Assembly (NCBI GenBank): GCA_017304475.1
Contig: JAFKKV010000014.1
Coordinates: forward strand, 248,001 to 312,000
Source of the DNA: Hyphomicrobiales bacterium
GTDB lineage: Bacteria; Pseudomonadota; Alphaproteobacteria; Rhizobiales; Phreatobacteraceae
DNA: 64,000 bases
Reading direction: 5' to 3'
In this document: one piece after another, positions 1-64,000 of the stretch
Layout: each line of letters begins with the position of its first letter
Position numbering within the stretch: the stretch's first letter is position 1
The notes under the pieces: generated by a model
What the model was told of the DNA's origin: nothing
Database searches by the model: none
The model's input: the letters and a program-made list of their open reading frames with translations, nothing else
Position numbers and translations under genes: made by a program

Positions 1-2
1 AC

Positions 3-671
3 GCCGGTGATCTGGCCGGTCTGCGCGTTGCGCTCGCCAAAGCCTCGTCCTTGGCACGCGCCGAGCGAGCGCTGCTACTCGGCGTCAAGCAGACCGCGGA
101 CATAGATCATGCGGTGAAGGCCCGCAGCCGCGATTGGGCGCAGGTTCGCCCCGAATGGGGTCTCGCCGGCAACGCCGCGTTCATCGCCGCGCCGCGCGAA
201 CGCACCCGCGGGCTCGACCTCGGCGGCCGCGCGTTCCTCCATGACTATGAGTGGCGCAAGGACGACGGGTTCGGCGTTCTCGAACTGATCATGACCGCGC
301 CGATGGTCGTCGCGAGCTGGATCAACCTGCAATATTACGGCTCGACCGTGAACAACCGCGCCTTCGGCAGCGGCAACAAGGTGCTCCACAACGTCGTCGG
401 GCAATTGGGCGTGCTGGAAGGCAATTCCGGTGACCTGAAGGTCGGGCTGCCCTGGCAGTCGGTGCATGACGGCACACGGTTCGTCCATGAGCCGCTGCGG
501 CTCAACGTCTTCATCGAAGCGCCCGAAGAGGTGCTCAGCCAGATGATCGCCGCCCATGGCGGCGTTCGCGAACTCGTCGACAATGGCTGGGTGCATCTGT
601 TCCGGATCGATGAGGACGGCCGAACGATCCGCCGCTACGCCGGCGGTCTGTTGTGGGATGCTGTCGAATGA
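3..671 (+). CDS. dabA: DabA (DUF2309/UPF0753) inorganic carbon uptake subunit, C-terminal part
   Basis: The frame is open from the window edge, so this is the last ~222 residues of a protein normally ~800 or more residues long. The C-terminal signature of the family is clear: [17 protein letters not shown], then an [19 protein letters not shown] block, [21 protein letters not shown] and [13 protein letters not shown]. Family knowledge: DabA is a beta-carbonic-anhydrase-like membrane-associated protein that works with the NuoL-like DabB to accumulate bicarbonate. dabB would be expected upstream, outside the window. The stop codon overlaps the cysD start (ATGA), which points to translational coupling. 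A DabA gene as ICE cargo is notable. Identity is confident; whether it transports carbon here is inferred. Confidence 0.87.
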
Positions 672-1573
672 CCGCGCGGCTCTCGCATCTGGCGCGGCTC
701 GAATCCGAGGCGATCCATATCCTGCACGAAGCGGTAGCCGAAGCGCGCAAGCCGGTCATGCTGTTCTCGGCGGGCAAGGACTCGACCGTGATGGCGCATC
801 TCGCCCTGCGCGCCTTCTATCCCGGTCCCCCGCCGTTTCCGCTGCTCCACATCGACTCGACCTGGGAATTTCGGTCGCTGCTCGACTTCCGCGATGCCTT
901 CGCGCGCGAGCACGGGTTTGAGCTGATCGTCCACGCCAATGAGGAAGGTCGCGCCGCGGGGCTCAACCCCTTCGATCATGGCGACCGCTACACGCTGGCG
1001 ATGCGCACCGAGCCGCTGAAGGCCGCACTCGACCAGGGCGGCTATGATATCGTCTTCGGCGGCGCCCGCCGTGACGAGGAAAAATCGCGGGCCAAGGAGC
1101 GGGTCTTTTCCGTTCGCGGCGCGGGGCATGTCTGGGAACCCCGCCAGCAGCGTCCCGAGCTCTGGCGCTTGTACAACACCCGGCTCGGCAAGAACCAGTC
1201 GGCGCGCGTCTTCCCGCTCTCCAACTGGACCGAGATCGACCTCTGGACTTACGCGCTCACTCACAACATCGCGCTCGCGCCGCTCTACTTCGCGATGCCG
1301 AGACCGGTGGTCGAGCGCGGCGGCGGACTGATCGTGGTCGATGACGAACCTCGCATGCGGCTGCGGGCCGGCGAGATCGTCGAAACAATGACGGTGCGCT
1401 TCCGCACTCTCGGCTGCTGGCCGGTCACCGCGGCGGTCGAATCGGAGGCGACCGACCTCAATTCCGTGGTTCGGGAGACACTGGCGGCCTCGGGCTCCGA
1501 GCGTCAGGGCCGGATCAGCGACGGTGAGGACGGCGGCTCGCTCGAGCAGAAGAAGCGCGAGGGGTATTTCTAG
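668..1573 (+). CDS. cysD: Sulfate adenylyltransferase subunit 2 (ATP sulfurylase small subunit)
   Basis: CysD makes adenosine 5'-phosphosulfate from ATP and sulfate, normally together with the GTPase CysN. The protein (301 residues) has the PP-loop SAGKDST near residue 35, the conserved [15 protein letters not shown] block, the [12 protein letters not shown] segment and the canonical C-terminus [12 protein letters not shown] start at 668 was chosen over an upstream in-frame ATG at 653 because it gives a 4-base ATGA overlap with dabA and aligns with the family N-terminus. There is no cysN, cysH or cysC gene next to it; the following gene is a DUF6671 protein. It may team with a chromosomal CysN or serve a different adenylylation linked to the dab genes; the sequence does not decide. 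Confidence 0.9.
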
Positions 1574-1575
1574 CG

Positions 1576-2439
1576 ATGGCCAGCGCGCCCCGACCCTACA
1601 GGCAAGAGCCGGCGGTGCTCGCGACGATGCACGGCAAGGAGCGGGTGATCGCTCCATTGCTTGAGCGCGCGCTCGGCCTGCGGGTCCGGGTGAGCGATAG
1701 CATCGATACCGACCGCTTCGGCACCTTTAGCCGGGACGTCGAGCGGACCGGCTCGCAGCTCGATGCGGCGCGCGCCAAGATCGCAGCGGCGTTCGCAGAC
1801 GCGCCCGACGCCCAGGTGGCGTTGGCCAGCGAAGGCAGTTTCGGTCCGCACCCCTACATTCCATTCCTCCCGTTCGCCCGTGAGATCGTGGTTCTCGCCG
1901 ACCGCGCCTCCGGCCTCGAACTGATCGGGCATCATGCGAGTCCGACCACGAACTTCAGCCACGCGGTTGTATCGGACGTGGGTGCGGCCCGCGCCTTCGC
2001 GGACCGCGCGCAGTTCCCTGAGCACGGCGTGATCGTCATGGGCGCCATCGACGGCCAGCCGGCGCCGGCTCGCGCGCTGATCAAGAATATCCGCAACGCG
2101 GAGGACCTCGAAAATGCCGTCACGCAGGTGATCGGGATGTGCGGCGCGGGCTTTGTAGAGACCGACATGCGCGCGCACCGCAATCCGACGCGCATGCGGG
2201 CCATCAAGCGAGCGACCCTCGACCTGGTCCGTCGGTTCCGCAGCCCGTGCCCGGTTTGCGCAGCGCCCGGTTTCGCCGTGACCGAGCGCCTCGTCGGTTT
2301 GCCCTGTTCATGGTGCGGCGAGCCGACCTTGGCGATCAAGGCGGAGGTGCTGTCCTGCGCGGCTTGTGGCCACCGGATCGAGCGCCTGGCACCAGCAACA
2401 ACCGCGGATCCCGGGCAGTGCAGTGGATGCAACCCGTGA
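1576..2439 (+). CDS. DUF6671 family protein with C-terminal zinc-ribbon cysteines
   Basis: A protein of 287 residues whose first ~200 residues match my recollection of DUF6671 (ATMHGKERVIAPLLERALGL, DTDRFGTFSRDVERTGSQLDAARAK, EGSFGPHPYIPF). The last ~70 residues carry paired cysteines (CPVC, CSWCGEP, CAACGH, CSGCNP) typical of two zinc ribbons. Function is unknown. It starts 2 bases after the cysD stop, so dabA, cysD and this gene form one operon, and a role connected to the carbon/sulfate genes is a reasonable inference. No membrane segments are evident. Confidence 0.75.
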   Translation: MASAPRPYRQEPAVLATMHGKERVIAPLLERALGLRVRVSDSIDTDRFGTFSRDVERTGSQLDAARAKIAAAFADAPDAQVALASEGSFGPHPYIPFLPFAREIVVLADRASGLELIGHHASPTTNFSHAVVSDVGAARAFADRAQFPEHGVIVMGAIDGQPAPARALIKNIRNAEDLENAVTQVIGMCGAGFVETDMRAHRNPTRMRAIKRATLDLVRRFRSPCPVCAAPGFAVTERLVGLPCSWCGEPTLAIKAEVLSCAACGHRIERLAPATTADPGQCSGCNP

Positions 2440-2466
2440 CGCCGTGATCCGAGAAAGGAGGTTCGA

Positions 2467-2715
2467 ATGGGTATGTCCGTGCCGTCCAGTAATGAGCTGC
2501 GCGAGGCTGAGCGGCAGATTGAGTGGGTACTTGCTCATCCGCGCATGAGCCCCTGGCTCAAGGACGCGTTGCGATCGGCTATCGATCAGGATCCGATACA
2601 GATCATGAATGACCTCGAGGTGTTACGGCACGTGCTTAGTGCGCGATGTGAGGCGTCTGTCAGATTGTATCTTGAAGCCCCGGACGCTTCGTCGAGCGCG
2701 CGCGCGGATACATAA
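2467..2715 (+). CDS. Small hypothetical protein downstream of the dabA-cysD operon
   Basis: An 82-residue, largely helical soluble protein (SNELREAERQIEWVLAHPRM, then SPWLKDALRSAID and a RHVLSARCEASVRLYLE segment). I do not recognise the family. It is supported as a gene by a near-perfect ribosome-binding site (AAAGGAGGT at 2454-2462) a few bases before the ATG and by its position 27 bases after the DUF6671 gene on the same strand. It is probably the last gene of this operon. Base use is less GC-biased at the third codon position than in the preceding genes, which may mean a different origin. Confidence 0.6.
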   Translation: MGMSVPSSNELREAERQIEWVLAHPRMSPWLKDALRSAIDQDPIQIMNDLEVLRHVLSARCEASVRLYLEAPDASSSARADT

Positions 2716-2879
2716 GAGCTACGTCGTACTCAATAAGGCACCGGGCGGGACGGCGCTGAGCATACCTCGCGGTGCGAGCGCCTGATCGAGCGAGCGCCCG
2801 GGCTACCTACACAAGTCGGCCGCGTCACAGTGCTCAACGCGTGAAGCCGAGCGCCAACCGAAGGCACAGCAGTAGCGTC

Positions 2880-3812
2880 ATGGAATTGCGCCATCTCCGA
2901 TACGTCGTCGCAGCCGCAGAGCGTGGCAGCTTTCGTCGCGCGGCAATTGCGCTCGACATTCGCGAATCCGCAGTCAGCCGACGTATCCGCGACCTAGAGG
3001 ACGAGGTAGGCGTGGCTCTTTTCATTCGCCATCATGGCGGCGTCCGTCTCACGTACGCTGGCCAGCGATTTTTGTATCGCGCGCTTCGGGCATTGAATGA
3101 AATCGAGCGCGCAGCTGCCGATGCTGGGTCCTTCGGACGCGGCGAGGCCGGCACCGTTAGAATTGGGATCTTCACGTCGCTCGCCTCCGGATTCCTGCCC
3201 GATCTGCTGCGCGCCTATGTCAGCGCTAATCCAGGTGTTCGACCTGACCTGATCGAGGGCGGTCCCGCTGCGCACATTGCCGCCGTCCAGCGTCTTCATC
3301 TGGATATCGCTTTTCTGACGGGACAGCCCGTCGCCGAAGGTTGCGATGTGGCTCACCTATGGAACGAGCGGGTCTTGGCGGTCATGCCGAGCAAGCATGA
3401 ACTCGCGTCGCTGCGTACACTCAACTGGATGCATCTTCGCGACCGGCACTTCATTCTCAGCGAGGACGACCCGGGGCCGGAAATTTATGACTATCTCGTC
3501 AAGCATCTCGGCGATCTCGGGCACCATCCAAGCATCGCGCGGCTTCGCGTCGGTAGGGATAATCTAATGCATCTCGTTGCGATGGGCCAAGGCCTAACGC
3601 TCGTTCATGAAGCGGCCGGAGCCGCAAGATTCCCGGGTGTCATCTACCGTCAGATCAAGGACGAAATCCTGCCCTTCTGCGCGATCTGGTCATCGAAAAA
3701 CGACAACCCCGCGCTCAGACGATTGCTTAGCCTCGCTAGAACAATGTCCAGGAGCCTGCTGCCGAGTGTGCTTCTCTGCTTGGGCCTGCCAATTTATGGA
3801 TTTGTGGGCTGA
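2880..3812 (+). CDS. LysR family transcriptional regulator
   Basis: A 310-residue LysR-type regulator. The N-terminal winged HTH starts at the ATG at 2880 (MELRHLRYVVAAAERGSF), which fits the family better than an in-frame start 36 codons upstream. The HTH continues through ESAVSRRIRDLEDEVGVALF. A periplasmic-binding-protein-like effector domain follows (VRIGIFTSLASGFLPDLLRA, GQGLTLVHEAA). The last ~20 residues (SLLPSVLLCLGLPIYGFVG) are an unusually hydrophobic tail. The gene ends 6 bases before the convergent DUF2274 gene of the trb operon. Its target is unknown; the trb operon or the cargo operon are the obvious candidates. Confidence 0.88.
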   Translation: MELRHLRYVVAAAERGSFRRAAIALDIRESAVSRRIRDLEDEVGVALFIRHHGGVRLTYAGQRFLYRALRALNEIERAAADAGSFGRGEAGTVRIGIFTSLASGFLPDLLRAYVSANPGVRPDLIEGGPAAHIAAVQRLHLDIAFLTGQPVAEGCDVAHLWNERVLAVMPSKHELASLRTLNWMHLRDRHFILSEDDPGPEIYDYLVKHLGDLGHHPSIARLRVGRDNLMHLVAMGQGLTLVHEAAGAARFPGVIYRQIKDEILPFCAIWSSKNDNPALRRLLSLARTMSRSLLPSVLLCLGLPIYGFVG

Positions 3813-3818
3813 TCGATA

Positions 3819-4037
3819 TCACCGGGCACTTCGAGCTCTTGAAAACCCGCGATCGGTGGCGATAAAGCGCTGGACCATCGGAATGATGAGTTTGACCGGG
3901 TCGCCCACTGGTCGCCCGGTCTCGACAGCGAGCACCTCGGCGTAGGCCACCAAGTCCCGATGCACCGCGGCTGGCACCTCAAGCGACACCTTTACTGGCT
4001 TGTCGTCATCGAGCGCGCCGAGCTTTAGCTTCGCCAT
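3819..4037 (-). CDS. DUF2274 protein, last gene of the trb operon
   Basis: A 72-residue protein starting MAKLKLGALDDDKPVKVSLE and continuing through VPAAVHRDLVAYAEVLA, the usual form of the DUF2274 protein found after trbI in alphaproteobacterial conjugation clusters. The ATG at 4037 is preferred over an upstream TTG at 4043 because GGAGG (4044-4048) lies at normal spacing only for the ATG. It begins 2 bases after the trbI stop. The fold resembles small RHH-type DNA-binding proteins (my inference); no function has been established. Confidence 0.85.
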   Translation of the reverse strand: MAKLKLGALDDDKPVKVSLEVPAAVHRDLVAYAEVLAVETGRPVGDPVKLIIPMVQRFIATDRGFSRARSAR

Positions 4038-4039
4038 TT

Positions 4040-5257
4040 TCAACCTCCATAGGGTTCGAGGACGAGGTCGCGCGTGACGATGACCCGAACCGGGAAACCC
4101 GGCCGGATCGTCAGCGTGGGCGCGATGTTCAGCTGCCGCCGCACGATCTGCTGGCCGGCGTCATTGATCGTCGATTGCCCGCCGTCGCGGATTGCCTGCA
4201 CCAGACGATCATTGTCGTCGGTAGCCAACTCCGCGCCAATGCCAAGCAATGTCGACAGCGCGGCGGCCTTGGCGAGGTCCCACCAATGATAGTCGACCCC
4301 GTCCTCCAAGCCGGCGTATCCTTCGGTGTCCGCGCCCGGTTGGCGCTCGAGCACTATCGAGCGGCCGTTCGGCAGGATGAGGCGGTTCCACACCAATAGC
4401 ACCCGGCGCTGACCGAAACCGACGCCGTTGTCATACTGACCGATCAGGCGCGTGCCTTGCGGCACGAGCAGGATGCGGCCGGTCGGGCTGTCATAGACGT
4501 TCTCCGTCACCTGCGCGGTTATCTGCCCTGGCAGATCGGAGCGGATGCCGGTGATCAGCGCGGCCGCGATGACCGCTCCGGCCTGGAGGACGTTCGGGGA
4601 CGCCGGCGCCGTTACCCGATCAGGCGCGACGGTGCGCCGGTCGGCGGCGGCGTTGAGGAAGGCGAGCTGCCGATCCTGGGCGGATGGCGTCGCAGGCGGC
4701 GGCGCGAGCCCGAGGCCGGTGAGATTGGGCAACGGCGGCGGCGCGGCGACCTCCGGTGCGACACCCGGCACGGATATGGTGCGACTCTCGGTCCCGGCGA
4801 ACATCTTGCTCGTTCGCGCCGCCTCGATCTCCTGAAGCCGCCGCTGCTCTTCGGCGCTGATCCCAGGATTAGGCGTGGCGATACCGGGCGCCGGGACCGG
4901 CTGGCCGCGATTCTGAGCATCGAGCATCGGACGTCCCAAATCGCCCGGAAGCGACGGCCCCAACCGCGGCACCCCGCTATAGTCGCGGGGCAGACCGGCC
5001 AGCCCGTCGGCTGTTGAGCGGTTCTCAGTCGAATAGAGTTCCTCTCTCGGCCCGGAGCCATCACGGGTCTGGAGAGCGTAGATCAAGGCACCGCCGAGGC
5101 CGACACTGGCGACCACGCCGATTCCGGCCAGCGCCTTTCGCGACAGTCGGGTGACGCGCGGCGCCTCGCCGCGAAGCCGCATCGGGGCGGCCGCGTCCGC
5201 GACCGATCCGCCGAGTGGCGCATCCTCGTCCTCCTTCCGGGGCTCAGGCTCGCTCAC
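4040..5257 (-). CDS. trbI: TrbI conjugative transfer protein (VirB10-like)
   Basis: A 405-residue VirB10-type protein that spans the envelope and links the inner-membrane part of the secretion channel to the outer-membrane ring. A short cytoplasmic N-terminus is followed by one membrane segment (LAGIGVVASVGLGGALIYAL), a proline-rich linker, and the C-terminal beta domain (AGAVIAAALITGIRSDLPGQ, GTRLIGQYDNGVGFGQRRVL). The GTG at 5257 overlaps the trbG stop (GTGA) and is followed by SEPEPRKEDEDAP; a longer reading frame upstream only runs through trbG in another frame. The 2-base spacing to the DUF2274 gene continues the operon. Confidence 0.94.
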   Translation of the reverse strand: MSEPEPRKEDEDAPLGGSVADAAAPMRLRGEAPRVTRLSRKALAGIGVVASVGLGGALIYALQTRDGSGPREELYSTENRSTADGLAGLPRDYSGVPRLGPSLPGDLGRPMLDAQNRGQPVPAPGIATPNPGISAEEQRRLQEIEAARTSKMFAGTESRTISVPGVAPEVAAPPPLPNLTGLGLAPPPATPSAQDRQLAFLNAAADRRTVAPDRVTAPASPNVLQAGAVIAAALITGIRSDLPGQITAQVTENVYDSPTGRILLVPQGTRLIGQYDNGVGFGQRRVLLVWNRLILPNGRSIVLERQPGADTEGYAGLEDGVDYHWWDLAKAAALSTLLGIGAELATDDNDRLVQAIRDGGQSTINDAGQQIVRRQLNIAPTLTIRPGFPVRVIVTRDLVLEPYGG

Positions 5258-6303
5258 GAGGTCGGCCTCCCGTCGGTGCGCACGATGCGGACGCGCCTTT
5301 GGGAATTCCCATTGCCGAACCGCAGCTCGGCGGCGGCGAACAGGCGATCGACGATGATGTGGTGGCCGCGGACGCGGTAGTTGACCAGTTCGGAGGTGTT
5401 GCCTTCCGGGCCGACGACAAACAGCGGCGGCATTTCCCCTTGGGCGATGCCACGCGGGAACTCGATGAACACCTGCCGCCCATCGTCGTAGGCGCGCAGC
5501 GGCCGCCACGGCGCTCGGTCGCCCTCGATCGCATAGCGGAAGTTGATGTTGGCTAGATCGACGCCAGAGGCGACCGGCTGCGCGGCTTCCGCCTGGGCAT
5601 TTTGCCGACGCAGCGCGATGAGCTGATCCTGCGGATACTGCCAGGAGACCGAGGCCATATACGTCCGCTCGGTCGAGCGCAGTTCCATATGGTAGGTCCG
5701 CAGATTGGTGTTGATGATCAGGTTGGTCATCAGGTCAGCGCGCGATGGCTTGACCAGAATGTGGACCTGACGCGAGGCACCGGAGCCGCTTTCGGTATCA
5801 CCAATGATCCAGCGCACGGTATCGCCGGCGGCGACGGGGCCTGCGCCGACGAGCTGCTCGCCGGGCTGGAGCGCGATGTCGGTGATCTGCCCGACGGCGG
5901 TATAGACCTGATAGAGCGCTCCGCCGGTGTATGGATAGACCTGCATAGCGTTGATGAAGCCGTCGCGGACGGGCTGGACGCGGGCGGCGGCGTTGGCCTG
6001 GTTCACCCGTGCCGCCGGGTCGGTGGCCTCCGGGGCGCGACGCGACGGTTCGACCGGTTTCATCTGGCCCGGCAGCGGCAGCGGACGGGAAAGTTCGACC
6101 ACGGTGATGGGCGCGGGCGGGTCGACCGCGATCGTCGCCGGCGCGGCGTCGTCATAGGCGATCTCGGGCGGCTTTTGCGTGGTGGCGCAGCCAGCGAGCA
6201 CCGTCGCCGCGAGCAGGGCCAGCGGCAAGGCGGATGTGCGGAACGACGGATTAGCGATTGCGGGTAAGGCCGGGTTTTCGGCTTTACGGAAAGACGGCTT
6301 CAT
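5254..6303 (-). CDS. trbG: TrbG conjugative transfer lipoprotein (VirB9-like)
   Basis: A 349-residue VirB9-type outer-membrane-ring component. The N-terminus has a signal sequence ending in a lipobox (LLAATVLAGC at about residues 30-39). The mature part contains the VirB9 core (PYTGGALYQVYTAVGQITDI, LVKPSRADLMTNLIINTNLR, ERTYMASVSWQYPQD) and a C-terminal domain ending in VRTDGRPTS. It overlaps trbF upstream by 4 bases (ATGA) and trbI downstream by 4 bases (GTGA). Confidence 0.94.
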   Translation of the reverse strand: MKPSFRKAENPALPAIANPSFRTSALPLALLAATVLAGCATTQKPPEIAYDDAAPATIAVDPPAPITVVELSRPLPLPGQMKPVEPSRRAPEATDPAARVNQANAAARVQPVRDGFINAMQVYPYTGGALYQVYTAVGQITDIALQPGEQLVGAGPVAAGDTVRWIIGDTESGSGASRQVHILVKPSRADLMTNLIINTNLRTYHMELRSTERTYMASVSWQYPQDQLIALRRQNAQAEAAQPVASGVDLANINFRYAIEGDRAPWRPLRAYDDGRQVFIEFPRGIAQGEMPPLFVVGPEGNTSELVNYRVRGHHIIVDRLFAAAELRFGNGNSQRRVRIVRTDGRPTS

Positions 6304-6983
6304 TGCCCAAGCTCCCGTGACCAGTTGATGGCGTTGACGAAGATGCCGAGCGGGTTCTTCCGCAGACGCTCGGCGTCGCGTGGCGGCTGCACGACGATTG
6401 TCAGGATAGCGGTCCAGCGCGAGGTCTCGGCGAGCGAACCGTCCTGATAGCGGCGCTCGGTCCAGGCGACGCGGAAGCTGTCGGGCGAGGCGCGGATGAC
6501 ACTGGAGACATCGACCGCGATCTGCTGCGTGCCGACCTTGGTGAAGGGGTCGTTCGAGCGCGCATAGTCGTTGAGCGCCATCGCGCCGCGATCGGTGGTG
6601 AAGTCGTAGGCGCGCAGCCAGTTCTGCCGCACGATGATGGCGTCGGCGGGGATCGAGCGGACCTGCTCGATGAACCGCGCCAGATGCCAGGCGATCTGCG
6701 GATCGGTCGGGCGATAGTCGGCGACCGCCGGCGCGACGGCCTGCGACTGGCCGAGCCGATCAACCTGCACCACCCACGGCACGATGGTGCCGCGCGCCGA
6801 CTGCCAGACCAGGGCGGAGGCAAACCCCGCCGACAGGATCAGCGAGCCGAAGGCCATCAAGCGCCAGTTCTTGGCCTGGACGCGGGCCGCGCCGATGCGG
6901 TCGTCCCAGACCTGGGCGGCGCGTTGGTAGGGCGTCTCGGGCTCGGGCGCCTTGCCGTAATGGGTGGAGGGTCGTTTGAACAT
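6300..6983 (-). CDS. trbF: TrbF conjugative transfer protein (VirB8-like)
   Basis: A 227-residue VirB8-type assembly factor of the mating-pair channel: short cytoplasmic N-terminus, one membrane segment (MAFGSLILSAGFASALVW), then the periplasmic NTF2-like domain (VDRLGQSQAVAPAVADYRPT, QNWLRAYDFTTDRGAMALN, FRVAWTERRYQDGSLAETSR). The ATG shares one base with the trbL stop (TGATG), and the stop overlaps trbG by 4 bases. Confidence 0.94.
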   Translation of the reverse strand: MFKRPSTHYGKAPEPETPYQRAAQVWDDRIGAARVQAKNWRLMAFGSLILSAGFASALVWQSARGTIVPWVVQVDRLGQSQAVAPAVADYRPTDPQIAWHLARFIEQVRSIPADAIIVRQNWLRAYDFTTDRGAMALNDYARSNDPFTKVGTQQIAVDVSSVIRASPDSFRVAWTERRYQDGSLAETSRWTAILTIVVQPPRDAERLRKNPLGIFVNAINWSRELGQ

Positions 6984-8341
6984 CAGCGGTCACTTTCGGC
7001 GAGGTTGACTGAAGAGCCGCCGCCGTGTGCATCGCCGGCGCGGACGGCGTGGGCGGCGGCCTGGACGCCGTGCGTCAGGGACTGGGAGCGCTTCATGCGC
7101 CGGGCCCAGGCGGGGGCGCCGCCGGACCCTCCGGATGAAGACGAGGCTGTATCGGCGGCGTCGCTACCGATCGTGCCCTTGGTCGAGGAGCCTCCGGTCG
7201 CCTCGAAGGCGGCCATGCCGCCCTCGTTGAAACTCGAACGCATGCTCTCGGCGGCGCGAGAGGTGGCCCGGCGAAGCGGCGAAGTCGCGGCGCTGGCGCC
7301 GGCACGGGCGACGCCGCCGAGTCCCGACGCGACACCTGACGCGCCGGACTGACCGGCGGCGCCGAGGCTGTAGGCGGTGGAGGCTCCACCCGCCATGGCC
7401 GCACCGCCCCGCGCGGCGGCGGCCGCACCGCCGGCCAGGGCGCCAGCGCCGCCAGCGGCTGCGCCGAGTGCCGCGCCGCCGGCCGCGACCATGCCGCCTG
7501 CAGCGAGGGCGGTGCCAACCGCTGCACCGGCGCCGAGCTGGGGGCCGCCAGAGACGAGGCCGTTGGCGATGCCGGGGCCGAAGATGCCGAGGCCGAGCAA
7601 TGACAGGGCGGCGAGGACGATCGCCATCGCCTGGTCGATCGTCGGGGTCTGGCCTCCGAAGCCGGCGGTAAACTGCGAGAACAAGGTCGAGCCGATGCCG
7701 ATGATGACCGCGAGCACGAGCACCTTGATGCCCGAGGAGATGACGTTGCCGAGCACCCGCTCGGCCATGAAGGCGCTCTTGCCGAACAGGCCGAAGGGAA
7801 TCAGCACGAAGCCGGCGAGCGTCGTCAGCTTGAACTCGATCAGTGTGATGAAGAGCTGCACGGCGAGGATGAAGAAGGCGAGCAGGATCAGCGCCCAGGC
7901 GAACAGTAGGCAGGCGATCTGGATGAAGTTCTCGAAGAACGAGACCCACCCCATCAGGCTCGAGATGGATTCGAGCAGCGGTCGGCCGGCGTCGAGTCCG
8001 GTCTGCGCGACGCGCCCCGGCCGCATGAGATCCGCGACGGTGAAGCCCGTGCCCGACGCCTTCAGGCCAAGCCCGGCAAAACTCTCGAAGACGATGCGGG
8101 CGAGGTTATTCCAGTTGCCGATGATGTAGGCGAAGACCCCGACGAACAGGGTCTTCTTGATCAGCCGCGCCAGGATGTCGTCGTCGGCGCCCCAGCTCCA
8201 GAACAAGGCGGCGAGCGTCACGTCGATGACGATCAAGGTCGTGGCGATGAAGGCGACCTCACCGCTCAGCAGGCCGAAGCCGCTATCGATATAGCGGGTG
8301 AAGACCTCGAGGAACTGGTCGATGACGCCGGTGCCGCCCAT
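6983..8341 (-). CDS. trbL: TrbL conjugative transfer protein (VirB6-like polytopic membrane protein)
   Basis: A 452-residue protein with about six or seven membrane segments in the first ~280 residues (for example VAFIATTLIVIDVTLAALFW, LLFAWALILLAFFILAVQLF, ALSLLGLGIFGPGIANGLV). This is followed by a long Ala/Gly-rich low-complexity region and a Ser-rich soluble tail. That layout is typical of TrbL, the inner-membrane channel component. The Ala/Gly tract is encoded by very GC-rich repetitive DNA (about 7,300-7,560). Confidence 0.93.
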   Translation of the reverse strand: MGGTGVIDQFLEVFTRYIDSGFGLLSGEVAFIATTLIVIDVTLAALFWSWGADDDILARLIKKTLFVGVFAYIIGNWNNLARIVFESFAGLGLKASGTGFTVADLMRPGRVAQTGLDAGRPLLESISSLMGWVSFFENFIQIACLLFAWALILLAFFILAVQLFITLIEFKLTTLAGFVLIPFGLFGKSAFMAERVLGNVISSGIKVLVLAVIIGIGSTLFSQFTAGFGGQTPTIDQAMAIVLAALSLLGLGIFGPGIANGLVSGGPQLGAGAAVGTALAAGGMVAAGGAALGAAAGGAGALAGGAAAAARGGAAMAGGASTAYSLGAAGQSGASGVASGLGGVARAGASAATSPLRRATSRAAESMRSSFNEGGMAAFEATGGSSTKGTIGSDAADTASSSSGGSGGAPAWARRMKRSQSLTHGVQAAAHAVRAGDAHGGGSSVNLAESDR

Positions 8342-8344
8342 CTA

Positions 8345-8629
8345 TCAAAGTCCTTCGGCGGGCTGGCGTGGCGCGGGCGCGACGCCGAGAAAGCGGTCCC
8401 GGGTTGCGGCCCAGACGCGAAGGCATTCCGTGTCGCGCGCGGCGGTTTCGCCGAGCAGCTGGCAGCGGCGCTGCGCCGCGCGCAGTGGATCGGTGGCCGT
8501 CTCTTGAACCCGCGCAGACACTGCGGCCGCGGGTTCCTCCTCCTTCCGGGTCATCTCGATCGCGGTCGCGGTGATGGCCACCGCGACGAACACGATCGCG
8601 CCGATCCGGGCGAACAGCTTGCCGTCCAT
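8345..8629 (-). CDS. TrbK-alt family putative entry-exclusion protein
   Basis: A 94-residue protein with one N-terminal membrane segment (IGAIVFVAVAITATAIEM) and a small periplasmic part with two cysteines (RRCQLLGE, DTECLRVW). This is the pattern of the TrbK-alt proteins that occupy this slot between trbJ and trbL and are thought to block entry of a second copy of the element. The ATG at 8629 has GAGG about 8 bases upstream; an alternative start at 8650 would overlap trbJ by 11 bases. Confidence 0.8.
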   Translation of the reverse strand: MDGKLFARIGAIVFVAVAITATAIEMTRKEEEPAAAVSARVQETATDPLRAAQRRCQLLGETAARDTECLRVWAATRDRFLGVAPAPRQPAEGL

Positions 8630-8639
8630 CGGCCCTACC

Positions 8640-9401
8640 TCAGTTGCCATTCGGGAACATGCGGGCGTTGCCGGGCTGGTAGCCGACGCCGGGGGTCAGG
8701 AATCGCCGGCGCTGTTCGCGGCCCTGTTCGGTGGCCGCGGCGCGTTCGGCATCGGAAAGCGCCTGGGCGCGCCCGTTGGCGGCGACGACGGCAGTGAGGT
8801 CGGCGAGCTGCTGCGCCTGGAGCGCGAGCAGCTGATTGCCGGCCTGTGTCGCTTGCAGTGCGCCCGTCGCGCCCTGGCTCTGGCCGACCAGCGCCGACAT
8901 CTGCGAGCGGTTGGTGTCGATGTTGCCGACGACGCCGGCCTGAACGCGCATGGCGTCCTGCAAGCCGCCGACGGTGTTCTGCCAGCGCTCGCGCGCACCC
9001 GCGACGAGCTGGGCGTCCGAGGCTGACATCGAGGCGTTGCCGTAGGTGGTGCGGAACGCCTGGTCGATGTTCTGGACGTTGTAGGCGATGCGTTGGGCCT
9101 CGCCGAGGAGCTGCTGGGTTCGCTGCACCGACTGTTGGAGCTGCTGCAACGACGAATAGGGAAGGCTCGCCAGGTTGCGCGCCTGATTGATCAGCCCCTG
9201 CGCCTCGTTCTGCAGCGAGGTGATCTGGTTGTTGATCTGCTGTAGCGCCCGAGCCGCCGACAGGACATTCTGGGTGTAGTTGCTCGGATCCCAGACGGTG
9301 ATCTGTGCCGCTGCGGGCTGGAGGAGCAGCGGCGAGAACATGGCCGGGAGGGCGAGAATGGACGCGGCGAGAAGCGCCGCGCGCGAGCGACTGAGGGTCA
9401 T
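8640..9401 (-). CDS. trbJ: TrbJ conjugative transfer protein (VirB5-like)
   Basis: A 253-residue secreted protein. A signal peptide (MTLSRSRAALLAASILALPA) ends near PAAAQ; the rest is a long helical Gln-rich region (ALQQINNQITSLQNEAQGLI, SSLQQLQQSVQRTQQLLGEA) typical of TrbJ/VirB5 minor pilus proteins. The ATG at 9401 overlaps the trbE stop by 4 bases (ATGA). Confidence 0.93.
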   Translation of the reverse strand: MTLSRSRAALLAASILALPAMFSPLLLQPAAAQITVWDPSNYTQNVLSAARALQQINNQITSLQNEAQGLINQARNLASLPYSSLQQLQQSVQRTQQLLGEAQRIAYNVQNIDQAFRTTYGNASMSASDAQLVAGARERWQNTVGGLQDAMRVQAGVVGNIDTNRSQMSALVGQSQGATGALQATQAGNQLLALQAQQLADLTAVVAANGRAQALSDAERAAATEQGREQRRRFLTPGVGYQPGNARMFPNGN

Positions 9402-11836
9402 GACGGTGTCTCCAGGTTGGTGAGGTCGGGAATGAGGTCGGCGGCCCAGCCGACGTCGCGGTGGCGCAGCCAGGCGGTGAGGAAGTCGCTTTGGCCATGC
9501 TCGGCCATGATCCGCGCGATGGCGGCCTGATCGGTCTTCGCCGACGCTGCGCAAAGCGCCAGCGCGACGTCACCAAGGCCGAGCTCGAACAGCCGGTTGC
9601 CGCGGCGCGACTGGCAATAATAGTCGCGCTTCGGCGTGGCGCGCGCGAGGATCTCGATCTGGCGATCGTTGAGCCCGAAGCGGCGATAGATCGCGGTGAT
9701 CTGAGGCTCGATCGCGCGCTCGTTCGGTAGCAAGAGCCGGGTCTGGCAGCTTTCGATGATCGCCGGCGCGATCACCGAACCATCGATGTCGGACAGTGAC
9801 TGGGTGGCGAAAACGACGCTGGCGTTCTTTTTGCGCAGCGTCTTCAACCATTCGCGCAGCTGCCCGGCGAAGCCCTCGTCGTCGAGCGCCAGCCAGCCCT
9901 CGTCGACGATCAGCAGAGTCGGCCGACCGTCGAGCCGGTCCTCGATGCGGTGGAAGAGATAGGCAAGCACGGCGGCGGCCGCGCCGGTGCCGATCAACCC
10001 CTCTGTCTCGAACGCCTGGACGTCGGCTTCGCCGAGCTGCTCGCTCTCGGCGTCGAGCAGCCGACCATAGGGGCCGCCGACGCAATAGGGCTGCAAGGCG
10101 CGCTTGAGCGTCTGCGACTGGAGCAGGACCGACAGGCCGGTCAGCGTGCGTTCCGCGACCGGCGCCGACGCGAGCGAGGTCAGCGAGGACCAGAGATGCT
10201 CCTTGACCTCGGGCGTGATGGCGATGCCTTCGCGCAGCAGGATGGCGACGATCCAGTCGGCGGCCCAGGCACGCTCGTAGGTGTCGTGGATGCGGGCGAG
10301 CGGCTGGAGCGAGACGGAAGCGTCCGCGCCTTCGGTCAGGCCGCCGCCGAGATCGTGCCAGTCGCCGCCCATGGCAAGCGCCGCGGCGCGGATCGAGCCG
10401 CCGAAATCGAACGCGAAGACCTGAGCGCCGGAATAGCGCCGGAACTGCAGCGCCATCAGCGCCAGCAGCACCGACTTGCCGGCGCCGGTCGGCCCGACCA
10501 CGAGCGTGTGGCCGACATCGCCGACGTGAAGGGATAACCGGAACGGGGTCGAGCCTTCGGTCTTCCCGAAGAGCAGAGGGGGCGCTGCAAAATGCTCGTC
10601 CCGTTCCGGCCCCGCCCACACCGCCGAGAGCGGGATCATGTGGGCGAGATTGAGCGTGGAGACCGGCGGCTGCCGGACATTGGCGTAGACATGACCGGGC
10701 AGCGAGCCGAGCCAGGCGTCGGCGGCGTTGATGGTCTCGGCCATAGCGGTGAAATCGCGACCCTGGATGACCTTTTCGACCAGCCGCAGCTTCTCGGCGG
10801 CGATGCGCGGATCGTTATCCCAGACTGTCACGGTCGCGGTGACATAGGCCTGGCCGGCATAGTCGGCGCCCAGCTCCTGCAGCGCCACGTCGGCGTCGGC
10901 AGCCTTGTTCGCCGCGTCGGTATCAACGAGCGCCGAGGCCTCGTTGGTCATGATCTCCTTGAGGATGGCGGCGATCGACTTGCGCTTGGCGAACCATTGC
11001 CGCCGGATCTTGCTCAGCAGCTTGGTGGCGTCGGTCTTGTCGAGGAGGATCGCTCGCGTCGACCAGCGATACGGAAACGCCAGCCGGTTGAGGTCGTCGA
11101 GCAGGCCCGGCGTCGTGGCGGTCGGGAAGCCGACGATGGTCAGCACTCGGAGGTGAGCATGGCCGAGACGCGGCTCGAGACCGCCGGTGAGCGGCTGATC
11201 GGCCAGCAGCGCGTCGAGATACATCGGCGTTTCGGGTACGCGTACGCGCTGGCGCTTGGTCGAGACGCACGAGTGCAGGTAGGTGAGTGTCTCGCCGTCA
11301 TCGAGCCAATGGCACTCGGGCATGAAGCCCTCGACCAGCTGCAGGACGCGGTCGGTGCGGTCGGCGAAGCCGCGCAGCACCTCGTGCGGATCGACGCCTT
11401 TTGCGGCCTTGCCCTCATAGAGCCATGACTCCGCTCGCGCGGCGTCCTCGGCCGGTGGCAGATAGACGAAAGTCAGGAAGTAGCTCGACTCGTAGTGCGC
11501 GGCGTCTTCCTCGAAGTCGGCCTTGCGCTCGGCGTCGACCAGCGCGGACGCCGCGTCGTGGAAACGGCTGGCGGGATAGGCATCCACGCCGTGGCGCTGC
11601 GCCTCAACGAAGATCGCCCAGCCGGAACCGAGGCGGCGGAAGGCGTTGTTGAGGCGTCCGGCGACCGCGACCAGCTCGGCGGCGACGGCGGAATCCAGGT
11701 CCGGTCCGCGGAAGCGCGCGGTGCGCTGGAAGCTGCCGTCCTTGTTGAGCACGACGCCGTCACCGGCCAGCGCCGCCCAGGGCAGGAAGTCGGCGAGTCG
11801 GGTGGCGGTGCGACGATATTCGGCGAGGTTCAGCAT
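9398..11836 (-). CDS. trbE: TrbE conjugative transfer ATPase (VirB4-like)
   Basis: An 812-residue VirB4-type ATPase that powers pilus and channel assembly. The start MLNLAEYRRTATRLADFLPW matches the family; ~96 upstream codons in the same frame overlap trbD and trbC and are not coding. The CagE/TrbE N-terminal domain is followed by Walker A VVGPTGAGKSVLLALMA near residue 460 and Walker B-type TLLIVDEGWLAL, with the downstream FATQSLSDI motif. An 8-base gap separates it from trbD. Confidence 0.95.
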   Translation of the reverse strand: MLNLAEYRRTATRLADFLPWAALAGDGVVLNKDGSFQRTARFRGPDLDSAVAAELVAVAGRLNNAFRRLGSGWAIFVEAQRHGVDAYPASRFHDAASALVDAERKADFEEDAAHYESSYFLTFVYLPPAEDAARAESWLYEGKAAKGVDPHEVLRGFADRTDRVLQLVEGFMPECHWLDDGETLTYLHSCVSTKRQRVRVPETPMYLDALLADQPLTGGLEPRLGHAHLRVLTIVGFPTATTPGLLDDLNRLAFPYRWSTRAILLDKTDATKLLSKIRRQWFAKRKSIAAILKEIMTNEASALVDTDAANKAADADVALQELGADYAGQAYVTATVTVWDNDPRIAAEKLRLVEKVIQGRDFTAMAETINAADAWLGSLPGHVYANVRQPPVSTLNLAHMIPLSAVWAGPERDEHFAAPPLLFGKTEGSTPFRLSLHVGDVGHTLVVGPTGAGKSVLLALMALQFRRYSGAQVFAFDFGGSIRAAALAMGGDWHDLGGGLTEGADASVSLQPLARIHDTYERAWAADWIVAILLREGIAITPEVKEHLWSSLTSLASAPVAERTLTGLSVLLQSQTLKRALQPYCVGGPYGRLLDAESEQLGEADVQAFETEGLIGTGAAAAVLAYLFHRIEDRLDGRPTLLIVDEGWLALDDEGFAGQLREWLKTLRKKNASVVFATQSLSDIDGSVIAPAIIESCQTRLLLPNERAIEPQITAIYRRFGLNDRQIEILARATPKRDYYCQSRRGNRLFELGLGDVALALCAASAKTDQAAIARIMAEHGQSDFLTAWLRHRDVGWAADLIPDLTNLETPS

Positions 11837-11844
11837 GACCGGCC

Positions 11845-12105
11845 TCAGACGCTCAGATGACCGGGGATGCGCAGGTGGCGGCGCACGACCTCGACGAACA
11901 GCGGGTCGCGCTTGGCTGCCCAGACCGCCGCCGCATGGCCGATCACCCACAGCCCCAGGCCGACCAGCCAGAGGCGCAGGCCGAGGCCGAGCGCCGCGGC
12001 CAAGGTGCCGTTGAGGATAGCGATCGAGCGCGGCGCGCCACCGAGCAGGATGTGCTCGGTGAGGGCGCGGTGGACCGGCACGGTGAAACCAGGAACGCTG
12101 TCCAT
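11845..12105 (-). CDS. trbD: TrbD conjugative transfer protein (VirB3-like)
   Basis: An 86-residue VirB3-type membrane protein: FTVPVHRALTEHILLGGAPR at the N-terminus, two adjacent hydrophobic segments (AILNGTLAAALGLGL, VGLGLWVIGHAAAVW), and a C-terminus with DPLFVEVVRRHLRIP. The ATG at 12105 shares one base with the trbC stop (TGATG). It likely docks with the TrbE ATPase. Confidence 0.92.
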   Translation of the reverse strand: MDSVPGFTVPVHRALTEHILLGGAPRSIAILNGTLAAALGLGLRLWLVGLGLWVIGHAAAVWAAKRDPLFVEVVRRHLRIPGHLSV

Positions 12106-12437
12106 CAGACAAGCGCCCCGCCACCGAAGGAGAAGAAGCTCAGGAAGAACGAACTTGCCGCGAACGCGATCGACAGGCCGAACACGATCTGGATCAGCTT
12201 GCGAGCACCGCCCGACGTGTCCCCGAACGCGAGTGTCAGGCCGGTGATGATGATGATCATCACCGCGATGATCTTGGCGACCGGACCTTCGATCGACTGC
12301 AGGATCGACTGCAGCGGGGCCTCCCACGGCATCGACGAGCCCGAGGCATGGGCAGCGGGCGCCAGCATCATGCTGACGACGAACATCGACATGGCCGTCG
12401 CAAGACGGCGGCGGACGCTTAAGGCACGACGGATCAT
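12105..12437 (-). CDS. trbC: TrbC prepilin (VirB2-like)
   Basis: A 110-residue pilin precursor: signal sequence ending near PAAHASG, then two membrane helices (IIAVMIIIITGLTLAFG, FGLSIAFAASSFFLSFF), the standard VirB2/TrbC layout. The TraF peptidase gene at 20,147 is the expected maturation enzyme. The start at 12,437 overlaps the trbB stop by 4 bases; upstream codons in the same frame run through trbB and are not coding. Confidence 0.92.
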   Translation of the reverse strand: MIRRALSVRRRLATAMSMFVVSMMLAPAAHASGSSMPWEAPLQSILQSIEGPVAKIIAVMIIIITGLTLAFGDTSGGARKLIQIVFGLSIAFAASSFFLSFFSFGGGALV

Positions 12438-13417
12438 GAAGGCTCTCCTGATGGAACGGGCGTTGCGTGGGTGACGCGGTAGTCGCCATCGGGGCCGAGG
12501 CCGTCGATGCGGGCGAGCTCGGCGAGGCGGCGCTGCGCGCCGCGGCCGGAAAGCACCGCGACCAGGTCGATGGTTTCGGCGATGAGGGCGCGTGGAACAG
12601 TGACGACGGCTTCCTGGATCAACTGCTCCATGCGGCGCAGCGCGCCGATCGCGGAGCCGGAATGGATCGTGCCGACGCCGCCAGGATGGCCGGTGCCCCA
12701 GGCCTTGAGCAGGTCGAGCGCCTCGGCGCCGCGAACCTCGCCGATGGGAATCCGGTCGGGCCGCAGCCGCAGCGAGGAGCGCACCAGATCCGACAGCGAG
12801 GCGACGCCGTCCTTGGTACGCATGGCGACAAGATTGGGCGCTGCGCATTGCAACTCGCGCGTGTCCTCGATCAGCACGACGCGGTCGTCGGTCTTGGCGA
12901 CTTCGGCGAGCAGCGCATTCGTCAGTGTGGTCTTGCCGGTCGATGTGCCCCCGGCGACGAGAATGTTGCGTCGCTCGGCGACCGCCAGTCGAAGCATGTC
13001 CGCCTGGTCGGCGGACATGATGCCGGCGGCGACATAGTCGCCGAGCGTGAAGACCGCGACGGCGGGCTTGCGGACGGCGAAGGTCGGGGCGGTAACGACC
13101 GGCGGCAGAAGCCCCTCGAACCGCTCCCCCGTCTCGGGCAGCTCGGCGGAGACGCGCGGGGAACCGGGATGGACTTCGGCGCCGACGTGATGGGCGACCA
13201 AGCGCACGATGCGCTCGCCATCGGCGGGCGACAGGCGCTCCCCCGTATCGGAGAGGCCTTCGGAAAGGCGGTCGATCCAGAGCCGGCCATCGGGGTTGAG
13301 CATCACCTCAACGACGCCCGGATCCTCAAGGAATCCGGCGATGGCAGGACCAAGCGCGGTGCGCAGCATGCGCGCGCCCCGGATCGTCGCTTCGGATTTG
13401 AGGTGAGAAACCGCCAT
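12434..13417 (-). CDS. trbB: TrbB conjugative transfer ATPase (VirB11-like)
   Basis: A 327-residue hexameric secretion ATPase. Visible motifs are Walker [20 protein letters not shown] near residue 155, the Asp box [11 protein letters not shown], the Walker B-type region [16 protein letters not shown] and the His box [13 protein letters not shown]. It is the first gene of the trb operon (trbB to DUF2274, ~9.6 kb without a gap over 12 bases), so the main promoter should lie in 13,418-13,702. Confidence 0.95.
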
Positions 13418-13702
13418 GTCGTCCCCTTGCCTTCAGGGACCGTTCGGCCGGCCCTGGATCGGGGATCAGTAGAAGAGGCAGAAAATCGGGCGGTTCAACA
13501 AGAATAGATCGTCGTAGTAGGCTGGCGTGCAAACACAGGCGAACGGCGGACCGTCGCGAAACGACGCGTCGACGCTCACGGTCTGGTAGCTATGGTCCGA
13601 ACTCAAAACGCAGCCGGTGGCGCTTGAACTCGGCTTAGTGGATTGCGGACATGCAGGTTTTGCTTTGACGGTTGGCGCAGCGCTCAAAGAGTCAGGCTGA
13701 CG
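13418..13702 (-). other. Intergenic region before trbB, likely trb promoter
   Basis: This 285-base stretch is noticeably less GC-rich than the genes on either side and lies directly upstream of trbB, where the operon promoter is expected. A 73-codon frame (13,466-13,687, minus) exists but has no recognisable domain and no convincing ribosome-binding site, so I do not call it a gene. No palindrome or terminator stood out. Confidence 0.4.
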
Positions 13703-14353
13703 TCAACGGGCGGACGCGGCCTTGAACACTTCGAGCTGGGCCTTGAAGGCGCGCTTGTAGGCAGGCCGCGCTTCGCCTCGTGCCACATACCTGGCGAGAT
13801 TGCCATACTCTTCGACGATGCCCGATCCCTCCAGTCGGCGCAGGACCAAGACCATCATGATATCGGCGGCACTGAAGTCTCCGTCGATCCAGTCGGAGAC
13901 ACCGAGGCGCGCGGAGAGGTCGCCCAAGCGGTTACGAACGTTCGTCTCGATCATCTCCTTATGATCGTCGCGCCAGCTTTTGTCTTGCTCGAAGTACTGC
14001 GCCATTTCCCACTCCACGATCGGCGGCTCGACCGTGTTGAGCGCGGCGAACATCCAGGTGACCGCGCGCGCTCGAGCATTTGCGTCCTTCGGGAACAGCC
14101 CGCTATGGCGCTCGGCAATGTGGAGAATGATCGCACCCGATTCAAATAGCGTCAGTTCGCCTTCCTCGTAGGTCGGAATGCTCCCGAACGGATTGCGCGC
14201 CCGGTGCTCAGGCTCCTTGAGTGCCTTCATGGACACTAGGCGTACGTCATAAGGCCGACCGACTTCTTCCAGCGCCCATCGCACCCGCATATCCCGCGCC
14301 AGTCCCTGACCTTCATCGGGAGAGCATTCGAAGGCTGTGATCGTCGGTATCAT
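13703..14353 (-). CDS. Glutathione S-transferase family protein
   Basis: A 216-residue GST. The N-terminal thioredoxin-like domain shows ITAFECSPDEGQGLARDMRV, then the cis-Pro region FGSIPTYEEGELTLFESGAI and the IL-HIAERH helix. The C-terminal helical domain contains SDWIDGDFSAADIMMVLVLR, the usual N-capping box. The ATG at 14,353 has AGGGGA upstream; an in-frame start 27 codons earlier lacks support. It lies between the RHH gene and trbB, which are normally neighbours in Trb clusters, so it looks like an insertion of cargo into the transfer region. Confidence 0.87.
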   Translation of the reverse strand: MIPTITAFECSPDEGQGLARDMRVRWALEEVGRPYDVRLVSMKALKEPEHRARNPFGSIPTYEEGELTLFESGAIILHIAERHSGLFPKDANARARAVTWMFAALNTVEPPIVEWEMAQYFEQDKSWRDDHKEMIETNVRNRLGDLSARLGVSDWIDGDFSAADIMMVLVLRRLEGSGIVEEYGNLARYVARGEARPAYKRAFKAQLEVFKAASAR

Positions 14354-14518
14354 CGATGTTCCCCTATTTCGGCCGAGAGCTTCTTCGCGATTAACGGGAA
14401 TAACGCGTTCGCGTTCCGATACCTGCCTGAACAAAGGGCTTGAATACCGAGCGAAACGCTGAGCCTGGAATGCCGCGTTCGTCGTCGTCTCGGGCCGTTT
14501 ACGAATGATTGCCGAGCG

Positions 14519-14953
14519 CTAGTCCTGCGTTGCTTCATCGTCGCCAAACTCTGGCACGAAATCGTCCGGAATTTCCCGCAGGAAGCTTTGGCCCTTCTGC
14601 AGCCGTTTGCCGAGCGCCTCGACGAAGCCCTCGAAGCGTTCGCGGCCCTTGATCTGGGCGGCGGCTTGTGCGTCGCCTGGCAGTGGCGGCGTGATCGTCA
14701 ACCAGAAGCGGACGAACAGCGCCAAGGTGTCGGCGGTGACGCCGAGATCGCGCTCGATGCGTTGGGCCTGCCGCGAGAGCCTGTCCATGCGGCGGGTGAA
14801 GGCGGCCTCGCGCCGATCGGCGGCATCGGGCGACAGAAATGACGCCACCGCCGCTTCGACGATGGCCGATCGCGAGATCTTCTTGCGCTCCGAGAGTTCG
14901 TTGATCCGGCCAATCATCTCGACAGGTAGGGTGAGGTTTAGACGGTCCCGCAT
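14519..14953 (-). CDS. CopG-type ribbon-helix-helix protein of the traG-trb region
   Basis: A 144-residue protein with an N-terminal RHH motif (RDRLNLTLPVEMIGRINELS, then ISRSAIVEAAVASFL). A helical region follows that contains the sentence-like family block FTRRMDRLSRQAQRIERDLG and a hydrophobic LALFVRFWLTITPPLP segment. It starts 9 bases after the traG stop. Such proteins routinely sit between traG and trbB and may regulate the transfer genes or act as a relaxosome accessory; both are inference. Confidence 0.85.
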   Translation of the reverse strand: MRDRLNLTLPVEMIGRINELSERKKISRSAIVEAAVASFLSPDAADRREAAFTRRMDRLSRQAQRIERDLGVTADTLALFVRFWLTITPPLPGDAQAAAQIKGRERFEGFVEALGKRLQKGQSFLREIPDDFVPEFGDDEATQD

Positions 14954-14962
14954 CGCCGTATC

Positions 14963-16954
14963 CTACAGGTCCATGCCGTCATTGGGGTCGAGCGAGACCT
15001 GCCGCGCGACGCCGGTCATCTGACGGCGCAGCGCCTGACGCTGGCGGGCAACGTCCTCCGGCTCGTCGTCGAACAGGACCGCGAACTCTTCCGCCGGTTT
15101 CGGCTCGGCCGTCTCCTTGGCGATCGCGACATGGTCGGGAAGTTCGGGTTCGCGGCGCAGACCGCTATTGGCCTTATCGCCCTCCGCCTTCGCCACCTCG
15201 GCCAGCAACGCCGCGTCGGGTTCTTGTGGGACAAGCGCTGACCAGCCATCGGCCCTTGCTGTACGGACCCCTTTCTGCGGATCGGGCGGCGACAGCACGC
15301 GCTCCCTCAATCGGTCATCTTCGTAGTAGCGTGCCTTCTTCGCCCGAATCGGCGGCGTGCCTGCGACCATGACGATCTCGTCGGCGGGCGGCAGCTGCAT
15401 CACCTCGCCGGGGGTAAGCAGCGGGCGGGCGGTCTCGGAGCGCGACACCATCAAGTGGCCGAGCCACGGCGAGAGCCGATGCCCGGCATAGTTCTTCATC
15501 GCTTTCATCTCGGTCGCGGTGCCGAGCGCGTCGGAGACGCGTTTCGCCGTCCGCTCGTCGTTGGTGGCGAAGCTGACCCGGACATGGCAGTTGTCGAGGA
15601 TCGAGTTGTTCGCTCCGTAAGCCTTTTCGATCTGGTTCAGCGATTGCGCGATCAGGAAGCTCTTGATTCCGTAGCCGGCCATGAAGGCCAGTGCCGACTC
15701 GAAGAAGTCGAGGCGGCCGAGCGCCGGGAATTCATCGAGCATCATCAAAACGCGATGCATGCGCTCCTTGGCGTGCAGATCCTCGGTCAGGCGTCGACCA
15801 ATCTGATTGAGCACCAAGCGGATGAGCGGCTTAGTCCGCGAGATGTCGGACGGCGGCACGACGAGATAGAGCGTCGCCGGCCGCCGAGCGGCGATCAGGT
15901 CGGCGATCCGCCAGTCGCAGCGGCTTGTCACCTGGGCGACGACGGGATCACGATAGAGGCCGAGAAACGACATGGCGGTCGACAGCACGCCCGAGCGCTC
16001 GTTGTCGGACTTGTTCAGCAGCTCGCGTGCGGTGGACGCCACAACGGGATGCGGCCCGGCTTCGCCCAGATGCGGCGTCGTCATCATCGCCTTCAGCGTC
16101 GCCTCGATCGGCTGCTTCGGATCGGAGAGGAAGCCGGCGACGCCGGCGAGCGTCTTGTCCGCCTCGGCGTAGAGGACATGCAGGATCGCGCCGACCAGCA
16201 GCGAGTGGCTGGTCTTTTCCCAGTGATTGCGCTTGTCGAGGGAGCCCTCCGGATCGACCAGCACATCGGCGACGTTCTGCACGTCGCGGACTTCGTAGGC
16301 GCCGCGGCGCACCTCGAGCAGCGGGTTGTAGGCCGACGAGTTGGGGTTGGTCGGATCGAACAGTAGCACGCGACCATGTTGTGCGCGGAAACCAGCGGTG
16401 AGCTGCCAGTTCTCGCCCTTGATATCGTGGACGATGGCCGAGCCCGGCCAGGTCAGCAGCGACGGCACCACCAGGCCGACGCCCTTGCCGCTGCGCGTCG
16501 GCGCGAAACAGAGCACATGCTCCGGCCCATCGTGGCGCAGATAGTCGCGGTCCAGCTTGCCCAGCACCACACCATCGGCGCCCAGGAGACCGGCCGCCTT
16601 CACCTCTCCCTTCTCGGCCCACCGCGCCGAGCCGTAGGTCTCGGCGTTCTTGGCCTCTCGCGCTCGCCAGACCGACATGCCGATGGCGACCGCGATCGAG
16701 ATGAAGCCGCCCGATGCGGCGATATATGCGCCCTCGACGAAGACCGACGGCGCATAGGCATCGTAGAAATACCACCACCAGAAGAAGGCGGGCGGATAGT
16801 AGATCGGCCAGCCGGCGAGCTCGAACCAGGGCCGACCCAGCTGGGGCTGGAAGCCGAGCTGCCACGCCGTCCATTGAGTCGCCCCCCATGTCGTCAGCAG
16901 CACGATCAGGACGACGATGGTGATCTGGCCCCAGAGGATTTTGGTCGCGGACAC
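14963..16954 (-). CDS. traG: TraG/VirD4-type coupling protein
   Basis: A 663-residue type IV coupling protein that brings the relaxase-DNA complex to the Trb channel. Two N-terminal membrane segments (ITIVVLIVLLTTWGATQW and the AYIAASGGFISIAVAIGMSV region), Walker A CFAPTRSGKGVGLVVPSLL near residue 160, and the Walker B region VLMMLDEFPALGRLDFFESA are visible. The GTG at 16,954 is chosen because AAAGGAGC lies ~9 bases upstream; a longer frame to 17,017 would overlap the relaxase gene. It follows the relaxase gene after 26 bases. Confidence 0.94.
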   Translation of the reverse strand: MSATKILWGQITIVVLIVLLTTWGATQWTAWQLGFQPQLGRPWFELAGWPIYYPPAFFWWWYFYDAYAPSVFVEGAYIAASGGFISIAVAIGMSVWRAREAKNAETYGSARWAEKGEVKAAGLLGADGVVLGKLDRDYLRHDGPEHVLCFAPTRSGKGVGLVVPSLLTWPGSAIVHDIKGENWQLTAGFRAQHGRVLLFDPTNPNSSAYNPLLEVRRGAYEVRDVQNVADVLVDPEGSLDKRNHWEKTSHSLLVGAILHVLYAEADKTLAGVAGFLSDPKQPIEATLKAMMTTPHLGEAGPHPVVASTARELLNKSDNERSGVLSTAMSFLGLYRDPVVAQVTSRCDWRIADLIAARRPATLYLVVPPSDISRTKPLIRLVLNQIGRRLTEDLHAKERMHRVLMMLDEFPALGRLDFFESALAFMAGYGIKSFLIAQSLNQIEKAYGANNSILDNCHVRVSFATNDERTAKRVSDALGTATEMKAMKNYAGHRLSPWLGHLMVSRSETARPLLTPGEVMQLPPADEIVMVAGTPPIRAKKARYYEDDRLRERVLSPPDPQKGVRTARADGWSALVPQEPDAALLAEVAKAEGDKANSGLRREPELPDHVAIAKETAEPKPAEEFAVLFDDEPEDVARQRQALRRQMTGVARQVSLDPNDGMDL

Positions 16955-16980
16955 GGGCGTTGCTCCTTTTCTCTTGATGG

Positions 16981-18738
16981 CTAGAGGCCGAGGTCGCGCT
17001 TGCGCCCCAGGCTCCATTCGATGCCGCCGCCGTCGCGGGCGACGCCGGCGATGTGATGGCCGAGCTTGCGTTCGATCTCGCGTGACCAGGGCACGAGCTG
17101 GAAGCCGAGGCCGTTGTCGAGCATGGCGAAGCGGCCCGAAGAGAGATTGAGGCGCTGGCGATAGACGCCGGAAACATGCTCGCCGGCTGCGGCCTTCACA
17201 TGCGGCAGACCCGTTTCGGTCGAAAGCTTTTCGCCTACGGCGTCGAGTTCGCGGCGGCGCAGCGTACTCAGCAGATCGCGCTGGAGAATGACGCGCTGGC
17301 CCTGGCGGCGGGCGAGCCCTTGGTCAGCGAGATGCTCGGTGCGGGCCTGCAGGGCGTCGCGCGCCTCGCGGCCGAACCCGGCCATGGAAAGTGGCGTCGG
17401 CTCGCGCTCGACGAGACGATGGTCGAGCCAGGTGGCGCCCGGTGCGGTGATCTGGCTTCGCAGGTCGAGATCGGATCGGGTGGCGAGCACGAGCGTCGGT
17501 CGCTCGTCCTGCGGCCCACCGAAGCGCCGAACCTCGACGATGCCGCCATTGGGCGGGGCGTGCTCGAAGGCTTCGATGCCGCGGAAGCGGATATGGTGGG
17601 CGCGGCCGTCCGTGCCGTCGATTACGGCATAGGCTTCGCCGGTCAACTCGTCATGCAGGCCCTTGTCGACCAGCCGGCCGACGATCGGCGAACCCGGCTG
17701 GCCGTCAATGACATAGTCGGCGACACCGCGATCCTGGCCGCGCTCGGTGAAGGCGCGGTGCATCGTCTTGATGATGTCGCCGCGCAGGCCGAGGTCACGA
17801 AGCTGGCGTTCGGCTTCGAGCCCGACCATCCACTCGCCGGGACCGGTCGCAGCGGCGAGCCCCATCTTCTCCAGATGCTGGAGCCGGCCGATCATCAGGC
17901 GGCGGATCTCGGGATCGGCGGGGCAGCGTGCCTCGGGCCGCAGATCGACGAGGCCGACCTCGTCGGCGTGGCCACGGATCTCGAAGTCGAGGCGTGTCCA
18001 CCGCTCGGCGGTGACTTCCTGCTCCAGGGCGTTGCGGATGTCGTGCTCTGGCTTTGGGCCAAGCTCGATCGCCACCAGGTCCTCGGCGCGCGAGCGCAGG
18101 CCGCGGCTGATATAGTCGCGCGAGATCACTAGGTCGGCGCCGGTCTCATCCACACCGCGCACGAGCAGATGGACGTGCGGGTTGTCGGTGTTCCAGTGGT
18201 CGACCGCGACCCAGTCGAGCCGCGTGCCCAGGTCAGTCTCCATCTGCTGCGCGAGGTCGCGCGTAAACGCCTTGAGGTCGGTCAGATCGCTGGCATCCTC
18301 GGGCGAGACGATGAAGCGGAAATGGTGCCGGTCGTCCTTGCACCGCTCGGCAAAGGCGAGATCGTCGGCGCGATCGGAGCCGGCGTCGAACATGACGCCC
18401 CTCTCGCCGTCGCGGCTGACACCCTCGCGCTTGAGGTAGGACAGATGCGCCGACAGCGGTGCCGAGCGAAACGATCGGCCCTGGTGGCGGGCGACGCGCG
18501 CCTTGACGACGACGCGGCGGGTCGAGCTGAACAGACGGCTGCGGCTGAAACTGCCCCGCCCACGGCCGAAGGTCGAGCGGCCATAGTTGGACACCCGTCG
18601 GCCCGACGTCGGCGCGCCGACATGCCCCGATTTCTTCGCGGCCCGCAGCACCTGATTGAGGAAGCGTTTCGCCTTCGGGACGCGCGTGGTCTTGATGCGG
18701 CCTGGCCGGACCCGGAAGTCACTATCGCCCTCGCTCAT
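16981..18738 (-). CDS. VirD2-like relaxase with C-terminal DUF3363
   Basis: A 585-residue relaxase that should nick the transfer origin and lead the strand into the recipient. The N-terminus is basic. The nuclease part shows SYLKREGVSRDGERG, the HHFRFIVSPEDASDL block and the metal-binding DNPHVHLLVRGVDE motif near residues 185-195. The second half is the DUF3363 region (GDIIKTMHRAFTERGQDRGV, GFGREARDALQARTEHLADQ). traG follows on the same strand, and a candidate oriT lies just upstream (18,842-18,905). Confidence 0.9.
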   Translation of the reverse strand: MSEGDSDFRVRPGRIKTTRVPKAKRFLNQVLRAAKKSGHVGAPTSGRRVSNYGRSTFGRGRGSFSRSRLFSSTRRVVVKARVARHQGRSFRSAPLSAHLSYLKREGVSRDGERGVMFDAGSDRADDLAFAERCKDDRHHFRFIVSPEDASDLTDLKAFTRDLAQQMETDLGTRLDWVAVDHWNTDNPHVHLLVRGVDETGADLVISRDYISRGLRSRAEDLVAIELGPKPEHDIRNALEQEVTAERWTRLDFEIRGHADEVGLVDLRPEARCPADPEIRRLMIGRLQHLEKMGLAAATGPGEWMVGLEAERQLRDLGLRGDIIKTMHRAFTERGQDRGVADYVIDGQPGSPIVGRLVDKGLHDELTGEAYAVIDGTDGRAHHIRFRGIEAFEHAPPNGGIVEVRRFGGPQDERPTLVLATRSDLDLRSQITAPGATWLDHRLVEREPTPLSMAGFGREARDALQARTEHLADQGLARRQGQRVILQRDLLSTLRRRELDAVGEKLSTETGLPHVKAAAGEHVSGVYRQRLNLSSGRFAMLDNGLGFQLVPWSREIERKLGHHIAGVARDGGGIEWSLGRKRDLGL

Positions 18739-18797
18739 GAGGCTGCCCCGGACATCGGCGTTTGAGGCGCGTGCATATGGAAGCGTTGAAATCGCTC

Positions 18798-18820
18798 AAA
18801 AAAACCGGGCTTCATGCCCG
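18798..18820 (-). terminator. Rho-independent terminator after the lytic transglycosylase gene
   Basis: On the minus strand a CGGGC-ATGAA-GCCCG hairpin (18,820-18,806) is followed by CGG-free T-rich sequence with seven consecutive T residues (18,804-18,798). It lies between the end of the transglycosylase gene (18,986) and the relaxase start (18,738), so it would separate the traF-slt transcript from the relaxase-traG transcript. Confidence 0.7.
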
Positions 18821-18841
18821 CGACCGACCGCCATGCACACG

Positions 18842-18905
18842 AAAACGCAAGCCTCGTCAGAGGCTTACAGCGTTTCGGGCATGGGCTTTTATCTCGCCAT
18901 CCTTC
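18842..18905. other. Candidate origin of transfer (oriT)
   Basis: The intergenic region before the relaxase gene has an inverted repeat with 13 paired bases: AAACGC-AAGCCTC (18,843-18,855), loop GTCA, GAGGCTT (18,860-18,866), a 3-base bulge ACA, then GCGTTT (18,870-18,875). Twenty-two bases further is CATCCTTC (18,898-18,905), one mismatch from the IncP-type nic consensus YATCCTGY. Position next to a VirD2-like relaxase plus this arrangement suggests oriT; no experimental or comparative support is available to me. Confidence 0.5.
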
Positions 18906-18985
18906 GATCGTGCTGCCTGCCTTCCGCCTCAACGCTCTCCATCGAACGCCACGGCCCGCCAGGGTGCGATTTCGCCATGATGCGG

Positions 18986-19747
18986 TCATCGCGGGTCTCC
19001 AGCGTCGGATCGCGCGACGAAGAGACCGGCGGACTGCGGCGCGTTTGCACGAACCGCACGCACCGGGTTTGCGGTCGGAGGGTCGGCCGAGCGACTTTCG
19101 GGCAGCGCTGGATCGGCGGATGCAGCGCTTTCGGGGCGCGCGACGAACAGCGGCGCGCGCGTCCAGGCATTGGGATCGGCGGCGGCGACGGTGATCGGAC
19201 CGGAGAGGTCACCGCCGCCGAAGGAAGGGACCAACGAAGCGACATAGGCGCGGGTCTCGGCCGGAAGCGGGCGACCGGCCAGATACTCCTCGTAGCGTCC
19301 GGGGCCCGCATTATACGCTGCGAGAAAGCCCGGCGACCCGTATCGGTCGAACATCTCGCGCAGATACGCCGCGCCCGCCAGGATGTTGTCGCGCGGATCG
19401 AAGGGGTCACTGCCGAGACGATAGCGGGTGCGCAGCTCGGCCCATGTGGCAGGCATGATCTGCATCAATCCCATCGCGCCGGCCGACGAGATCGCGCGCA
19501 CATCGCCGGCGCTTTCGGCGCGCATGACCGCCCGGATCCAGCGCTCGGGCAACCCGAACCGCTGCGCCGCCTCGGCGATGAAGCCGGCGTGGGGAACGGT
19601 GCGGGATGCGCGCGCGATGGAGACATCCTGTGCGTTCGCGGTGGCGCACGGCGGCACCGCGAACAGCAGCCCGGAAAGGAGAAGGAGGGCCGTGCGTCCG
19701 ACGGTAGTCGACTGTCGGACGACAGGGTCTCGATGCGGAGCCGACAT
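18986..19747 (-). CDS. Lytic transglycosylase of the conjugation system (VirB1/TrbN-like)
   Basis: A 253-residue secreted SLT enzyme that opens peptidoglycan for the channel. A signal peptide (ALLLLSGLLFAVPPCATANA) is followed by the SLT domain: GLPERWIRAVMRAESAGDVR with the catalytic Glu, SSAGAMGLMQIMPATWAEL, NILAGAAYLREMFDRYGSPG and AAYNAGPGRYEEYLAG. The C-terminal ~90 residues are proline/alanine-rich and probably unstructured. It starts 3 bases after the DUF736 stop. Confidence 0.92.
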   Translation of the reverse strand: MSAPHRDPVVRQSTTVGRTALLLLSGLLFAVPPCATANAQDVSIARASRTVPHAGFIAEAAQRFGLPERWIRAVMRAESAGDVRAISSAGAMGLMQIMPATWAELRTRYRLGSDPFDPRDNILAGAAYLREMFDRYGSPGFLAAYNAGPGRYEEYLAGRPLPAETRAYVASLVPSFGGGDLSGPITVAAADPNAWTRAPLFVARPESAASADPALPESRSADPPTANPVRAVRANAPQSAGLFVARSDAGDPR

Positions 19748-19750
19748 CGC

Positions 19751-20101
19751 TCAGTCCCGCTCGGCGCGCTTGGGCGGCCGGTTCCAGTGCAGGCCCCACG
19801 CCGATTTATTGTCGGCCGACTGGAAGAGATTCGCGCGGATCGGATGACCGAAGGTCGGATCGTCGATCTGCAGCGAGACATAGTCGCCGGCCTTCTCGCC
19901 GGTGCGCTTCCAGCCCGCGCCGACTTCCGGGCCGACCTCCTGTCGCTCATCGGCGGCGCCGAGGTGGATGCGATAGTCCGGCGCATTCTCGGCGTCGGAG
20001 TGCTCGGCGGGGACGAGCACCAGCTCGACATCGATGACGAGCGTGCGGATGCGTCCGGCGTAACCGCTCTGGGTGCTGTGGAATTGACCGATCAGGGACA
20101 T
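19751..20101 (-). CDS. DUF736 family protein (first of two copies)
   Basis: A 116-residue protein with the DUF736 pattern: MSLIGQFHSTQSGYAGRIRT, then PDYRIHLGAADERQEVGPEV, GAGWKRTGEKAGDYVSLQID and DPTFGHPIRANLFQSADNKS. Function unknown; the family is a regular resident of alphaproteobacterial conjugative elements. A divergent second copy is at 25,327-25,650. It lies between traF and the transglycosylase gene on the same strand. Confidence 0.9.
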   Translation of the reverse strand: MSLIGQFHSTQSGYAGRIRTLVIDVELVLVPAEHSDAENAPDYRIHLGAADERQEVGPEVGAGWKRTGEKAGDYVSLQIDDPTFGHPIRANLFQSADNKSAWGLHWNRPPKRAERD

Positions 20102-20146
20102 GGGTGGCTCCTCGGGTGTGCGGTGGGAGAGGTCATGGGCACGCCG

Positions 20147-20692
20147 TCACCGCGTCGGCGCGCGCCAGACGAAGCGGCCATCGCCGTCCTCGTCGGTGTA
20201 GAGGGGGGTGGCCCGGCCGATGATCGCGGCGGCGGGCAGCGGTCCGAAATAGCGACCGTCGAGGCTGTCGCGGACTTGGGCGTTCACCAGGAAGACTTCG
20301 CCGTCCGCGATGCGCCGGCAGCCCCGCCAGACCGGCAGTTCGCAACCAAACCGGTCGCGCTCCAGCGCCGCGGCCATGGGCAGTCCGTCGACCGTGATCG
20401 TGCGTCCGATGCGGCAGACCCGCTGTCCCGGAAGGGCAACGACCCGCTTCAACAGCGGCACGCCGCGCGCCAGATAGCCGCGTTGTTCGAGGAAGGCCGC
20501 CAGCGGTTCGGGAGCGTCCAGGGCGACAAGATTCGTCACCTCGATGCGCTCGGCGGGACGGATCAAATAGAGGCCGATCGGCGTGCTGGCGGAGGCGTTC
20601 CAGATCAGCTTTGGCGCGATCTGGACGGCGGACACGCCGACGATCGTCAGCACCGCGGCAGCCGTCACGATGACGTATCCGCGCCGGCTCAT
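20147..20692 (-). CDS. traF: TraF conjugal transfer peptidase (S26 family)
   Basis: A 181-residue signal-peptidase-like enzyme that matures the TrbC pilin. One N-terminal membrane segment (VIVTAAAVLTIVGVSAV) precedes the catalytic Ser box (NASASTPIGLYLI) and the Lys box (VPLLKRVVALPGQRVC). The C-terminal GRATPLYTDEDGDGRFVW is also conserved. The start overlaps the DUF2840 stop by 4 bases. Confidence 0.93.
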   Translation of the reverse strand: MSRRGYVIVTAAAVLTIVGVSAVQIAPKLIWNASASTPIGLYLIRPAERIEVTNLVALDAPEPLAAFLEQRGYLARGVPLLKRVVALPGQRVCRIGRTITVDGLPMAAALERDRFGCELPVWRGCRRIADGEVFLVNAQVRDSLDGRYFGPLPAAAIIGRATPLYTDEDGDGRFVWRAPTR

Positions 20693-21201
20693 GGCGCGAT
20701 GCTCCGACGCAGCAGCCAGGCCCGATGCTGCTCGAGGCTGTACGCCCGTGGCTCATGGCCGGCCACGAGCCGGTTGTGGATGTGGCGCCAGTGGTCGGGC
20801 GCGATGTCGATCGGATCGAGCCCGAGCGCGTCGATCGCGTCGATCATGTGCAGGACGCGTTCGACCTTCGGCCAGCCCTCGATCTTCAGCAGGATGTCGC
20901 CACCAGGACGCACGAACGGCAGCGTCTGATAGGGCTCGCCCGATGCGACCGTGCGCACCACGTCGATCCGCGACACGACCGTGCCGAAATCATTGGCGGC
21001 CCAGCGCACGAAGGCGAAGATGCTGCCGGGCGCGAACGACAGGACGCGCCGCCGGCGATCGAGGATCTGTTCGTGCGTTTCGCGGCCGAACCGGATCCAG
21101 TATTCGATCTTCTTTTCGACCCAGGTCAGTTCGACATGCGTCGATGCGTCGGATCGACAGTGCGACGTCGAGGCGCCGCCGATGATGCGAATGCCGCTCA
21201 T
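20689..21201 (-). CDS. DUF2840 family protein
   Basis: A 170-residue protein with the DUF2840 hallmarks THVELTWVEKKIEYWIRFGR, RRRRVLSFAPGSIFAFVRWA and GGDILLKIEGWPKVERVLHM. Function is unknown. It overlaps traF and the RHH gene by 4 bases on each side, so translation is probably coupled across this block. Confidence 0.88.
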   Translation of the reverse strand: MSGIRIIGGASTSHCRSDASTHVELTWVEKKIEYWIRFGRETHEQILDRRRRVLSFAPGSIFAFVRWAANDFGTVVSRIDVVRTVASGEPYQTLPFVRPGGDILLKIEGWPKVERVLHMIDAIDALGLDPIDIAPDHWRHIHNRLVAGHEPRAYSLEQHRAWLLRRSIAP

Positions 21202-21464
21202 GGCTGCTCTCCTTCGGTCGTCGGGAATTCGCGTGCGAGCAGATCGCGCAGCATGTCGGCGACCGTGACGCCGCGCCGGAAGGCGCTGACCTTGATGCGG
21301 CCGCGTAGCTCGGGCGTGACGTCGATCGTCAACCGGGCGGTGAAGCCGCTGGCGTCACTTGCGCGCGCCAGCGGCGCATCCGCCGCCTTCACCCAGTGCT
21401 CGGCGGATGGGGCGGGCTCTGCGGGACGCGCGGCGAAACCATGCCTGGGTGCGCGCGCGGTCAT
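21198..21464 (-). CDS. Ribbon-helix-helix partner of ParA
   Basis: An 88-residue protein. Its C-terminal half is an RHH-like segment (TARLTIDVTPELRGRIKVSA, then GVTVADMLRDLLAREF); the N-terminal half is low-complexity. The start at 21,464 overlaps the parA stop (ATGA). By position and size it resembles the small DNA-binding partners encoded after parA on plasmids, so a ParB/ParG-like centromere-binding or autoregulatory role is inferred. Confidence 0.8.
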   Translation of the reverse strand: MTARAPRHGFAARPAEPAPSAEHWVKAADAPLARASDASGFTARLTIDVTPELRGRIKVSAFRRGVTVADMLRDLLAREFPTTEGEQP

Positions 21465-22099
21465 CGCGGAATCCTCCCCACCTCGGCGGCGAAAGCGACG
21501 ATTTCCCGCGCGGCCCGGCTGTCGGCGTCGACCTCGAAGGCGAGCCGGCCGGATTGCGCCGCGTCGGCGAAGGCGACGCGCTGACCGATGATCTGAGCGA
21601 GCACCGGCGGATCGTGTTCCGCAAGCGTCTCGGCCGTCTGACGGGCGATCACGGTGCGCGCGGCGCAGCGATTGAGGACGAAGCGGGCGGCCAGCTGCGG
21701 GCGATAGACGCGCGCCTCGCCGAGCATCGCCAGCATCTCGGCCGACGCCCATCCGTCGAAGGGCGACGGCTGGACGGGGATCAGCACCAGGTCGGCCGCC
21801 AGCAGCGCCGAGCGCATCAGCCCGGCGACGCGCGGCGGTCCGTCGATGACCACATGGTCGGCGTCGCGCGCCAGTTCCGGCGCTTCGCGGTGGAGTGTGT
21901 CGCGCGCCAGACCGACGACACCGAACAGCCGCTCCAGCCCTTCCCGGCCGCGCTGCTGCGACCAGTCGAGTGCCGAGCCTTGCGGGTCGGCGTCGACCAA
22001 AGTGATACGGCTGCCTTCGCGCGCCCATTGCCCGGCGAGATGCAGCGCCAGCGTCGTCTTCCCAACGCCGCCCTTCTGGTTGAGGAGCGCGACGATCAT
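21461..22099 (-). CDS. parA: ParA family partition ATPase
   Basis: A 212-residue ParA: deviant Walker A at the very N-terminus (MIVALLNQKGGVGKTTLALH), Walker A' and B regions (ITLVDADPQGSALDW, DHVVIDGPPRVAGLMRSALL) and the LVLIPVQPSPFDGWA segment. It lacks an N-terminal HTH, as in small ParA types. The ATG at 22,099 gives the family-typical N-terminus; a GTG at 22,108 is the alternative. It lies downstream of repA with the iteron region in between, and is followed by the RHH gene. Confidence 0.92.
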   Translation of the reverse strand: MIVALLNQKGGVGKTTLALHLAGQWAREGSRITLVDADPQGSALDWSQQRGREGLERLFGVVGLARDTLHREAPELARDADHVVIDGPPRVAGLMRSALLAADLVLIPVQPSPFDGWASAEMLAMLGEARVYRPQLAARFVLNRCAARTVIARQTAETLAEHDPPVLAQIIGQRVAFADAAQSGRLAFEVDADSRAAREIVAFAAEVGRIPR

Positions 22100-22162
22100 G
22101 ACGCGCACCCACCGAGCCGCGGCGCGTTATCCGCAGATGTGCAAAAGCGTGGTCGCGTTAGA

Positions 22163-22181
22163 AAGATTCCGAAGGAATCTT
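22163..22181. repeat. Perfect hairpin upstream of parA
   Basis: AAGATTCC-GAA-GGAATCTT is an 8-bp inverted repeat with a 3-nt loop, ~65 bases upstream of the parA start and in an AT-richer patch. It may be a partition-gene operator, part of a centromere, or part of the replication origin together with the nearby iterons. No T-run follows on either strand, so it is not an obvious terminator. Confidence 0.45.
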
Positions 22182-22225
22182 GGTTAGATAAGTTACGGCG
22201 CTCGCAAGCTGCTGAATCCGCGTGA

Positions 22226-22306
22226 GGAATCGACGATTCCGGTCCCCGATAGCACGAGGATCGGGTCCCCGGTGGCACGATAGCGCCGGTCCCCGATAGC
22301 ACGAGG
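22226..22306. repeat. Iteron-like repeats between repA and parA (candidate oriV)
   Basis: Three 19-bp repeats start at 22,241, 22,264 and 22,288. Copies one and three are identical (GGTCCCCGATAGCACGAGG); the middle copy differs at four positions (GGTCCCCGGTGGCACGATA). Periods of 23 and 24 bases place them roughly two helical turns apart. A perfect GGAATCG-A-CGATTCC palindrome (22,226-22,240) sits directly beside them. The location, immediately after repA and before parA, is where an iteron origin for a RepA-type initiator would be expected. Confidence 0.6.
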
Positions 22307-22310
22307 CGAT

Positions 22311-23195
22311 TCACAGCTTGTCCCCAGGGCGAGACGTCGAGCGACGCCGACGGCGCGGCGTGCCGAGCGCGTCGGGATCGATCGGTGCGAAAGACAGAAT
22401 GTCCGGACGGTTTGGGCACTGAGCGACGCTCAGGCGGTAGCCCGGCAATGGCTGCCGCCGGACGATATCGCGCAGGTCGTAGGCGAAGTGCTTGAGCGGC
22501 GAGAGGCTGCCGGACTTGGCGTGCAGATGCGCGAAGTCGAAGCTCCAGCCGTGCGCTTGCCGGCCGCCATGCTTGCGCACGAGCCGGTAAAGCCAGCGCT
22601 CGAGCCCGCCGGTCAGATCGAAATAGGCGCGGTCGATGGTCAGCACGAGCGCGTCGTCGAGGACGGCGGCGTAGAACCAGTCGGGGACGATCAGCTCGAG
22701 GCCGAGCGGCCTACCGTGGGCATCGGCCTTCTCTTTCCACTCGTTGATCCAGGAGAAGCGATGCATCCGCCGCTCGGTCGGCTGGCGGATCGAGGTGGCG
22801 ATGGTGGTCGACTGCAGCCGGTCGAGCGCGGCTTTGAGGCGGTCGTAGTCGCGAAGTGAAACACCACGGCCGATGAAGTTCAGAATTTCGTAGGGCGTCG
22901 TGCCCATCAGCCGCGACGGGTTGAGACCGGCGTCGCGCGCCTCGACGATCTGGCTGGCGGCCCAGATCAGCACGTCGGCGTCCCAGATGGTCGCCATGCC
23001 ATGCTCGGGCACGGCCTCGACGCGGATGACGACTGTGCCGGCCTTGAAGTTTATAGGCGCGAGGCGCTTCGACTTGGCGAGCGAGAAGAACGGGTAAGCC
23101 ATGAGATCCTGCGCGTCGCGCGGCGCGAGATCGCCGGGCAGCGCGCGGAAGAGATCGAGCTGCTCGCGTTCGTGGCTGGGGCGGCGGACAGACAC
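22311..23195 (-). CDS. repA: Replication initiator protein A (plasmid RepA type)
   Basis: A 294-residue RepA-type initiator. The signature blocks are QLDLFRALPGDLAPRDAQDL, YPFFSLAKSKR, YEILNFIGRGVSLRDYDRLK, SWINEWKEKADAHGRPLGLE and LERWLYRLVRKHGGRQAHGW. The start is a GTG at 23,195. The HTH gene ends 10 bases upstream, and an iteron-like array lies directly after the stop. In ICEs this gene suggests that the excised circle can replicate by itself or did so in its ancestry. Confidence 0.9.
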   Translation of the reverse strand: MSVRRPSHEREQLDLFRALPGDLAPRDAQDLMAYPFFSLAKSKRLAPINFKAGTVVIRVEAVPEHGMATIWDADVLIWAASQIVEARDAGLNPSRLMGTTPYEILNFIGRGVSLRDYDRLKAALDRLQSTTIATSIRQPTERRMHRFSWINEWKEKADAHGRPLGLELIVPDWFYAAVLDDALVLTIDRAYFDLTGGLERWLYRLVRKHGGRQAHGWSFDFAHLHAKSGSLSPLKHFAYDLRDIVRRQPLPGYRLSVAQCPNRPDILSFAPIDPDALGTPRRRRRSTSRPGDKL

Positions 23196-23205
23196 GACGG
23201 ACGTC

Positions 23206-23487
23206 TCAGCGCGTCAGGCGGCCGGCGTGCGCCAGCGCCGCCGCGTCATGGCGCTTGGCGGGCAGGACGGCGCCGCGCGGATCGGAGGTGGAGGTGACCG
23301 CGCCGCGGTCGGCCCAGGCCTGCAGGTCGTCGACGGAATAGACGACGCGACCGCCGAGCTTGCGATAGGCCGGCCCCGTGCCGTAGGTCCGGTGCTTCTC
23401 CAGCGTGCGGCCGGAAAGGCCGAGGAATCGCGCGGCTTCGGGGGTGCGCAGAAAGCGCGGCGGCAAACCGGCTGCATTGGCGGACAT
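23206..23487 (-). CDS. MerR/AlpA-type helix-turn-helix DNA-binding protein
   Basis: A 93-residue protein with a single winged-helix-like HTH: RFLRTPEAARFLGLSGRTLE, then KHRTYGTGPAYRKLGGRVVY and SVDDLQAWADRGAV. This layout is shared by phage-type excisionases (AlpA/Xis) and small element regulators. The start at 23,487 gives the family N-terminus; a longer frame upstream has no support. It precedes repA by 10 bases, so it may control repA or act as the excisionase for the integrase at 41.7-43.1 kb. Confidence 0.85.
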   Translation of the reverse strand: MSANAAGLPPRFLRTPEAARFLGLSGRTLEKHRTYGTGPAYRKLGGRVVYSVDDLQAWADRGAVTSTSDPRGAVLPAKRHDAAALAHAGRLTR

Positions 23488-23624
23488 GATCGGGCCTCCG
23501 GAGCGTTCGTTGGCGCCGCTGGTGATCAGCGGCGAGCGAAGGCCACGGTGGCGAAGGGCGCTCGGCTGGGTGGAGGGCGAAGACGGGGGTGCGACGTTCG
23601 CACACCGGCCGACCCGCCGGACGG

Positions 23625-24167
23625 TCAGCGGCGATGCTGGCGCCGCAGGAGCTTGCGATAGCCGCCGGCGATCATGGCCAGGCCGTCCCGGATCAACGAC
23701 CGGGTCGCAAACCGCGCGGGCGCGGTTTGCCATTCGTCGCGGCCCATCGGGTCAAGCCGGAAGATCGCCGACGCGATCGATTTCTGCGAGGCGCCCGCGC
23801 GACGTCCGTCGATCGCGCGCAACATACGCTTCGCGCGTAGTCGCTGCTGGCGGGTCATGCGCGTGTCGGCGGGAATGGCGCGGCCGTGGAGGCTCGCGAG
23901 CAGCCGCAGAACGGCTTCGAGCCGACCGAAGCCGGAAACGTCGAGCGGGATAAGGGCCGCGAGCTTGTCCTGTTCACCAGCATCGGCGCTGCGCAGAATG
24001 TGGATGCGTTCGCCATTTGGCAGAGTCTGGAGACGATGAAGACCCTGCTCGTCCGCGACCTCGGCAGCGGCGGCGTCGAAGGGCGGTGCGACCGTTCCGA
24101 CATCGAGCGCCGGTGGCGCGGTGGTCAGCCAGAGAGAGGCGGTGTCGGCGTCAAGCTGCCAGAACAC
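23625..24167 (-). CDS. DUF2285 domain protein, possibly the frameshifted second half of a DUF6499-DUF2285 gene
   Basis: The C-terminal half holds DUF2285: LRAIDGRRAGASQKSIASAI, then DEWQTAPARFATRSLIRDGL and AMIAGGYRKLLRR. DUF2285 is thought to bind DNA. The only in-frame start near the family N-terminus is a GTG at 24,167 with no ribosome-binding site. Reading this frame further upstream gives PSLPAPDAPVFWQLD, the kind of linker seen in single-chain DUF6499-DUF2285 proteins. One extra base near TTTCCC (about 24,208-24,213) would explain the split; coupled overlapping genes are the alternative. Confidence 0.75.
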   Translation of the reverse strand: MFWQLDADTASLWLTTAPPALDVGTVAPPFDAAAAEVADEQGLHRLQTLPNGERIHILRSADAGEQDKLAALIPLDVSGFGRLEAVLRLLASLHGRAIPADTRMTRQQRLRAKRMLRAIDGRRAGASQKSIASAIFRLDPMGRDEWQTAPARFATRSLIRDGLAMIAGGYRKLLRRQHRR

Positions 24168-24399
24168 CGGCGCGTCGGGCGCCGGGAGGGACGGCGGTAT
24201 CGGGAAATCGCAGCCCCCAGCGCTCGCGGATCAGGTCTCGCGTACCGACGGACTCGGGAGGTGCGTGCTCGAACGCGGCGACGTCGTGCTCGTACTGCTC
24301 GTTCCGGCGAAGCCACTCCCAGGCGAGGTCCGACGGAGCCAGCGTGTCGAGATAGTCATAGTCCGACGCCGCTTCCCAGCCGGACGCATCCTTCGCCAT
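24151..24399 (-). CDS. DUF6499 (transcriptional-regulator-like) domain protein
   Basis: An 82-residue protein with YDYLDTLAPSDLAWEWLRRN and RDLIRERWGLRFPDTA, the usual DUF6499 core. The ATG at 24,399 has GGAGG 5 bases upstream (CGGAGGATGTG). It overlaps the DUF2285 frame by 17 bases in a different frame and its last residues (PPGARRAGVLAA) look like out-of-frame read-through. See the DUF2285 entry for the likely frameshift. Confidence 0.78.
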   Translation of the reverse strand: MAKDASGWEAASDYDYLDTLAPSDLAWEWLRRNEQYEHDVAAFEHAPPESVGTRDLIRERWGLRFPDTAVPPGARRAGVLAA

Positions 24400-24501
24400 C
24401 ACATCCTCCGCATATGCCGTGCAGAATGGGCTGGACACGATTGCCGGTTGTATGGCTGCGGGGAAGACGGAGGGCAGGCATCACGCGATGCCGCGCCGGC
24501 A

Positions 24502-24774
24502 TCACCCCTGGCGCGATCCGTCCTCGCGGACGAGTTGCCGATAACCGGTATCGGTCATCCAGCGGGCCCGGGCCAGGTGCGCATCGTGCACCTGCCGCGC
24601 CCGTTGCGGGTCCCGACCGACGTCGAGGCCGAACAGCCTGCTGACCGCGTCGCGCCAGTCCGCGCCATCCCGTGCGGCGTCGAGCAGCCGCATGTACAGC
24701 GTCATGTGCGCGCGGTCGTAAGGCGTCAGCACGCTGCTTTGCGGCGGTTCGTCGTTGAAGGCTTGTTCTGTCAC
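24502..24774 (-). CDS. Small DUF2285-like protein
   Basis: A 90-residue protein with LTPYDRAHMTLYMRLLDAAR, DGADWRDAVSRLFGLDVGRD and HLARARWMTDTGYRQLVRED. The pattern (repeat of DGADWR and a C-terminal GYRQL box) resembles DUF2285 proteins that recur next to DUF6499 genes in these elements. I infer a DNA-binding or regulatory role; the start is an ATG at 24,774 with a weak upstream site. Confidence 0.7.
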   Translation of the reverse strand: MTEQAFNDEPPQSSVLTPYDRAHMTLYMRLLDAARDGADWRDAVSRLFGLDVGRDPQRARQVHDAHLARARWMTDTGYRQLVREDGSRQG

Positions 24775-24894
24775 CTGACCCCCTGCGGCGAGTCGTATCC
24801 GTTTTGGAGGGTGTTGTTAACCATCGTCCAAGACGTTCGTGGTCGCAAATCGGCAAGCGGTGAAATGACCCCGTCGGAGTGACGGGATCTGCGC

Positions 24895-25134
24895 CTAGGT
24901 TTTCGCCGTCCGGACAAGCATTACCCCTTCGCCTCTATCGGACTGGAGCAGGACGACGCCGTTGGCTTCGAAAGCGCGGCGAACCTGATCGCGGGTCGAC
25001 TCGTAGACAGGCAATGCGGACTCCGACTCGAGGCGCTTCAGCGCCGTGAGCGAGACCTGGGCCTTGTCAGCGAGCGTCTCCTGTGTCCAACCCAGCAACG
25101 CGCGTGCGGCCCGCGATTGTCGGGCGGTGATCAT
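24895..25134 (-). CDS. XRE family HTH regulator
   Basis: A 79-residue single-domain regulator: SRAARALLGWTQETLADKAQ, VSLTALKRLESESALPVYES, then RRAFEANGVVLLQSDRGEGV, which is the common shape of small ICE XRE repressors. The ATG at 25,134 follows a full-length Shine-Dalgarno (GGAGGTGATC). The site and start codon are inside a perfect 20-bp palindrome, and a second palindrome covers a TATAAT box ~45 bases upstream, so autoregulation is likely. No toxin-like partner is adjacent. Confidence 0.88.
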   Translation of the reverse strand: MITARQSRAARALLGWTQETLADKAQVSLTALKRLESESALPVYESTRDQVRRAFEANGVVLLQSDRGEGVMLVRTAKT

Positions 25135-25193
25135 GCATGATCACCTCCCACCCGGAGCCGAGCGAGTGCCAGAACTACGACTATAATAGTCGT
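25126..25193. promoter_or_regulatory. Palindromic promoter/operator region of the XRE gene
   Basis: Two palindromes occur within 70 bases. GGTGATCATGCATGATCACC (25,126-25,145) is perfect over 20 bases and includes the Shine-Dalgarno end and the ATG of the XRE gene. ACGACTAT-A-ATAGTCGT (25,177-25,193) is perfect over 17 bases and contains TATAAT on the plus strand and TATTAT on the minus strand, so it overlaps a likely -10 box. Both are candidate operators; the first could also act as an RNA hairpin hiding the start site. Confidence 0.6.
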
Positions 25194-25276
25194 TCTATGC
25201 GGTCGACGCCAGCCCGGAGTGCCCTTGGTGAGCCGCGCGAAAGCCTCTCAGGCGCGAGCTGATTCGGTCGTCGCTA

Positions 25277-25314
25277 AAGCGAAAGGCCCCGCCCGGTTCG
25301 ACCGGACGGGGCCT
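25277..25314 (-). terminator. Rho-independent terminator after the second DUF736 gene
   Basis: A strong hairpin spans 25,283-25,314: AAGGCCCCG and CGGGGCCTT arms flank an inner CCGGT/ACCGG pair with one C-A mismatch and a 3-nt loop. On the minus strand it is followed by TTTCGCTTT. It lies 13 bases after the DUF736 stop and would end that transcript before the XRE promoter. Confidence 0.7.
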
Positions 25315-25326
25315 TGCTGGCTAGCC

Positions 25327-25650
25327 TTAGTCGCCGTTGCGGCGGGTGGGGCGGGACCAGATGAGGCTGTAGGTCTCTTCGCCTTCGTCATCGAAGAGGT
25401 TGGCGTAGATCGGAGCGTTGAAGCTCGGATCGTCCAGCTTCAGACCGAGATAGTCGCGGCCCTCGTTGGAGCGCTTGGACCAGGCTGCGCCGATCTCGAC
25501 GCGCCCGACCATGACCCGGTGGGAGGGCGCGTTGTCGCCGGAGCGATTGGCCTCGGGGACGATGCGGACGTTCTTGGCCTGGACCGAGAGGGTGACGATT
25601 GCGCCGGTGTAGTCGTTGCCGGACTTCTTGAAGGTGCCGATGGTCGCCAT
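25327..25650 (-). CDS. DUF736 family protein (second copy)
   Basis: A 107-residue DUF736 protein: MATIGTFKKSGNDYTGAIVT, LSVQAKNVRIVPEANRSGDN, GAAWSKRSNEGRDYLGLKLD and DPSFNAPIYANLFDDEGEET. It is only distantly similar to the copy at 19,751. The ATG at 25,650 has CGGAGAAC upstream. It is a single-gene transcript by layout, with a terminator at its 3' end. Confidence 0.92.
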   Translation of the reverse strand: MATIGTFKKSGNDYTGAIVTLSVQAKNVRIVPEANRSGDNAPSHRVMVGRVEIGAAWSKRSNEGRDYLGLKLDDPSFNAPIYANLFDDEGEETYSLIWSRPTRRNGD

Positions 25651-26237
25651 GGTAGTTCTCCGTTCTTCTCTGCCTCGAGCCCGCACCATTGCGGCCTCGA
25701 TGGCGATCGGCAGGCCGGAGGCGATCGACGCGGCATCGCTTGCGACCGCAGCGCAGCGGAGGATGGCGCCAGAGCGACTTTCTTGGTTCGCGAGGAATGA
25801 CGGCGTAGCCGGCAGGGGAAGAAAGTCGTGGCGACGCCGTTGCCGCATAGGCGATCGAGGCGCAGCCGGCCTTCGGTCAGATCAGCCCATTGTAGAGGCC
25901 GTTTGGAGCGGTCGATCAATCAGAGATCGAACAACGGAGAATGGGGCGACACGCGTATAACCGCGAAGTCCCGCTGCCACGGCACCGGCAACGATGACCG
26001 GGTCCAGGCGCGGACGCGCAAGTTCACGGCCCCTTCGCACCAGCCCCAAAGCAAACCGACCCGGTCAGGGTCAGTCGAGCAGGGCATCGCCCAAGCTGGC
26101 CGATCGCTCCGGCTGGCCGTGCGCCAGGATCGGTCCAGAACCGCGGTCTTGCCAACGCTGCGTCCGCCAACCCTCTGGAGATGAGGTATTGCGACCGGAG
26201 CCACCGTTCGGTCCCACCCCATCGTCCGCGGCAGGGC
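25651..26237. other. Intergenic stretch without a recognisable gene
   Basis: About 590 bases lie between the DUF736 gene and the membrane-protein gene. Reading frames exist on both strands (for example 25,920-26,222, minus) but they lack ribosome-binding sites, have arginine/serine-rich shadow-like composition and no recognisable domain. The part nearest 25,651 should contain the DUF736 promoter. I see no repeats or hairpins worth naming. Confidence 0.4.
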
Positions 26238-26678
26238 TCAGCTCCGCACCAGGTCCTGTCCGGGCGAACGGGGCGGCGCCATCGCGGTGAGCCGCATCAG
26301 CGCGGTCACCCCGACGGCGACCGCGCCGACGATGGAAAAGGCGACCTGCCAGCCTTCCGACGGCATGGTGTGTTTCACGATGCCATGCGTCGCGTGATAG
26401 CCGGCGATCGCGGCTGGTGCGACGAATGCGGCCGCGATGAGGATGCGCGCCCAGAGCGGCCGAACGGAACCGAGCAGGAGCTGGCCGATGCCGAGGGTCA
26501 GCCCGGCGGCAATGGCGCCAACGACAATCGCGCCGAGCCAGCCGGCGCCGGTGTCGTAGGCCCACAGGCCCGCCGTGACACCCGCGAAGAGGGGCAGCGC
26601 AAAGACGGCGAGCGTGAACAGCAGCCAGCAGAGCGCGCCGATCGCCGCGATGCTGAGGAGAATGCCGATGAAGATCAT
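26238..26678 (-). CDS. Four-helix membrane protein of unknown function
   Basis: A 146-residue protein with four to five hydrophobic segments: IFIGILLSIAAIGALCWLLF, FALPLFAGVTAGLWAY, LGAIVVGAIAAGLTLGIGQL and ILIAAAFVAPAAIAGYHATH, with a final one near VAFSIVGAVAVGVTALM. The start is the ATG at 26,678; a longer frame upstream lacks support. I do not recognise a named family. Such a protein is a frequent resident of this type of element near the DUF736 gene. Confidence 0.7.
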   Translation of the reverse strand: MIFIGILLSIAAIGALCWLLFTLAVFALPLFAGVTAGLWAYDTGAGWLGAIVVGAIAAGLTLGIGQLLLGSVRPLWARILIAAAFVAPAAIAGYHATHGIVKHTMPSEGWQVAFSIVGAVAVGVTALMRLTAMAPPRSPGQDLVRS

Positions 26679-26815
26679 GATGGTGGTCTCCGTGAGATAA
26701 AGTCTGACGGTCGCGCCTCCACCACCACCACGGCGCCGTAGTAAGTATAGCCGAAGATGAGGAGCGGCGGGAGCGGAAACCGGCGAGGGTTTCCGCGTCG
26801 CCCCGGCGCGCCGCG

Positions 26816-26980
26816 TCAGGGCGCGAAGGGATCTATCTCCGCCACGACCTCGGCGTCGCCGTCGAATTCGTTGGCGGGGGTGACCGAATGCGTCCCGTCG
26901 CCGGCCTTGAAGATGACGATCACGGCCATGAGGGTGGTGGCGAGGCTGAAAGCGAAGGCGTGTGCGTCTGTGAGGGACAT
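26816..26980 (-). CDS. Small single-membrane-segment protein
   Basis: A 54-residue protein: MSLTDAHAFAFSLATTLMAV begins a single membrane segment, followed by an acidic soluble tail (NEFDGDAEVVAEIDPFAP). The ATG at 26,980 has AGGAGCC about 8 bases upstream, which is the main argument that it is real. A 39-codon extension in the same frame has no support. Function unknown; it may go with the membrane protein at 26,238. Confidence 0.55.
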   Translation of the reverse strand: MSLTDAHAFAFSLATTLMAVIVIFKAGDGTHSVTPANEFDGDAEVVAEIDPFAP

Positions 26981-27194
26981 CGTTCCGGCTCCTGTCTGGA
27001 GGCGGGGGACAATCCCCCGCGTGACAGGCGCCCGATGTGTCCGGCCGAGGGCTGCAATCACCGCGCAGGCGAAGCCGCAGCGGCGGCATGCATGCATAGC
27101 CGACCCTTTACGGGTTGATGGCGTCAGGCCCTGGGCTGGACCAAGGATCTGCGTCAGGCATGCGGCGGTGGGCGCGCGCCAGAAAGCTGACGGT

Positions 27195-27653
27195 TTAGAT
27201 GTCCCGACGCGGGCCCATCGATTTCGACACGCTCACCAGCAACGTACGCGCTACGCTGCACGCTTCGCCTGCGAGCGCCTCCGGCCATTGTCGCGACGGT
27301 TCGCGCTGGAATCCGCCGCGCTGGAAATGCGGATGCAACACGCCCGCGACGTCGCGCAGTCCGGTCGGCGGATCGAGCCCGGCCCGCTCGGCATAGGTTA
27401 TGGCCCTGTCGAGATCGTGCCCTATGTGGGCGCGATTCCACGCGTCGGTGGTGGCTGCATTCAAGAGGTAGGATTTCAGCCCCAGTTCGATGGCGATGGC
27501 GATGGAATGGAGGGCATCATTCGCCATTCCCCGCGACGCCGCCCAGGCCGCGCTCCGAAGATGCGCTTCGGCATTCGAAAGCTGGACGCGCGCGAGCCCC
27601 TGATCGCAACAAACATTGCGCGGAAAGGGCTCGTTGGCGGTCATGGACATCAA
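27195..27653 (-). CDS. HEPN-like helical protein
   Basis: A 152-residue soluble helical protein. The segment DALHSIAIAIELGLKSYLL followed by NRAHIGHDLDRAITYAERAG is the typical pattern of HEPN-domain proteins (ExxLK, then GHDL). Family knowledge: HEPN proteins are often RNases or nucleotidyl-transferase partners in toxin-antitoxin and defence loci. No MNT partner is next to it, and an Rx4-6H catalytic motif is not certain (RAHIGH is the nearest match). The start may be any of three close ATGs (27,653-27,642). It diverges from the cation transporter gene. Confidence 0.6.
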   Translation of the reverse strand: MMSMTANEPFPRNVCCDQGLARVQLSNAEAHLRSAAWAASRGMANDALHSIAIAIELGLKSYLLNAATTDAWNRAHIGHDLDRAITYAERAGLDPPTGLRDVAGVLHPHFQRGGFQREPSRQWPEALAGEACSVARTLLVSVSKSMGPRRDI

Positions 27654-27738
27654 ACAGCGTGGTGAAGGCCGACGTTCCGCGTCCGCCCTGTCACTGGACC
27701 TAACGGCTGACCGGTTCGTGCAGCAAAATCTCGCCGCG

Positions 27739-27754
27739 AAATTCCTTCGAATTT
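27739..27754. promoter_or_regulatory. Short inverted repeat before the cation transporter gene
   Basis: AAATTC-CTTC-GAATTT is a perfect 6-bp inverted repeat ending 14 bases before the transporter ATG in an AT-rich patch of the divergent promoter. Position suggests an operator or promoter element. No metal-sensor gene is adjacent. Confidence 0.35.
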
Positions 27755-27768
27755 GCTAAAAGTCGGCG

Positions 27769-28377
27769 ATGAGCGAGGAACCCGTCGTCGATCCAACCAA
27801 TGCCGCACTGCGTCGCGTCGTTTTGACGGTCGCGGCGCTCAATCTCGCCTATTTCGCTGTCGAGTTTTCGGTGGCGCTTGCCATCGGCTCGGTTTCGCTG
27901 TTCGCGGACTCCATCGACTTCCTCGAAGACGCGTCTGTCAACGTGCTGATTTTCGCGGCGTTGGGCTGGACCGCGAAGCGCCGGGCGCGCGTCGGGATGG
28001 TCCTCGCCGCCATTCTGCTCGTGCCGGGCCTGGCCACGGCCTGGACGGCTTGGCAGAAATTCAACCTGCCCGTCGCACCGGACCCGCTGGCGCTTTCGCT
28101 CGCTGGGCTCGGCGCGCTCGCCGTCAATCTGTGCTGCGCCTTCATGCTCGCGCGCTACCGGCACCACAGCGGCAGCCTGACGAAGGCGGCTTTTCTGTCG
28201 GCCCGCAACGACGCGCTCGCCAACGTCGCGATCGTGGCCGCCGGCCTCGTTACCGCCTTTGTGTGGCGATCGGCCTCGCCCGACGTGATTGTCGGTCTTG
28301 CCATCGCGCTCATGAACGTCGATGCGGCGCGGGAGGTGTGGGAGGCCGCGCGCAAGGAGCGCCGGGCGGCCGTTTGA
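27769..28377 (+). CDS. Short cation diffusion facilitator (CDF)-type transporter
   Basis: A 202-residue membrane protein with six predicted segments and CDF character: FSVALAIGSVSLFADSIDFL with the TM2 Asp pair (DSIDFLEDA), AAFLSARNDALANVAIVAAG at the TM5 position and SPDVIVGLAIALMN at the end. CDF proteins export divalent metals by proton exchange. It is about 100 residues shorter than typical CDFs because the C-terminal cytoplasmic domain is missing. The usual TM5 HxxxD is replaced by NDALAN, so metal choice may differ or activity may be lost. Confidence 0.78.
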   Translation: MSEEPVVDPTNAALRRVVLTVAALNLAYFAVEFSVALAIGSVSLFADSIDFLEDASVNVLIFAALGWTAKRRARVGMVLAAILLVPGLATAWTAWQKFNLPVAPDPLALSLAGLGALAVNLCCAFMLARYRHHSGSLTKAAFLSARNDALANVAIVAAGLVTAFVWRSASPDVIVGLAIALMNVDAAREVWEAARKERRAAV

Positions 28378-28525
28378 TCCCATCGGCAGCGAGCAATACG
28401 CGCGAAGGATTGCTAAAACGCGGCGCCAGTTCGTCCGGATTGTAGGGTCATGACCTCGATGGTTGGAGAGGCGTTTTGGTGAACGTCCTCATCAAGGACG
28501 CACAGCCCGGCCTTTGCGCAGCCTC

Positions 28526-29470
28526 TCACGCGCAGCCTCCTTTCGGGCGAAAATCGAACAGCGGGATACCGAGCTTTCGGGCCTTGTCCGCGAGGTTGTC
28601 GGAGATACCCGAGCCTGGGAACACCACGACCCCGATTGGCATCGTCTCGAGCAATACGTCGTTGCGCTTGAAAGGCGCGGCGTTCTTGTGCCGGTTGAAG
28701 TCGGGCTTGAAGGCGATCTGTGGCACCTTGCGCTTATCGGCCCAGCAGGCGGCGATTCGCTCGGCCCCCTTCGGCGATCCGCCATGTAGCAGGACCATGC
28801 CGGGGTGTTTGGCGTTGACCCGGTCGAGCGCCGCCCAGATCGCCTGAACGTCGTTGCATTCATAGCCGCCGGTGAAGCCGATCTTGGGACCCGCCGGGAG
28901 CAGGACCTCGGTCTCGGCGCGGCGTCGCGCCATAAGAAAGTCGCGGCTGTCGATCATCGCTGCGGTGAGGTGCTTGCGATTGACCATCGACCCGGTGCGC
29001 GGGTGCCAGGTGTTGCGGGTGTGGACCTGAAAGTGCTCGGCGGCGAGATCGCGCATGAGCTCGAAAGCATTGCGGCGCTCGATCAGCGTCAGGCCCTCGG
29101 CGAGGAGCCGCTCCAGCTCGACCGATTTCACCTCCGAACCGTCCTGCTCGCGCTGCCCGCGCTTCTGCGCCTGCTCGTTGTCGTCGAGTTCGCGCTCGAT
29201 CCGTTCGGTCGCGCGGTGGAAGACGTTGACGGTCGACCAGAGCAGGTCTTCGAGGTCGGGTTCGAGGCGCGTGTCCTGGAGTATGGAGACGAGGGCGTCG
29301 AAGATGTCGGCGAGCGCGCCGGTGACCAGAGAGGCCTCGGGAAGCGGCCGGGGGTCGGGCTCGTCCTGGAAGGGACGGTGCCCGTATAGGGCGAGTTCGT
29401 CGAGCAGTGTGGAAGTGGCGGACGCGGCGTGGTCGGGCTCGTGGTCGCTGAAGTCGGGATCGGTCGTCAT
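28526..29470 (-). CDS. DUF2493 (SLOG-like) domain protein
   Basis: A 314-residue protein. The first ~190 residues are helical and element-specific (ATSTLLDELALYGHRPFQDE, AFELMRDLAAEHFQVHTRNT). The C-terminal ~115 residues form DUF2493: KIGFTGGYECNDVQAIWAAL, GMVLLHGGSPKGAERIAACW and KRNDVLLETMPIGVVVFPGS, a Rossmann-like fold related to SLOG nucleotide-sensing domains. Function unknown; it is a conserved companion of the Toprim, ParB and DUF932 genes that follow to the right on the same strand. It is convergent with the transporter gene. Confidence 0.88.
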   Translation of the reverse strand: MTTDPDFSDHEPDHAASATSTLLDELALYGHRPFQDEPDPRPLPEASLVTGALADIFDALVSILQDTRLEPDLEDLLWSTVNVFHRATERIERELDDNEQAQKRGQREQDGSEVKSVELERLLAEGLTLIERRNAFELMRDLAAEHFQVHTRNTWHPRTGSMVNRKHLTAAMIDSRDFLMARRRAETEVLLPAGPKIGFTGGYECNDVQAIWAALDRVNAKHPGMVLLHGGSPKGAERIAACWADKRKVPQIAFKPDFNRHKNAAPFKRNDVLLETMPIGVVVFPGSGISDNLADKARKLGIPLFDFRPKGGCA

Positions 29471-29596
29471 GGTGGTTCGCCTTGGCTGTCGACCGCGCCC
29501 ATCGCGGCCTTCGCAGGCGACGAAGAGCGGGGGCGGACCGGGCCTGCACCGATGCGCGCCAGCGCGATCGGCCGAAGCGCAGCGGAGGACCGCGAA

Positions 29597-29659
29597 GCCC
29601 CGCTATTTTGCTTCGCGATGCAAAGGCGGGCGAAGCCCGTCGGCGGAAAATAGCGGGGC
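29597..29659. ncRNA. Large nested stem-loop in the gap upstream of the DUF2493 gene
   Basis: In the 309-base gap (29,471-29,779) a perfect 13-bp inverted repeat, GCCCCGCTATTTT (29,597-29,609) and AAAATAGCGGGGC (29,647-29,659), encloses a second perfect 7-bp repeat, GCTTCGC (29,610-29,616) and GCGAAGC (29,630-29,636). The inner stem stacks directly on the outer one on one side with a 10-base bulge on the other. It is ~125 bases upstream of the DUF2493 start on the minus strand. It could be a structured leader or small RNA, a protein-binding cruciform, or a dispersed repeat; I see no other copy in this window. The rest of the gap shows nothing. Confidence 0.45.
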
Positions 29660-29779
29660 GCAGCCGTTGCCGGCCCGGACCGCCTCCGGTCCGATCGCCC
29701 TCTCAGAAGGCCGTGGGCGGCGGCTCTAAGCCGATGAAGCGGACCCTGACGCACCCTCCTCCCGGCCGACGACCCGATG

Positions 29780-30841
29780 TCAGACCGCCTCCATTCCGCC
29801 CGTGCCGATCGATCCCAAGAACCGCGCCACGTCCTCCGGGGCGAGCTGCGCCCGGATGGCCGCCGCCAGTGCGTCCGGTCCGAATGTACGCAGATCCTCG
29901 TTGAAGTCGCCCAGCCTCGGCTCCAGCGTCAGCGCCTTAATCCCGACCGACGTCGCACGGTCGGCCAACGCCGCCACCGCGCCGTGGCCGGCCGCATCAT
30001 TGTCGCGCGCGAGGTAGAGCCGTCGCAGCGTCGGCGGGAAAAGCAGGACGGTGAGGTGGTTGGCGGAGAGTGCCGCGACCATCGGCAAGGTCGGCATGAC
30101 GCGTCGGAGCGACAGCATCGTTTCGATGCCTTCACCGGCCGCCAGGACTTCGTCGGCCACCCCGAATCTCACCCCGTGCCCGAGAAGATGGCCCATGGCT
30201 CGTCGCGGCGTCGACACCGGGGCTTTGTCCTGCCCTGACAAGTCGAGCCAGGTGCGATGCGCTCCCATCTGTGCGCCCGAAAGATCGGTTACGGCGGCGA
30301 TCAGCGCCGGCCACGCGTCGGGCACGCGGTCGCGCGGGTCGTCTTCGTCACCCCGGTAGAAGCAGCGAGGGTGGAAGCGGAGCGCCGTGCAGTTCCGCAA
30401 ACCCGTCAATGCACGGCTCCGCAAATACGCTTCTGCAAGCGTACCGGCGATCGGCTTGGCCATGGCGAACAGGCGGCGGGCGGCTTCCGGCGATCCGGTC
30501 GGTGCGGGCGGTTGTCGGCTCGGCGGATCGGGCCGGGGCAGTGACAGGAAAGCGCGCGCCTCGTCGAGGATGTCGCGCAGGCTGTCGAGGCGGCGGTTGG
30601 CGGCGATCAGGTCGAGGAGGTCGCCATGCTCGCCGGTGGCGGCGTCGGTCCATTTGCCTGACGCGCCCTTGCCAAAGTCGGCGCCCTTGAGGCGAACATA
30701 GAGGCTGCGCCCGGGTGTGTTTTCGACATCGCCGACGAGCCAGTAGCGGCCCTCGCGGCGACCATTGGAAAGATAATGACGGCATACCGCCTCGGCATTG
30801 CGGGCGAGCCGTTGCGCCAGCTCGGATGCATCATTCGGCAT
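29780..30841 (-). CDS. Toprim-domain primase-like protein (DUF7146 type)
   Basis: A 353-residue protein. The N-terminal half has the DUF7146 pattern (GRSLYVRLKGADFGKGASGK, WTDAATGEHGDLLDLIAANR). The C-terminal half is a Toprim domain with the catalytic Glu in LAAGEGIETMLSLRR and the DxD-type motif in LYLARDNDAAGHGAVAAL. By analogy with plasmid primases it may prime strand synthesis in the recipient. The ATG at 30,841 fits the family N-terminus (MPNDASELAQRLARNAEAVC). It follows the parB terminator, so it may have its own promoter. Confidence 0.88.
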   Translation of the reverse strand: MPNDASELAQRLARNAEAVCRHYLSNGRREGRYWLVGDVENTPGRSLYVRLKGADFGKGASGKWTDAATGEHGDLLDLIAANRRLDSLRDILDEARAFLSLPRPDPPSRQPPAPTGSPEAARRLFAMAKPIAGTLAEAYLRSRALTGLRNCTALRFHPRCFYRGDEDDPRDRVPDAWPALIAAVTDLSGAQMGAHRTWLDLSGQDKAPVSTPRRAMGHLLGHGVRFGVADEVLAAGEGIETMLSLRRVMPTLPMVAALSANHLTVLLFPPTLRRLYLARDNDAAGHGAVAALADRATSVGIKALTLEPRLGDFNEDLRTFGPDALAAAIRAQLAPEDVARFLGSIGTGGMEAV

Positions 30842-30858
30842 CGCATTCTCCCAAACGA

Positions 30859-30889
30859 AAAAGGCCCGCCGACGTAGCGCCGGCGGGCC
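30859..30889 (-). terminator. Rho-independent terminator after parB
   Basis: On the minus strand GGCCCGCCG (30,889-30,881) pairs with CGGCGGGCC (30,871-30,863) across a 9-base loop, followed by TTTTT (30,862-30,858). It lies 25 bases after the parB stop and just before the start of the Toprim gene. Confidence 0.75.
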
Positions 30890-30914
30890 CAGAGGGGACG
30901 GGTGCGTTGCTCCT

Positions 30915-33080
30915 CTATTCGGCCGCGATCGCGTGGGGTTCGATCTCGACGGAGTCATCCTCGACCGAAGCGTCGGGTTGGTCGATGGCCGATTCGCCGC
31001 CGTCCGCCGCCGTCTCTTCGCCAGCCGCTTCGGTCGTCGGATCAGGATCGATCGCGGACGCCTCGATGTCGGCGGTGTCGACGACGGGCGGCAACGCGCG
31101 GCCCGGCGTGCGGAGCGGCTCGGGGAGCCAGCCGGAACCGTCGAGCAACGTCTCGGCCTTGGCGGCCATCTCGACCTTCTTCAAATGGTCGACGAGTTGC
31201 GCGGCCCGTTCGCCCTTCGCCTCCCTGACCGCTCCGAGGATCCGCGCCTTGGTCACGCGGCCGAGATAGCCAGCCACCGTCGGCGTCCACCCCGCCGCAA
31301 CCATGTCGAGATCGACCGCCTGGGCGAGCCGGTCGGCATGGGCGAGCGCCTTGGGCCGACGGTTGTAGGCCTCGAACATGGCGTTGACCGAGAGCGAGAC
31401 GCAGTGCGCGAACAGCGCCTGCCGGCTGTCGGTGTCGAAGTCCGCCAACGCCTCCCACAGGTCGCTCGCCTCCTTCGGCAAAGCGTTCCGCCACGCTTGA
31501 TGCCGTTCGCCCAGCTCCGTGGCGATGCGACTGTCGTTCAACCCCGGCGCCTGCGAATGGAAGCCGACGCTCTTGATGTCGATTTCCAGGCAGGTGTCGA
31601 GCGCATAGGGGTAGAACGCCTTGAGGCAGAGCGCGTGCAACGCGGCGAGGAACGCCACGTCCGGTTGGCCGCCGAGCGCGTGGCGGAGCGCCAGCGTGCG
31701 GTGCGCGGTCAGTTCGGTCATCAGCCGATCGGGGATCGGCTTCAGGCCTTCGTCCTCGTCCGGCTCCGCGGCGGCAACCGCGTCGCTGGTGACGACATCC
31801 TCATCGTCCGCATCGCCGGCGGTGATCGGGTGCTGCTGATCGCGGTCGGCACCGGTATCTCCTTCGGCATCCGGTTCGGCGACGATGGGCATCTCGTCCT
31901 CGGGCCGGACGTAACCACGCTCGACGCGCAGATCGCCGTTGCGGTCGATGCTGACGAAGGCACCCGCCCGTTCGACCTCGGCCGGATCATAGGCGACGGG
32001 ACGATCCTCGAACGCTGCGAGGGCGGCCTCGATCTCGCTCAGGCGCTGATCGACTTCCTCGGGCAAATCGTCCGCGGATTCCGCATAGGTCGCCTCGATG
32101 CCGTCCAGCTCGGCCTGGAGCGCGTCGCGGGTCGCTTCTTCCTCGGGGGTCAGCGGCACTTCATCGCCGCTGAGCTGGCGCAGCCCGAAGGTATGTCCGT
32201 AGGCGAAGTCGGGTGCGACCTCGATCCACTTCCATCCCTCGGCGCGGATCGTGTCCGCTTCCTCGCGCAGCTTTTCGGCGACGAGCATGTCGACGAGGCC
32301 GACATCCTGCAGCCAGCCGCCATGGTCGGTCTGGAACAGGTCGTTCAGCACGACGCCGCCCGCCTCTTCATAAGCGGCCACGCCGATGAACTGCGCGCGC
32401 TTGTCGGCGGCATTGATGGCGCCCTCGGTCAGCATCCGCCGGATATCGTGCGGCTGTTTCGAGTAGGACTGGGCGAGCAGCTCGAACACCTGCTCCTGAC
32501 GCGCGTGGTCGCCGTTGACGGTGAACGCCATCAGCTGATCGAGCGTCATGCCGTCCTCGGCGTAGACGTCGAGCAGCTTCGGGCTGACGGACGCGAGGCG
32601 CAGCCGCTGCTTGACGACCGCGACCGAGACGAAGAACGCGGCCGCGATCTCCTCCTCGGACTGACCCTTCTCGCGCAGCGTCAGGAACGCCCGGAACTGG
32701 TCGAGCGGATGGAGCGGCGCGCGCTGGACGTTCTCGGCGAGGCTGTCTTCCTCGGCGATGCCCTCCTCGCGGATCACGCACGGTATCGGCGCGGTCTTCG
32801 CCAGCCGCCGCTGCTTGACCAGCAGTTCGAGCGCCCGGAACCGGCGACCGCCGGAGGGGACTTCGTACATGCCGGTCTCGACGCCATCGGCGCCGCACAC
32901 CGCGCGGACGGTCAGGCTCTGGAGGAGCGTGCGCCGCGCGATGTCCTCGGCGAGCTGCTCGATCGCGACGCCGGCCTTGATCCGCCGGACGTTCGACTGG
33001 CTGAGCACGAGCTTGTTGAACGGAATGTCCCGCGACGCGCTCAGGACGATCTTCTGCACATTGTTGGCTTTCGTGGCCAT
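30915..33080 (-). CDS. ParB/RepB/Spo0J-family large partition-like protein
   Basis: A 721-residue ParB-like protein. The N-terminal ParB nuclease/CTPase-like domain shows PFNKLVLSQSNVRRIKAGVA, then VPSGGRRFRALELL and CVIREEGIAEEDSLAENVQR; a central HTH follows (EEEIAAAFFVSVAVVKQRLR). The long C-terminal region (~450 residues) has acidic low-complexity stretches and a tail rich in Asp/Glu. This ICE type of ParB is much larger than chromosomal ParB (~300 residues) and its role, partition, regulation or nuclease, is not settled. A conserved leader hairpin lies 13 nt before the ATG. Confidence 0.9.
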   Translation of the reverse strand: MATKANNVQKIVLSASRDIPFNKLVLSQSNVRRIKAGVAIEQLAEDIARRTLLQSLTVRAVCGADGVETGMYEVPSGGRRFRALELLVKQRRLAKTAPIPCVIREEGIAEEDSLAENVQRAPLHPLDQFRAFLTLREKGQSEEEIAAAFFVSVAVVKQRLRLASVSPKLLDVYAEDGMTLDQLMAFTVNGDHARQEQVFELLAQSYSKQPHDIRRMLTEGAINAADKRAQFIGVAAYEEAGGVVLNDLFQTDHGGWLQDVGLVDMLVAEKLREEADTIRAEGWKWIEVAPDFAYGHTFGLRQLSGDEVPLTPEEEATRDALQAELDGIEATYAESADDLPEEVDQRLSEIEAALAAFEDRPVAYDPAEVERAGAFVSIDRNGDLRVERGYVRPEDEMPIVAEPDAEGDTGADRDQQHPITAGDADDEDVVTSDAVAAAEPDEDEGLKPIPDRLMTELTAHRTLALRHALGGQPDVAFLAALHALCLKAFYPYALDTCLEIDIKSVGFHSQAPGLNDSRIATELGERHQAWRNALPKEASDLWEALADFDTDSRQALFAHCVSLSVNAMFEAYNRRPKALAHADRLAQAVDLDMVAAGWTPTVAGYLGRVTKARILGAVREAKGERAAQLVDHLKKVEMAAKAETLLDGSGWLPEPLRTPGRALPPVVDTADIEASAIDPDPTTEAAGEETAADGGESAIDQPDASVEDDSVEIEPHAIAAE

Positions 33081-33093
33081 GGTAGGTCTCCAT

Positions 33094-33136
33094 GACGGCC
33101 TGGCCGGAGAACCTCTCTCTCGACCTTCTCACCGTC
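33094..33136 (-). ncRNA. Structured leader hairpin before parB (copy A)
   Basis: In the minus-strand transcript GACGG (33,136-33,132) pairs with CCGTC (33,098-33,094), and an inner GGTCG (33,125-33,121) pairs with CGGCC (33,106-33,102) using one G-U pair. The loop is AGAGAGAGGTTCTC. The stem ends exactly 13 nt before the ATG, with GGAGA in between. An equivalent hairpin precedes the DUF932 gene with changed but still pairing stem bases, so RNA structure appears to be conserved. Confidence 0.6.
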
Positions 33137-33218
33137 ACGAAGCTGCGGCCCACCTCTTCCTCTGAAGGGGCGGACCGCAGAACCGTGGATCAGGAAAGGC
33201 GTAGAGCCGGAAAGCCGC

Positions 33219-34415
33219 TCAGGCCGCACGCTCCAGCAACTTCTTCGCGCGCCCCTCGAGGTCGAGCCGCGCATCCTGGTGAGTCTTGTCGCGCGCGACG
33301 GCGGTGATGCCCTGCACGAAATCGAAGACGCTTTCGGGCTTACGGCCCTCCTCGTTCAGCACGCGTTCGAGGATCTTCGCCGTCTCCGCCTTGCTGAAGC
33401 CGCGCTTGCGCAGGAAGTCCGCGCGGTCCTCGTCGGTGCGGGCGACGATCTTGGCGCGCGCCTGCTTGATGCCGTCGATGAAAGGCGCGGGCGACGAGTT
33501 GGCGAACCGGGTGAGCGCCGGCGCGGCCTCATGCGCAAAGCGAGAGGCCGCGTATTTGCTGTGCCGGATCGCGATCTCCTCGAAATCCTCGACGCCCCAG
33601 AGATTGCGATTTTGGCAGACGGCGCGGAGATAGAAGCTCGCCATGCCGAGCGTCTTCGCACCGACCTCCGAGTTCCAGCAGTAGAAGCCCCGGAAGTAGA
33701 GGTCGGGTGAGCCGTCGGGCAGCCGCCCGGCCTCGATCGGATTGAGGTCATCGACCAGGAACAGGAAGACGTCGCGATCGGAGGCGTAGAGCGTGGTCGT
33801 ATCCTGGGTGACATCGACGCGCGGGTTATAGATCCCCGTCGACCAGTCGAGCACGCCGGGCACTTTCCAGCGCGTGTCGCCGGTGCCGTTGCCCGCGATC
33901 CGTTGCACGGCGGCGACCAACTCATGATCGTAGATGCGGCCATAATCGGGGCCGGTGACGGCGCGGAGTTCGATCCGTCCGTCGTCGGTCTCGAGCGTCT
34001 TGACCTGCTCGGCGCGGTGCGAGGTCAGGCCATATTGCAGGTTGATACCGGCCAGCGCTGCCGGAAGCTGCCGGAGGTAGGCGGCGGGCGCGCCGACCAG
34101 GCTCGCGAGTTGGCCGAAGCTCCAGTGGGTCGGCGCGATCGGCGCGTCCGACCCGGGCAACAGCAGCAACAGGCGCTCGGCATCGTCCCGGCTCGCCTCG
34201 ACCCGTACGGCGGCGCTCTCCACCGTGCGGGTGCGGCTCCGTTCGCTGCGGCTCTTCACCGAAGCGAACAGGTCGGTCAGCGACAAATAGCGCTCGTCGG
34301 CCGGGCGATTGAACCACTCTGACGAGACACGGCCGACCCTCTCGCCGCGCGAGACATCCACCTTATAGCCGCCACGCGCGTCGGGGCGGGCGTCCAGAAC
34401 TTCCACATTGGTCAT
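33219..34415 (-). CDS. DUF932 domain protein
   Basis: A 398-residue DUF932 protein: WFNRPADERYLSLTDLFASV, PTHWSFGQLASLVGAPAAYL, NLQYGLTSHRAEQVKTLETD, LYFRGFYCWNSEVGAKTLGM and FYLRAVCQNRNLWGVEDFEE. The family is common on plasmids and ICEs and resembles phage-encoded proteins of uncertain function. The gene has the same type of leader hairpin as parB, ending 13 nt before the ATG, which suggests the two are regulated together although they are separate transcriptional units or a single one with 138 bases between them. Confidence 0.92.
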   Translation of the reverse strand: MTNVEVLDARPDARGGYKVDVSRGERVGRVSSEWFNRPADERYLSLTDLFASVKSRSERSRTRTVESAAVRVEASRDDAERLLLLLPGSDAPIAPTHWSFGQLASLVGAPAAYLRQLPAALAGINLQYGLTSHRAEQVKTLETDDGRIELRAVTGPDYGRIYDHELVAAVQRIAGNGTGDTRWKVPGVLDWSTGIYNPRVDVTQDTTTLYASDRDVFLFLVDDLNPIEAGRLPDGSPDLYFRGFYCWNSEVGAKTLGMASFYLRAVCQNRNLWGVEDFEEIAIRHSKYAASRFAHEAAPALTRFANSSPAPFIDGIKQARAKIVARTDEDRADFLRKRGFSKAETAKILERVLNEEGRKPESVFDFVQGITAVARDKTHQDARLDLEGRAKKLLERAA

Positions 34416-34428
34416 CGGTCATCTCCGC

Positions 34429-34470
34429 GACGGGCCGGTCGGGAGCCTCTCTCTCGACCCTCAACCCGTC
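34429..34470 (-). ncRNA. Structured leader hairpin before DUF932 (copy B)
   Basis: In the minus-strand transcript GACGGG (34,470-34,465) pairs with CCCGTC (34,434-34,429), and GGTCG (34,459-34,455) pairs with CGACC (34,441-34,437). The loop AGAGAGAGGCTCC matches that of copy A. The stem ends 13 nt before the ATG, and GGAGA lies between. Relative to copy A the inner stem shows a G-U to A-U change and the outer stem an extra G-C pair, so the pairing is kept while sequence varies. Confidence 0.6.
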
Positions 34471-34631
34471 ACGGCGACAGCCGCCGCCCTCTGACTCTAC
34501 CGGGGCGTTGCGGGGCGCAGTGCCCGCAGGCACGGTCGGCCCAGCCCGCGGGCTCGGCCCCAGGGGAAGGCGTTTCCATCCAGGTCCTCTGGCCCTAAGA
34601 AGGATCGACCGAATGACGCGAGTATGATTAC

Positions 34632-37160
34632 ATGGTGGACTTCAAGAAGTTGCGCGAGGCGAAGGCTAAGCCAAAGCCGGTAAACCCGCGTGACATTTTC
34701 AATGCGTTGCCAAAGCCACCCGGTATCAACGACCTGTACGCAAGTCAGGCCGAAGTGCTCGATGCATGGTTCGCGCGTCGCACCGATCGAGACATCGTGG
34801 TCAAGCTGCATACTGGCGGCGGCAAGACCCTTGTCGCGCTACTTATGGCACAATCGGTGATGAACGAGACGGGCGAGCCCGTCCTCTATCTCGCTCCGAC
34901 CAATCAGCTGGTCGAGCAGGTCCTGGCCAAGAGCGAGGAGTATGGGATCAGCGCCGTGCCATACACAAAGGGGCAGCCCCTTCCGGCGGAGTTTCACGAC
35001 GGCAAGACGGTCCTCGTCGGTTCGTACGAAACCTTGTTCAACGGGCGTAGCAAGTTCGGGGTACGCGGATCGGCACAAGCGGTGGTCAAGGTCGGTGCCA
35101 TTATCCTCGACGATGCGCATGTGGCGCTGTCGTCGGTGCGCGAGGCGTTCACCCTCAACGTCTCAATCAAGGACCACAAAGACGTCTATACAGAACTGGC
35201 CGATCGGTTCCGACCCGCGTTCAAGGAAGTCGGTCGCGCGGGTGCGTTCGCCGACATCATCAACGGCAAGGAGTTCGGTGTCATCGAGGTGCCAAGCTGG
35301 GCGTGGCACCGCAAAAGCGACGAGATTCAGCAGTATCTGGCGGGTGAGGTCGAGGAGATCGACCCGTTTGTCTGGCCCTTTCTGCGGGACAATCTTGGGG
35401 TGTGCCACTGCCTGTTCAGTAAGGCCGGGATCAGCATCACTCCGATTTTTCCACCAGTCGATTTGCTCCCGACATTCGAGGACTGCGGGCGACGCATCTA
35501 TATGTCGGCCACTATTGCGGACGACAGCGAGATCGTCCGCACGTTCGGCGCTGCACAAGACGCAGTATCCAGGCCCGTTACGTCCGCATCGCTGGCCGGC
35601 GTCGGGGAACGTATGATCCTCGTTCCTGGGCTGATGAAGCTTGGCACGCCGATACTGCCGATGGTGAAGGACATCGCGACAAAGATTGCCGAGAGCAAGC
35701 GGGGCGTCGCCATCCTGACGCCATCGGGTGCCGCCGCAAAGGAATGGACCGACGTTGCCGAGTATGCGGAGAAGACAAAAGTCGTGTCCGAGAAAGTCGC
35801 CGCGATGCAAGCGGGCGATGCCTACGGGCCCTTGGTGCTGGCCAACCGCTATGACGGCATTGATCTCGCGGGCAACGCCTGCCGATTCCTCGTCATGGAT
35901 AATCTTCCCCAGGGCACCACCAACTACGACGTCTTCCGCATGAACGTGGTGGCCGACGCGGCGGTGAATTCACTTCTCGCCCAGCGGATCGAGCAAGGCA
36001 TCGGGCGGGGCACTCGGGGCGGTGCCGACTACTGCGTGATCATGCTGATCGGAACCAAGCTGGTCGGCTGGATCGGACGCAAGAAGAACCTCGATTTCCT
36101 CACGGCGAGCACTCGGGTCCAGCTCAAGATGGGCCAGGAGGTAAGTGAGGCGGTGACGACGCCGAAGGAAGTCCGAGAAACCATCGGCAAATGCCTTAAG
36201 CGCGATGCCGACTGGGTAGGCTACCATGCATCAGAGTTGGCGGATGCCGCTCATTCGGCCCCGGTGGACGAACTGGCGCTCAAGGTGGCCTCCGTCGAGC
36301 GCAGGGCGTTAAAGCTCCAGCGGCTGGGCCAGTATGAAAAGGCGCTCGCGGCGCTTGAGAAGCTTATGGATGAGGAGGCGCTGGCCAACGACGCCCAGCG
36401 CCGGGCCTGGCTGGCCGCCGCCGCAGCCCGGATCGCCTATCAGATGGAAGACGAGCTCAAGGGGCAGAAGCTGCAGACTACCGCCTTCTCGATCAACAAT
36501 AATCACAGTCCGCCGCGCAAACGTCCCCTTTATGTGGCGAGACCGGCACCGGGCAAACAATCGTCCGCGATCATCAGGCGGTTGCGCGAGTACGACCAGC
36601 GTGGCGCGATCCTGGCAGATTTTGATGAGGCTATGAGCGACCTCGTGCCCGAAGCGTCTGCGTCAAGGTACGAGGAGGCTCTGGCCAATCTTGGTGCCTA
36701 TCTAGGGTTTGATGCTGAGCGACCCGAGAAGGTCCATGGAGTGGGCCCCGACGTCCTGTGGCGGACCGAGGCGGCGTTCGATTTCGTAATCGAGGCGAAG
36801 AGCGAGAAGGACGAGAGCAACCCGCTTTACAAGAAGGATCACGCCCAGCTTCTCGAGGCCGAGCATTGGTTCAAGCAGGCCTACGCAGGGCGAGAGGCGG
36901 TCCGGGTGTCCGCCTTGCCTGAGGCGGTGGCCGACGAGAAGGCCACTCCTGTCGGCAGCTTCGCGTTTCGGCTGGCTGAGGTCACCAAAGTCGTGAGCGC
37001 GTTGCGCGGTGTGCTTGTCGAACTGGTGGGCGCTGGTGGAGGTTCAGATGCTCTGCGTGAGCAGTGTGAGGCCGCGCTGGTCAAAGCCAAGCTGAAGCCG
37101 CCGATGATCCGGGATGGCTACATGAAACCCTTCGGTGCGTTCAAACCCAAGACGAATTAA
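34632..37160 (+). CDS. SF2 helicase with C-terminal PD-(D/E)XK-like motif, probable defence protein
   Basis: An 842-residue protein. Helicase motifs are motif I VKLHTGGGKTLVALLMAQS (residues ~57-75), motif Ia YLAPTNQLVEQV, motif II IILDDAHV, motif III RIYMSATIADDSE and motif VI QRIEQGIGRGTRGGADYCVI, an arrangement like the Rad3/DinG (Helicase_C_2) group. A middle helical region follows (LKLQRLGQYEKALAALEKL). The C-terminus has GPDVLWRTEAAFDFVIEAKS, a PD-(D/E)XK-type nuclease signature (PD near 701, EAK near 718). It is the only plus-strand gene between the transporter and the chromosome, converges on the restriction-like operon, and is AT-richer than the backbone. Defence is inferred from domains and location. 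Confidence 0.82.
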   Translation: MVDFKKLREAKAKPKPVNPRDIFNALPKPPGINDLYASQAEVLDAWFARRTDRDIVVKLHTGGGKTLVALLMAQSVMNETGEPVLYLAPTNQLVEQVLAKSEEYGISAVPYTKGQPLPAEFHDGKTVLVGSYETLFNGRSKFGVRGSAQAVVKVGAIILDDAHVALSSVREAFTLNVSIKDHKDVYTELADRFRPAFKEVGRAGAFADIINGKEFGVIEVPSWAWHRKSDEIQQYLAGEVEEIDPFVWPFLRDNLGVCHCLFSKAGISITPIFPPVDLLPTFEDCGRRIYMSATIADDSEIVRTFGAAQDAVSRPVTSASLAGVGERMILVPGLMKLGTPILPMVKDIATKIAESKRGVAILTPSGAAAKEWTDVAEYAEKTKVVSEKVAAMQAGDAYGPLVLANRYDGIDLAGNACRFLVMDNLPQGTTNYDVFRMNVVADAAVNSLLAQRIEQGIGRGTRGGADYCVIMLIGTKLVGWIGRKKNLDFLTASTRVQLKMGQEVSEAVTTPKEVRETIGKCLKRDADWVGYHASELADAAHSAPVDELALKVASVERRALKLQRLGQYEKALAALEKLMDEEALANDAQRRAWLAAAAARIAYQMEDELKGQKLQTTAFSINNNHSPPRKRPLYVARPAPGKQSSAIIRRLREYDQRGAILADFDEAMSDLVPEASASRYEEALANLGAYLGFDAERPEKVHGVGPDVLWRTEAAFDFVIEAKSEKDESNPLYKKDHAQLLEAEHWFKQAYAGREAVRVSALPEAVADEKATPVGSFAFRLAEVTKVVSALRGVLVELVGAGGGSDALREQCEAALVKAKLKPPMIRDGYMKPFGAFKPKTN

Positions 37161-37273
37161 CGTTTCGGGGCGGCGCACGATTGCATTTCGCCTTTGGCGA
37201 TATGGCTATGTCTCTGATTCGGCCTCGGCCCGAGCGCATTGAAGCCCAGCTTACCGATAGACGCGATTTCCGC

Positions 37274-37939
37274 CTAGACAGAGCTGACCGGCGCGGCCGG
37301 TAGCATGTCGACGAAGATATGCTTCAGGCGGATCGTGTGACTGCTGCTCTGCGAAAGCGCGCCTTGAAGCACGGCTAAAGAAAGTGCGTGCGTGGTCTCC
37401 GGCGTCAAGCCGGCGGCTTCCCCATACGTCTTGCGGATACGGGCATCGATGGCATCGACCACATCCGCTGCCGGCAAGGCCAATACATAGCCAAGCATAA
37501 ACCCCCAATCATGGCCGGTAGCGTACTGGCTGGTGACGAACCGATCGACGCCCTTCGCCACGTAACTCCCGTTCAGGGCTGAGTCGCCGGCTCGCACGCG
37601 TTTGCACTCGACCGCCACATAGGCGTCCTCGTCGCCGAACTGGTGCAAGAACTGCAGGGTGATGTCGATCCGCCCGAGAAGGGCAGGGTCGCTGGTCGCC
37701 ATGTCTTCGAGCTCGACTTCCCCACGAACTTGCAGATTCGTGAGACCGAGGGTCTTCTTGACCCGCCGCATGGCCTTACGAACGACGATCGTGGTCGGAA
37801 CCTCAAGCATACCGGGCGTGACGTCGGACCGCGCCGCGTCACAGCCTCGACACACCAGATCGACGACAGTTGCGATCTGATCGTCGGACAGGGCGAAGGC
37901 GGGGAGGCCGAAGGGGACGTCAGGCGTGAGCAACGACAT
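37274..37939 (-). CDS. Small PD-(D/E)XK-like protein coupled to the DNA methylase
   Basis: A 221-residue protein. GRIDITLQFLHQFGDED followed by AYVAVECKRVRAGD fits a PD-(D/E)XK nuclease core (Asp, then ECK). The rest is alpha/beta with GVDRFVTSQYATGHDWGFML and a tail with HTIRLKHIFVDMLPA. Its start overlaps the methylase gene by 20 bases, so the two are co-translated. I infer a restriction partner for the methylase, since I see no nuclease motif in the methylase itself. I do not recognise the family by name. GGAGG lies 4 bases before the ATG. Confidence 0.7.
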   Translation of the reverse strand: MSLLTPDVPFGLPAFALSDDQIATVVDLVCRGCDAARSDVTPGMLEVPTTIVVRKAMRRVKKTLGLTNLQVRGEVELEDMATSDPALLGRIDITLQFLHQFGDEDAYVAVECKRVRAGDSALNGSYVAKGVDRFVTSQYATGHDWGFMLGYVLALPAADVVDAIDARIRKTYGEAAGLTPETTHALSLAVLQGALSQSSSHTIRLKHIFVDMLPAAPVSSV

Positions 37940-40900
37940 CCCGCCTCCGTAGCCAGTGATCGGCGAGGATGATGTCGGCGTCGTTCAGCCCGGCTGTGCG
38001 TGTCCAGTAGCGGATTTCGGTCGGCTTTAAGATGAACAGATCCTCGTTGCCGTACAGCCGCATCTGCCTGCGTTCGTTGAGATATGGCGGGATGTCCGCC
38101 TCGAGCTGACCGCGGAGGAGCGCTGAGAGAGCCTGAAGCTCCGCCGGGTCGCCCTCGCGAACCACCGGTTCTTCCCCGGGGCCACCAGGGGCCATGACAA
38201 ATCTGACCGCAGTGATTCCTGGAATGCCGGCCGCGAGGTCGCCCTTGCTCAGCCGCACAGGATAAATAACGGCTTCGAGATGGCGCGCGCCACGCGCTCT
38301 CAGGTACGCGTCAACGGTTCGCGTTACCTGGCCGGCATAGCCACGTAGGCTCTGTGCATCCGGTGGCGCGACCAAGCCAATGCGTTCGCTTCGGTTCTCG
38401 AAGATCAGATAGCGCGCGCGAGAGACGCTTTCTCGAGCCAGAGTCTGCTCGTCTGGCTCAAGTGCGTAGAGCTCGAAAACGGCGTCGTCGAGCTGACTTA
38501 GGGAGGACGCATTGGCGGGCGCGTTAGCTGCCTGCTTCTCAGCCTTTATGACTGCGTCGATGGCGGTTGGATCACCCTCGCCAAGGAATGGGATCCGCAA
38601 CGACAACAGGTCGTGCGGTTCAACCGTCGGTCGTTCGAGACCCCACGTCGGTCCGCCGAGCGCAAACTGGAAGGCGGTGAGGCTGGAATTCAGAATCCCC
38701 GAAAGCAGATACGCAAGACGCGGGTCTGCGTCAGCGAACGAAACGCCAAAGTAGCCCTGCGTATAAAGCACGTCATCCCGGCTCACGGCTGCGCTGTACC
38801 GTCCCCGCTGCGCGCCGGCATCCGATCCCACCTTCGAGCACAAGAGCAGCGGTCCACGAAAGATCGACCGACTTCGAATCCGATGAAGCGTCTTGTGTGT
38901 GAATTCGTCGAGCTTGCTCGCGTCCAAGCGGAAAGGTGTGAAATTGTCAGGCGTGACGACCGCGAGATCGGCGTAGTCTTCGGGGCTCGCGGTCTGTTCG
39001 CGTCCTTGAACTTTGAAACCCTGTCCGCGATTTACCCGTCGTTCGATTCCAAGCTTTGTCAGCGCCTCGTCAAGCGTCGGAAATTCGCGTTCGAGCCGCT
39101 CGATGAGCCAGCCATCACGCACCGTTCCAAACGTCGCCGCCTTCAGAAAGGGCGGTGTCGCGAGCACTCTTTTCAAAGGAACGGAGCGGATTTCTCCAGG
39201 TCCGAGATGGAAAACGCCGGTGCGCCGAAAGTCCGGCGTCCAAGGGATCGAACCAACAAGGAGCCGGTCTGCTTCTGGCCCTAGCGCGCACCGGGCGAAA
39301 AAAAGGAGCGCGGGACCGACGGCGTCGGGAAACAGATCTTCGCGGCGGAGGTAAGAAAGATTAATGAGCGCGACAGGAGACAAACGCTCAAGGAGATGGG
39401 TCCGCGCCGCGACAGCGTGGATGTCTTTCGAGAAGAACGGAGTGGCTTTCATCACCATTCCGACGCGACCGGTTTCGCCAGCCAGATCCGCGCCTAGTGC
39501 CAAGAACGCTTGATCCGGGCTCCGTCGAGGGCGCAGCGTTGCCGCATCGGACTCACGCCGCTTTTGCGCGCCGCCGTCCTTAGTGACGAACGTCCAAGGA
39601 GGATTGCCTACGACGGCGTCGAAAGTCTGGCTGGTGATCTGGGCCGGAAGATCACCGCCCAGCGAGTCGGCCTCGAACAGCGTCGTGTCGATCAGGTGAT
39701 CGAACTTGAGATCGCCGATGTGTGTGACGGGCTCTTCATCCAGTTCAAGAGCCGCAAGGTAGAGACTGAACGCCGCGATGCCGAGGGCGGCGCGATTGAT
39801 GTCGATTCCGAAGAGCTGATTGTAGAGGATGTGGCGCACGAGCTGCCGACCTGCCGGTTTGCTCCCGGATGCGCGCCACACAAGGCGGCGGAAAGCCTCG
39901 ACTAGAAACGCGCCCGAACCACAGGCCGGATCAACGACCCGCGCATCTGCCGCCAACCCCTCAAAAACAGGGTCGAGCGTAAGGTGCACGAGCTCGACCG
40001 GCGTATAGTGGAGACCCTGAGAGCGTGCTTCATCGGCCGCGCTCGTACGGGCGAACTGCTGATAGATCGAGCTGACCAGATCAACTGGGATCGCGTTGAA
40101 GCGGAACCGAAACAGCCTCCCTTGACCGTGACGCTCGGGGATGAGGCTGCGACCTTCGACGAAATCGCGGATGAGCTCCAGGTGTTGTGGTGTTAGCTGC
40201 TCGCGTTCGGCGCCGGGATCGTCCATCGGAAACAAGTCCCCATTGAACGTCGTGCGCAGCCAGTCGAACAAGGCGAAAGCGTTGGCCGGCGTAGCGAACA
40301 TGGCGCTGAGATCGGCAGGCACGCTGGATGGCAGGAACGGCTGAGCAATCCCGCGATCCAAGAGATACCAAGTGAAGATGCAGCGCCCGATGAATCGCTG
40401 CGCGATGTCGCGAGCATGAGCCGAAGCGTGGTCGGTTTGAGGCTCGCCGAGCACGGTGAGGCGATCCTCCAGCGCGCTGATCTCGGCAAGCAGTTCGCGA
40501 TCGACGCGATGGCGACGGTTGATTTTGGAGCCGATGGCGCTCGACCAAAATGCGCCGGTCTCGGTGGCGATGCGGCCGCACTGTGCGTCGAGGGCACGCA
40601 GCCGATCCAGAGAATCGAGAACGAAGCTGTCGAGCGGTCGCGGCGCCTGATCTGGTTGCGCGTCGGTCTGCCCCGGAGACTCATAGCAATCGTAAAGCCG
40701 AACGTCCGTGGGCGTGACAATCCAAAGAAGCGGCGCGACGCCAACGTTCCAAGCTGCCTCTTGCCAATGGCGGAGGTCTGCTTCGCTGGGCTCCGCATCG
40801 CCGGCGTCCTTGAAGATGCTGGCTGGTGCGTTCTGCGCCGAGAAGACAGCGTCGGCGTTCAGCCCGACGCGGTCGTCGGAGAACACCGCGCGCATCCTGG

Positions 40901-41003
40901 CGGCGCGAGGATCGTCGGCCGACACGAGGCCGGGAGCCGGCCGACCGTTGGAGCCGATGTATCCGGTCGCTTCCAACGCCTGCTTGAAAGCTGCGCTCGT
41001 CAA
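37920..41003 (-). CDS. N6-adenine DNA methylase (Eco57I/type IIG-like)
   Basis: A 1027-residue protein. An N-terminal region (~300 residues, WNVGVAPLLWIVTPTDVRLY) precedes the methylase core: GLHYTPVELVHLTLDPVF, motif I VVDPACGSGAFLVEAFRRLV, the FGIDINRAALGIAAFSLYLA segment and motif IV FDAVVGNPPWTFV. The C-terminal ~450 residues contain a TRD-like part (SKVGSDAGAQRGRYSAAV, DPRLAYLLSGILNSSLTAFQ, LERPTVEPHDLLSLRIPFLG) typical of type IIG/IIL and BREX PglX-like enzymes. It overlaps the MerR-like gene by 4 bases (ATGA) and the small nuclease-like gene by 20, giving a three-gene operon. N6-adenine specificity is from NPPW. Confidence 0.88.
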   Translation of the reverse strand: MTSAAFKQALEATGYIGSNGRPAPGLVSADDPRAARMRAVFSDDRVGLNADAVFSAQNAPASIFKDAGDAEPSEADLRHWQEAAWNVGVAPLLWIVTPTDVRLYDCYESPGQTDAQPDQAPRPLDSFVLDSLDRLRALDAQCGRIATETGAFWSSAIGSKINRRHRVDRELLAEISALEDRLTVLGEPQTDHASAHARDIAQRFIGRCIFTWYLLDRGIAQPFLPSSVPADLSAMFATPANAFALFDWLRTTFNGDLFPMDDPGAEREQLTPQHLELIRDFVEGRSLIPERHGQGRLFRFRFNAIPVDLVSSIYQQFARTSAADEARSQGLHYTPVELVHLTLDPVFEGLAADARVVDPACGSGAFLVEAFRRLVWRASGSKPAGRQLVRHILYNQLFGIDINRAALGIAAFSLYLAALELDEEPVTHIGDLKFDHLIDTTLFEADSLGGDLPAQITSQTFDAVVGNPPWTFVTKDGGAQKRRESDAATLRPRRSPDQAFLALGADLAGETGRVGMVMKATPFFSKDIHAVAARTHLLERLSPVALINLSYLRREDLFPDAVGPALLFFARCALGPEADRLLVGSIPWTPDFRRTGVFHLGPGEIRSVPLKRVLATPPFLKAATFGTVRDGWLIERLEREFPTLDEALTKLGIERRVNRGQGFKVQGREQTASPEDYADLAVVTPDNFTPFRLDASKLDEFTHKTLHRIRSRSIFRGPLLLCSKVGSDAGAQRGRYSAAVSRDDVLYTQGYFGVSFADADPRLAYLLSGILNSSLTAFQFALGGPTWGLERPTVEPHDLLSLRIPFLGEGDPTAIDAVIKAEKQAANAPANASSLSQLDDAVFELYALEPDEQTLARESVSRARYLIFENRSERIGLVAPPDAQSLRGYAGQVTRTVDAYLRARGARHLEAVIYPVRLSKGDLAAGIPGITAVRFVMAPGGPGEEPVVREGDPAELQALSALLRGQLEADIPPYLNERRQMRLYGNEDLFILKPTEIRYWTRTAGLNDADIILADHWLRRRDVVAHA

Positions 41004-41545
41004 GCGGACCTCCGGCGAATGGTCGCAATGGGATCACCCTGTCGCTTGCGAGCAGCCGGAACGACCGGCGCATTAGCCGATTGCTCGATCGAGCGTGCGG
41101 GGAAGAGTTCCAACTGCCCGGACGACGGCCCCGGACGGGGGAGAGCGAAGCCGACCGACAAGGCCTCAAGATGCGTTTGCAGACGTATGATCACCGCATC
41201 ATTGTTCAGCTGGAGCGTCTCGGCTTCATCCACTAAAGTCCAATCATCCCCGCCCTGCAGAGCCAATGTCTTGCCCCATAGCGCGATGAAGGAAGTACGC
41301 CGGAGACCAGTCTTGAGGCTTGCGAACAACGTGCGGTGCGGCTGAAGCTCAAGATGGAAGCGGTCCCGAAGTGTGACGGCGACTCGAAGAAGAAGGACTG
41401 TCTGCCATGTGAATCCTGCGGGCGAACCCTTGCCCTTTGGCGGGACATCCGCAGGGATTAAGGCCCGGCGGCTCGTCCACTCTCGCAGCGTCGCCGTCGA
41501 GAGTCCCGTAAGCTGGGTCGCATCGGGCGTCGTAACGAACCGCAT
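41000..41545 (-). CDS. MerR-like HTH regulator of the methylase operon
   Basis: A 181-residue protein. The N-terminal HTH reads RFVTTPDATQLTGLSTATLR followed by EWTSRRALIPADVPPKGKG and FTWQTVLLLRVAVTLRDRF, a MerR/AlpA-like winged helix. The C-terminal ~100 residues are a helical region (LQLNNDAVIIRLQTHLEALS) with a basic tail. Three consecutive ATGs occur; AGGG lies ~6 bases before the third (41,545), which I use. Two strong palindromes are centred ~25 and ~57 bases upstream, so it probably represses its own operon, delaying or balancing restriction against methylation. Confidence 0.75.
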   Translation of the reverse strand: MRFVTTPDATQLTGLSTATLREWTSRRALIPADVPPKGKGSPAGFTWQTVLLLRVAVTLRDRFHLELQPHRTLFASLKTGLRRTSFIALWGKTLALQGGDDWTLVDEAETLQLNNDAVIIRLQTHLEALSVGFALPRPGPSSGQLELFPARSIEQSANAPVVPAARKRQGDPIATIRRRSA

Positions 41546-41559
41546 CATCATCCCTAGAA

Positions 41560-41612
41560 GATCGGGTCTTATACCCGATCTCGATCGGGGGGAACGGGTA
41601 TCATACCCGATC
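41560..41612 (-). promoter_or_regulatory. Paired operators of the methylase operon
   Basis: Two 21-bp palindromes lie at 41,560-41,580 (GATCGGGT and ACCCGATC arms around CTTAT) and 41,592-41,612 (core CGGGTAT-C-ATACCCG, ending in GATC). Their right halves ATACCCGATC are identical, and centres are 32 bp apart, about three helical turns. They sit directly upstream of the HTH gene and downstream of the integrase stop, as expected for an autoregulated promoter. Confidence 0.75.
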
Positions 41613-41654
41613 TCGGCGGTAAACGGTTGACGCGCATGTGTCAGGCGCAAGCAG

Positions 41655-43076
41655 CTACCCATGGCTCACCTCCTTTGCCTTATCGCGCTTGGTGCCAAGA
41701 GGGACGGTGCGGTTCTCGCCGGAGCGATGGCGGAACGGCCGATAGTTTCCGAGCTTGGTGCGGGACCCATATTGGCCGTCCTCGTAGCCGAGGGGCTTGC
41801 CGGTCGCAGTCAGCACCGGTTCAATAGCCTCGACGTCCGGCGCAACCGAAGGCACTTCCACAACCGTTGCCGTCATAGCGGCGGGAAGCAGGCTTGCCCC
41901 GTGACCACCAAGCAACGCTTGCCGCCGCTGGTTCACCGCTTCCGCCGCAGCTCGGACCGGGTCGTCCTCGGTGTGCACGTACTTCATGAACATGGTCACC
42001 GTCTTGTGGGCCGTGAGCGCCATGCCAACCTTCACGGGGATGCCGGAGTTGGCGATGTCGGTCGCCGAGCGATGCCGGATGCCATGCGTTCCGATATGCG
42101 GGAGCCCGGCGCGCTTAAGGATGCGCCGCCAGCCCTGGTAATACGTGTGCTTCGACATCGGAAGGTTGGGGTCGAAGACGGACGGGCAGACGAACGGCGA
42201 TTCCTCAAGGAGCGGCGCGGTCTCGAAGAGCCGCTGCGCCTCGGCGCTCATTGGTTTGGACATGCCACCGGTCTTGCTGTCCGGCCAGACGACGCGTCGA
42301 TTATCGTAATCGATCCACGACCATTCGAGCTGGAGGATCTCGGACATCCGCGCAGCGAATTCGAACTGGAGCCGGATCGCGAGGAGGATGAAGGGATGCT
42401 CAAGCCCCTCCGCCTCGGCGCGCGCTAGGTACGCGAATAGCTTCTTCATCTCGCTGTCGGTGATCAACCGGGTCTTTCCGCGTTCCGGGTACTTCGGGAC
42501 GTGGCGGCAGGGATTCGACCCGTCGGGGCGCATGCCCCAGACCTCGGCCATGTTGAACATCTTCCGCACGGCCGCGAGGACGCGGTTCGCGTTGGTCGGT
42601 TTCTTCGACATCTTCTTCATCAGGTTGGAGATGTCGGCGCGGGTGACGTCGGGCACCTTCAGTTGGCCGAGCACCGGAATGATGTAGCGCTTGCCGTAGC
42701 CGCGGTTCGAATGGACGGTGGACGGCTTGTTGCGGCTCTCCGAGTAGTCGGTGATGAAGCGGTCGAAGAGTTCCTTGACCGTGGGCGCCTGCCGGGCTGT
42801 CGCCCGCTCAGCGCTGGGATCGACGCCTCGCCGAACCTCGGCCAACCAGTCCTGGGCGATCCCGCGGGCCTGCTCGACGGTGATCTCACCGAAACGGCCG
42901 ATAGCGGGCTTTCGGCGCTGGCCGTTGTGGGCGACATAGGCGACCATGAAAATCTTGCGGCCGGTTGGCGTGACCTTGACAAGGAACCCGGGTATCGTCG
43001 TATCCCGGAGTTCGTAATCGCGCTCCTGCGGCGTTGCGGCGTCTACAGCGGTCTTGGTGAGTTTGATTTTGGGCAT
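41655..43076 (-). CDS. int: Tyrosine-type site-specific integrase of the ICE
   Basis: A 473-residue P4-like integrase. The N-terminal arm-binding domain (DYELRDTTIPGFLVKVTPTG) and the core-binding helices (VTRADISNLMKKMSKKPTNA) precede the catalytic domain: Arg I in FEFAARMSEILQLEW, HxxR in GTHGIRHRSATDIANSG, the His in GMALTAHKT and the Tyr nucleophile in MFMKYVHTED. A ~75-residue extra tail (SVAPDVEAIEPVLTATGKPL onward) goes beyond the usual end. The gene ends at the defence operon and begins ~200 bases from the tRNA fragment, the standard orientation for tRNA-targeting integrases. Confidence 0.94.
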   Translation of the reverse strand: MPKIKLTKTAVDAATPQERDYELRDTTIPGFLVKVTPTGRKIFMVAYVAHNGQRRKPAIGRFGEITVEQARGIAQDWLAEVRRGVDPSAERATARQAPTVKELFDRFITDYSESRNKPSTVHSNRGYGKRYIIPVLGQLKVPDVTRADISNLMKKMSKKPTNANRVLAAVRKMFNMAEVWGMRPDGSNPCRHVPKYPERGKTRLITDSEMKKLFAYLARAEAEGLEHPFILLAIRLQFEFAARMSEILQLEWSWIDYDNRRVVWPDSKTGGMSKPMSAEAQRLFETAPLLEESPFVCPSVFDPNLPMSKHTYYQGWRRILKRAGLPHIGTHGIRHRSATDIANSGIPVKVGMALTAHKTVTMFMKYVHTEDDPVRAAAEAVNQRRQALLGGHGASLLPAAMTATVVEVPSVAPDVEAIEPVLTATGKPLGYEDGQYGSRTKLGNYRPFRHRSGENRTVPLGTKRDKAKEVSHG

Positions 43077-43103
43077 TCCTAACCTCCGTTGAGGTCGGAT
43101 TTC

Positions 43104-43251
43104 AGGTGCAACATAGGTGCACCTAGAAAGCCAACCATGGCGTACGTCCGGCTAGGTATGTGTGATCTGAGAACCAAAAAAAGCTAGTGCTGACAATCGG
43201 TTATCGGGAAAACGGATACTGCCGGATACACAAAGGATAGGGCATATCCGG
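43104..43251. promoter_or_regulatory. Repeats between integrase and attachment site
   Basis: AGGTGCA occurs at 43,104-43,110 and again at 43,115-43,121, 11 bases apart, with the second copy part of the palindrome AGGTGCACCT; it overlies the likely integrase promoter. Further on, GGATA occurs at 43,214, 43,224 and 43,235 and inverted (TATCC) at 43,245, spacings of 10, 11 and 10 bases, inside a larger CCGGATA...TATCCGG inverted repeat (43,222-43,251). These are candidate operator, arm-type integrase or excisionase sites. Confidence 0.5.
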
Positions 43252-43279
43252 TCTCTCAAAATCGAGTTCCGCAAGGAGT

Positions 43280-43307
43280 GCTGGTTCGATTCCGGCTAGG
43301 GGCACCA
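43280..43307 (+). repeat. tRNA 3'-end fragment, right attachment site (attR/attL core)
   Basis: The 28 bases form a complete T arm (GCTGG-TTCGATT-CCGGC), the 3' acceptor strand TAGGGGC, a discriminator A and CCA. The sequence to the left cannot fold as the rest of a tRNA and lacks the matching GCCCCTA start. It is therefore the duplicated 3' end left by integration into a tRNA gene, whose intact copy should lie at the other end of the element. The isotype cannot be read from this fragment. Confidence 0.82.
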
Positions 43308-43646
43308 TTTTGATTTCATTGAGATTTGCGATCTTCGCAGGCGACCGCGACGGACGGTGAAATTGCCTATGTCACCACCATGTCGCCGCCGACCTAAAAG
43401 GCGACGGCACCCCAACCCTCCCGCTGCGAGGGGCTGGATGTCGAAATCGCCTGACACGGCGTCTGAAAATCCTGCATTTATTCTCCGGTCCTCGCCATGG
43501 CGCTCAGGTGGAGCAGAGGTGGCCCAATCCAAAAATGGAAATACGGGGAATGAGGTCCAGTGGATTTGGGGAATGCGGTGTGCGTGTCACCGTAATTCCG
43601 GGTCGATCTCACATGTCACCGGCAAACGCGTTTCGCGCTGAACCGT
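43308..43646. other. Chromosomal intergenic region beside the attachment site
   Basis: About 340 bases between the tRNA fragment and the hydrolase-like gene (which ends at 43,647 on the minus strand). Short reading frames exist but none has a ribosome-binding site or recognisable content. No repeats, hairpins with T-runs or tRNA were seen. Confidence 0.5.
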
Positions 43647-46601
43647 CTAATTCGTGCGAGACGCCGGCCCCTGCGACAAGAGGCGTCGCTCCAATATCGC
43701 GGCAAGCGCCCTGACTCTCTCTGTCGGCGAAATCCGCTCGGCGGCCTCTACGCCCGCCAGCGTCGTGCGGATGCGCGCCTCGGCAACCGCGGCCACCCCT
43801 AATGCCTGGGCGCGGCTCGATTGGTCCACCTCCCCATGGGTGGCCGACAGCAGAGCAGTGACCAATTCGCCCAACCGGTCCCCCATGTCATATTTCAAAG
43901 CGAGGGCGAGGCCCGCGACCCCGACCAAGATGCAACGCCGGAACGTGGGCCGGCGCGGATTGTCGGACTCGCGCATGAACAGAAAGGCGGATGCCAAGTC
44001 TTCTCCGCTCTGCCTGAGCCGAGGCTCGGGCACCCCGGCCCCGCCGGCTTCCTTCCGTTGTATCGCAAGGTCTACCGTCTCACGCATGACCGTTGCCCGC
44101 AATGCGGCGCATGGGCTGGCTCCATCATTGGACGCCGCTTCGGCGCGATCGTCCTGGATCTGCTCCATCACCGATTCAATCCGGCCCCGCCGCCCCAGAT
44201 GAAGCAGGTCCAACGCCGCATGTTCGATGGCAGCGATATCGATTTGCGGGGCGTTGCCGAGATACTGCAGAATTGAACGGCTTGCATGTTGCGCCCATGT
44301 CTGCCGGAGGGTTTCGGCCAGCTGTGGATGACGACCCTCCACGGCTTTGGCCAAGGCAATGACGTCGTGACCGCGAGACGGCGGCACACTCAGCATCATC
44401 GGAAGCCATTGCATCGTCAGAGCAACCGCCGCGTCCAGCTTCCCCGAAGCGAGCAGCGCGTTGATGGACAGCAACGGGTCGCTGTCATGACCGAGATCGA
44501 AGTCAGATGACGCCTGATCGGCGAATTGAATGCCGAACGCGTCATACGCGATGCGCGGCTGCACCTCACTTGCCGGAAGGCTCGCGCGAAACGCGATGGC
44601 GCCCGCAAGCGCATGACGATAGATGAGCGGCGCCGGGATGCGCGCTGTCGCACAGGCGGCGGCAAATTCGCTCGCAAAGCGCCCATGGCCCGCATGGGTG
44701 ATTTGGCGGATCGTGGACTGGGCGCCGGGACATCGCCGATCGGGCGGCTTGGCGTAAATCGCGAGGAATTCGCGCGCCAGGGCGTCGTTCCCGTCGTGAA
44801 GGGCCCCCAGCATCAGGTCCGCCGCGACATAGGAAAGCCCGGCATCACGCGAAAGCGCCGCAAGAAGCTCCTGCTGCACGTCCGCGGCCGTCCCGTAGCC
44901 GCCCGCCCTGGCGCCGGCGACGCCTGCGGCGAGGATCTCGATCCTGAGCGGCCTCTGGTCGGGATGTTCTTCGTTCTCGAGCATGCGAACCGCATTGCGA
45001 ATATCCTCGAAACGCCCGCGTCGCGAGGCCTCCCGGGCAATGGCCGTCGCGGCGCCACGGCGCGCTTGCGGATCGACCAGGCTTATGGCCCGGGCGAGGC
45101 CTCGCTTCAGATCAGCGTCGCCGAGCGCGAGCAGCATCGTCCTGGCGAAGGCCGCGCCGTCCTCGATCAGCACGAGGTCGGGCGTCGACAGCATGGACGC
45201 GGCCTGCCGCTCTCGCAGGCCCGCCGCCGTATGCGGATGAACTCCGCTTGCAAAGACGAAGGAGCAAAGCGCGGCCCATAACGCCACCAAGGGCGCGAGC
45301 GTCAGGGCCCGCGCGAAGCGGAGTGCAAACCCACCACCGCTCCGCATCCTGACGGCAGGCGCGTCGACGCGGCCATGCTCGTACCAATCGCGAACCGCGG
45401 CGGAGCCGCGAGGCAGGCCTCCCGCCACCCGCGCCGCAATCAGCGCGCGCACTCCGGTACTGTCGAAATAGCTAGTGTGAATCAGCTCCTGCCAGCTCGC
45501 TGTTCCCGCGAAGAGCCCGGCGACCTCGCCAAGTTCCTCTTGCCGGCCGATCGTGTTCAATTGCCGGCGCCCCTCTCGTAGCGCGAGCGCGGCGGAGCGG
45601 TCCGCCGCTTCTCGGATCTGCTCCTGCGTCTCTCGCGGCAGCGCAGGCCACCACCGCACGACCGCGGAAGGGCCGACCGTCACCGCTGCGAGATCCTCGG
45701 AAATGTCCCGGCCTTGCGCCCGTCCGGTCACCACGCGCCATGCCTGTTGATCGCCGGCAGGCGCGAACAGCCAGTCGAATGCGGTCAAAGCGCCCGCCAG
45801 CCTGGCAAGAAGGCCGGAATTGGGCCTTCCGAAGCGCGGCACGAGCACTGGTGGCCTCACCAGGCTCGCGGCCAGCAACGCCCGCGCTTCGTCGTCATCG
45901 TGCCAGATGCCGAGCCACCGGTCCGTGAAGCGCTCGGCGGAGAGCCGCTTCCGCTCATCGATCGTCCGCCTCGCGACGACGACGAAATGGGCCAGGATGG
46001 CGCCCAGGGTCATCAGAGCCGCCAGCCCGAACATGCCCGTCAGCGCGTACAGAAGTGACAGCGCGCCCTGGCCCGTTTCCCGCCACAGCATCGCTGGTTC
46101 CGAGGCCAGGGCCGATACGCTGGCGACGACAAAGGGCGAAGTAAGGATGAAGCAGAGCAGGAGCAAAAGCCGCGTCAACGGCCATCGCATCGGGGCGAAG
46201 GTGAGGAAAGGCGTTCCGACGGTCGTCCAGCTGCCCAGCTTGGCGAGCGGCTTATTCGCCGCGGCGGCAAGGCCGAGCGCCTGCCAGACGACGTTTCCGC
46301 CATGGCTGTGCGCAACGAGGTGATAGGCCGAGCAATCGCCTCGCTGCTCGAGCTCACCAAGGTAGCGCAGCAAATCGTCGGCACCTCGCCGCCGGGCCAC
46401 TTCCGAATTGGCGCCTCCCTCCCCCCAAGCGAAACCGTCGTCTATCTCAAATCCGGGCCCGATCTCGGCGCTCAGCGCCGCAGCGAAGGCGCTGTGCCCT
46501 TCCCACCATTTCGGCCTCTCCCTGCCGCGATGGCCGGCGAAAGTGCCATGAATAAGGATAACCCGTTCCCGACGGCGATCGTCGTTGTTCTGGTAAGGCA
46601 T
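43647..46601 (-). CDS. Large alpha/beta-hydrolase-like membrane protein, function unknown
   Basis: About 984 residues from the ATG at 46,601. The N-terminal ~160 residues look like a lipase/esterase-type hydrolase: VILIHGTFAGHRGRERPKWW (HG box) and YHLVAHSHGGNVVWQALGLA with the nucleophile Ser. Two membrane segments follow (LLLLLCFILTSPFVVASVSA, LTGMFGLAALMTLGAILAHF), then a third near LTLAPLVALWAALCSFVFAS, then ~500 residues of helical-repeat-like sequence. The His/Asp of the triad is not certain. An upstream ATG at 46,787 would add a hydrophobic segment; the start is uncertain. It meets the divergent kinase gene there. Confidence 0.6.
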   Translation of the reverse strand: MPYQNNDDRRRERVILIHGTFAGHRGRERPKWWEGHSAFAAALSAEIGPGFEIDDGFAWGEGGANSEVARRRGADDLLRYLGELEQRGDCSAYHLVAHSHGGNVVWQALGLAAAANKPLAKLGSWTTVGTPFLTFAPMRWPLTRLLLLLCFILTSPFVVASVSALASEPAMLWRETGQGALSLLYALTGMFGLAALMTLGAILAHFVVVARRTIDERKRLSAERFTDRWLGIWHDDDEARALLAASLVRPPVLVPRFGRPNSGLLARLAGALTAFDWLFAPAGDQQAWRVVTGRAQGRDISEDLAAVTVGPSAVVRWWPALPRETQEQIREAADRSAALALREGRRQLNTIGRQEELGEVAGLFAGTASWQELIHTSYFDSTGVRALIAARVAGGLPRGSAAVRDWYEHGRVDAPAVRMRSGGGFALRFARALTLAPLVALWAALCSFVFASGVHPHTAAGLRERQAASMLSTPDLVLIEDGAAFARTMLLALGDADLKRGLARAISLVDPQARRGAATAIAREASRRGRFEDIRNAVRMLENEEHPDQRPLRIEILAAGVAGARAGGYGTAADVQQELLAALSRDAGLSYVAADLMLGALHDGNDALAREFLAIYAKPPDRRCPGAQSTIRQITHAGHGRFASEFAAACATARIPAPLIYRHALAGAIAFRASLPASEVQPRIAYDAFGIQFADQASSDFDLGHDSDPLLSINALLASGKLDAAVALTMQWLPMMLSVPPSRGHDVIALAKAVEGRHPQLAETLRQTWAQHASRSILQYLGNAPQIDIAAIEHAALDLLHLGRRGRIESVMEQIQDDRAEAASNDGASPCAALRATVMRETVDLAIQRKEAGGAGVPEPRLRQSGEDLASAFLFMRESDNPRRPTFRRCILVGVAGLALALKYDMGDRLGELVTALLSATHGEVDQSSRAQALGVAAVAEARIRTTLAGVEAAERISPTERVRALAAILERRLLSQGPASRTN

Positions 46602-46785
46602 GCCGCACCGCGTCGCATCGCACCGCGCGAGAGGGTAGAAGACGAAACGGCGATCGTCGATGCAGCTGCCTTGCCCGCCGGCCTGCGGCAAAAGGCCTTC
46701 ATGCCTCGCGGCCGGCCCCCGCGCGACCAAGTAATAGGCCGGAGCAAAAGCCGTTTCGGCGATCCCCCCTATCACGAGACAGAGC

Positions 46786-47667
46786 ATGCAGCCGAAGACC
46801 ATCGCCGACGGTAGGGATACGTCCGCCGACACCCCCGCCTTCCCCGACCATTGGGGCATCGCCACCGCCGAACTCTTCACCGAGACCGTCTCCAGCCGGA
46901 TATGGCAAGTCCGGGTCGGCGATGGTCGCCTGGCGGTGGTCAAGGACCTCAAGCCGATCAAGGACGTGCAGGACGGCTTGAACGGAGCGGACTATCTCGC
47001 CTGGCGCGACGGCATCGGCGCGATCCGGCTGCTCGGGCGCGACGGACATCGCCTGCTGCTCGAACATGCCGGCGGCCGGCCGCTGTCGCAGGAGATCGCG
47101 GCGCAAGGCGACAGCGTCGCCACCGGCATTGCCGCCGAGGTGATGGCGCGGCTCCTGGCGCCGCCGGTGGACGGCTGGCCCGCCCATCTGCCGCCGCTCC
47201 GGCAGCGTTTCGCCGGCCTGTTCGCCAAAGCCAGGGCCGATGACCATGCCGAGGTGAAAAGCCTCTATGGCGAGGCGGCCCGGCTCGCCGACGGCTTGCT
47301 CGCCGAGCCGCACGACGTGCGCCCGCTGCATGGCGACCTGCATCACGACAACATCATCTCGGGGCCGCGCGGCTGGCTGGTGCTCGATCCGATCGGGATC
47401 GTCGGCGATCCCGGCTTCGACGCCGCCAACATGTTCTACAACCCGCTCGACCGCAACGATCTCTGCCGCGATCCGGCCCGCATCGCCGCCATGGCCGAGA
47501 GCTTCTCCCGCGTGCTCGGCCAGAGCCCGCGCCGCCTGCTCGACCATGCCGTGGCCTATGGCTGTCTGTCGGCGTCATGGCATGCCGAGGACGACAACAG
47601 GCCGGACGAGGAGCGTGAACTGGCGGTTGCCCTTGCGATCCGCGCGGTGCGCGACCGCGGCTTCTGA
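46786..47667 (+). CDS. APH(6)-like aminoglycoside/hydroxyurea antibiotic kinase family protein
   Basis: A 293-residue small-molecule kinase related to streptomycin 6-phosphotransferases. The kinase lobe has WQVRVGDGRLAVVKDLKPIK with the ATP-site Lys, LLGRDGHRLLLEHAGGRPLS in the hinge region, the catalytic loop LHGDLHHDNIISGPRGW and the metal-binding VLDPIGIVGDPGFDAANMFY. Such genes are common in environmental alphaproteobacteria and need not confer clinical resistance. No strong ribosome-binding site is visible. The next gene converges on it after 11 bases. Confidence 0.85.
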   Translation: MQPKTIADGRDTSADTPAFPDHWGIATAELFTETVSSRIWQVRVGDGRLAVVKDLKPIKDVQDGLNGADYLAWRDGIGAIRLLGRDGHRLLLEHAGGRPLSQEIAAQGDSVATGIAAEVMARLLAPPVDGWPAHLPPLRQRFAGLFAKARADDHAEVKSLYGEAARLADGLLAEPHDVRPLHGDLHHDNIISGPRGWLVLDPIGIVGDPGFDAANMFYNPLDRNDLCRDPARIAAMAESFSRVLGQSPRRLLDHAVAYGCLSASWHAEDDNRPDEERELAVALAIRAVRDRGF

Positions 47668-47678
47668 AACCGCGTCGA

Positions 47679-49277
47679 TCAGCCGGCTAAGCGTCTTGCG
47701 AGCTCGGCCTTCCTGATCTTGCGGGTCGGGGTCATCGGCATCTCGTCGATCGCCTCCAGCCGTTCCGGCCATTTGGTCTTGGCGATGTCGTGACCGGCGA
47801 GCCAGGCCTTGATTGTATCGAGGTCGATGGCGGCCCCGCCCCGCACGACGACGAAACAGCAGGCGCGCTCGCCCAGCACCGGATCCGGCATCGGCACGAT
47901 GGCGCAGAGCTCGACGGCCGGATGCGCGGCGATGACCGCCTCGACATCGGCCGGATTGAACTTGACGCCGCCGCGGTTGATCACCTCCTTCGAGCGGCCG
48001 GTGATGCTGAGATTGCCCTGCGCGTCCAGGCGCGCGAGATCGCCCGTGCGGAACCAGCCGTCACCGGTGAAGGCCTCGGCGGTGGCTTGCGCATTGTCGA
48101 GATAGCCATCGAAGACCGAGAGGCCGCGAACCTGCAATTCGCCTTCCGTGTCGGCCGGCAGGACATTCCTGTCATCGACCACCCGGAGCGCGGTGCCCGG
48201 GCTCGCGCGCCCGGCGGTGGCCAGGCGCACCGCCTCGCTGTCACCGGGCCTGGTGAAGGCGCCGGCCTGCAGTTCGCTCATGCCCCAGAGCTGGCAAACC
48301 TTGCCCCCGGGCATCAGGTCCTGCAGGGCGCGCGCCAGGTCCGGCGGACAGGCACTGCCCGAGATCAGCACGAAACGCAGCGAGGCGAGCCTGGCCGGTG
48401 TCAGCAATCCCTCATTGCGGCAGGCAGCGATATGGGCCGGCGCAACAAAGAGGCCTGATGGTTCGAGGCTGTCGAGCGCTGCGGCGAGCCCGGCGGGCGT
48501 GAAGGCGGGCAGGATCGCCGTGGCGGCGCCGGCCGAGAGCGCCAGATTGATCGAGAACAGGCCATAGAGATGGGTGAACGGAGCCGCCGCCAGCAGCCTC
48601 GCCGTGCCGTCGATGCCGAGTTCGGCGGCGCTCAGCCGGGCATTGGCGAGGAATTTGGCGGACGGGATCGGCACGCCTTTCGGCGCGGCGGTGGTGCCCG
48701 ACGTGTAGAGCAAGGCGAAGCGATCGGCCGGCACCGGGCGATCGGCGATCAATGCGCTCTCGGCGCCATCGACGCTTTCGAAGGGGATGGTCCCGGCCGG
48801 TCCGCCAGAGCCGACCGAAATGACGGTCCGCAATGCGGGCAGCCCCGGCCGGAGCGCCAGGATGGTGTCCGCCGGGCTGAAATCCTTGGCCCGGGCGAGA
48901 CAGATCACCGCCCTGGCGCCCGCATGCTTGAGCAGAGGTTCGATCTCGGCCGCCCGGTAGGGCATGTGGATGGTCTGGAACACCGCGCCGAGATAGCCGG
49001 CGGCGAGATAGGACAGCAGGAATTCGAGACTATTCGGCAATTGCGCGGCGATGACGTCGCCTTTGCCGAGGCCCTCGGCGCGAAGGGATGCCGCCAGCGC
49101 AAGCACGCGGCCGTGCAACTCCGCATAGGGCGTGGAGCCATGCGGCCCGACACAGGCTGGCGCGTCACCGCGGGCCGCGGCGTGCCGCTCCATCCAGTCG
49201 CGCAGGGTGTCGGGAACGGCCCCTGGCACGAGGGTTTCGTTTGCGCCATCGACCGGAGTGTTCGCCGCCTCGGTCAA
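47679..49277 (-). CDS. AMP-dependent acyl-CoA synthetase/ligase
   Basis: A 532-residue ANL-superfamily enzyme that activates a carboxylic acid as its CoA ester. Visible motifs are the P-loop FALLYTSGTTAAPKGVPIP, A5-type QLWGMSELQAGAFTRPGD, the GDGWFRTGDLARLDAQGNL motif, the hinge ITGRSKEVINRGGVKFNPAD and the C-terminal MTPTRKIRKAEL with the catalytic Lys. The TTG at 49,277 is chosen because TGAGGAGAA lies ~8 bases before it and it immediately follows the upstream GST stop. Substrate cannot be read; the neighbouring GST and CoA enzymes point to an aromatic or branched acid. Confidence 0.9.
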   Translation of the reverse strand: MTEAANTPVDGANETLVPGAVPDTLRDWMERHAAARGDAPACVGPHGSTPYAELHGRVLALAASLRAEGLGKGDVIAAQLPNSLEFLLSYLAAGYLGAVFQTIHMPYRAAEIEPLLKHAGARAVICLARAKDFSPADTILALRPGLPALRTVISVGSGGPAGTIPFESVDGAESALIADRPVPADRFALLYTSGTTAAPKGVPIPSAKFLANARLSAAELGIDGTARLLAAAPFTHLYGLFSINLALSAGAATAILPAFTPAGLAAALDSLEPSGLFVAPAHIAACRNEGLLTPARLASLRFVLISGSACPPDLARALQDLMPGGKVCQLWGMSELQAGAFTRPGDSEAVRLATAGRASPGTALRVVDDRNVLPADTEGELQVRGLSVFDGYLDNAQATAEAFTGDGWFRTGDLARLDAQGNLSITGRSKEVINRGGVKFNPADVEAVIAAHPAVELCAIVPMPDPVLGERACCFVVVRGGAAIDLDTIKAWLAGHDIAKTKWPERLEAIDEMPMTPTRKIRKAELARRLAG

Positions 49278-49288
49278 GCCCGTTCTCC

Positions 49289-49996
49289 TCAGACGCCGGC
49301 TTCGCGATCGGCGCGTGGCGCTTCGCTTCGTGCCAGGCCGCCATGCAGGTCGAGCATGGCCTCGCGCCAGCCGGCCAGCCGGTCGGACGGCTCCAGCACC
49401 GGGAAGGCGCTGACGATGCGGGCCCATTGAAACAGGCTGAACAGGATATGGTCGGCATAGGCCGGCTGCGCGCCGCTGAGAAACGGCTGGGTGCGCAAAC
49501 TCGCCCTGACCGGGTCGAGCAGCTTGCGAAAGCCCTGGATATCGGTCTCGCGCTGGCCGGCCAGGTCTTCCAGCGACCGGCCGAAGACCCGCTCCATCTG
49601 GGTGCGGAGATGACGGCCGTCATCGCCGTCGACGATGCCGATGACGTCGATCATCAGGAGCGGCACCAGCTTCGGGATCAGCACCCGGTCGACGAAGGAA
49701 TTGACGAAACGGCAGAGGCCGTGGCCGACCGGACCGCCGAACAGGCTGGGCCGATCGCCGTAACGACGCTCCAGATATTCCGCGATCGCCCAGGAATCGG
49801 CAATCGTCTCGCCGTCATCGACCAGGATTGGAACCTTGTCCTGGCCGCTGAAGGCAATCGCCGGCTTGTCGCTGACCGCCACCGCGCGGGTCTCGGCATC
49901 GAGCCCCTTATGTGCAAGCGCCAGGCGCGTGCGCCAGGAGAACTGGCTGTAGCGCCGCCCGCTCAATCCGCCGAGTTCGTAAAGGATCAAGGCCAT
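49289..49996 (-). CDS. Glutathione transferase resembling beta-etherases (LigE/LigF-like)
   Basis: A 235-residue GST. The N-terminus LYELGGLSGRRYSQFSWRTR differs from the classical GSTs and resembles the beta-etherase group that cleaves aryl ether bonds with glutathione. GQDKVPILVDDGETIADSWA is the cis-Pro/SNAIL-like region. The C-terminal domain is helical with LSGAQPAYADHILFSLFQWA. It forms a two-gene operon with the acyl-CoA ligase (11-base gap) and diverges from a MarR gene. The beta-etherase relation is from N-terminal resemblance only. Confidence 0.82.
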   Translation of the reverse strand: MALILYELGGLSGRRYSQFSWRTRLALAHKGLDAETRAVAVSDKPAIAFSGQDKVPILVDDGETIADSWAIAEYLERRYGDRPSLFGGPVGHGLCRFVNSFVDRVLIPKLVPLLMIDVIGIVDGDDGRHLRTQMERVFGRSLEDLAGQRETDIQGFRKLLDPVRASLRTQPFLSGAQPAYADHILFSLFQWARIVSAFPVLEPSDRLAGWREAMLDLHGGLARSEAPRADREAGV

Positions 49997-50065
49997 GACA
50001 AGCCAGCCGCGCTCGTGCTTAATTCATGAGACATTCTACGTCGCACTTTCAGCGAGTCAATCAGC

Positions 50066-50629
50066 ATGGCCCCTCGTCGACCAGGCCCCGCCGCAGCCGT
50101 TCAGAGCCCACGCCGGACCGGACCGCCGGCGCCGCCCCATCTGGCGCGGACCGACCACGAGGCCGCCGTCACCGAATTCGAGCAGGCGCTGATCTGCGCC
50201 GGCGAGGCCTTTTTCCGCTTCGCCGGCGCCCTGCTCGGGCCGGAGGCGCGCGCCCACAATCTGTCGGGCCAGGACTGCGTCATTCTGCAGCAGCTCGTCA
50301 CCGCGGGAGAGCCCAGCCGGATCGCCGACCTCCTGCGTTTCGCCAATCGGGAGGACGTGTCCAATGTGCAATACAGCCTCAGGAAGCTGATCAAGGCCGG
50401 CTTCGTCCGCCAGGTCAAAGGCGCGACCAATCGCGACACCGCCTATGGCGTCACCGAGGAGGGCATCCGGGTGACCTCGCGCCTCGTCGCGGCGCGCCAC
50501 GAATTGCTGATGCGCCCGACCCGCGAGATCGCCGGCCTCGACAGCCAGCTGCAATCCATCACCACGGCGCTCGGCCTGCTGACCGGCCTTTATGATCACG
50601 GCACAAGGGTGCTGGTCGGGCGGCGTTAG
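50066..50629 (+). CDS. MarR-type winged-helix regulator
   Basis: A 187-residue protein with a disordered basic N-terminus and a MarR-like core: SGQDCVILQQLVTAGEPSRI, ADLLRFANREDVSNVQYSLR as the recognition region, and KLIKAGFVRQVKGATNRDTA leading to the wing (YGVTEEGIRV). It is divergent from the GST-ligase operon with only 69 bases between, so that operon is the likely target, probably with a CoA or aromatic effector (inference). Confidence 0.82.
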   Translation: MAPRRPGPAAAVQSPRRTGPPAPPHLARTDHEAAVTEFEQALICAGEAFFRFAGALLGPEARAHNLSGQDCVILQQLVTAGEPSRIADLLRFANREDVSNVQYSLRKLIKAGFVRQVKGATNRDTAYGVTEEGIRVTSRLVAARHELLMRPTREIAGLDSQLQSITTALGLLTGLYDHGTRVLVGRR

Positions 50630-50823
50630 CCGGCGCGTCCGGCCGCGAAGGTTCCCGCCGCATTCCTCGCGTGGCGACCTCCCGCCGGCTCAGGTTACGA
50701 TCTTGCCGGCAGCGTCCGCACCCGCATAGGTTCGGTTCCGGCCGGCGCCCATACCGGCGGCCGGCGGCCGAGCTTGCCAACCAGCCCTCGGTATCGTGTT
50801 GAAGGGCAGGCCCATTCGTGTCG

Positions 50824-51771
50824 ATGAACTTGCGAACCCTCACCTATTTCGCCGCGGTCGTCGAGGAAGGTTCGATTTCGCGCGCCGCATTGCGTCTGCG
50901 GGTCGCCCAGCCGGCCTTGAGCCTGCACATCCTCAATCTCGAGCGGGAGCTCGACACGGAACTGCTGCATCGCACCGCCCGCGGCGTCACCATGACCGAG
51001 AGCGGAACCCGTCTCTATCAGCACGCACGCGATATCCTGGCGAGAATAGACCTGGCGCGGGAAGACGTGCGCGGCCACGCCGCATCGGCGGTCGGCGAGG
51101 TGGTGCTGGCGATGACGCAGTCCATCGCGAAAGTGCTGGCGCTGCCGGTTTTCCAGCGCGTGGTGTCGGAGCTTCCCCGCGTCTCGTTCCGCTTGAGCGA
51201 AAGCAATACCGGCCATATCCCGACCCTGCTGCGTCAGCGCCAGATCGATCTCGGCATCACCTTCAAGGCGCAGAGGGATCCGGCCATTCACGAAGAGCCG
51301 CTGGTCGAAGAGGACCTCTATCTGATCGGCCCCGCCGACAAAGGCGGCAACACGGACGAAGGAAATGTCACGCTCGACGCCGTCGCGAGGCTGCCGCTGA
51401 TCCTGCCCGGCCGACCCCACAGTCTGCGCGAGCTGATCAACGACTATGCCAGGAAGAACGGCCTCGCTCTGAATGTCGTCGGCGAGGTCGACGCCGTGCC
51501 GCAGTTGAAGGATTTCGTGGCCGCCGGCATGGGCCATACGATCCTGACGCAGGCCTCGGTCCAGGCCGAGCTCGGCGATGGCAGCCTGAGCGCGCGGCGC
51601 ATCGTCGAGCCCGTCATTTCCAGGCGCGTCATCCTGTGCAGATCCGCCGAGATTCCGCCGACCCGGGCGACCGTCGCGGTCCAGGCGCTTCTGATCGAAA
51701 CGGCGCGGCATCTGGTCGACGAAAAACGGTGGCCCGGACGTTTCGTGGGCACCCATAACAAAGCACTATGA
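50824..51771 (+). CDS. LysR family regulator of the CoA-transferase cluster
   Basis: A 315-residue LysR protein: NLRTLTYFAAVVEEGSISRA, ALRLRVAQPALSLHILNLER, then the effector domain (VLAMTQSIAKVLALPVFQRV, DAVPQLKDFVAAGMGHTILT). It resembles the NAC/CBL-like LysR group. The ATG at 50,824 gives the usual N-terminus; a GTG two codons earlier is possible. It lies 96 bases before the CoA-transferase gene on the same strand, so it probably regulates that operon. Confidence 0.88.
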   Translation: MNLRTLTYFAAVVEEGSISRAALRLRVAQPALSLHILNLERELDTELLHRTARGVTMTESGTRLYQHARDILARIDLAREDVRGHAASAVGEVVLAMTQSIAKVLALPVFQRVVSELPRVSFRLSESNTGHIPTLLRQRQIDLGITFKAQRDPAIHEEPLVEEDLYLIGPADKGGNTDEGNVTLDAVARLPLILPGRPHSLRELINDYARKNGLALNVVGEVDAVPQLKDFVAAGMGHTILTQASVQAELGDGSLSARRIVEPVISRRVILCRSAEIPPTRATVAVQALLIETARHLVDEKRWPGRFVGTHNKAL

Positions 51772-51867
51772 CTCCCAGATCGAGACTGTCTTAGCCGGCC
51801 AGGCCGCTTGTCGGATAGGAGTCGGGCACTGGGTGCCCCGCACCCGTTCTGCCGACCCGGGTGAGAA

Positions 51868-53097
51868 ATGGCCTTGTTGAGCGGCGTCCGGGTGGTTGAG
51901 CTCGGCCAGATCCTTGCGGCGCCCTTCGCGGCGGAAATCCTCGGTGACCTCGGCGCCGATGTCATCAAGGTGGAGAAGCCCAAGGGCGGCGACGACGCCC
52001 GCGGCTGGGGGCCGCCCTATTGGGAGGGCGACGCGGCGCTCTTCCACCAGATGAACCGCAACAAGCGCAGCCTGGTGCTCGATCTCAAGACCCCCGAGGG
52101 CCTCCGCGATATTGTCGAACTGATCGGCACGGCCGACGTCTTCGTGCACAATCTGAGGCCGGGCGCGGCGGAGGCGCTGGGCCTCGGTGCCGGGGCCTTG
52201 CGCGAAAAATATCCGGGCCTGATCTATGCCGATATCGGCGCCTTCGGCCACAAGGGACCGCTCCATCAGCGCCCCGGCTACGAACTGCTGGTCCAGGCCT
52301 TCAGCGGCGTCATGAGCATCACGGGAGAGCCGGGCGGCATGCCGGTTCGAACCGGCCCGTCGATCAACGACCTGGGCACCGGCATGTGGGCCGCGATCGG
52401 GATATTGGCAGCGCTGAACAATCGCGCGCGGACCGGCGAAGGCTGCCTGCTGCAGACCTCGCTGTTCGAGACCGCGCTCTGCTGGGCGGGCATCCCGATC
52501 GCCAATCATCGGGCGTCGGGGTCGCGGCCCGAACGCATGGGCTCGGGACACCCGTCGGTCGTGCCCTATGGCGCATTTCCGACGGCGACCGGCCCTTTGA
52601 TCGTCGCCGCCGGCAACGATCGATTGTTCGAACGATTGGCAAAAGCCCTCGGGAACCCGCAATGGGCCCGTGACGATCGTTTTGCCAAAAATGACGGGCG
52701 CGTCCGCGCCCGCGCCGAGTTGGAAAGGCTCATAACCGGCGTCCTCGCGCAGAAGTCGCGCGACGATTGGATTGCGCTCTTCGAGGCCGAGGGAATTCCT
52801 TGCGCGCCGATCATGGAAATCCCGGAGGTCCTGGCGCATCCGCAGACGCATGCGCTGGAGATCATGCAAAAGACGCCCGGTAGCGAGGCCATCGAACTGG
52901 TCGGATTGCCGCTCTCGATCAATGGGAAGCGCCCGGGGCCACGACGCCCGCGTCTCGAACTCGGCGCGGACACATCCGATGTGCTGCAGGCGCTGCGAAC
53001 CGATCAGCGCGAGGAACGAACGGGCCTCGAGACATGGTCCGAAGAAAAGGCATGGGCCGGGGAAACGACATGGGCGGGAAACGAGACAAGCAAATGA
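51868..53097 (+). CDS. Class III (CaiB/BaiF) CoA-transferase
   Basis: A 409-residue enzyme that moves CoA between acyl groups. The N-terminus LSGVRVVELGQILAAPFAAE and LGDLGADVIKVEKPKGGDDA are family hallmarks; the catalytic Asp is in GPSINDLGTGMWAAIGILAA. The last ~20 residues after GADTSDVLQAL are a Trp/Glu-rich extension. The stop overlaps the Bug-protein start by 4 bases, so import and activation of the same acid are likely coupled. Confidence 0.93.
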   Translation: MALLSGVRVVELGQILAAPFAAEILGDLGADVIKVEKPKGGDDARGWGPPYWEGDAALFHQMNRNKRSLVLDLKTPEGLRDIVELIGTADVFVHNLRPGAAEALGLGAGALREKYPGLIYADIGAFGHKGPLHQRPGYELLVQAFSGVMSITGEPGGMPVRTGPSINDLGTGMWAAIGILAALNNRARTGEGCLLQTSLFETALCWAGIPIANHRASGSRPERMGSGHPSVVPYGAFPTATGPLIVAAGNDRLFERLAKALGNPQWARDDRFAKNDGRVRARAELERLITGVLAQKSRDDWIALFEAEGIPCAPIMEIPEVLAHPQTHALEIMQKTPGSEAIELVGLPLSINGKRPGPRRPRLELGADTSDVLQALRTDQREERTGLETWSEEKAWAGETTWAGNETSK

Positions 53098-54074
53098 CCA
53101 CAATCACCAGGCGAAGCGTCGTGGCCGGCGGGCTTGCCCTGATGGCGACGCGTGCGCGCGCGGCCGCCGATTGGCCCGCGCGGCCGATCAGGATCATTGT
53201 CCCCTTCGCGCCGGGAGGACCGACCGATTTCGTCGCCCGCCTCGTCGCCAAATCCCTGAGCGAACCGCTCGGACAGCAGGTCTTTGTCGAGAACCGCCCA
53301 GGGGCCACCGGCAATATCGGAGCACAGGCCGTCGCCGACGCGGACCCGGACGGCTACACCTTGCTGCACACCACCATCGCGACGCAGGCGCTCAACCCGA
53401 TCCTCATGCCGGCCTCCCGGATCCGGCCCCTCCACGACTTCGTCCCGGTCGGAACCACCGCCGCCTTGCCGAACGTCCTCGTCGTCCAACCGAAAAAGCA
53501 CGACATCAAGACGGTCCGGGAACTGGCGGAGCTCGGCCGCAAACTGCCGAGGGGATTGAGCTTCGGAACATTCGGGCACGGCACCTCGCCCCATATCCTC
53601 AGCCTTCTCTTCCAGAAGAAGGCTGCGTTCGAAGCGGTTCCGGTGGCCTATCGCGGCAGTGCTCCCGCCCTGACCGACATTCTCTCCGGGCAGCTGGATT
53701 TCCTGTTCGACAACATCACGACATCGGCGGAGCAGATCCGCGCCGGCACCGTCCGCGGGCTCGCCGTCACGTCGGCCTCCCGGTCTTCCGTGCTTCCCGA
53801 CATTCCCACGATGAAGGAAGCGGGTTTCGACGGCTTCGACCTGGATTTCGGCTTCTCGCTGATGGCCCCCGCCAAAATTCCCGCCGGGATCTTGGCGCGA
53901 TTGCAGGATGCCTTCGACCCGATCGCAAGCGGGGCGGATTATGCGGAGGCGCTGAGACTGCGCGGCGCCGATGCGCTCGTCGTGCCGCGTGCCGAACTCC
54001 GGCCGTTCCTGGAACGGGCGACCGAAACCTGGATGAACGTCGCGCGCCAGATCGATCTCGGCCCGACGACCTAG
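53094..54074 (+). CDS. Bug-family (tripartite tricarboxylate-type) substrate-binding protein
   Basis: A 326-residue periplasmic binding protein with a signal peptide that has a twin-arginine-like start (TTITRRSVVAGGLALMATRA). The mature protein shows PIRIIVPFAPGGPTDFVARL, QQVFVENRPGATGNIGAQAV and ADADPDGYTLLHTTIATQA, the Bug hallmarks. Such proteins bind carboxylates; many have no cognate membrane genes nearby, as here. The start at 53,094 overlaps the CoA-transferase stop; upstream in-frame ATGs are inside that gene. Confidence 0.93.
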   Translation: MTTITRRSVVAGGLALMATRARAAADWPARPIRIIVPFAPGGPTDFVARLVAKSLSEPLGQQVFVENRPGATGNIGAQAVADADPDGYTLLHTTIATQALNPILMPASRIRPLHDFVPVGTTAALPNVLVVQPKKHDIKTVRELAELGRKLPRGLSFGTFGHGTSPHILSLLFQKKAAFEAVPVAYRGSAPALTDILSGQLDFLFDNITTSAEQIRAGTVRGLAVTSASRSSVLPDIPTMKEAGFDGFDLDFGFSLMAPAKIPAGILARLQDAFDPIASGADYAEALRLRGADALVVPRAELRPFLERATETWMNVARQIDLGPTT

Positions 54075-54182
54075 TGTCGCGGCTCGGCGATCATGACCCT
54101 TCGACTGGATAGGCGCAGCGCTCAAGGAGACAGGGGGCAATGGCGGCTCGGCACCACTTCCTCACGCTCGCACCACGTCGTC

Positions 54183-54408
54183 TGGCCTGGGCTTCTCCCT
54201 GATATCCGCGCATTTATCCGCTCGCGGCAATCAAGTCGTGGATGGCCGGGACAAGCCCGGCCAAGACGAGAATTGTCCTCGGGTGTGCAAGCCCCGAATC
54301 GACCAGGCGCAGGATCCGCGCCGTGGCCCGGCATACTGTGACGCCAACACATCGTCTTGCCCGGGCTTGTCCCGGGCATCCACGCATTCATCCGCTCGCG
54401 GCAATCAA
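54183..54408. repeat. Two 52-bp repeats with CCGGGACAAGCCCGG-type palindromes
   Basis: The 392-base gap before the enoyl-CoA hydratase gene holds two direct copies of a 52-bp unit (54,183-54,234 and 54,357-54,408) differing at 8 positions and sharing a perfect 3' half (ATCCGCTCGCGGCAATCAA). Copy two begins with the hairpin GCCCGGG-CTTGT-CCCGGGC, and copy one is followed by the inverse hairpin GGCCGGG-ACAAG-CCCGGCC (54,244-54,262). Palindromes of this type are dispersed in Hyphomicrobiales genomes as REP-like elements. Nothing else in the gap is recognisable. Confidence 0.7.
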
Positions 54409-54466
54409 CCCGTCACGACCACTGTGCAGCGGCACTAACACCCATTCCCACTTCAAGGCGGCTTGA

Positions 54467-55228
54467 ATGTCCTACATCCACTATCGCGTCGAAAAACATG
54501 TCGCGCGCATCGTTCTCGATCACGCGCCGGCCAATGCGCTCAGCCTGCCCATGGTCGACGATCTCCTCGCTCATCTGGCGGAGGCCCGCGCCGACGACAA
54601 TGTGCGCGCCGTCGTTCTCGAAAGCGCGATACCACGCCGCTTCAGCGCCGGGCTGGATATCAATATTCTCAGCGGTGGCCACGGCGAGAGCATCCACGCC
54701 CTGCTGCGCAAGCACTATGTCGAGCTGTCCGAGGCACAATACCATCTCGGCAAGCCCTCCATCGCGGCGGTCAATGGTGCGGCCCGTGCCGGCGGAATGA
54801 CGCTCGCCATCTCGAACGACGTCCTGATCGCGGGCAAGAGCGCCACGTTCGGTTACCCGGAGATCGATGTCGGGCTGATACCGGCGATCCATTTCGGCCA
54901 TCTTCCGCGGCTCGTCGGAAAGTACCGTGCCTTCGAGCTCCTGTTCACCGGCCGCGCCTTCTCGGCCGAGGAGGCCTACGACATCGGCCTGGTCAGCCGC
55001 GTTGTCGACGACGACAAGGTCGTCGAGGCGGCGCTCAAGCTGGCCCAGACATTTGCCGAGAAGCCGCCGGGCATCATGAAGCTTGCCCGCAACGCATTCA
55101 TGCGCGCGACCGATACCAGGAGCGAGATCGGCTATGCCGTCGAGAGTTTCTGCAGCGCCATCAATACCGATGAAGCGCGCGCAGGTCTTTCCGCCTTTCT
55201 GGCAAGGAAGGCGAGCCGGCCGATCTGA
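54467..55228 (+). CDS. Enoyl-CoA hydratase/isomerase (crotonase) family protein
   Basis: A 253-residue crotonase. The first oxyanion-hole region is RRFSAGLDINILSGG, the second VNGAARAGGMTLAISNDVLI, and the second catalytic Glu is in FGYPEIDVGLIPA. The first catalytic Glu of classical hydratases (after GGG) is replaced by Thr here (GGMTLAI), so the reaction may be isomerisation, hydrolysis or decarboxylation instead of hydration. It probably acts on the CoA ester formed by the preceding CoA-transferase. Confidence 0.9.
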   Translation: MSYIHYRVEKHVARIVLDHAPANALSLPMVDDLLAHLAEARADDNVRAVVLESAIPRRFSAGLDINILSGGHGESIHALLRKHYVELSEAQYHLGKPSIAAVNGAARAGGMTLAISNDVLIAGKSATFGYPEIDVGLIPAIHFGHLPRLVGKYRAFELLFTGRAFSAEEAYDIGLVSRVVDDDKVVEAALKLAQTFAEKPPGIMKLARNAFMRATDTRSEIGYAVESFCSAINTDEARAGLSAFLARKASRPI

Positions 55229-55251
55229 CACGGCCCGTGCGGCGAAGCTCG

Positions 55252-55863
55252 TCAGCCGGTCTCGCACCAGACCCACAGGAGCGTCGCATCCGCCCCGTCG
55301 GTGGTGTAGCAGAGGTGATCGAGGCGGCTGTCGAAATAAAGGCTGTCGCCGGCGGCAAGCCGGATCTCGGCATAGGTGCCGCTGACGAAGGCGACCTCGC
55401 CGGACAGGACATAGAGAAACTCTTCGCCCTTGTGCGAGGCGGGTTTGTCGAACTGATGGGCGCTGCGGGCCTTCACCGTGGTCACGAAAGGCACCATGCG
55501 GCGGTCCTTCAGGCCGGTGCACAGGAATTCATGGATATAATTGCGGTCCTCGGTCCGCCGGCCACCGCCTGCCGGCGTCGAGGTCAGGCGCCCGATATGG
55601 CCGGCCGATTGCTCGGAGAACAGGCTGACCAGCGCGACGCCGAGGCCGGCGGCGATCCGTTCGAGCACCTCGAATGTGGGCGAGGCCCGATCATTCTCGA
55701 TCTTCGACAGGGCGGATTTGGAGACGCCGCTGCGCCGGCTGGTTTCGTCCAGGGTCAGGCCCTGGTCGGTGCGGATCGCGCGGATGCGCTGGCCGATCCG
55801 GAGATCGGAGCGCTCCGCCCCATCCGCCACGGGGGTCGACGCAAGAGGAACGACATCGGGCAT
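55252..55863 (-). CDS. XRE-cupin transcriptional regulator (PuuR-like)
   Basis: A 203-residue regulator. An N-terminal HTH (IGQRIRAIRTDQGLTLDETS, RRSGVSKSALSKIENDRASP) is joined to a C-terminal cupin (PASHKGEEFLYVLSGEVAFV, LAAGDSLYFDSRLDHLCYTT). This is the PuuR/SutR arrangement, where the cupin binds a small-molecule effector. It is followed to the right by the transporter genes on the same strand, and a PuuR-like box lies at 62,526-62,538, so control of a polyamine-type regulon is inferred. Confidence 0.88.
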   Translation of the reverse strand: MPDVVPLASTPVADGAERSDLRIGQRIRAIRTDQGLTLDETSRRSGVSKSALSKIENDRASPTFEVLERIAAGLGVALVSLFSEQSAGHIGRLTSTPAGGGRRTEDRNYIHEFLCTGLKDRRMVPFVTTVKARSAHQFDKPASHKGEEFLYVLSGEVAFVSGTYAEIRLAAGDSLYFDSRLDHLCYTTDGADATLLWVWCETG

Positions 55864-55932
55864 AGGGCTGTTGACCTCTCAAATCGGACCGCCTCGGCCG
55901 CGCCGGGCAGGCTATCGGACCGCGGAACCGGA

Positions 55933-57576
55933 TTACGCCTCGCCCGGGACATGAGCCGGCGCATGCCGGCGCCCGGGCACCGCCGCCAGCAATTCACGGG
56001 TATAGACATGGCGTGGATCCGCGAAGACCGTCGCGGTGTCGCCGATCTCGACGATCCGGCCCTTTTGCATCACCGCGATCCGGTCGCAGATCTGGGCCGC
56101 GACCCGCAGGTCGTGGGTGATGAAGATCAGCGACATTGCCAGCCTCTGTTTCAGGTCGCGCAGCAGCGACAGGATCTGCGCCTGGACCGAGACGTCAAGC
56201 GCCGAGACCGCTTCGTCGGCGACCACCACCTCCGGCTCCAGCGCCAGGGCCCGCGCGATGCCGATGCGCTGCCGCTGGCCGCCGGAGAATTCGTGCGGAT
56301 AACGCGCCAGCGCATCGACGCTCAGGCCGACGAGCTGAATCAGCTCGCGCGCCTTGTCCTGGGCCGCGCGTGCCGGCACGCCATGCGCCATCGGCCCGTC
56401 GGCGATGATCCGGCCAATGGTCTTGCGCGGGTTGAGCGAGGCATAGGGATCCTGGAACACCATCTGGATCCGCCGGCGCATCGGCCGCAGCTTGCGGCCG
56501 CTGAGCGCCATGAGATCGTCGCCGCCGAGCCGGATCGCGCCGCCATTGGGTTCGAGCAGGCGGACCAGGCATTTGCCGACGGTCGACTTGCCCGACCCGG
56601 ATTCGCCGACAATGCCGAGCGTCTCGCCGCGCCGGAGCGTGAAGCTGACATCGGCCGCGGCCGAAACCACCCGCGGCGGCCGGAACAGCCCGACGCTGGT
56701 GACATAGGTTTTCTGCAGGTTCTCGACGGTCAGTGCCGTCGCCTCCTGCGGCCGCGGCCGTGACGGCGGCGGCGTCAGCGAGGGAACCGCCGCCAAGAGC
56801 GATTTCGTATAGGCATGGGACGGCGCCCGCAGCACCTCGGCGGCGCTGCCAGCTTCGACCAGGCGCCCCTGGCGCATCACCACGACACGGTCGGCGATGT
56901 CGTCGACCACGCCGAAATCGTGGGTGATGAACAGCACGCCCATGTCACGGTCGCGCCGGAGCCTTTCGATCAGCCGGAGGATCTGGCCCTGGGTGGTCAC
57001 GTCGAGCGCGGTGGTCGGCTCGTCGGCGATCAGCAGGCGCGGTTCGAGCGCCAGTGCCATGGCGATCATCACGCGCTGGCGCTGGCCGCCGGACAATTGA
57101 TGCGGGAAGGCGCGCATCAGCTGGGCCGGGTCCGGCAGGCCGACTTCGGCGAGCAGCGCCACCGCCCGTTCGGCGCGTTCGGCCGGCATCAGGATGCCAT
57201 GGGCCTTGAACACCTCGGTGACCTGGTCGCCAATGCGCTGGACCGGATTGAGCGAGGTCATCGGCTCCTGGAAGATCATGCCGATCTCACGCCCGCGGAC
57301 CGCCCGCATCCCGTCCTCCGAGCGGCCGATGAGCGAGGCCCCTGCCAGCATGATCTCGCCGGAACGCCAGGCCAGATTGCGCGGCAGCAGGCCCATGACG
57401 GCATGAGCGGTGATCGATTTGCCGGATCCGGATTCTCCGACGATGCACAGGACCTCGCGGGCCGCGACGTCGAAGCTGACATTCTCCACCGCATGCGGCC
57501 GGTCGGCGCCGGCGGGCAGCGCGATCGTCAGGTCGCGCACGGACAGGATCGGCTTTTGCACGGCGGCCACGGTCAT
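55933..57576 (-). CDS. Peptide/nickel-class ABC transporter, fused DppD-DppF ATPase
   Basis: A 547-residue protein with two complete ATPase domains, as in GsiA/YejF. First domain: [49 protein letters not shown]. Second: [51 protein letters not shown], where the usual DEP is DEA. The ATG at 57,576 overlaps the permease stop by 4 bases. It energises uptake by the two permeases and the binding protein to its right. Confidence 0.94.
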
Positions 57577-58412
57577 AGCCGGCCCTTCCTGAGCGTCGGA
57601 TTGAGCGCGTCGTTGAGACCTTCGCCGACCAGGTTGAGCGCCAGGACGGTGACGAAGATGGCGGCGCCCGGAATGAAGCTGATCCACCATTGTTCGAGCA
57701 CGCGGGTCCGGCCGGCCCCGACCATGTAGCCCCAGCTCATCACATTGGGATCGCCGAGCCCGAGGAAGGACAGCGAGCTTTCAAGCAGGATCGCGGTCGC
57801 CGTCATCAGCGAGGCGAGCACGATGATCGGCGACACCACATTGGGCAGCACCTCGGTCAGGATCACCTTGGCCACCGGCTGGCCGGTGACGATGGCCGCC
57901 TGGACATATTCGCGCGAGCGCAGGCTGAGCACCTCGCCGCGCACCATGCGCGCCACCGGCGGCCAGCTGACGATGGCGATGGCGAGCACGATGGAGGCCA
58001 CCGAGGGCTGCAGGATCGAGACCACGACGATCGCCAACGCGAAGGAGGGAATGGTCTGGAAGAACTCGGTCAGCCGCATCAGCGCATTGTCGATCCAGCC
58101 ACCGAAATAGCCGGCGGCCGCGCCGACCGGCACCCCGACCAGCAGGGCCGCCAGCGTCGAAACCAGGCCGATCAGCAGCGACACCCGGCTGCCATGGACG
58201 AGCCCGGCGAGGATGTCGCGGCCCAGCGCGTCGGTGCCGAGCGGCGCGCGCTCCAGCGCGAAGGGCGCCAGGAAGGGCCGGTTGACCATGCGCCAAGGCG
58301 AGGTCGGGTAGATATGCGGCGCCAGCGCCGCGACCGCGACGATGAGGACGAGAATGGCGATGCCGATCAGGGCGCCTCGGTTTTCCGCGAAGCGGCGCAG
58401 GAATGCTGTCAC
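57573..58412 (-). CDS. ABC transporter permease (DppC-like)
   Basis: A 279-residue inner-membrane permease. Segments include ALIGIAILVLIVAVAALAPH and SLLIGLVSTLAALLVGVPVG; the EAA-type loop is REYVQAAIVTGQPVAKVILT. The GTG at 58,412 overlaps the DppB-like stop (GTGA). A very long frame upstream through the neighbouring genes is not coding. Confidence 0.92.
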   Translation of the reverse strand: MTAFLRRFAENRGALIGIAILVLIVAVAALAPHIYPTSPWRMVNRPFLAPFALERAPLGTDALGRDILAGLVHGSRVSLLIGLVSTLAALLVGVPVGAAAGYFGGWIDNALMRLTEFFQTIPSFALAIVVVSILQPSVASIVLAIAIVSWPPVARMVRGEVLSLRSREYVQAAIVTGQPVAKVILTEVLPNVVSPIIVLASLMTATAILLESSLSFLGLGDPNVMSWGYMVGAGRTRVLEQWWISFIPGAAIFVTVLALNLVGEGLNDALNPTLRKGRL

Positions 58413-59386
58413 GAAGCCACCTCGATGCGCGGATCGACGAACCGGTAGATCAGGTCGGTCAGGATGTTGAACAGGATCACCATGGCCGAGCAGGTGAAGA
58501 AGACGCCGAGCAGCACCTGGTAGTCGCGCTGGATCAGGGCATCGAACAGCAGCCGGCCGATGCCGGGCCAGGCGAACACGGTCTCGACCAGCAGCGATCC
58601 ACCGACCAGTTGCCCCGCCTGCAGGCCGGCCAGTGTCACCACCGGCAGGATGGCATTGGGGATCATGTGGTGGCGGACGATGGCGCTCTCGCCGAGCCCT
58701 TTGGCATAGGCGGTCTTGACGTAGTCGAAGCTCGCCACCTCGAGCATGGAAGCCCGCATCATGCGAGCATAGACGGCGGTGAAGAACAGGCCGAGCGTCG
58801 TCGCCGGCATGATCAGGTGCCAGCCGATGTCGAGCGCGCGGCGCAGCCCGGTATAGCCGGCGCCGACACTTTCGTAGCCGACATTGGGCAGCCACCCCAG
58901 ATGCTTGGAAAAGACGATCTGGGCGATCAGCGCGAGCCAGAACAGCGGCATCGCGTAAAACACCAGCGAGGCCGAGGTGATGGCGCTGTCCGACAGGCGC
59001 CCGACCCGTCGCGCGGCCAGCGTGCCGAGCGTCACGCCGGCGCCAAGCGAGATGACCAGCGCCGTGCCGGTCAGCAGGAGCGTCGCCGGCAGGCGCTCGA
59101 CGATCAGGTCGAGCACCGGGCGCTGCTGGCGATAGCTGAAGCCGAGATCGAGCGTCGCGATCCCCTTCATATAGTGCCAGAACTGCTCGATCAGCGGCCT
59201 GTCGAGCCCGAACTTCTCGCGCAATTGCTGCAGGAAGACGGCATCGCCCGCCCCCGCCTCGCCAGCCATGACCTGGGCCGGATCGCCCGGCGCCAGGCGA
59301 ATGAGGAAGAAATTCATCGCGGCGATCGCGATCAGGATGACGACCGCATTGATCGTCTTCCGGCGCACAAACCCGGCAAGCGTCAC
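58409..59386 (-). CDS. ABC transporter permease (DppB-like)
   Basis: A 325-residue permease with the classic DppB N-terminus (TINAVVILIAIAAMNFFLIR, LAPGDPAQVMAG), LVFYAMPLFWLALIAQIVFS and the loop FDYVKTAYAKGLGESAIVRH, ending LLFDALIQRDYQVLLGVFF. The GTG at 59,386 has GGGAGGA ~8 bases upstream. The substrate-binding-protein gene lies 72 bases upstream. Confidence 0.93.
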   Translation of the reverse strand: MTLAGFVRRKTINAVVILIAIAAMNFFLIRLAPGDPAQVMAGEAGAGDAVFLQQLREKFGLDRPLIEQFWHYMKGIATLDLGFSYRQQRPVLDLIVERLPATLLLTGTALVISLGAGVTLGTLAARRVGRLSDSAITSASLVFYAMPLFWLALIAQIVFSKHLGWLPNVGYESVGAGYTGLRRALDIGWHLIMPATTLGLFFTAVYARMMRASMLEVASFDYVKTAYAKGLGESAIVRHHMIPNAILPVVTLAGLQAGQLVGGSLLVETVFAWPGIGRLLFDALIQRDYQVLLGVFFTCSAMVILFNILTDLIYRFVDPRIEVAS

Positions 59387-59458
59387 GAGCCCATCCTCCC
59401 GATGGTGGCGGAACCGGCGGGCGGGCAGCATCCCGCCCACCGCCGCGGAATGGCCGAA

Positions 59459-61063
59459 CTAGGCTTTCCAGGCATCCTGGAAAGCGTCGTTCATGCCGGT
59501 TGCGGTCTTGATCAGGTTCTGCACGTTGCTGCGATGGATGGTCGGGAATTCCAGCTCCAGCATCCAGGCCACCGGCAGCTCTTCGGCCAGGATCTGCTGG
59601 GCCCTGGTATAGAGCTCCTGGCGTTTGCCCGTATCGTTGGCGGCCGCCGCCTCGGCGAACAGCTTGTCGATATCCGGGTTCGCATAGCCGGCGACATTGT
59701 TCCAGGGCGAGCCCTTGGCGATATTGCTCGAGACATAGCTGCGCGCCACGCCGAGCGCCGGGTCGCCATATTGCGACAGCCAGGTGAAGGCGAGATCGAA
59801 GTCCCAGTCGGACAGGCGCTGGCCGTAACCCGCGACATCGGTGGTCACCAGCTGCAGGTTGATCCCGATATCGGTCAGGTTCTGCTTGATCGCCTCGGCC
59901 CAGCGCGTCCAGGCCTCGCCATAGGGCAGCGCCAGCAGGCGGATCGGCTCGCCCTTGTAGCCGGTGTCCTTGAGCAGCGCCTTGGCCTTGGCCGGATCGA
60001 AGGGATAGCGGGTGACCTGATCGCTGTAGAACCGCGTCTTCGAGCTGATCGGGCCGGTCGCCACCCGCGCCAGGCCGTTCCAGATCACGTCCTTCGCGAA
60101 TTCGCGATCCATGCCGTACATGACCGCCTGGCGGAAGGCCTTCTTGGCCATCAGGCCCTGGCGGTGGTTGAACCACAGCCAGGACAAGGGCGCGATCATC
60201 TCCCAGCCCTTGCCGGTCACCGACGAATTGGGCAGCTTGGCGAGCTTGGCGACGTCGAAATTTTCCACCGTGCCGCCGGTCAGGACGTCGACGCGGCCGG
60301 TCTCGTAGGCGACCACGCGAGCGGCGGCATCCGGAATGACCTGCCAATAGACCTCGTCCAGATAGGGCAGGCCCGGCACGTGATAATCGGCATTGCGGAC
60401 GAGCTTGATATAGGAGCCGCGCTGCCATTCCGAGAACTTGAACGGCCCGGTGCCGATCGGCGTGTTGTTGGCCGGATTGGTCTTGTAGTCCGTGCCCTCG
60501 TAGAGATGCCGCGGCACGATCGGGGTCGTGCTCAGCTCGAACATCAGGATGAACGGGCCGAACGGGTTCTTCAGCGAAAAGCGCACCGTGTTGTCGTCGA
60601 TCTTCTCGATCCGCTCGACATGGGTGGTGGCGATCGGCCGCCAGCGCGGATGGGTTTCGCGCAGGAACTTGTCGGTCGAGAACACCACGTCATCGGCACC
60701 GAACGGCTTGCCGTCGTGCCATTTGACGTTCTTCTTGAGATGGAAGGTATAGGCCTTGCCGTCGGCGGAGACCTCCCAGCGCTCGGCGAGCGAGGGCAGC
60801 GGCGTCAGGTCGTGGCCATATTTCAGCAGGCTCTCATAGATGCTGCCCGACACCATCTGGGTCGGGGTGTTCTGGACGAGGCCGAGCATCAGGCTCGACG
60901 GCTCGGGATGCACGACGGCGCGCACCACGCCGCCGCGCTTGGGCGTCTGGGCAATCGCGGTGATCGCGCCCGTCGACAGCGGGCTCAGGCCGAACAGCAG
61001 GTCGCCGCCGGCCAGGCCCGCGGCGCCCGCCTTGAGCAGGTCTCTCTTGGTGAAACGAGGCAT
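59459..61063 (-). CDS. ABC transporter substrate-binding protein (family 5)
   Basis: A 534-residue binding protein with a Tat-like signal (TKRDLLKAGAAGLAGGDLLF). Mature blocks are SGSIYESLLKYGHDLTPLPS, LAERWEVSADGKAYTFHLKK, VKWHDGKPFGADDVVFSTDK and NTPIGTGPFKFSEWQRGSYI, all typical of DppA/OppA-like SBP_bac_5 proteins. Substrate unknown; context (aminotransferase, acetylpolyamine amidohydrolase-like enzyme) suggests an amino or amide compound. Confidence 0.93.
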   Translation of the reverse strand: MPRFTKRDLLKAGAAGLAGGDLLFGLSPLSTGAITAIAQTPKRGGVVRAVVHPEPSSLMLGLVQNTPTQMVSGSIYESLLKYGHDLTPLPSLAERWEVSADGKAYTFHLKKNVKWHDGKPFGADDVVFSTDKFLRETHPRWRPIATTHVERIEKIDDNTVRFSLKNPFGPFILMFELSTTPIVPRHLYEGTDYKTNPANNTPIGTGPFKFSEWQRGSYIKLVRNADYHVPGLPYLDEVYWQVIPDAAARVVAYETGRVDVLTGGTVENFDVAKLAKLPNSSVTGKGWEMIAPLSWLWFNHRQGLMAKKAFRQAVMYGMDREFAKDVIWNGLARVATGPISSKTRFYSDQVTRYPFDPAKAKALLKDTGYKGEPIRLLALPYGEAWTRWAEAIKQNLTDIGINLQLVTTDVAGYGQRLSDWDFDLAFTWLSQYGDPALGVARSYVSSNIAKGSPWNNVAGYANPDIDKLFAEAAAANDTGKRQELYTRAQQILAEELPVAWMLELEFPTIHRSNVQNLIKTATGMNDAFQDAWKA

Positions 61064-61126
61064 GGTCCTCTCCCCTCTTGTCTTTGTTGATTATTGAGCC
61101 TGGCGGCGGCCGGCCGCCGCCCGGCC

Positions 61127-62449
61127 TCACAGCGTCTCGAGCGTCCTGCCGACCGCCTCGGCGGTGGCGCGAATATCGGCATCGCTATGGGCGAGCGAGC
61201 TGAGGCTGTGCAGCGTATTGGCCGGCGACATGTAGATGCCGCTCTGCAGCAGGGCATTGGCGAACAGCCGGAACTTGGTGCGGTCGACATGGCTGCAGAA
61301 GTCGCGGTAGTCGGTGATCGCCTCGCGCTCGGTGAAGTAGATCTGGAACACCGACCCGACATTCTGGACGATGGCCGGGTGGCGTTTCTGCGCGCCGATC
61401 ACCTCGCGCAGCGCATCGGCCATCTTGCGGCCGCAGGCCTGCAATTGCCGGAAGCCGGCGGCCCCGCCCTCGGTCATGATCTCCAGCATGGTCTTGGTCG
61501 CATAGAGCCCGAGGCGCGGCGCGTTGTGGCTGCCGTAATGCAGCACCTTGCCCCATTCGAGCCCGTCCATGACCCAGGCCGGCCCGCAGATCGCGGCGAT
61601 CGGAAAGCCCTGGCCGAGCGCCTTGCCATAGGTGACGATGTCGGGCTTCAGCCCATAGAGCTCGGCGCAACCGCCGGCGCCGACACGAAAGCCGGTGACC
61701 GTTTCATCGAGATAGAACAGCGCGCCGTGGCTCTTGCAGATCGCCTGGATGAACTGGAGATAGCCCTCCTTCGGCGGGATCACGCCCATATTGGTCATGA
61801 TGCCTTCGGTGACCACGCAGGCGACGTCGCGCCCATGGGCTTCCATCACCCGGGTCAGCGCGGCCTCGTCGTTCCACGGCACGACGATGGTGTCGGCCCA
61901 GGAGCCGGGCGTCAGCCCGGAGCTGTCGGGAATACGGATCGGGTCGTTGGGATGGCCGAGCGTGGTCGGCAGCTGCGGGTTGGTGTTGAGCAGAACCGCG
62001 TCGTACCAGCCGTGATAATGGCCCTCGAACTTGACGATCTTGGAGCGCCCGGTGAGCCCGCGCGCCAGCCGGAAGGCCGCCATGCAGGCCTCGGTTCCGG
62101 TATTGGCGAAGCGGATCTTGTCGGCATGCGGCAACATGCCGACCAGCATTTCCGCCACCTCCACCTCGACCTCGAGCGCCGTGGCGAAATGGGTGCCGTG
62201 CACCACTTCGCGCTGCACGGCCTCGACGATGCGGGGATGGGCATGGCCGAGCGGCAGGGCGCCGAACGACATCATCCAATCGATATATTCGTTGCCGTCG
62301 ACATCGAACAGGCGCGACCCGGCGCCGCGCCGCATATAGGGCGGATAGGGCGCGTAATTGGCCGGGCCGCGAGAGGCCGAACTGACACCCTCGACCAGGA
62401 CGTTGACCGCGCGCTGGTAGAGCTGGCCCGAAGCCGTATTTGGCAACAT
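61127..62449 (-). CDS. Class III PLP-dependent aminotransferase (glutamate-1-semialdehyde aminomutase-like)
   Basis: A 440-residue PLP enzyme. GSRLFDVDGNEYIDWMMSFG, ANTGTEACMAAFRLARGLTG, FEGHYHGWYDAVL, the PLP-ring Asp in ALFYLDETVTGFRVGAGG and the Schiff-base Lys in VTYGKALGQGFPIAAICG are present. Sequence type is nearest to GSA aminomutase-like transaminases, but the transport/amidohydrolase context suggests a catabolic aminotransferase. It starts the minus-strand operon that continues into the binding protein 63 bases later. Confidence 0.92.
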   Translation of the reverse strand: MLPNTASGQLYQRAVNVLVEGVSSASRGPANYAPYPPYMRRGAGSRLFDVDGNEYIDWMMSFGALPLGHAHPRIVEAVQREVVHGTHFATALEVEVEVAEMLVGMLPHADKIRFANTGTEACMAAFRLARGLTGRSKIVKFEGHYHGWYDAVLLNTNPQLPTTLGHPNDPIRIPDSSGLTPGSWADTIVVPWNDEAALTRVMEAHGRDVACVVTEGIMTNMGVIPPKEGYLQFIQAICKSHGALFYLDETVTGFRVGAGGCAELYGLKPDIVTYGKALGQGFPIAAICGPAWVMDGLEWGKVLHYGSHNAPRLGLYATKTMLEIMTEGGAAGFRQLQACGRKMADALREVIGAQKRHPAIVQNVGSVFQIYFTEREAITDYRDFCSHVDRTKFRLFANALLQSGIYMSPANTLHSLSSLAHSDADIRATAEAVGRTLETL

Positions 62450-62525
62450 TCTCGATATCCTTGACCGGAACGGCGGCCAGGTCGTCCGGATCGGACGCTT
62501 GACCTTCGTTCTCTATTTTGCTCAC

Positions 62526-62538
62526 TTGTCCACTATAA
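62526..62538. promoter_or_regulatory. PuuR-like operator in the divergent promoter
   Basis: On the minus strand the site reads TTATAGTGGACAA. Its core TATAGTGGACA matches 9 of 11 bases of the PuuR box segment TATAATGAACA. It lies between the divergent aminotransferase (62,449, minus) and amidohydrolase (62,595, plus) genes. A second AT-rich patch with AAAATAGAGAAC on the minus strand (62,508-62,519) may be another half-site. Confidence 0.45.
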
Positions 62539-62594
62539 GAAACACGCCGTTCGCCGCTGTCAAGCCGGCGCCGCGGTCCGGGAAAGAGCGCAGC

Positions 62595-63611
62595 ATGAAA
62601 ATCGCTTGGTCGGCTAATCAGATGAAACACAGCGGCACGCGGTTCGTCCGTGCCGGCCAGATCGTCCCCAGTCCGGAAGTGCCGGAGCGGGCCGAGTTCA
62701 TCCTGAAGGCCGTCGGCGCACGCGGCCACACGGTCGTCGCGCCCAGGGATCTCGGCCTGGCGCCGATCCTCGCCGCCCATGACGCCGACTTCGTCGCTTT
62801 CCTTCAAACGGCGCACGAGACCTGGACCGGCTTTGCGGGCAACGACGCCATCGCCATGCCCAATGTGCATCCGCGCGGTGCCTATGCGCGCCGGCCTTCC
62901 GGGCCGGTCGGCCTGATCGGCTGGTATACCGGCGACATGGCCTGCGAGATCGCCGCCGGCACCTGGCCGGCCGTGTATGACTCCGCCCAGGCCGCCGCCA
63001 ATGCCGCGCGCTGGACCGCGGAGCGGCGCGAAACGACCTATGCGCTGTGCCGCCCGCCCGGGCATCACGCCGGCCACGACCGGGCGATGGGCTTTTGCTA
63101 CCTCAACAACGCCGCGATCGCGGCCGAGGAGCTGCGCCGGTCATTCGGACGCGTCGCCATCCTCGACGTCGACGTCCACCACGGCAACGGCACGCAAGAC
63201 ATCTTCTACGACCGCGGCGACGTGTTTTTCGCGTCGATCCATGGCGACCCCGCCCAGTATTACCCGTTCTTCTGGGGCTATGCCGACCAGACCGGCATCG
63301 GCGCGGGCGCCGGCGCCACGCTGAACGTGCCGTTCCCGGCCGGTTCCGGCGACGGGCCGTTCCTCGACGCGCTGGCCGTGGCGCTCGACGGCATCGGCCG
63401 CTTCGCCCCTGAGGCCCTGGTCCTGTCGCTCGGCGTCGATGCCTCGGTGCACGACCCCCACGGCCGTCACACCGTCAGCGACGGCGGCTTCCGGCGAATG
63501 GCGGAACACGTCGCCGCACTGAAACTGCCGACCGTCATCGTCCAGGAGGGCGGCTACGCCTCCGCCCAACTCGGCACGATCGTCGCCGACATTCTCGATA
63601 TCCTGGCCTGA
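62595..63611 (+). CDS. Histone deacetylase-family acetylpolyamine amidohydrolase-like enzyme
   Basis: A 338-residue zinc hydrolase of the arginase/deacetylase fold. Catalytic residues are the His pair in CRPPGHHAGHDRAMGFCYLN and the metal ligands in VAILDVDVHHGNGTQDIF, plus SLGVDASVHDPHGRHTVSD with the later Asp. Bacterial members remove acetyl groups from acetylpolyamines. The ATG at 62,595 is chosen over one at 62,499 because it aligns with the family start (MKIAWSANQMKHSG) and has AAAGAG upstream. Confidence 0.88.
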   Translation: MKIAWSANQMKHSGTRFVRAGQIVPSPEVPERAEFILKAVGARGHTVVAPRDLGLAPILAAHDADFVAFLQTAHETWTGFAGNDAIAMPNVHPRGAYARRPSGPVGLIGWYTGDMACEIAAGTWPAVYDSAQAAANAARWTAERRETTYALCRPPGHHAGHDRAMGFCYLNNAAIAAEELRRSFGRVAILDVDVHHGNGTQDIFYDRGDVFFASIHGDPAQYYPFFWGYADQTGIGAGAGATLNVPFPAGSGDGPFLDALAVALDGIGRFAPEALVLSLGVDASVHDPHGRHTVSDGGFRRMAEHVAALKLPTVIVQEGGYASAQLGTIVADILDILA

Positions 63612-63613
63612 TC

Positions 63614-64000
63614 ATGTCCAAAACGCTTCTCATCGTATCGCTCGGCGAACTCGGCACCAATGTCCTGGAAGCGGTCGGCCGCAGCGGCCTGTTCGAGCGC
63701 ATCGTGGTGGCCAGCCGTTCCGCCGACAAGGCGCTCGGCCGGATCAACAACGCCGTGATCGGCTGCGGCATCGAGGGGTATTTCCCGCGCTTCGAGGCTC
63801 TGGCTTTCGATTTCAACGATGCCGCCAGCACCGCCACGCTCCGCGCGCTGCAACCCGACGTGATCTTCTGCGCGCCCAGCCTGAAACCCTGGTGGCAGGT
63901 CGGCGGGCTTGATGGCGTGAAGGAAAGCCTGGCCGCCAGCGTGCCGTTCGGCGGCTATGTCAGCCTGCAGCTCGCCCCCATGGCGATGTTCCGCGAACGC
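63614..64000 (+). CDS. NAD(P)-binding Rossmann protein, saccharopine-dehydrogenase-like, 3' truncated
   Basis: The gene starts 2 bases after the amidohydrolase stop and runs off the window after 129 codons. The N-terminus MSKTLLIVSLGELGTNVLEA carries a GxxGxN nucleotide-binding loop, then a VVASRSADKALGRINNAV strand-helix unit and ALQPDVIFCAPSLKPWWQVG. This resembles saccharopine dehydrogenase-type proteins. It is in an operon with the amidohydrolase, so it probably handles a downstream product. Confidence 0.6.
   Translation, partial: MSKTLLIVSLGELGTNVLEAVGRSGLFERIVVASRSADKALGRINNAVIGCGIEGYFPRFEALAFDFNDAASTATLRALQPDVIFCAPSLKPWWQVGGLDGVKESLAASVPFGGYVSLQLAPMAMFRER

Follow-up and report, generated by a model that had tools for sequence, protein, structure and literature searches.

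A Hna gene beside a putative split Type IIG-like restriction-modification operon in a mobile element of a Hyphomicrobiales bacterium

Described systems and the layout of the locus

Type IIG restriction enzymes are defined by an endonuclease domain within the same polypeptide (PMC4389544, PMC4752239), and BpuSI, DrdV and MmeI (Type IIG/IIL) carry their nuclease in the chain that also holds the methylase-recognition-domain fold. The separate-nuclease, split Type IIG-like examples described in PMC4752239 use PLD, GIY-YIG or HNH nucleases together with translocases; in AchA6III and OspHL35III (Blow et al. 2016, PMC4752239), a methylase with a recognition domain and no nuclease motif goes with a separate endonuclease, either a PLD nuclease-translocase fusion or a GIY-YIG nuclease plus a translocase. 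A split Type IIG complex has also been proposed for HVO_A0006 of Haloferax volcanii, an N-terminal Type IIG fragment encoded far from its possible partner (PMC4389544). RptR, encoded by the first gene of a Type I restriction-modification (RM) operon, acts through repeated palindromes as a repressor of its own promoter (PMC12255303). Finally, Hna is described in the literature as a single effector protein causing abortive infection, and in the S. meliloti protein a change of K729 to alanine abolishes the exonuclease.

Here, we describe a locus within a 64,000-nucleotide stretch of a Hyphomicrobiales contig (the window), in which a first-pass annotation had listed open reading frames, domains, gene overlaps, operators and an integrase, all of which are present:

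34632-37160, plus strand: Hna helicase-nuclease gene, 842 aa ORF
37274-37939, minus strand: gene N, 221 aa ORF, putative PD-(D/E)XK nuclease subunit
37920-41003, minus strand: gene M, 1027 aa ORF with a TTG start, predicted N6-adenine DNA methylase with its own recognition domain
41000-41662, minus strand: regulator ORF, 220 aa as the longest ORF, first gene of the operon
41000-41551, minus strand: MerR-like regulator at its corrected extent, with the start moved to an ATG cluster
41655-43076, minus strand: tyrosine integrase of the element (Phage_integrase 70.1 bits, Arm-DNA-bind_3 62.6 bits), context outside the system

The ORF coordinates bear out the overlaps reported earlier, of 4 bases (TTGA) between regulator and methylase and of 20 bases between methylase and nuclease, while Hna and N lie tail to tail on opposite strands. 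Between about 34 and 44 kb of the window G+C is lower, about 0.62 instead of about 0.68, as for acquired cargo. The segment at 43.0-43.9 kb shares no exact repeat of at least 15 bases with the remainder of the window. Our best reading is that the mobile element bears two separate anti-virus devices, Hna and a split restriction system.

Hna and its relation to the M-N operon

The proposal of a plus-strand SF2 helicase with a C-terminal PD..EAK motif holds: the protein has DEAD (50.6 bits) and ResIII (46 bits) domains with N-terminal SF2 motifs, and the C-terminal PD-(D/E)XK residues D707, E721 and K723 are visible in the Hna alignment, with K723 (in EAK) aligning with K729 of S. meliloti Hna. 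Residues 1-763 of the 842 match the S. meliloti Hna chain 10uj_A in phmmer (377.9 bits, E=1e-111), and the PADLOC model PDC-S28 covers residues 1-834 at 881 bits. By homology, the window helicase is Hna, the known single-protein abortive-infection effector and an SF2 (DinG/XPD-like) helicase; the two proteins share their domains and differ in nothing of substance, residues past ~763 lying outside the sequence match. Since the window protein matches both, PDC-S28 and Hna probably represent one family. Like its homolog, the window protein would be a 3'-5' single-strand DNA exonuclease restrained by ATP and released by phage SSB.

Two alternatives had been put forward at first, a new defense system with four parts or a restriction system of three genes that has an independent helicase-nuclease as its neighbor, and our data favor the second. 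A four-part system, in which Hna would serve as the translocase or helicase of M-N as in the printed split Type IIG-like systems, could draw on the adjacency of the two cassettes (113 bp, tail to tail), on the lower-G+C block common to both and on the translocases that accompany the published separate nucleases. We nevertheless regard it as extremely unlikely, as Hna is described as a single effector, lies on the opposite strand and has no operator in front of it in a palindrome pattern search. Furthermore, the expected co-occurrence of the helicase with the operon is not seen, with Hna beside M in 0 of 103 M loci (the window not counted), and the host genome has a second Hna copy with no M-N there, so that gene context points to an Hna that works without a partner gene. 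The two families are likewise found together in the host alone, both in a phylum sample (299 genomes, 5 with N and 5 with Hna) and in a class sample (385 genomes, 10 with N and 6 with Hna), although these numbers are small. The suggested search against defense models assigned two proteins, the helicase and the methylase, and left the nuclease without a named family. The description of the module as undescribed thus fails for the helicase, which is Hna, and for the methylase, which PADLOC places in Type IIG, and stands for the nuclease.

The methylase M and the separate nuclease N

M combines an N6 methylase and a recognition domain in one chain, as Type IIG enzymes do, but the endonuclease lies outside the M polypeptide and is encoded by gene N. 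M matches N6_Mtase (71.5 bits), Eco57I and MmeI_Mtase, as well as PADLOC REase_MTase_IIG (138 bits), and can be divided as follows:

39912-39932, minus strand: motif I, DPACGSG, residues 358-364, predicted SAM binding
39594-39605, minus strand: motif IV, NPPW, residues 467-470, predicted N6-adenine methylation
38514-39116, minus strand: putative target-recognition domain, residues ~630-830, the segment exchanged among relatives
40509-41003, minus strand: residues 1-165, occupying the position of the nuclease domain in Type IIG enzymes, no conserved active site

A loose motif-I pattern occurs in 94/94 M proteins, and motif IV reads NPP(W/F/Y/L) in 79 of them and NAPW in 13 others, with neither form in L017 and L059. 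Identity troughs at residues ~630-830 when close relatives are compared (identity comparisons exclude L002, where roughly the first 290 residues of M are missing). The predicted structure (pLDDT 84.0) matches BpuSI, CamA, DrdV, MmeI and BrxX, and the methylase-recognition-domain fold is common to M and BpuSI, DrdV and MmeI.

Taken at its word, the database label would make M a single-chain Type IIG enzyme and N an accessory. REase_MTase_IIG models do score well across the family (best model 106-833 bits in ten M proteins, with PDLC03603 and PDLC03623 as the best models), Foldseek ranks the Type IIG enzyme BpuSI first, and two M loci, L095 and L101, have no N. However, the motif D-x8-30-(D/E)xK is found within residues 1-165 in 49 of 94 M proteins versus 47.6 in shuffles, no lysine in residues 1-295 is conserved at 50% or more, and active-site residues are present throughout the N family, making a single-chain M highly improbable. 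In structure alignments, BrxX matches M only from residue 166 and DrdV from residue 37.

N carries the PD-(D/E)XK residues E46, D92, E111 and K113, and also H207, and most of its predicted structure resembles BamHI, OkrAI and BstYI. None of PADLOC, Pfam, NCBIfam and PHROGs assigns it to a named family: among 69 N members, Pfam gave PDDEXK_9 in 4 and one stray match, PADLOC gave one weak stray match and NCBIfam gave four stray ones, each to a single member, and the N profile matched no PDB sequence at E 1. At 221 aa N is a nuclease only, unlike the helicase-bearing Res subunit of a Type III RM system.

Across the 103 M loci (window excluded), N directly follows M in 96 of the 98 that are testable. 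Gene calling gave N in 93, a profile search recovered it in L078, and in L051 and L081 it starts but runs off the contig, which makes 96; L038, L055, L060, L092 and L099 stand outside the count because their contigs end 0-113 nt after M. These loci include 13 of 33 plasmid records and, from 53 viral loci, L095-L105, with L106-L147 omitted (methylases below 140 bits or none, no N match); L080 was dropped because gene calling yielded no M there. Searches with M drew no match from phage records at 1e-20 or from 60 host relatives at 1e-30. A reverse search from N alone placed M next to N and ahead of it in 13 of 13 loci, the window's own among them. Other than M and N, every gene family is limited to 8 or fewer of 105 loci (window included), and helicase-like families are near M-N in 5 and 4 of them, leaving no conserved translocase (blastp clustering at 1e-6, flanks often short). 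When 96 of 139 candidate neighbors were scanned against PADLOC at 1e-15, GajB and Type III methylases each appeared in 3 (25 of 212 families listed; raw counts for the neighbors alone).

Could M and N instead form an orthodox Type II pair, with N recognizing and cutting the site unaided, M methylating it and no contact needed? The likeness of the N model to BamHI, OkrAI and BstYI would fit this, as would the finding that N and the M recognition segment diverge, on average, at the same pace. Orthodox type II nucleases vary widely in sequence; here, a single N family accompanies a single M family across phyla and in archaea (among the best 80 of at least 513 relatives). Moreover, N keeps 67-70% identity across unrelated recognition segments. 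In the quartet L026, L048, L089 and L090, the N proteins of L026 and L048 are 67% identical and those of L089 and L090 70%, with the remaining pairs at 43-45%, whereas in the M segment at alignment columns 651-900 it is L048 and L089 that pair up (45-80% per 50-column block versus 10-46% in the other five pairs). At the level of sequence, the recognition domain has been exchanged in this quartet and N has not. We therefore consider the orthodox arrangement unlikely.

There is also a slim chance that the operon does not restrict by cutting, and is instead an epigenetic regulator or else a BREX-like or signaling device, with M marking self and N switched on by some other route; N has an intact nuclease active site, and, in agreement with the first-pass annotation, there is no pglZ or brxC match among the 7 + 5 window proteins scanned. 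For BREX, M is the only one of these proteins to match, as a PglX methylase (25 of 69 families listed for M). For MADS, 7 window proteins gave nothing beyond weak matches to mad1 (21 bits) and mad2 (45 bits), and we reject both BREX and MADS as the identity of the operon.

Our best reading is that M-N is a split Type IIG-like RM system without a dedicated translocase, little noticed but apparently widespread. Like AchA6III and OspHL35III, it pairs a methylase devoid of a nuclease motif with a separate endonuclease gene. It would differ from BpuSI, DrdV and MmeI in having its nuclease in a separate chain, from AchA6III and OspHL35III in the PD-(D/E)XK type of that nuclease and the lack of a conserved translocase, and from HVO_A0006 in that N is a conserved downstream gene. 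The M-N pair is not described in the literature consulted, though one of the 76 Type IIG-like systems of PMC4752239, whose supplementary tables lay outside the search, could represent it.

Regulation, proposed working and implications

The regulator matches MerR_1 at E=0.004-0.006, below the Pfam cut-off, and relatives of it precede M in L015 (71%), L013 (57%), L105 (51%), L008 (46%) and, by eye, L163; gene calling was crude, at least one row of the upstream-gene scan, L008, being a wrong-frame ORF over an annotated MerR gene. Two palindromes lie in front of it:

41613-41591, minus strand: putative operator 1, AGATCGGGTATGATACCCGTTCC
41581-41559, minus strand: putative operator 2, AGATCGGGTATAAGACCCGATCT

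Their centers are 32 bp apart, and, in agreement with the two operators proposed earlier, no other site in the window fits the palindrome pattern when up to 3 mismatches are allowed (4 strand matches versus 0.30 expected; 0 of 100 shuffles reach 4). Both are conserved in L015, L105 and L013 and degenerate in L163. The most likely start of the regulator is the ATG cluster at 41551-41545 rather than 41662, because the operators sit between the two and the relatives begin at the cluster. As with RptR, the operon's first gene has repeated palindromes in front of it; repression has been shown for RptR, whose RM system is Type I and whose binding site differs (PMC12255303).

Taken together, gene content, M-N pairing, an active site in N and none in M, conserved operators and the lack of Hna association, all read from sequence, make it likely that the locus holds two independent cassettes, Hna and a self-regulated split Type IIG-like RM system in which M recognizes and protects and N cuts, with no translocase. 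The recognition domain of M (~residues 630-830) would recognize one DNA sequence, at a motif where M would methylate adenine, and N would dock on M and cut unmodified foreign DNA, so that a changed recognition domain would alter both activities. The MerR-like protein would bind the two operators before its own gene and probably keeps the operon low or delays it after transfer.

For the window, the value of this analysis is mainly that two adjoining systems, seemingly one, are now told apart. Beyond it, we lean toward viewing M-N as a widespread, unnamed RM subtype: a Type IIG enzyme taken apart, with the nuclease site of M lost, the specificity of N derived entirely from M and no ATPase. If so, current annotation miscounts M-N as single-chain Type IIG, with two PADLOC Type IIG models applying that label to a set that needs a second, unlabeled gene, and M alone would methylate without restriction and be misread as an orphan methylase. 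Among RM designs with a single specificity, M-N would then be the simplest to let one recognition-domain exchange retarget both activities across two proteins, and a translocase-free two-protein system with exchangeable recognition domains would supply retargetable nuclease-methylase pairs.

Layout of the locus and identity of the helicase

The first-pass annotation had proposed a probable undescribed defence module in which a helicase-nuclease converges on a minus-strand regulator, methylase, and nuclease operon. As a description of the layout this was borne out, with the open reading frames, the gene overlaps of the operon, and its two operators all recovered, and with the helicase-nuclease gene and the operon lying tail to tail, 113 bp apart:

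34632-37160, plus strand, helicase-nuclease (Hna)
37274-37939, minus strand, N, small protein (separate PD-(D/E)XK nuclease)
37920-41003, minus strand, M, methylase (predicted N6-adenine methylase)

The MerR-like regulator gene most likely starts at 41551-41545, which places the operators ahead of it. G+C content of this cargo block is lower than that of its left flank, and a tyrosine integrase stands at its end; the ICE backbone genes were assigned by no more than the location of their open reading frames and weak hits to ParB_N and DUF932. Just beyond the integrase, a 1104-aa open reading frame (43647-46961, minus strand) contains a segment that looks hydrolase-like by eye.

The helicase is Hna, a known abortive-infection protein. 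The PADLOC model PDC-S28 matches it with 881 bits over residues 1-834, and PDB chain 10uj_A matches over residues 1-763 (E=1e-111), with further matching entries 9yhn and 9ykj; according to PMC13381803, 10UJ and 9YKJ are the Hna monomer and dimer. K723 in the PD-(D/E)XK motif of the window protein aligns to K729 of Sinorhizobium (S.) meliloti Hna, whose replacement by alanine is described there as abolishing exonuclease activity. The same source terms Hna a single-effector system, and its abstract describes activation by phage SSB and auto-inhibition at physiological ATP (PMC13381803). By homology, the window copy would be expected to function likewise.

Pairing of M with N and the neighbouring regulator

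Searches with an M profile gave 80 genomic loci from bacteria and archaea (the best 80 of at least 513 relatives) and 53 in viral contigs, and an earlier protein search supplied 13 plasmid loci among 33 records. The 103 loci counted here comprise plasmid loci L002-L014, genome loci L015-L094 without L080, and viral-contig loci L095-L105. N was called directly after M in 93 of the 103 and recognized by profile in L078, while the contigs of L051 and L081 end within an N gene that starts after M, giving 96 loci in total. Pairing could not be judged in L038, L055, L060, L092, and L099, where the DNA stops 0-113 nt past M. N was absent after M from the 588 nt left in L095 and the 3951 nt left in L101, both viral-contig loci whose M proteins are possibly solitary methylases. 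The gap between M and N has a median of -4 nt, with overlapping genes in 74 of the 93 called pairs. Because all 103 loci came from M searches, the converse search was run with N, and M adjoins N in 13/13 loci found through N alone, including that of the window. M and N form one unit.

Relatives of M with 76% identity occur on two Agrobacterium tumefaciens plasmids, L002 (NZ_CP116694.1, 9001-11205) and the near-identical H2, in which M is matched only from residue 290 on and N over residues 3-217; in L002, other annotated proteins are encoded ahead of M. By eye from translations, L161 (relative G248) has M-N between relaxase-/TraG-like and TrbB/TrbE-like genes, a cargo site unlike the integrase end seen in the window, and L162 (G209) has a relaxase-like open reading frame upstream.

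A short same-strand gene lies close ahead of M in 43 of the 99 loci that could be inspected there. Together with the window regulator (n=44), these genes match Peptidase_S24 (7), LexA_DNA_bind (5), HTH_17 (5), MerR_1 (4), and HTH_11 (3), while some matches are not to DNA-binding regulators (D12 methylase model, 2; PLDc_2, 1). Since several unrelated DNA-binding families are represented, we take the gene before M to encode a replaceable regulator and not a subunit of the enzyme. The operator pair, spaced 32 bp in the window, recurs with a spacing of 30 bp before a like regulator in L015 and L105; L013 has a single perfect operator, L163 a degenerate one, and L008 one weak match (14 of 20 positions). 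None was found directly before the operon in L004, L006, or L014, whose regulators share only 17-26% identity with that of the window, and L004 has one 14-of-20 match farther off. A precedent for the putative self-regulation of the M-N operon is RptR, a Type I restriction-modification operon repressor whose binding sites are repeated palindromes ahead of the rptR gene itself (PMC12255303).

No constant third enzyme accompanies M-N. Integrase is the commonest neighbour family besides M and N (8/105 loci, window counted), followed by helicase-like (5/105) and UvrD-like (4/105) genes, names that were judged by eye, with GajB matches backing the UvrD-like one. Genes resembling those of Gabija, OLD-type ATPase-like and UvrD-like, lie near M-N in L016, L027, L077, and L096; GajB models match 3/96 scanned neighbours, probably those in L016, L027, and L096.

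Several of the close M relatives differ from one another in a single segment, at about residues 630-830, and a trough in identity is seen there in 6 of 9 selected close pairs and absent in 3. Within a quartet of presumed Bacteroidota (metagenome bins L026, L048, and L089, and L090 from Zunongwangia atlantica), the M recognition segments of L048 and L089 group together (45-80% identity per block vs 10-46% for other pairs), whereas N groups L026 with L048 (67%) and L089 with L090 (70%; other pairs 43-45%). The recognition segment thus moved without N in this quartet, which argues that N may take its target from M. Counter to this, mean identity was 51.9% for N and 51.0% for the segment among the 97 pairs whose M cores are at least 60% identical; N exceeded the segment by at least 20 points in four of these and the segment exceeded N by such a margin in one, L048-L089 of this quartet.

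No association seen between Hna and the M-N operon

Genomes were surveyed at cut-offs of 1e-60 for Hna, at which 0/14 control genomes match, and 1e-8 for N. N was found in 5 and Hna in 5 of 299 genomes sampled from the phylum, and in 10 and 6, respectively, of 385 sampled from the class; the samples overlap in some genomes, and in each the host alone has both. On these small numbers, Fisher p for co-occurrence in the class sample is 0.15 when the host is counted and 1 when it is left out. Besides the window, an Hna gene was found in the available DNA around M in 0/103 loci (median flanks 7.5 and 6.4 kb; both sides at least 5 kb in 39). A second full-length host Hna, 74.7% identical to that of the window, lies on another contig (L160, G000:C32:7000-20500, locus positions 5161-7689), with neither M nor N in the 13.5 kb examined.

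When the palindromic operator was sought across the whole 8.38 Mb with at most one mismatch, the only hits were the two copies ahead of the operon and a single one-mismatch copy on contig C13; the reversed pattern, used as a control, matched once. Relaxing the criterion to 14 of 20 positions within the window brought in a further site at 23087, and Hna still had none in front of it. In the sampled genomes and loci we see no association between Hna and the M-N operon.

Relation of M-N to described systems

Two PADLOC Type IIG models match the M family, with best-model scores of 106-386 bits in 9/10 proteins scanned and 833 in L103, so the PADLOC label for M would be one-chain Type IIG. The definition printed in PMC4389544 and PMC4752239 places nuclease and methylase in one polypeptide, and by it M is not Type IIG. 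Type IIG-like systems whose endonuclease forms a peptide of its own do appear in PMC4752239: AchA6III has a PLD nuclease fused to a translocase, OspHL35III a GIY-YIG nuclease plus a translocase, and MexAMORF1192P, which is not related to MmeI, an HNH nuclease plus two translocases. As described there, all three differ from M-N, in which the nuclease is PD-(D/E)XK and no translocase is constant. The split Type IIG complex proposed for HVO_A0006 (PMC4389544) also differs in arrangement. No description of the M-N pair itself was found in the open-access abstracts and text passages searched, and given the separate-nuclease systems in print, we take M-N to be a variant of them. Judged from sequence, the locus would hold two adjoining but separate systems, the known Hna and M-N, a widespread, apparently unnamed split Type IIG-like restriction-modification variant.
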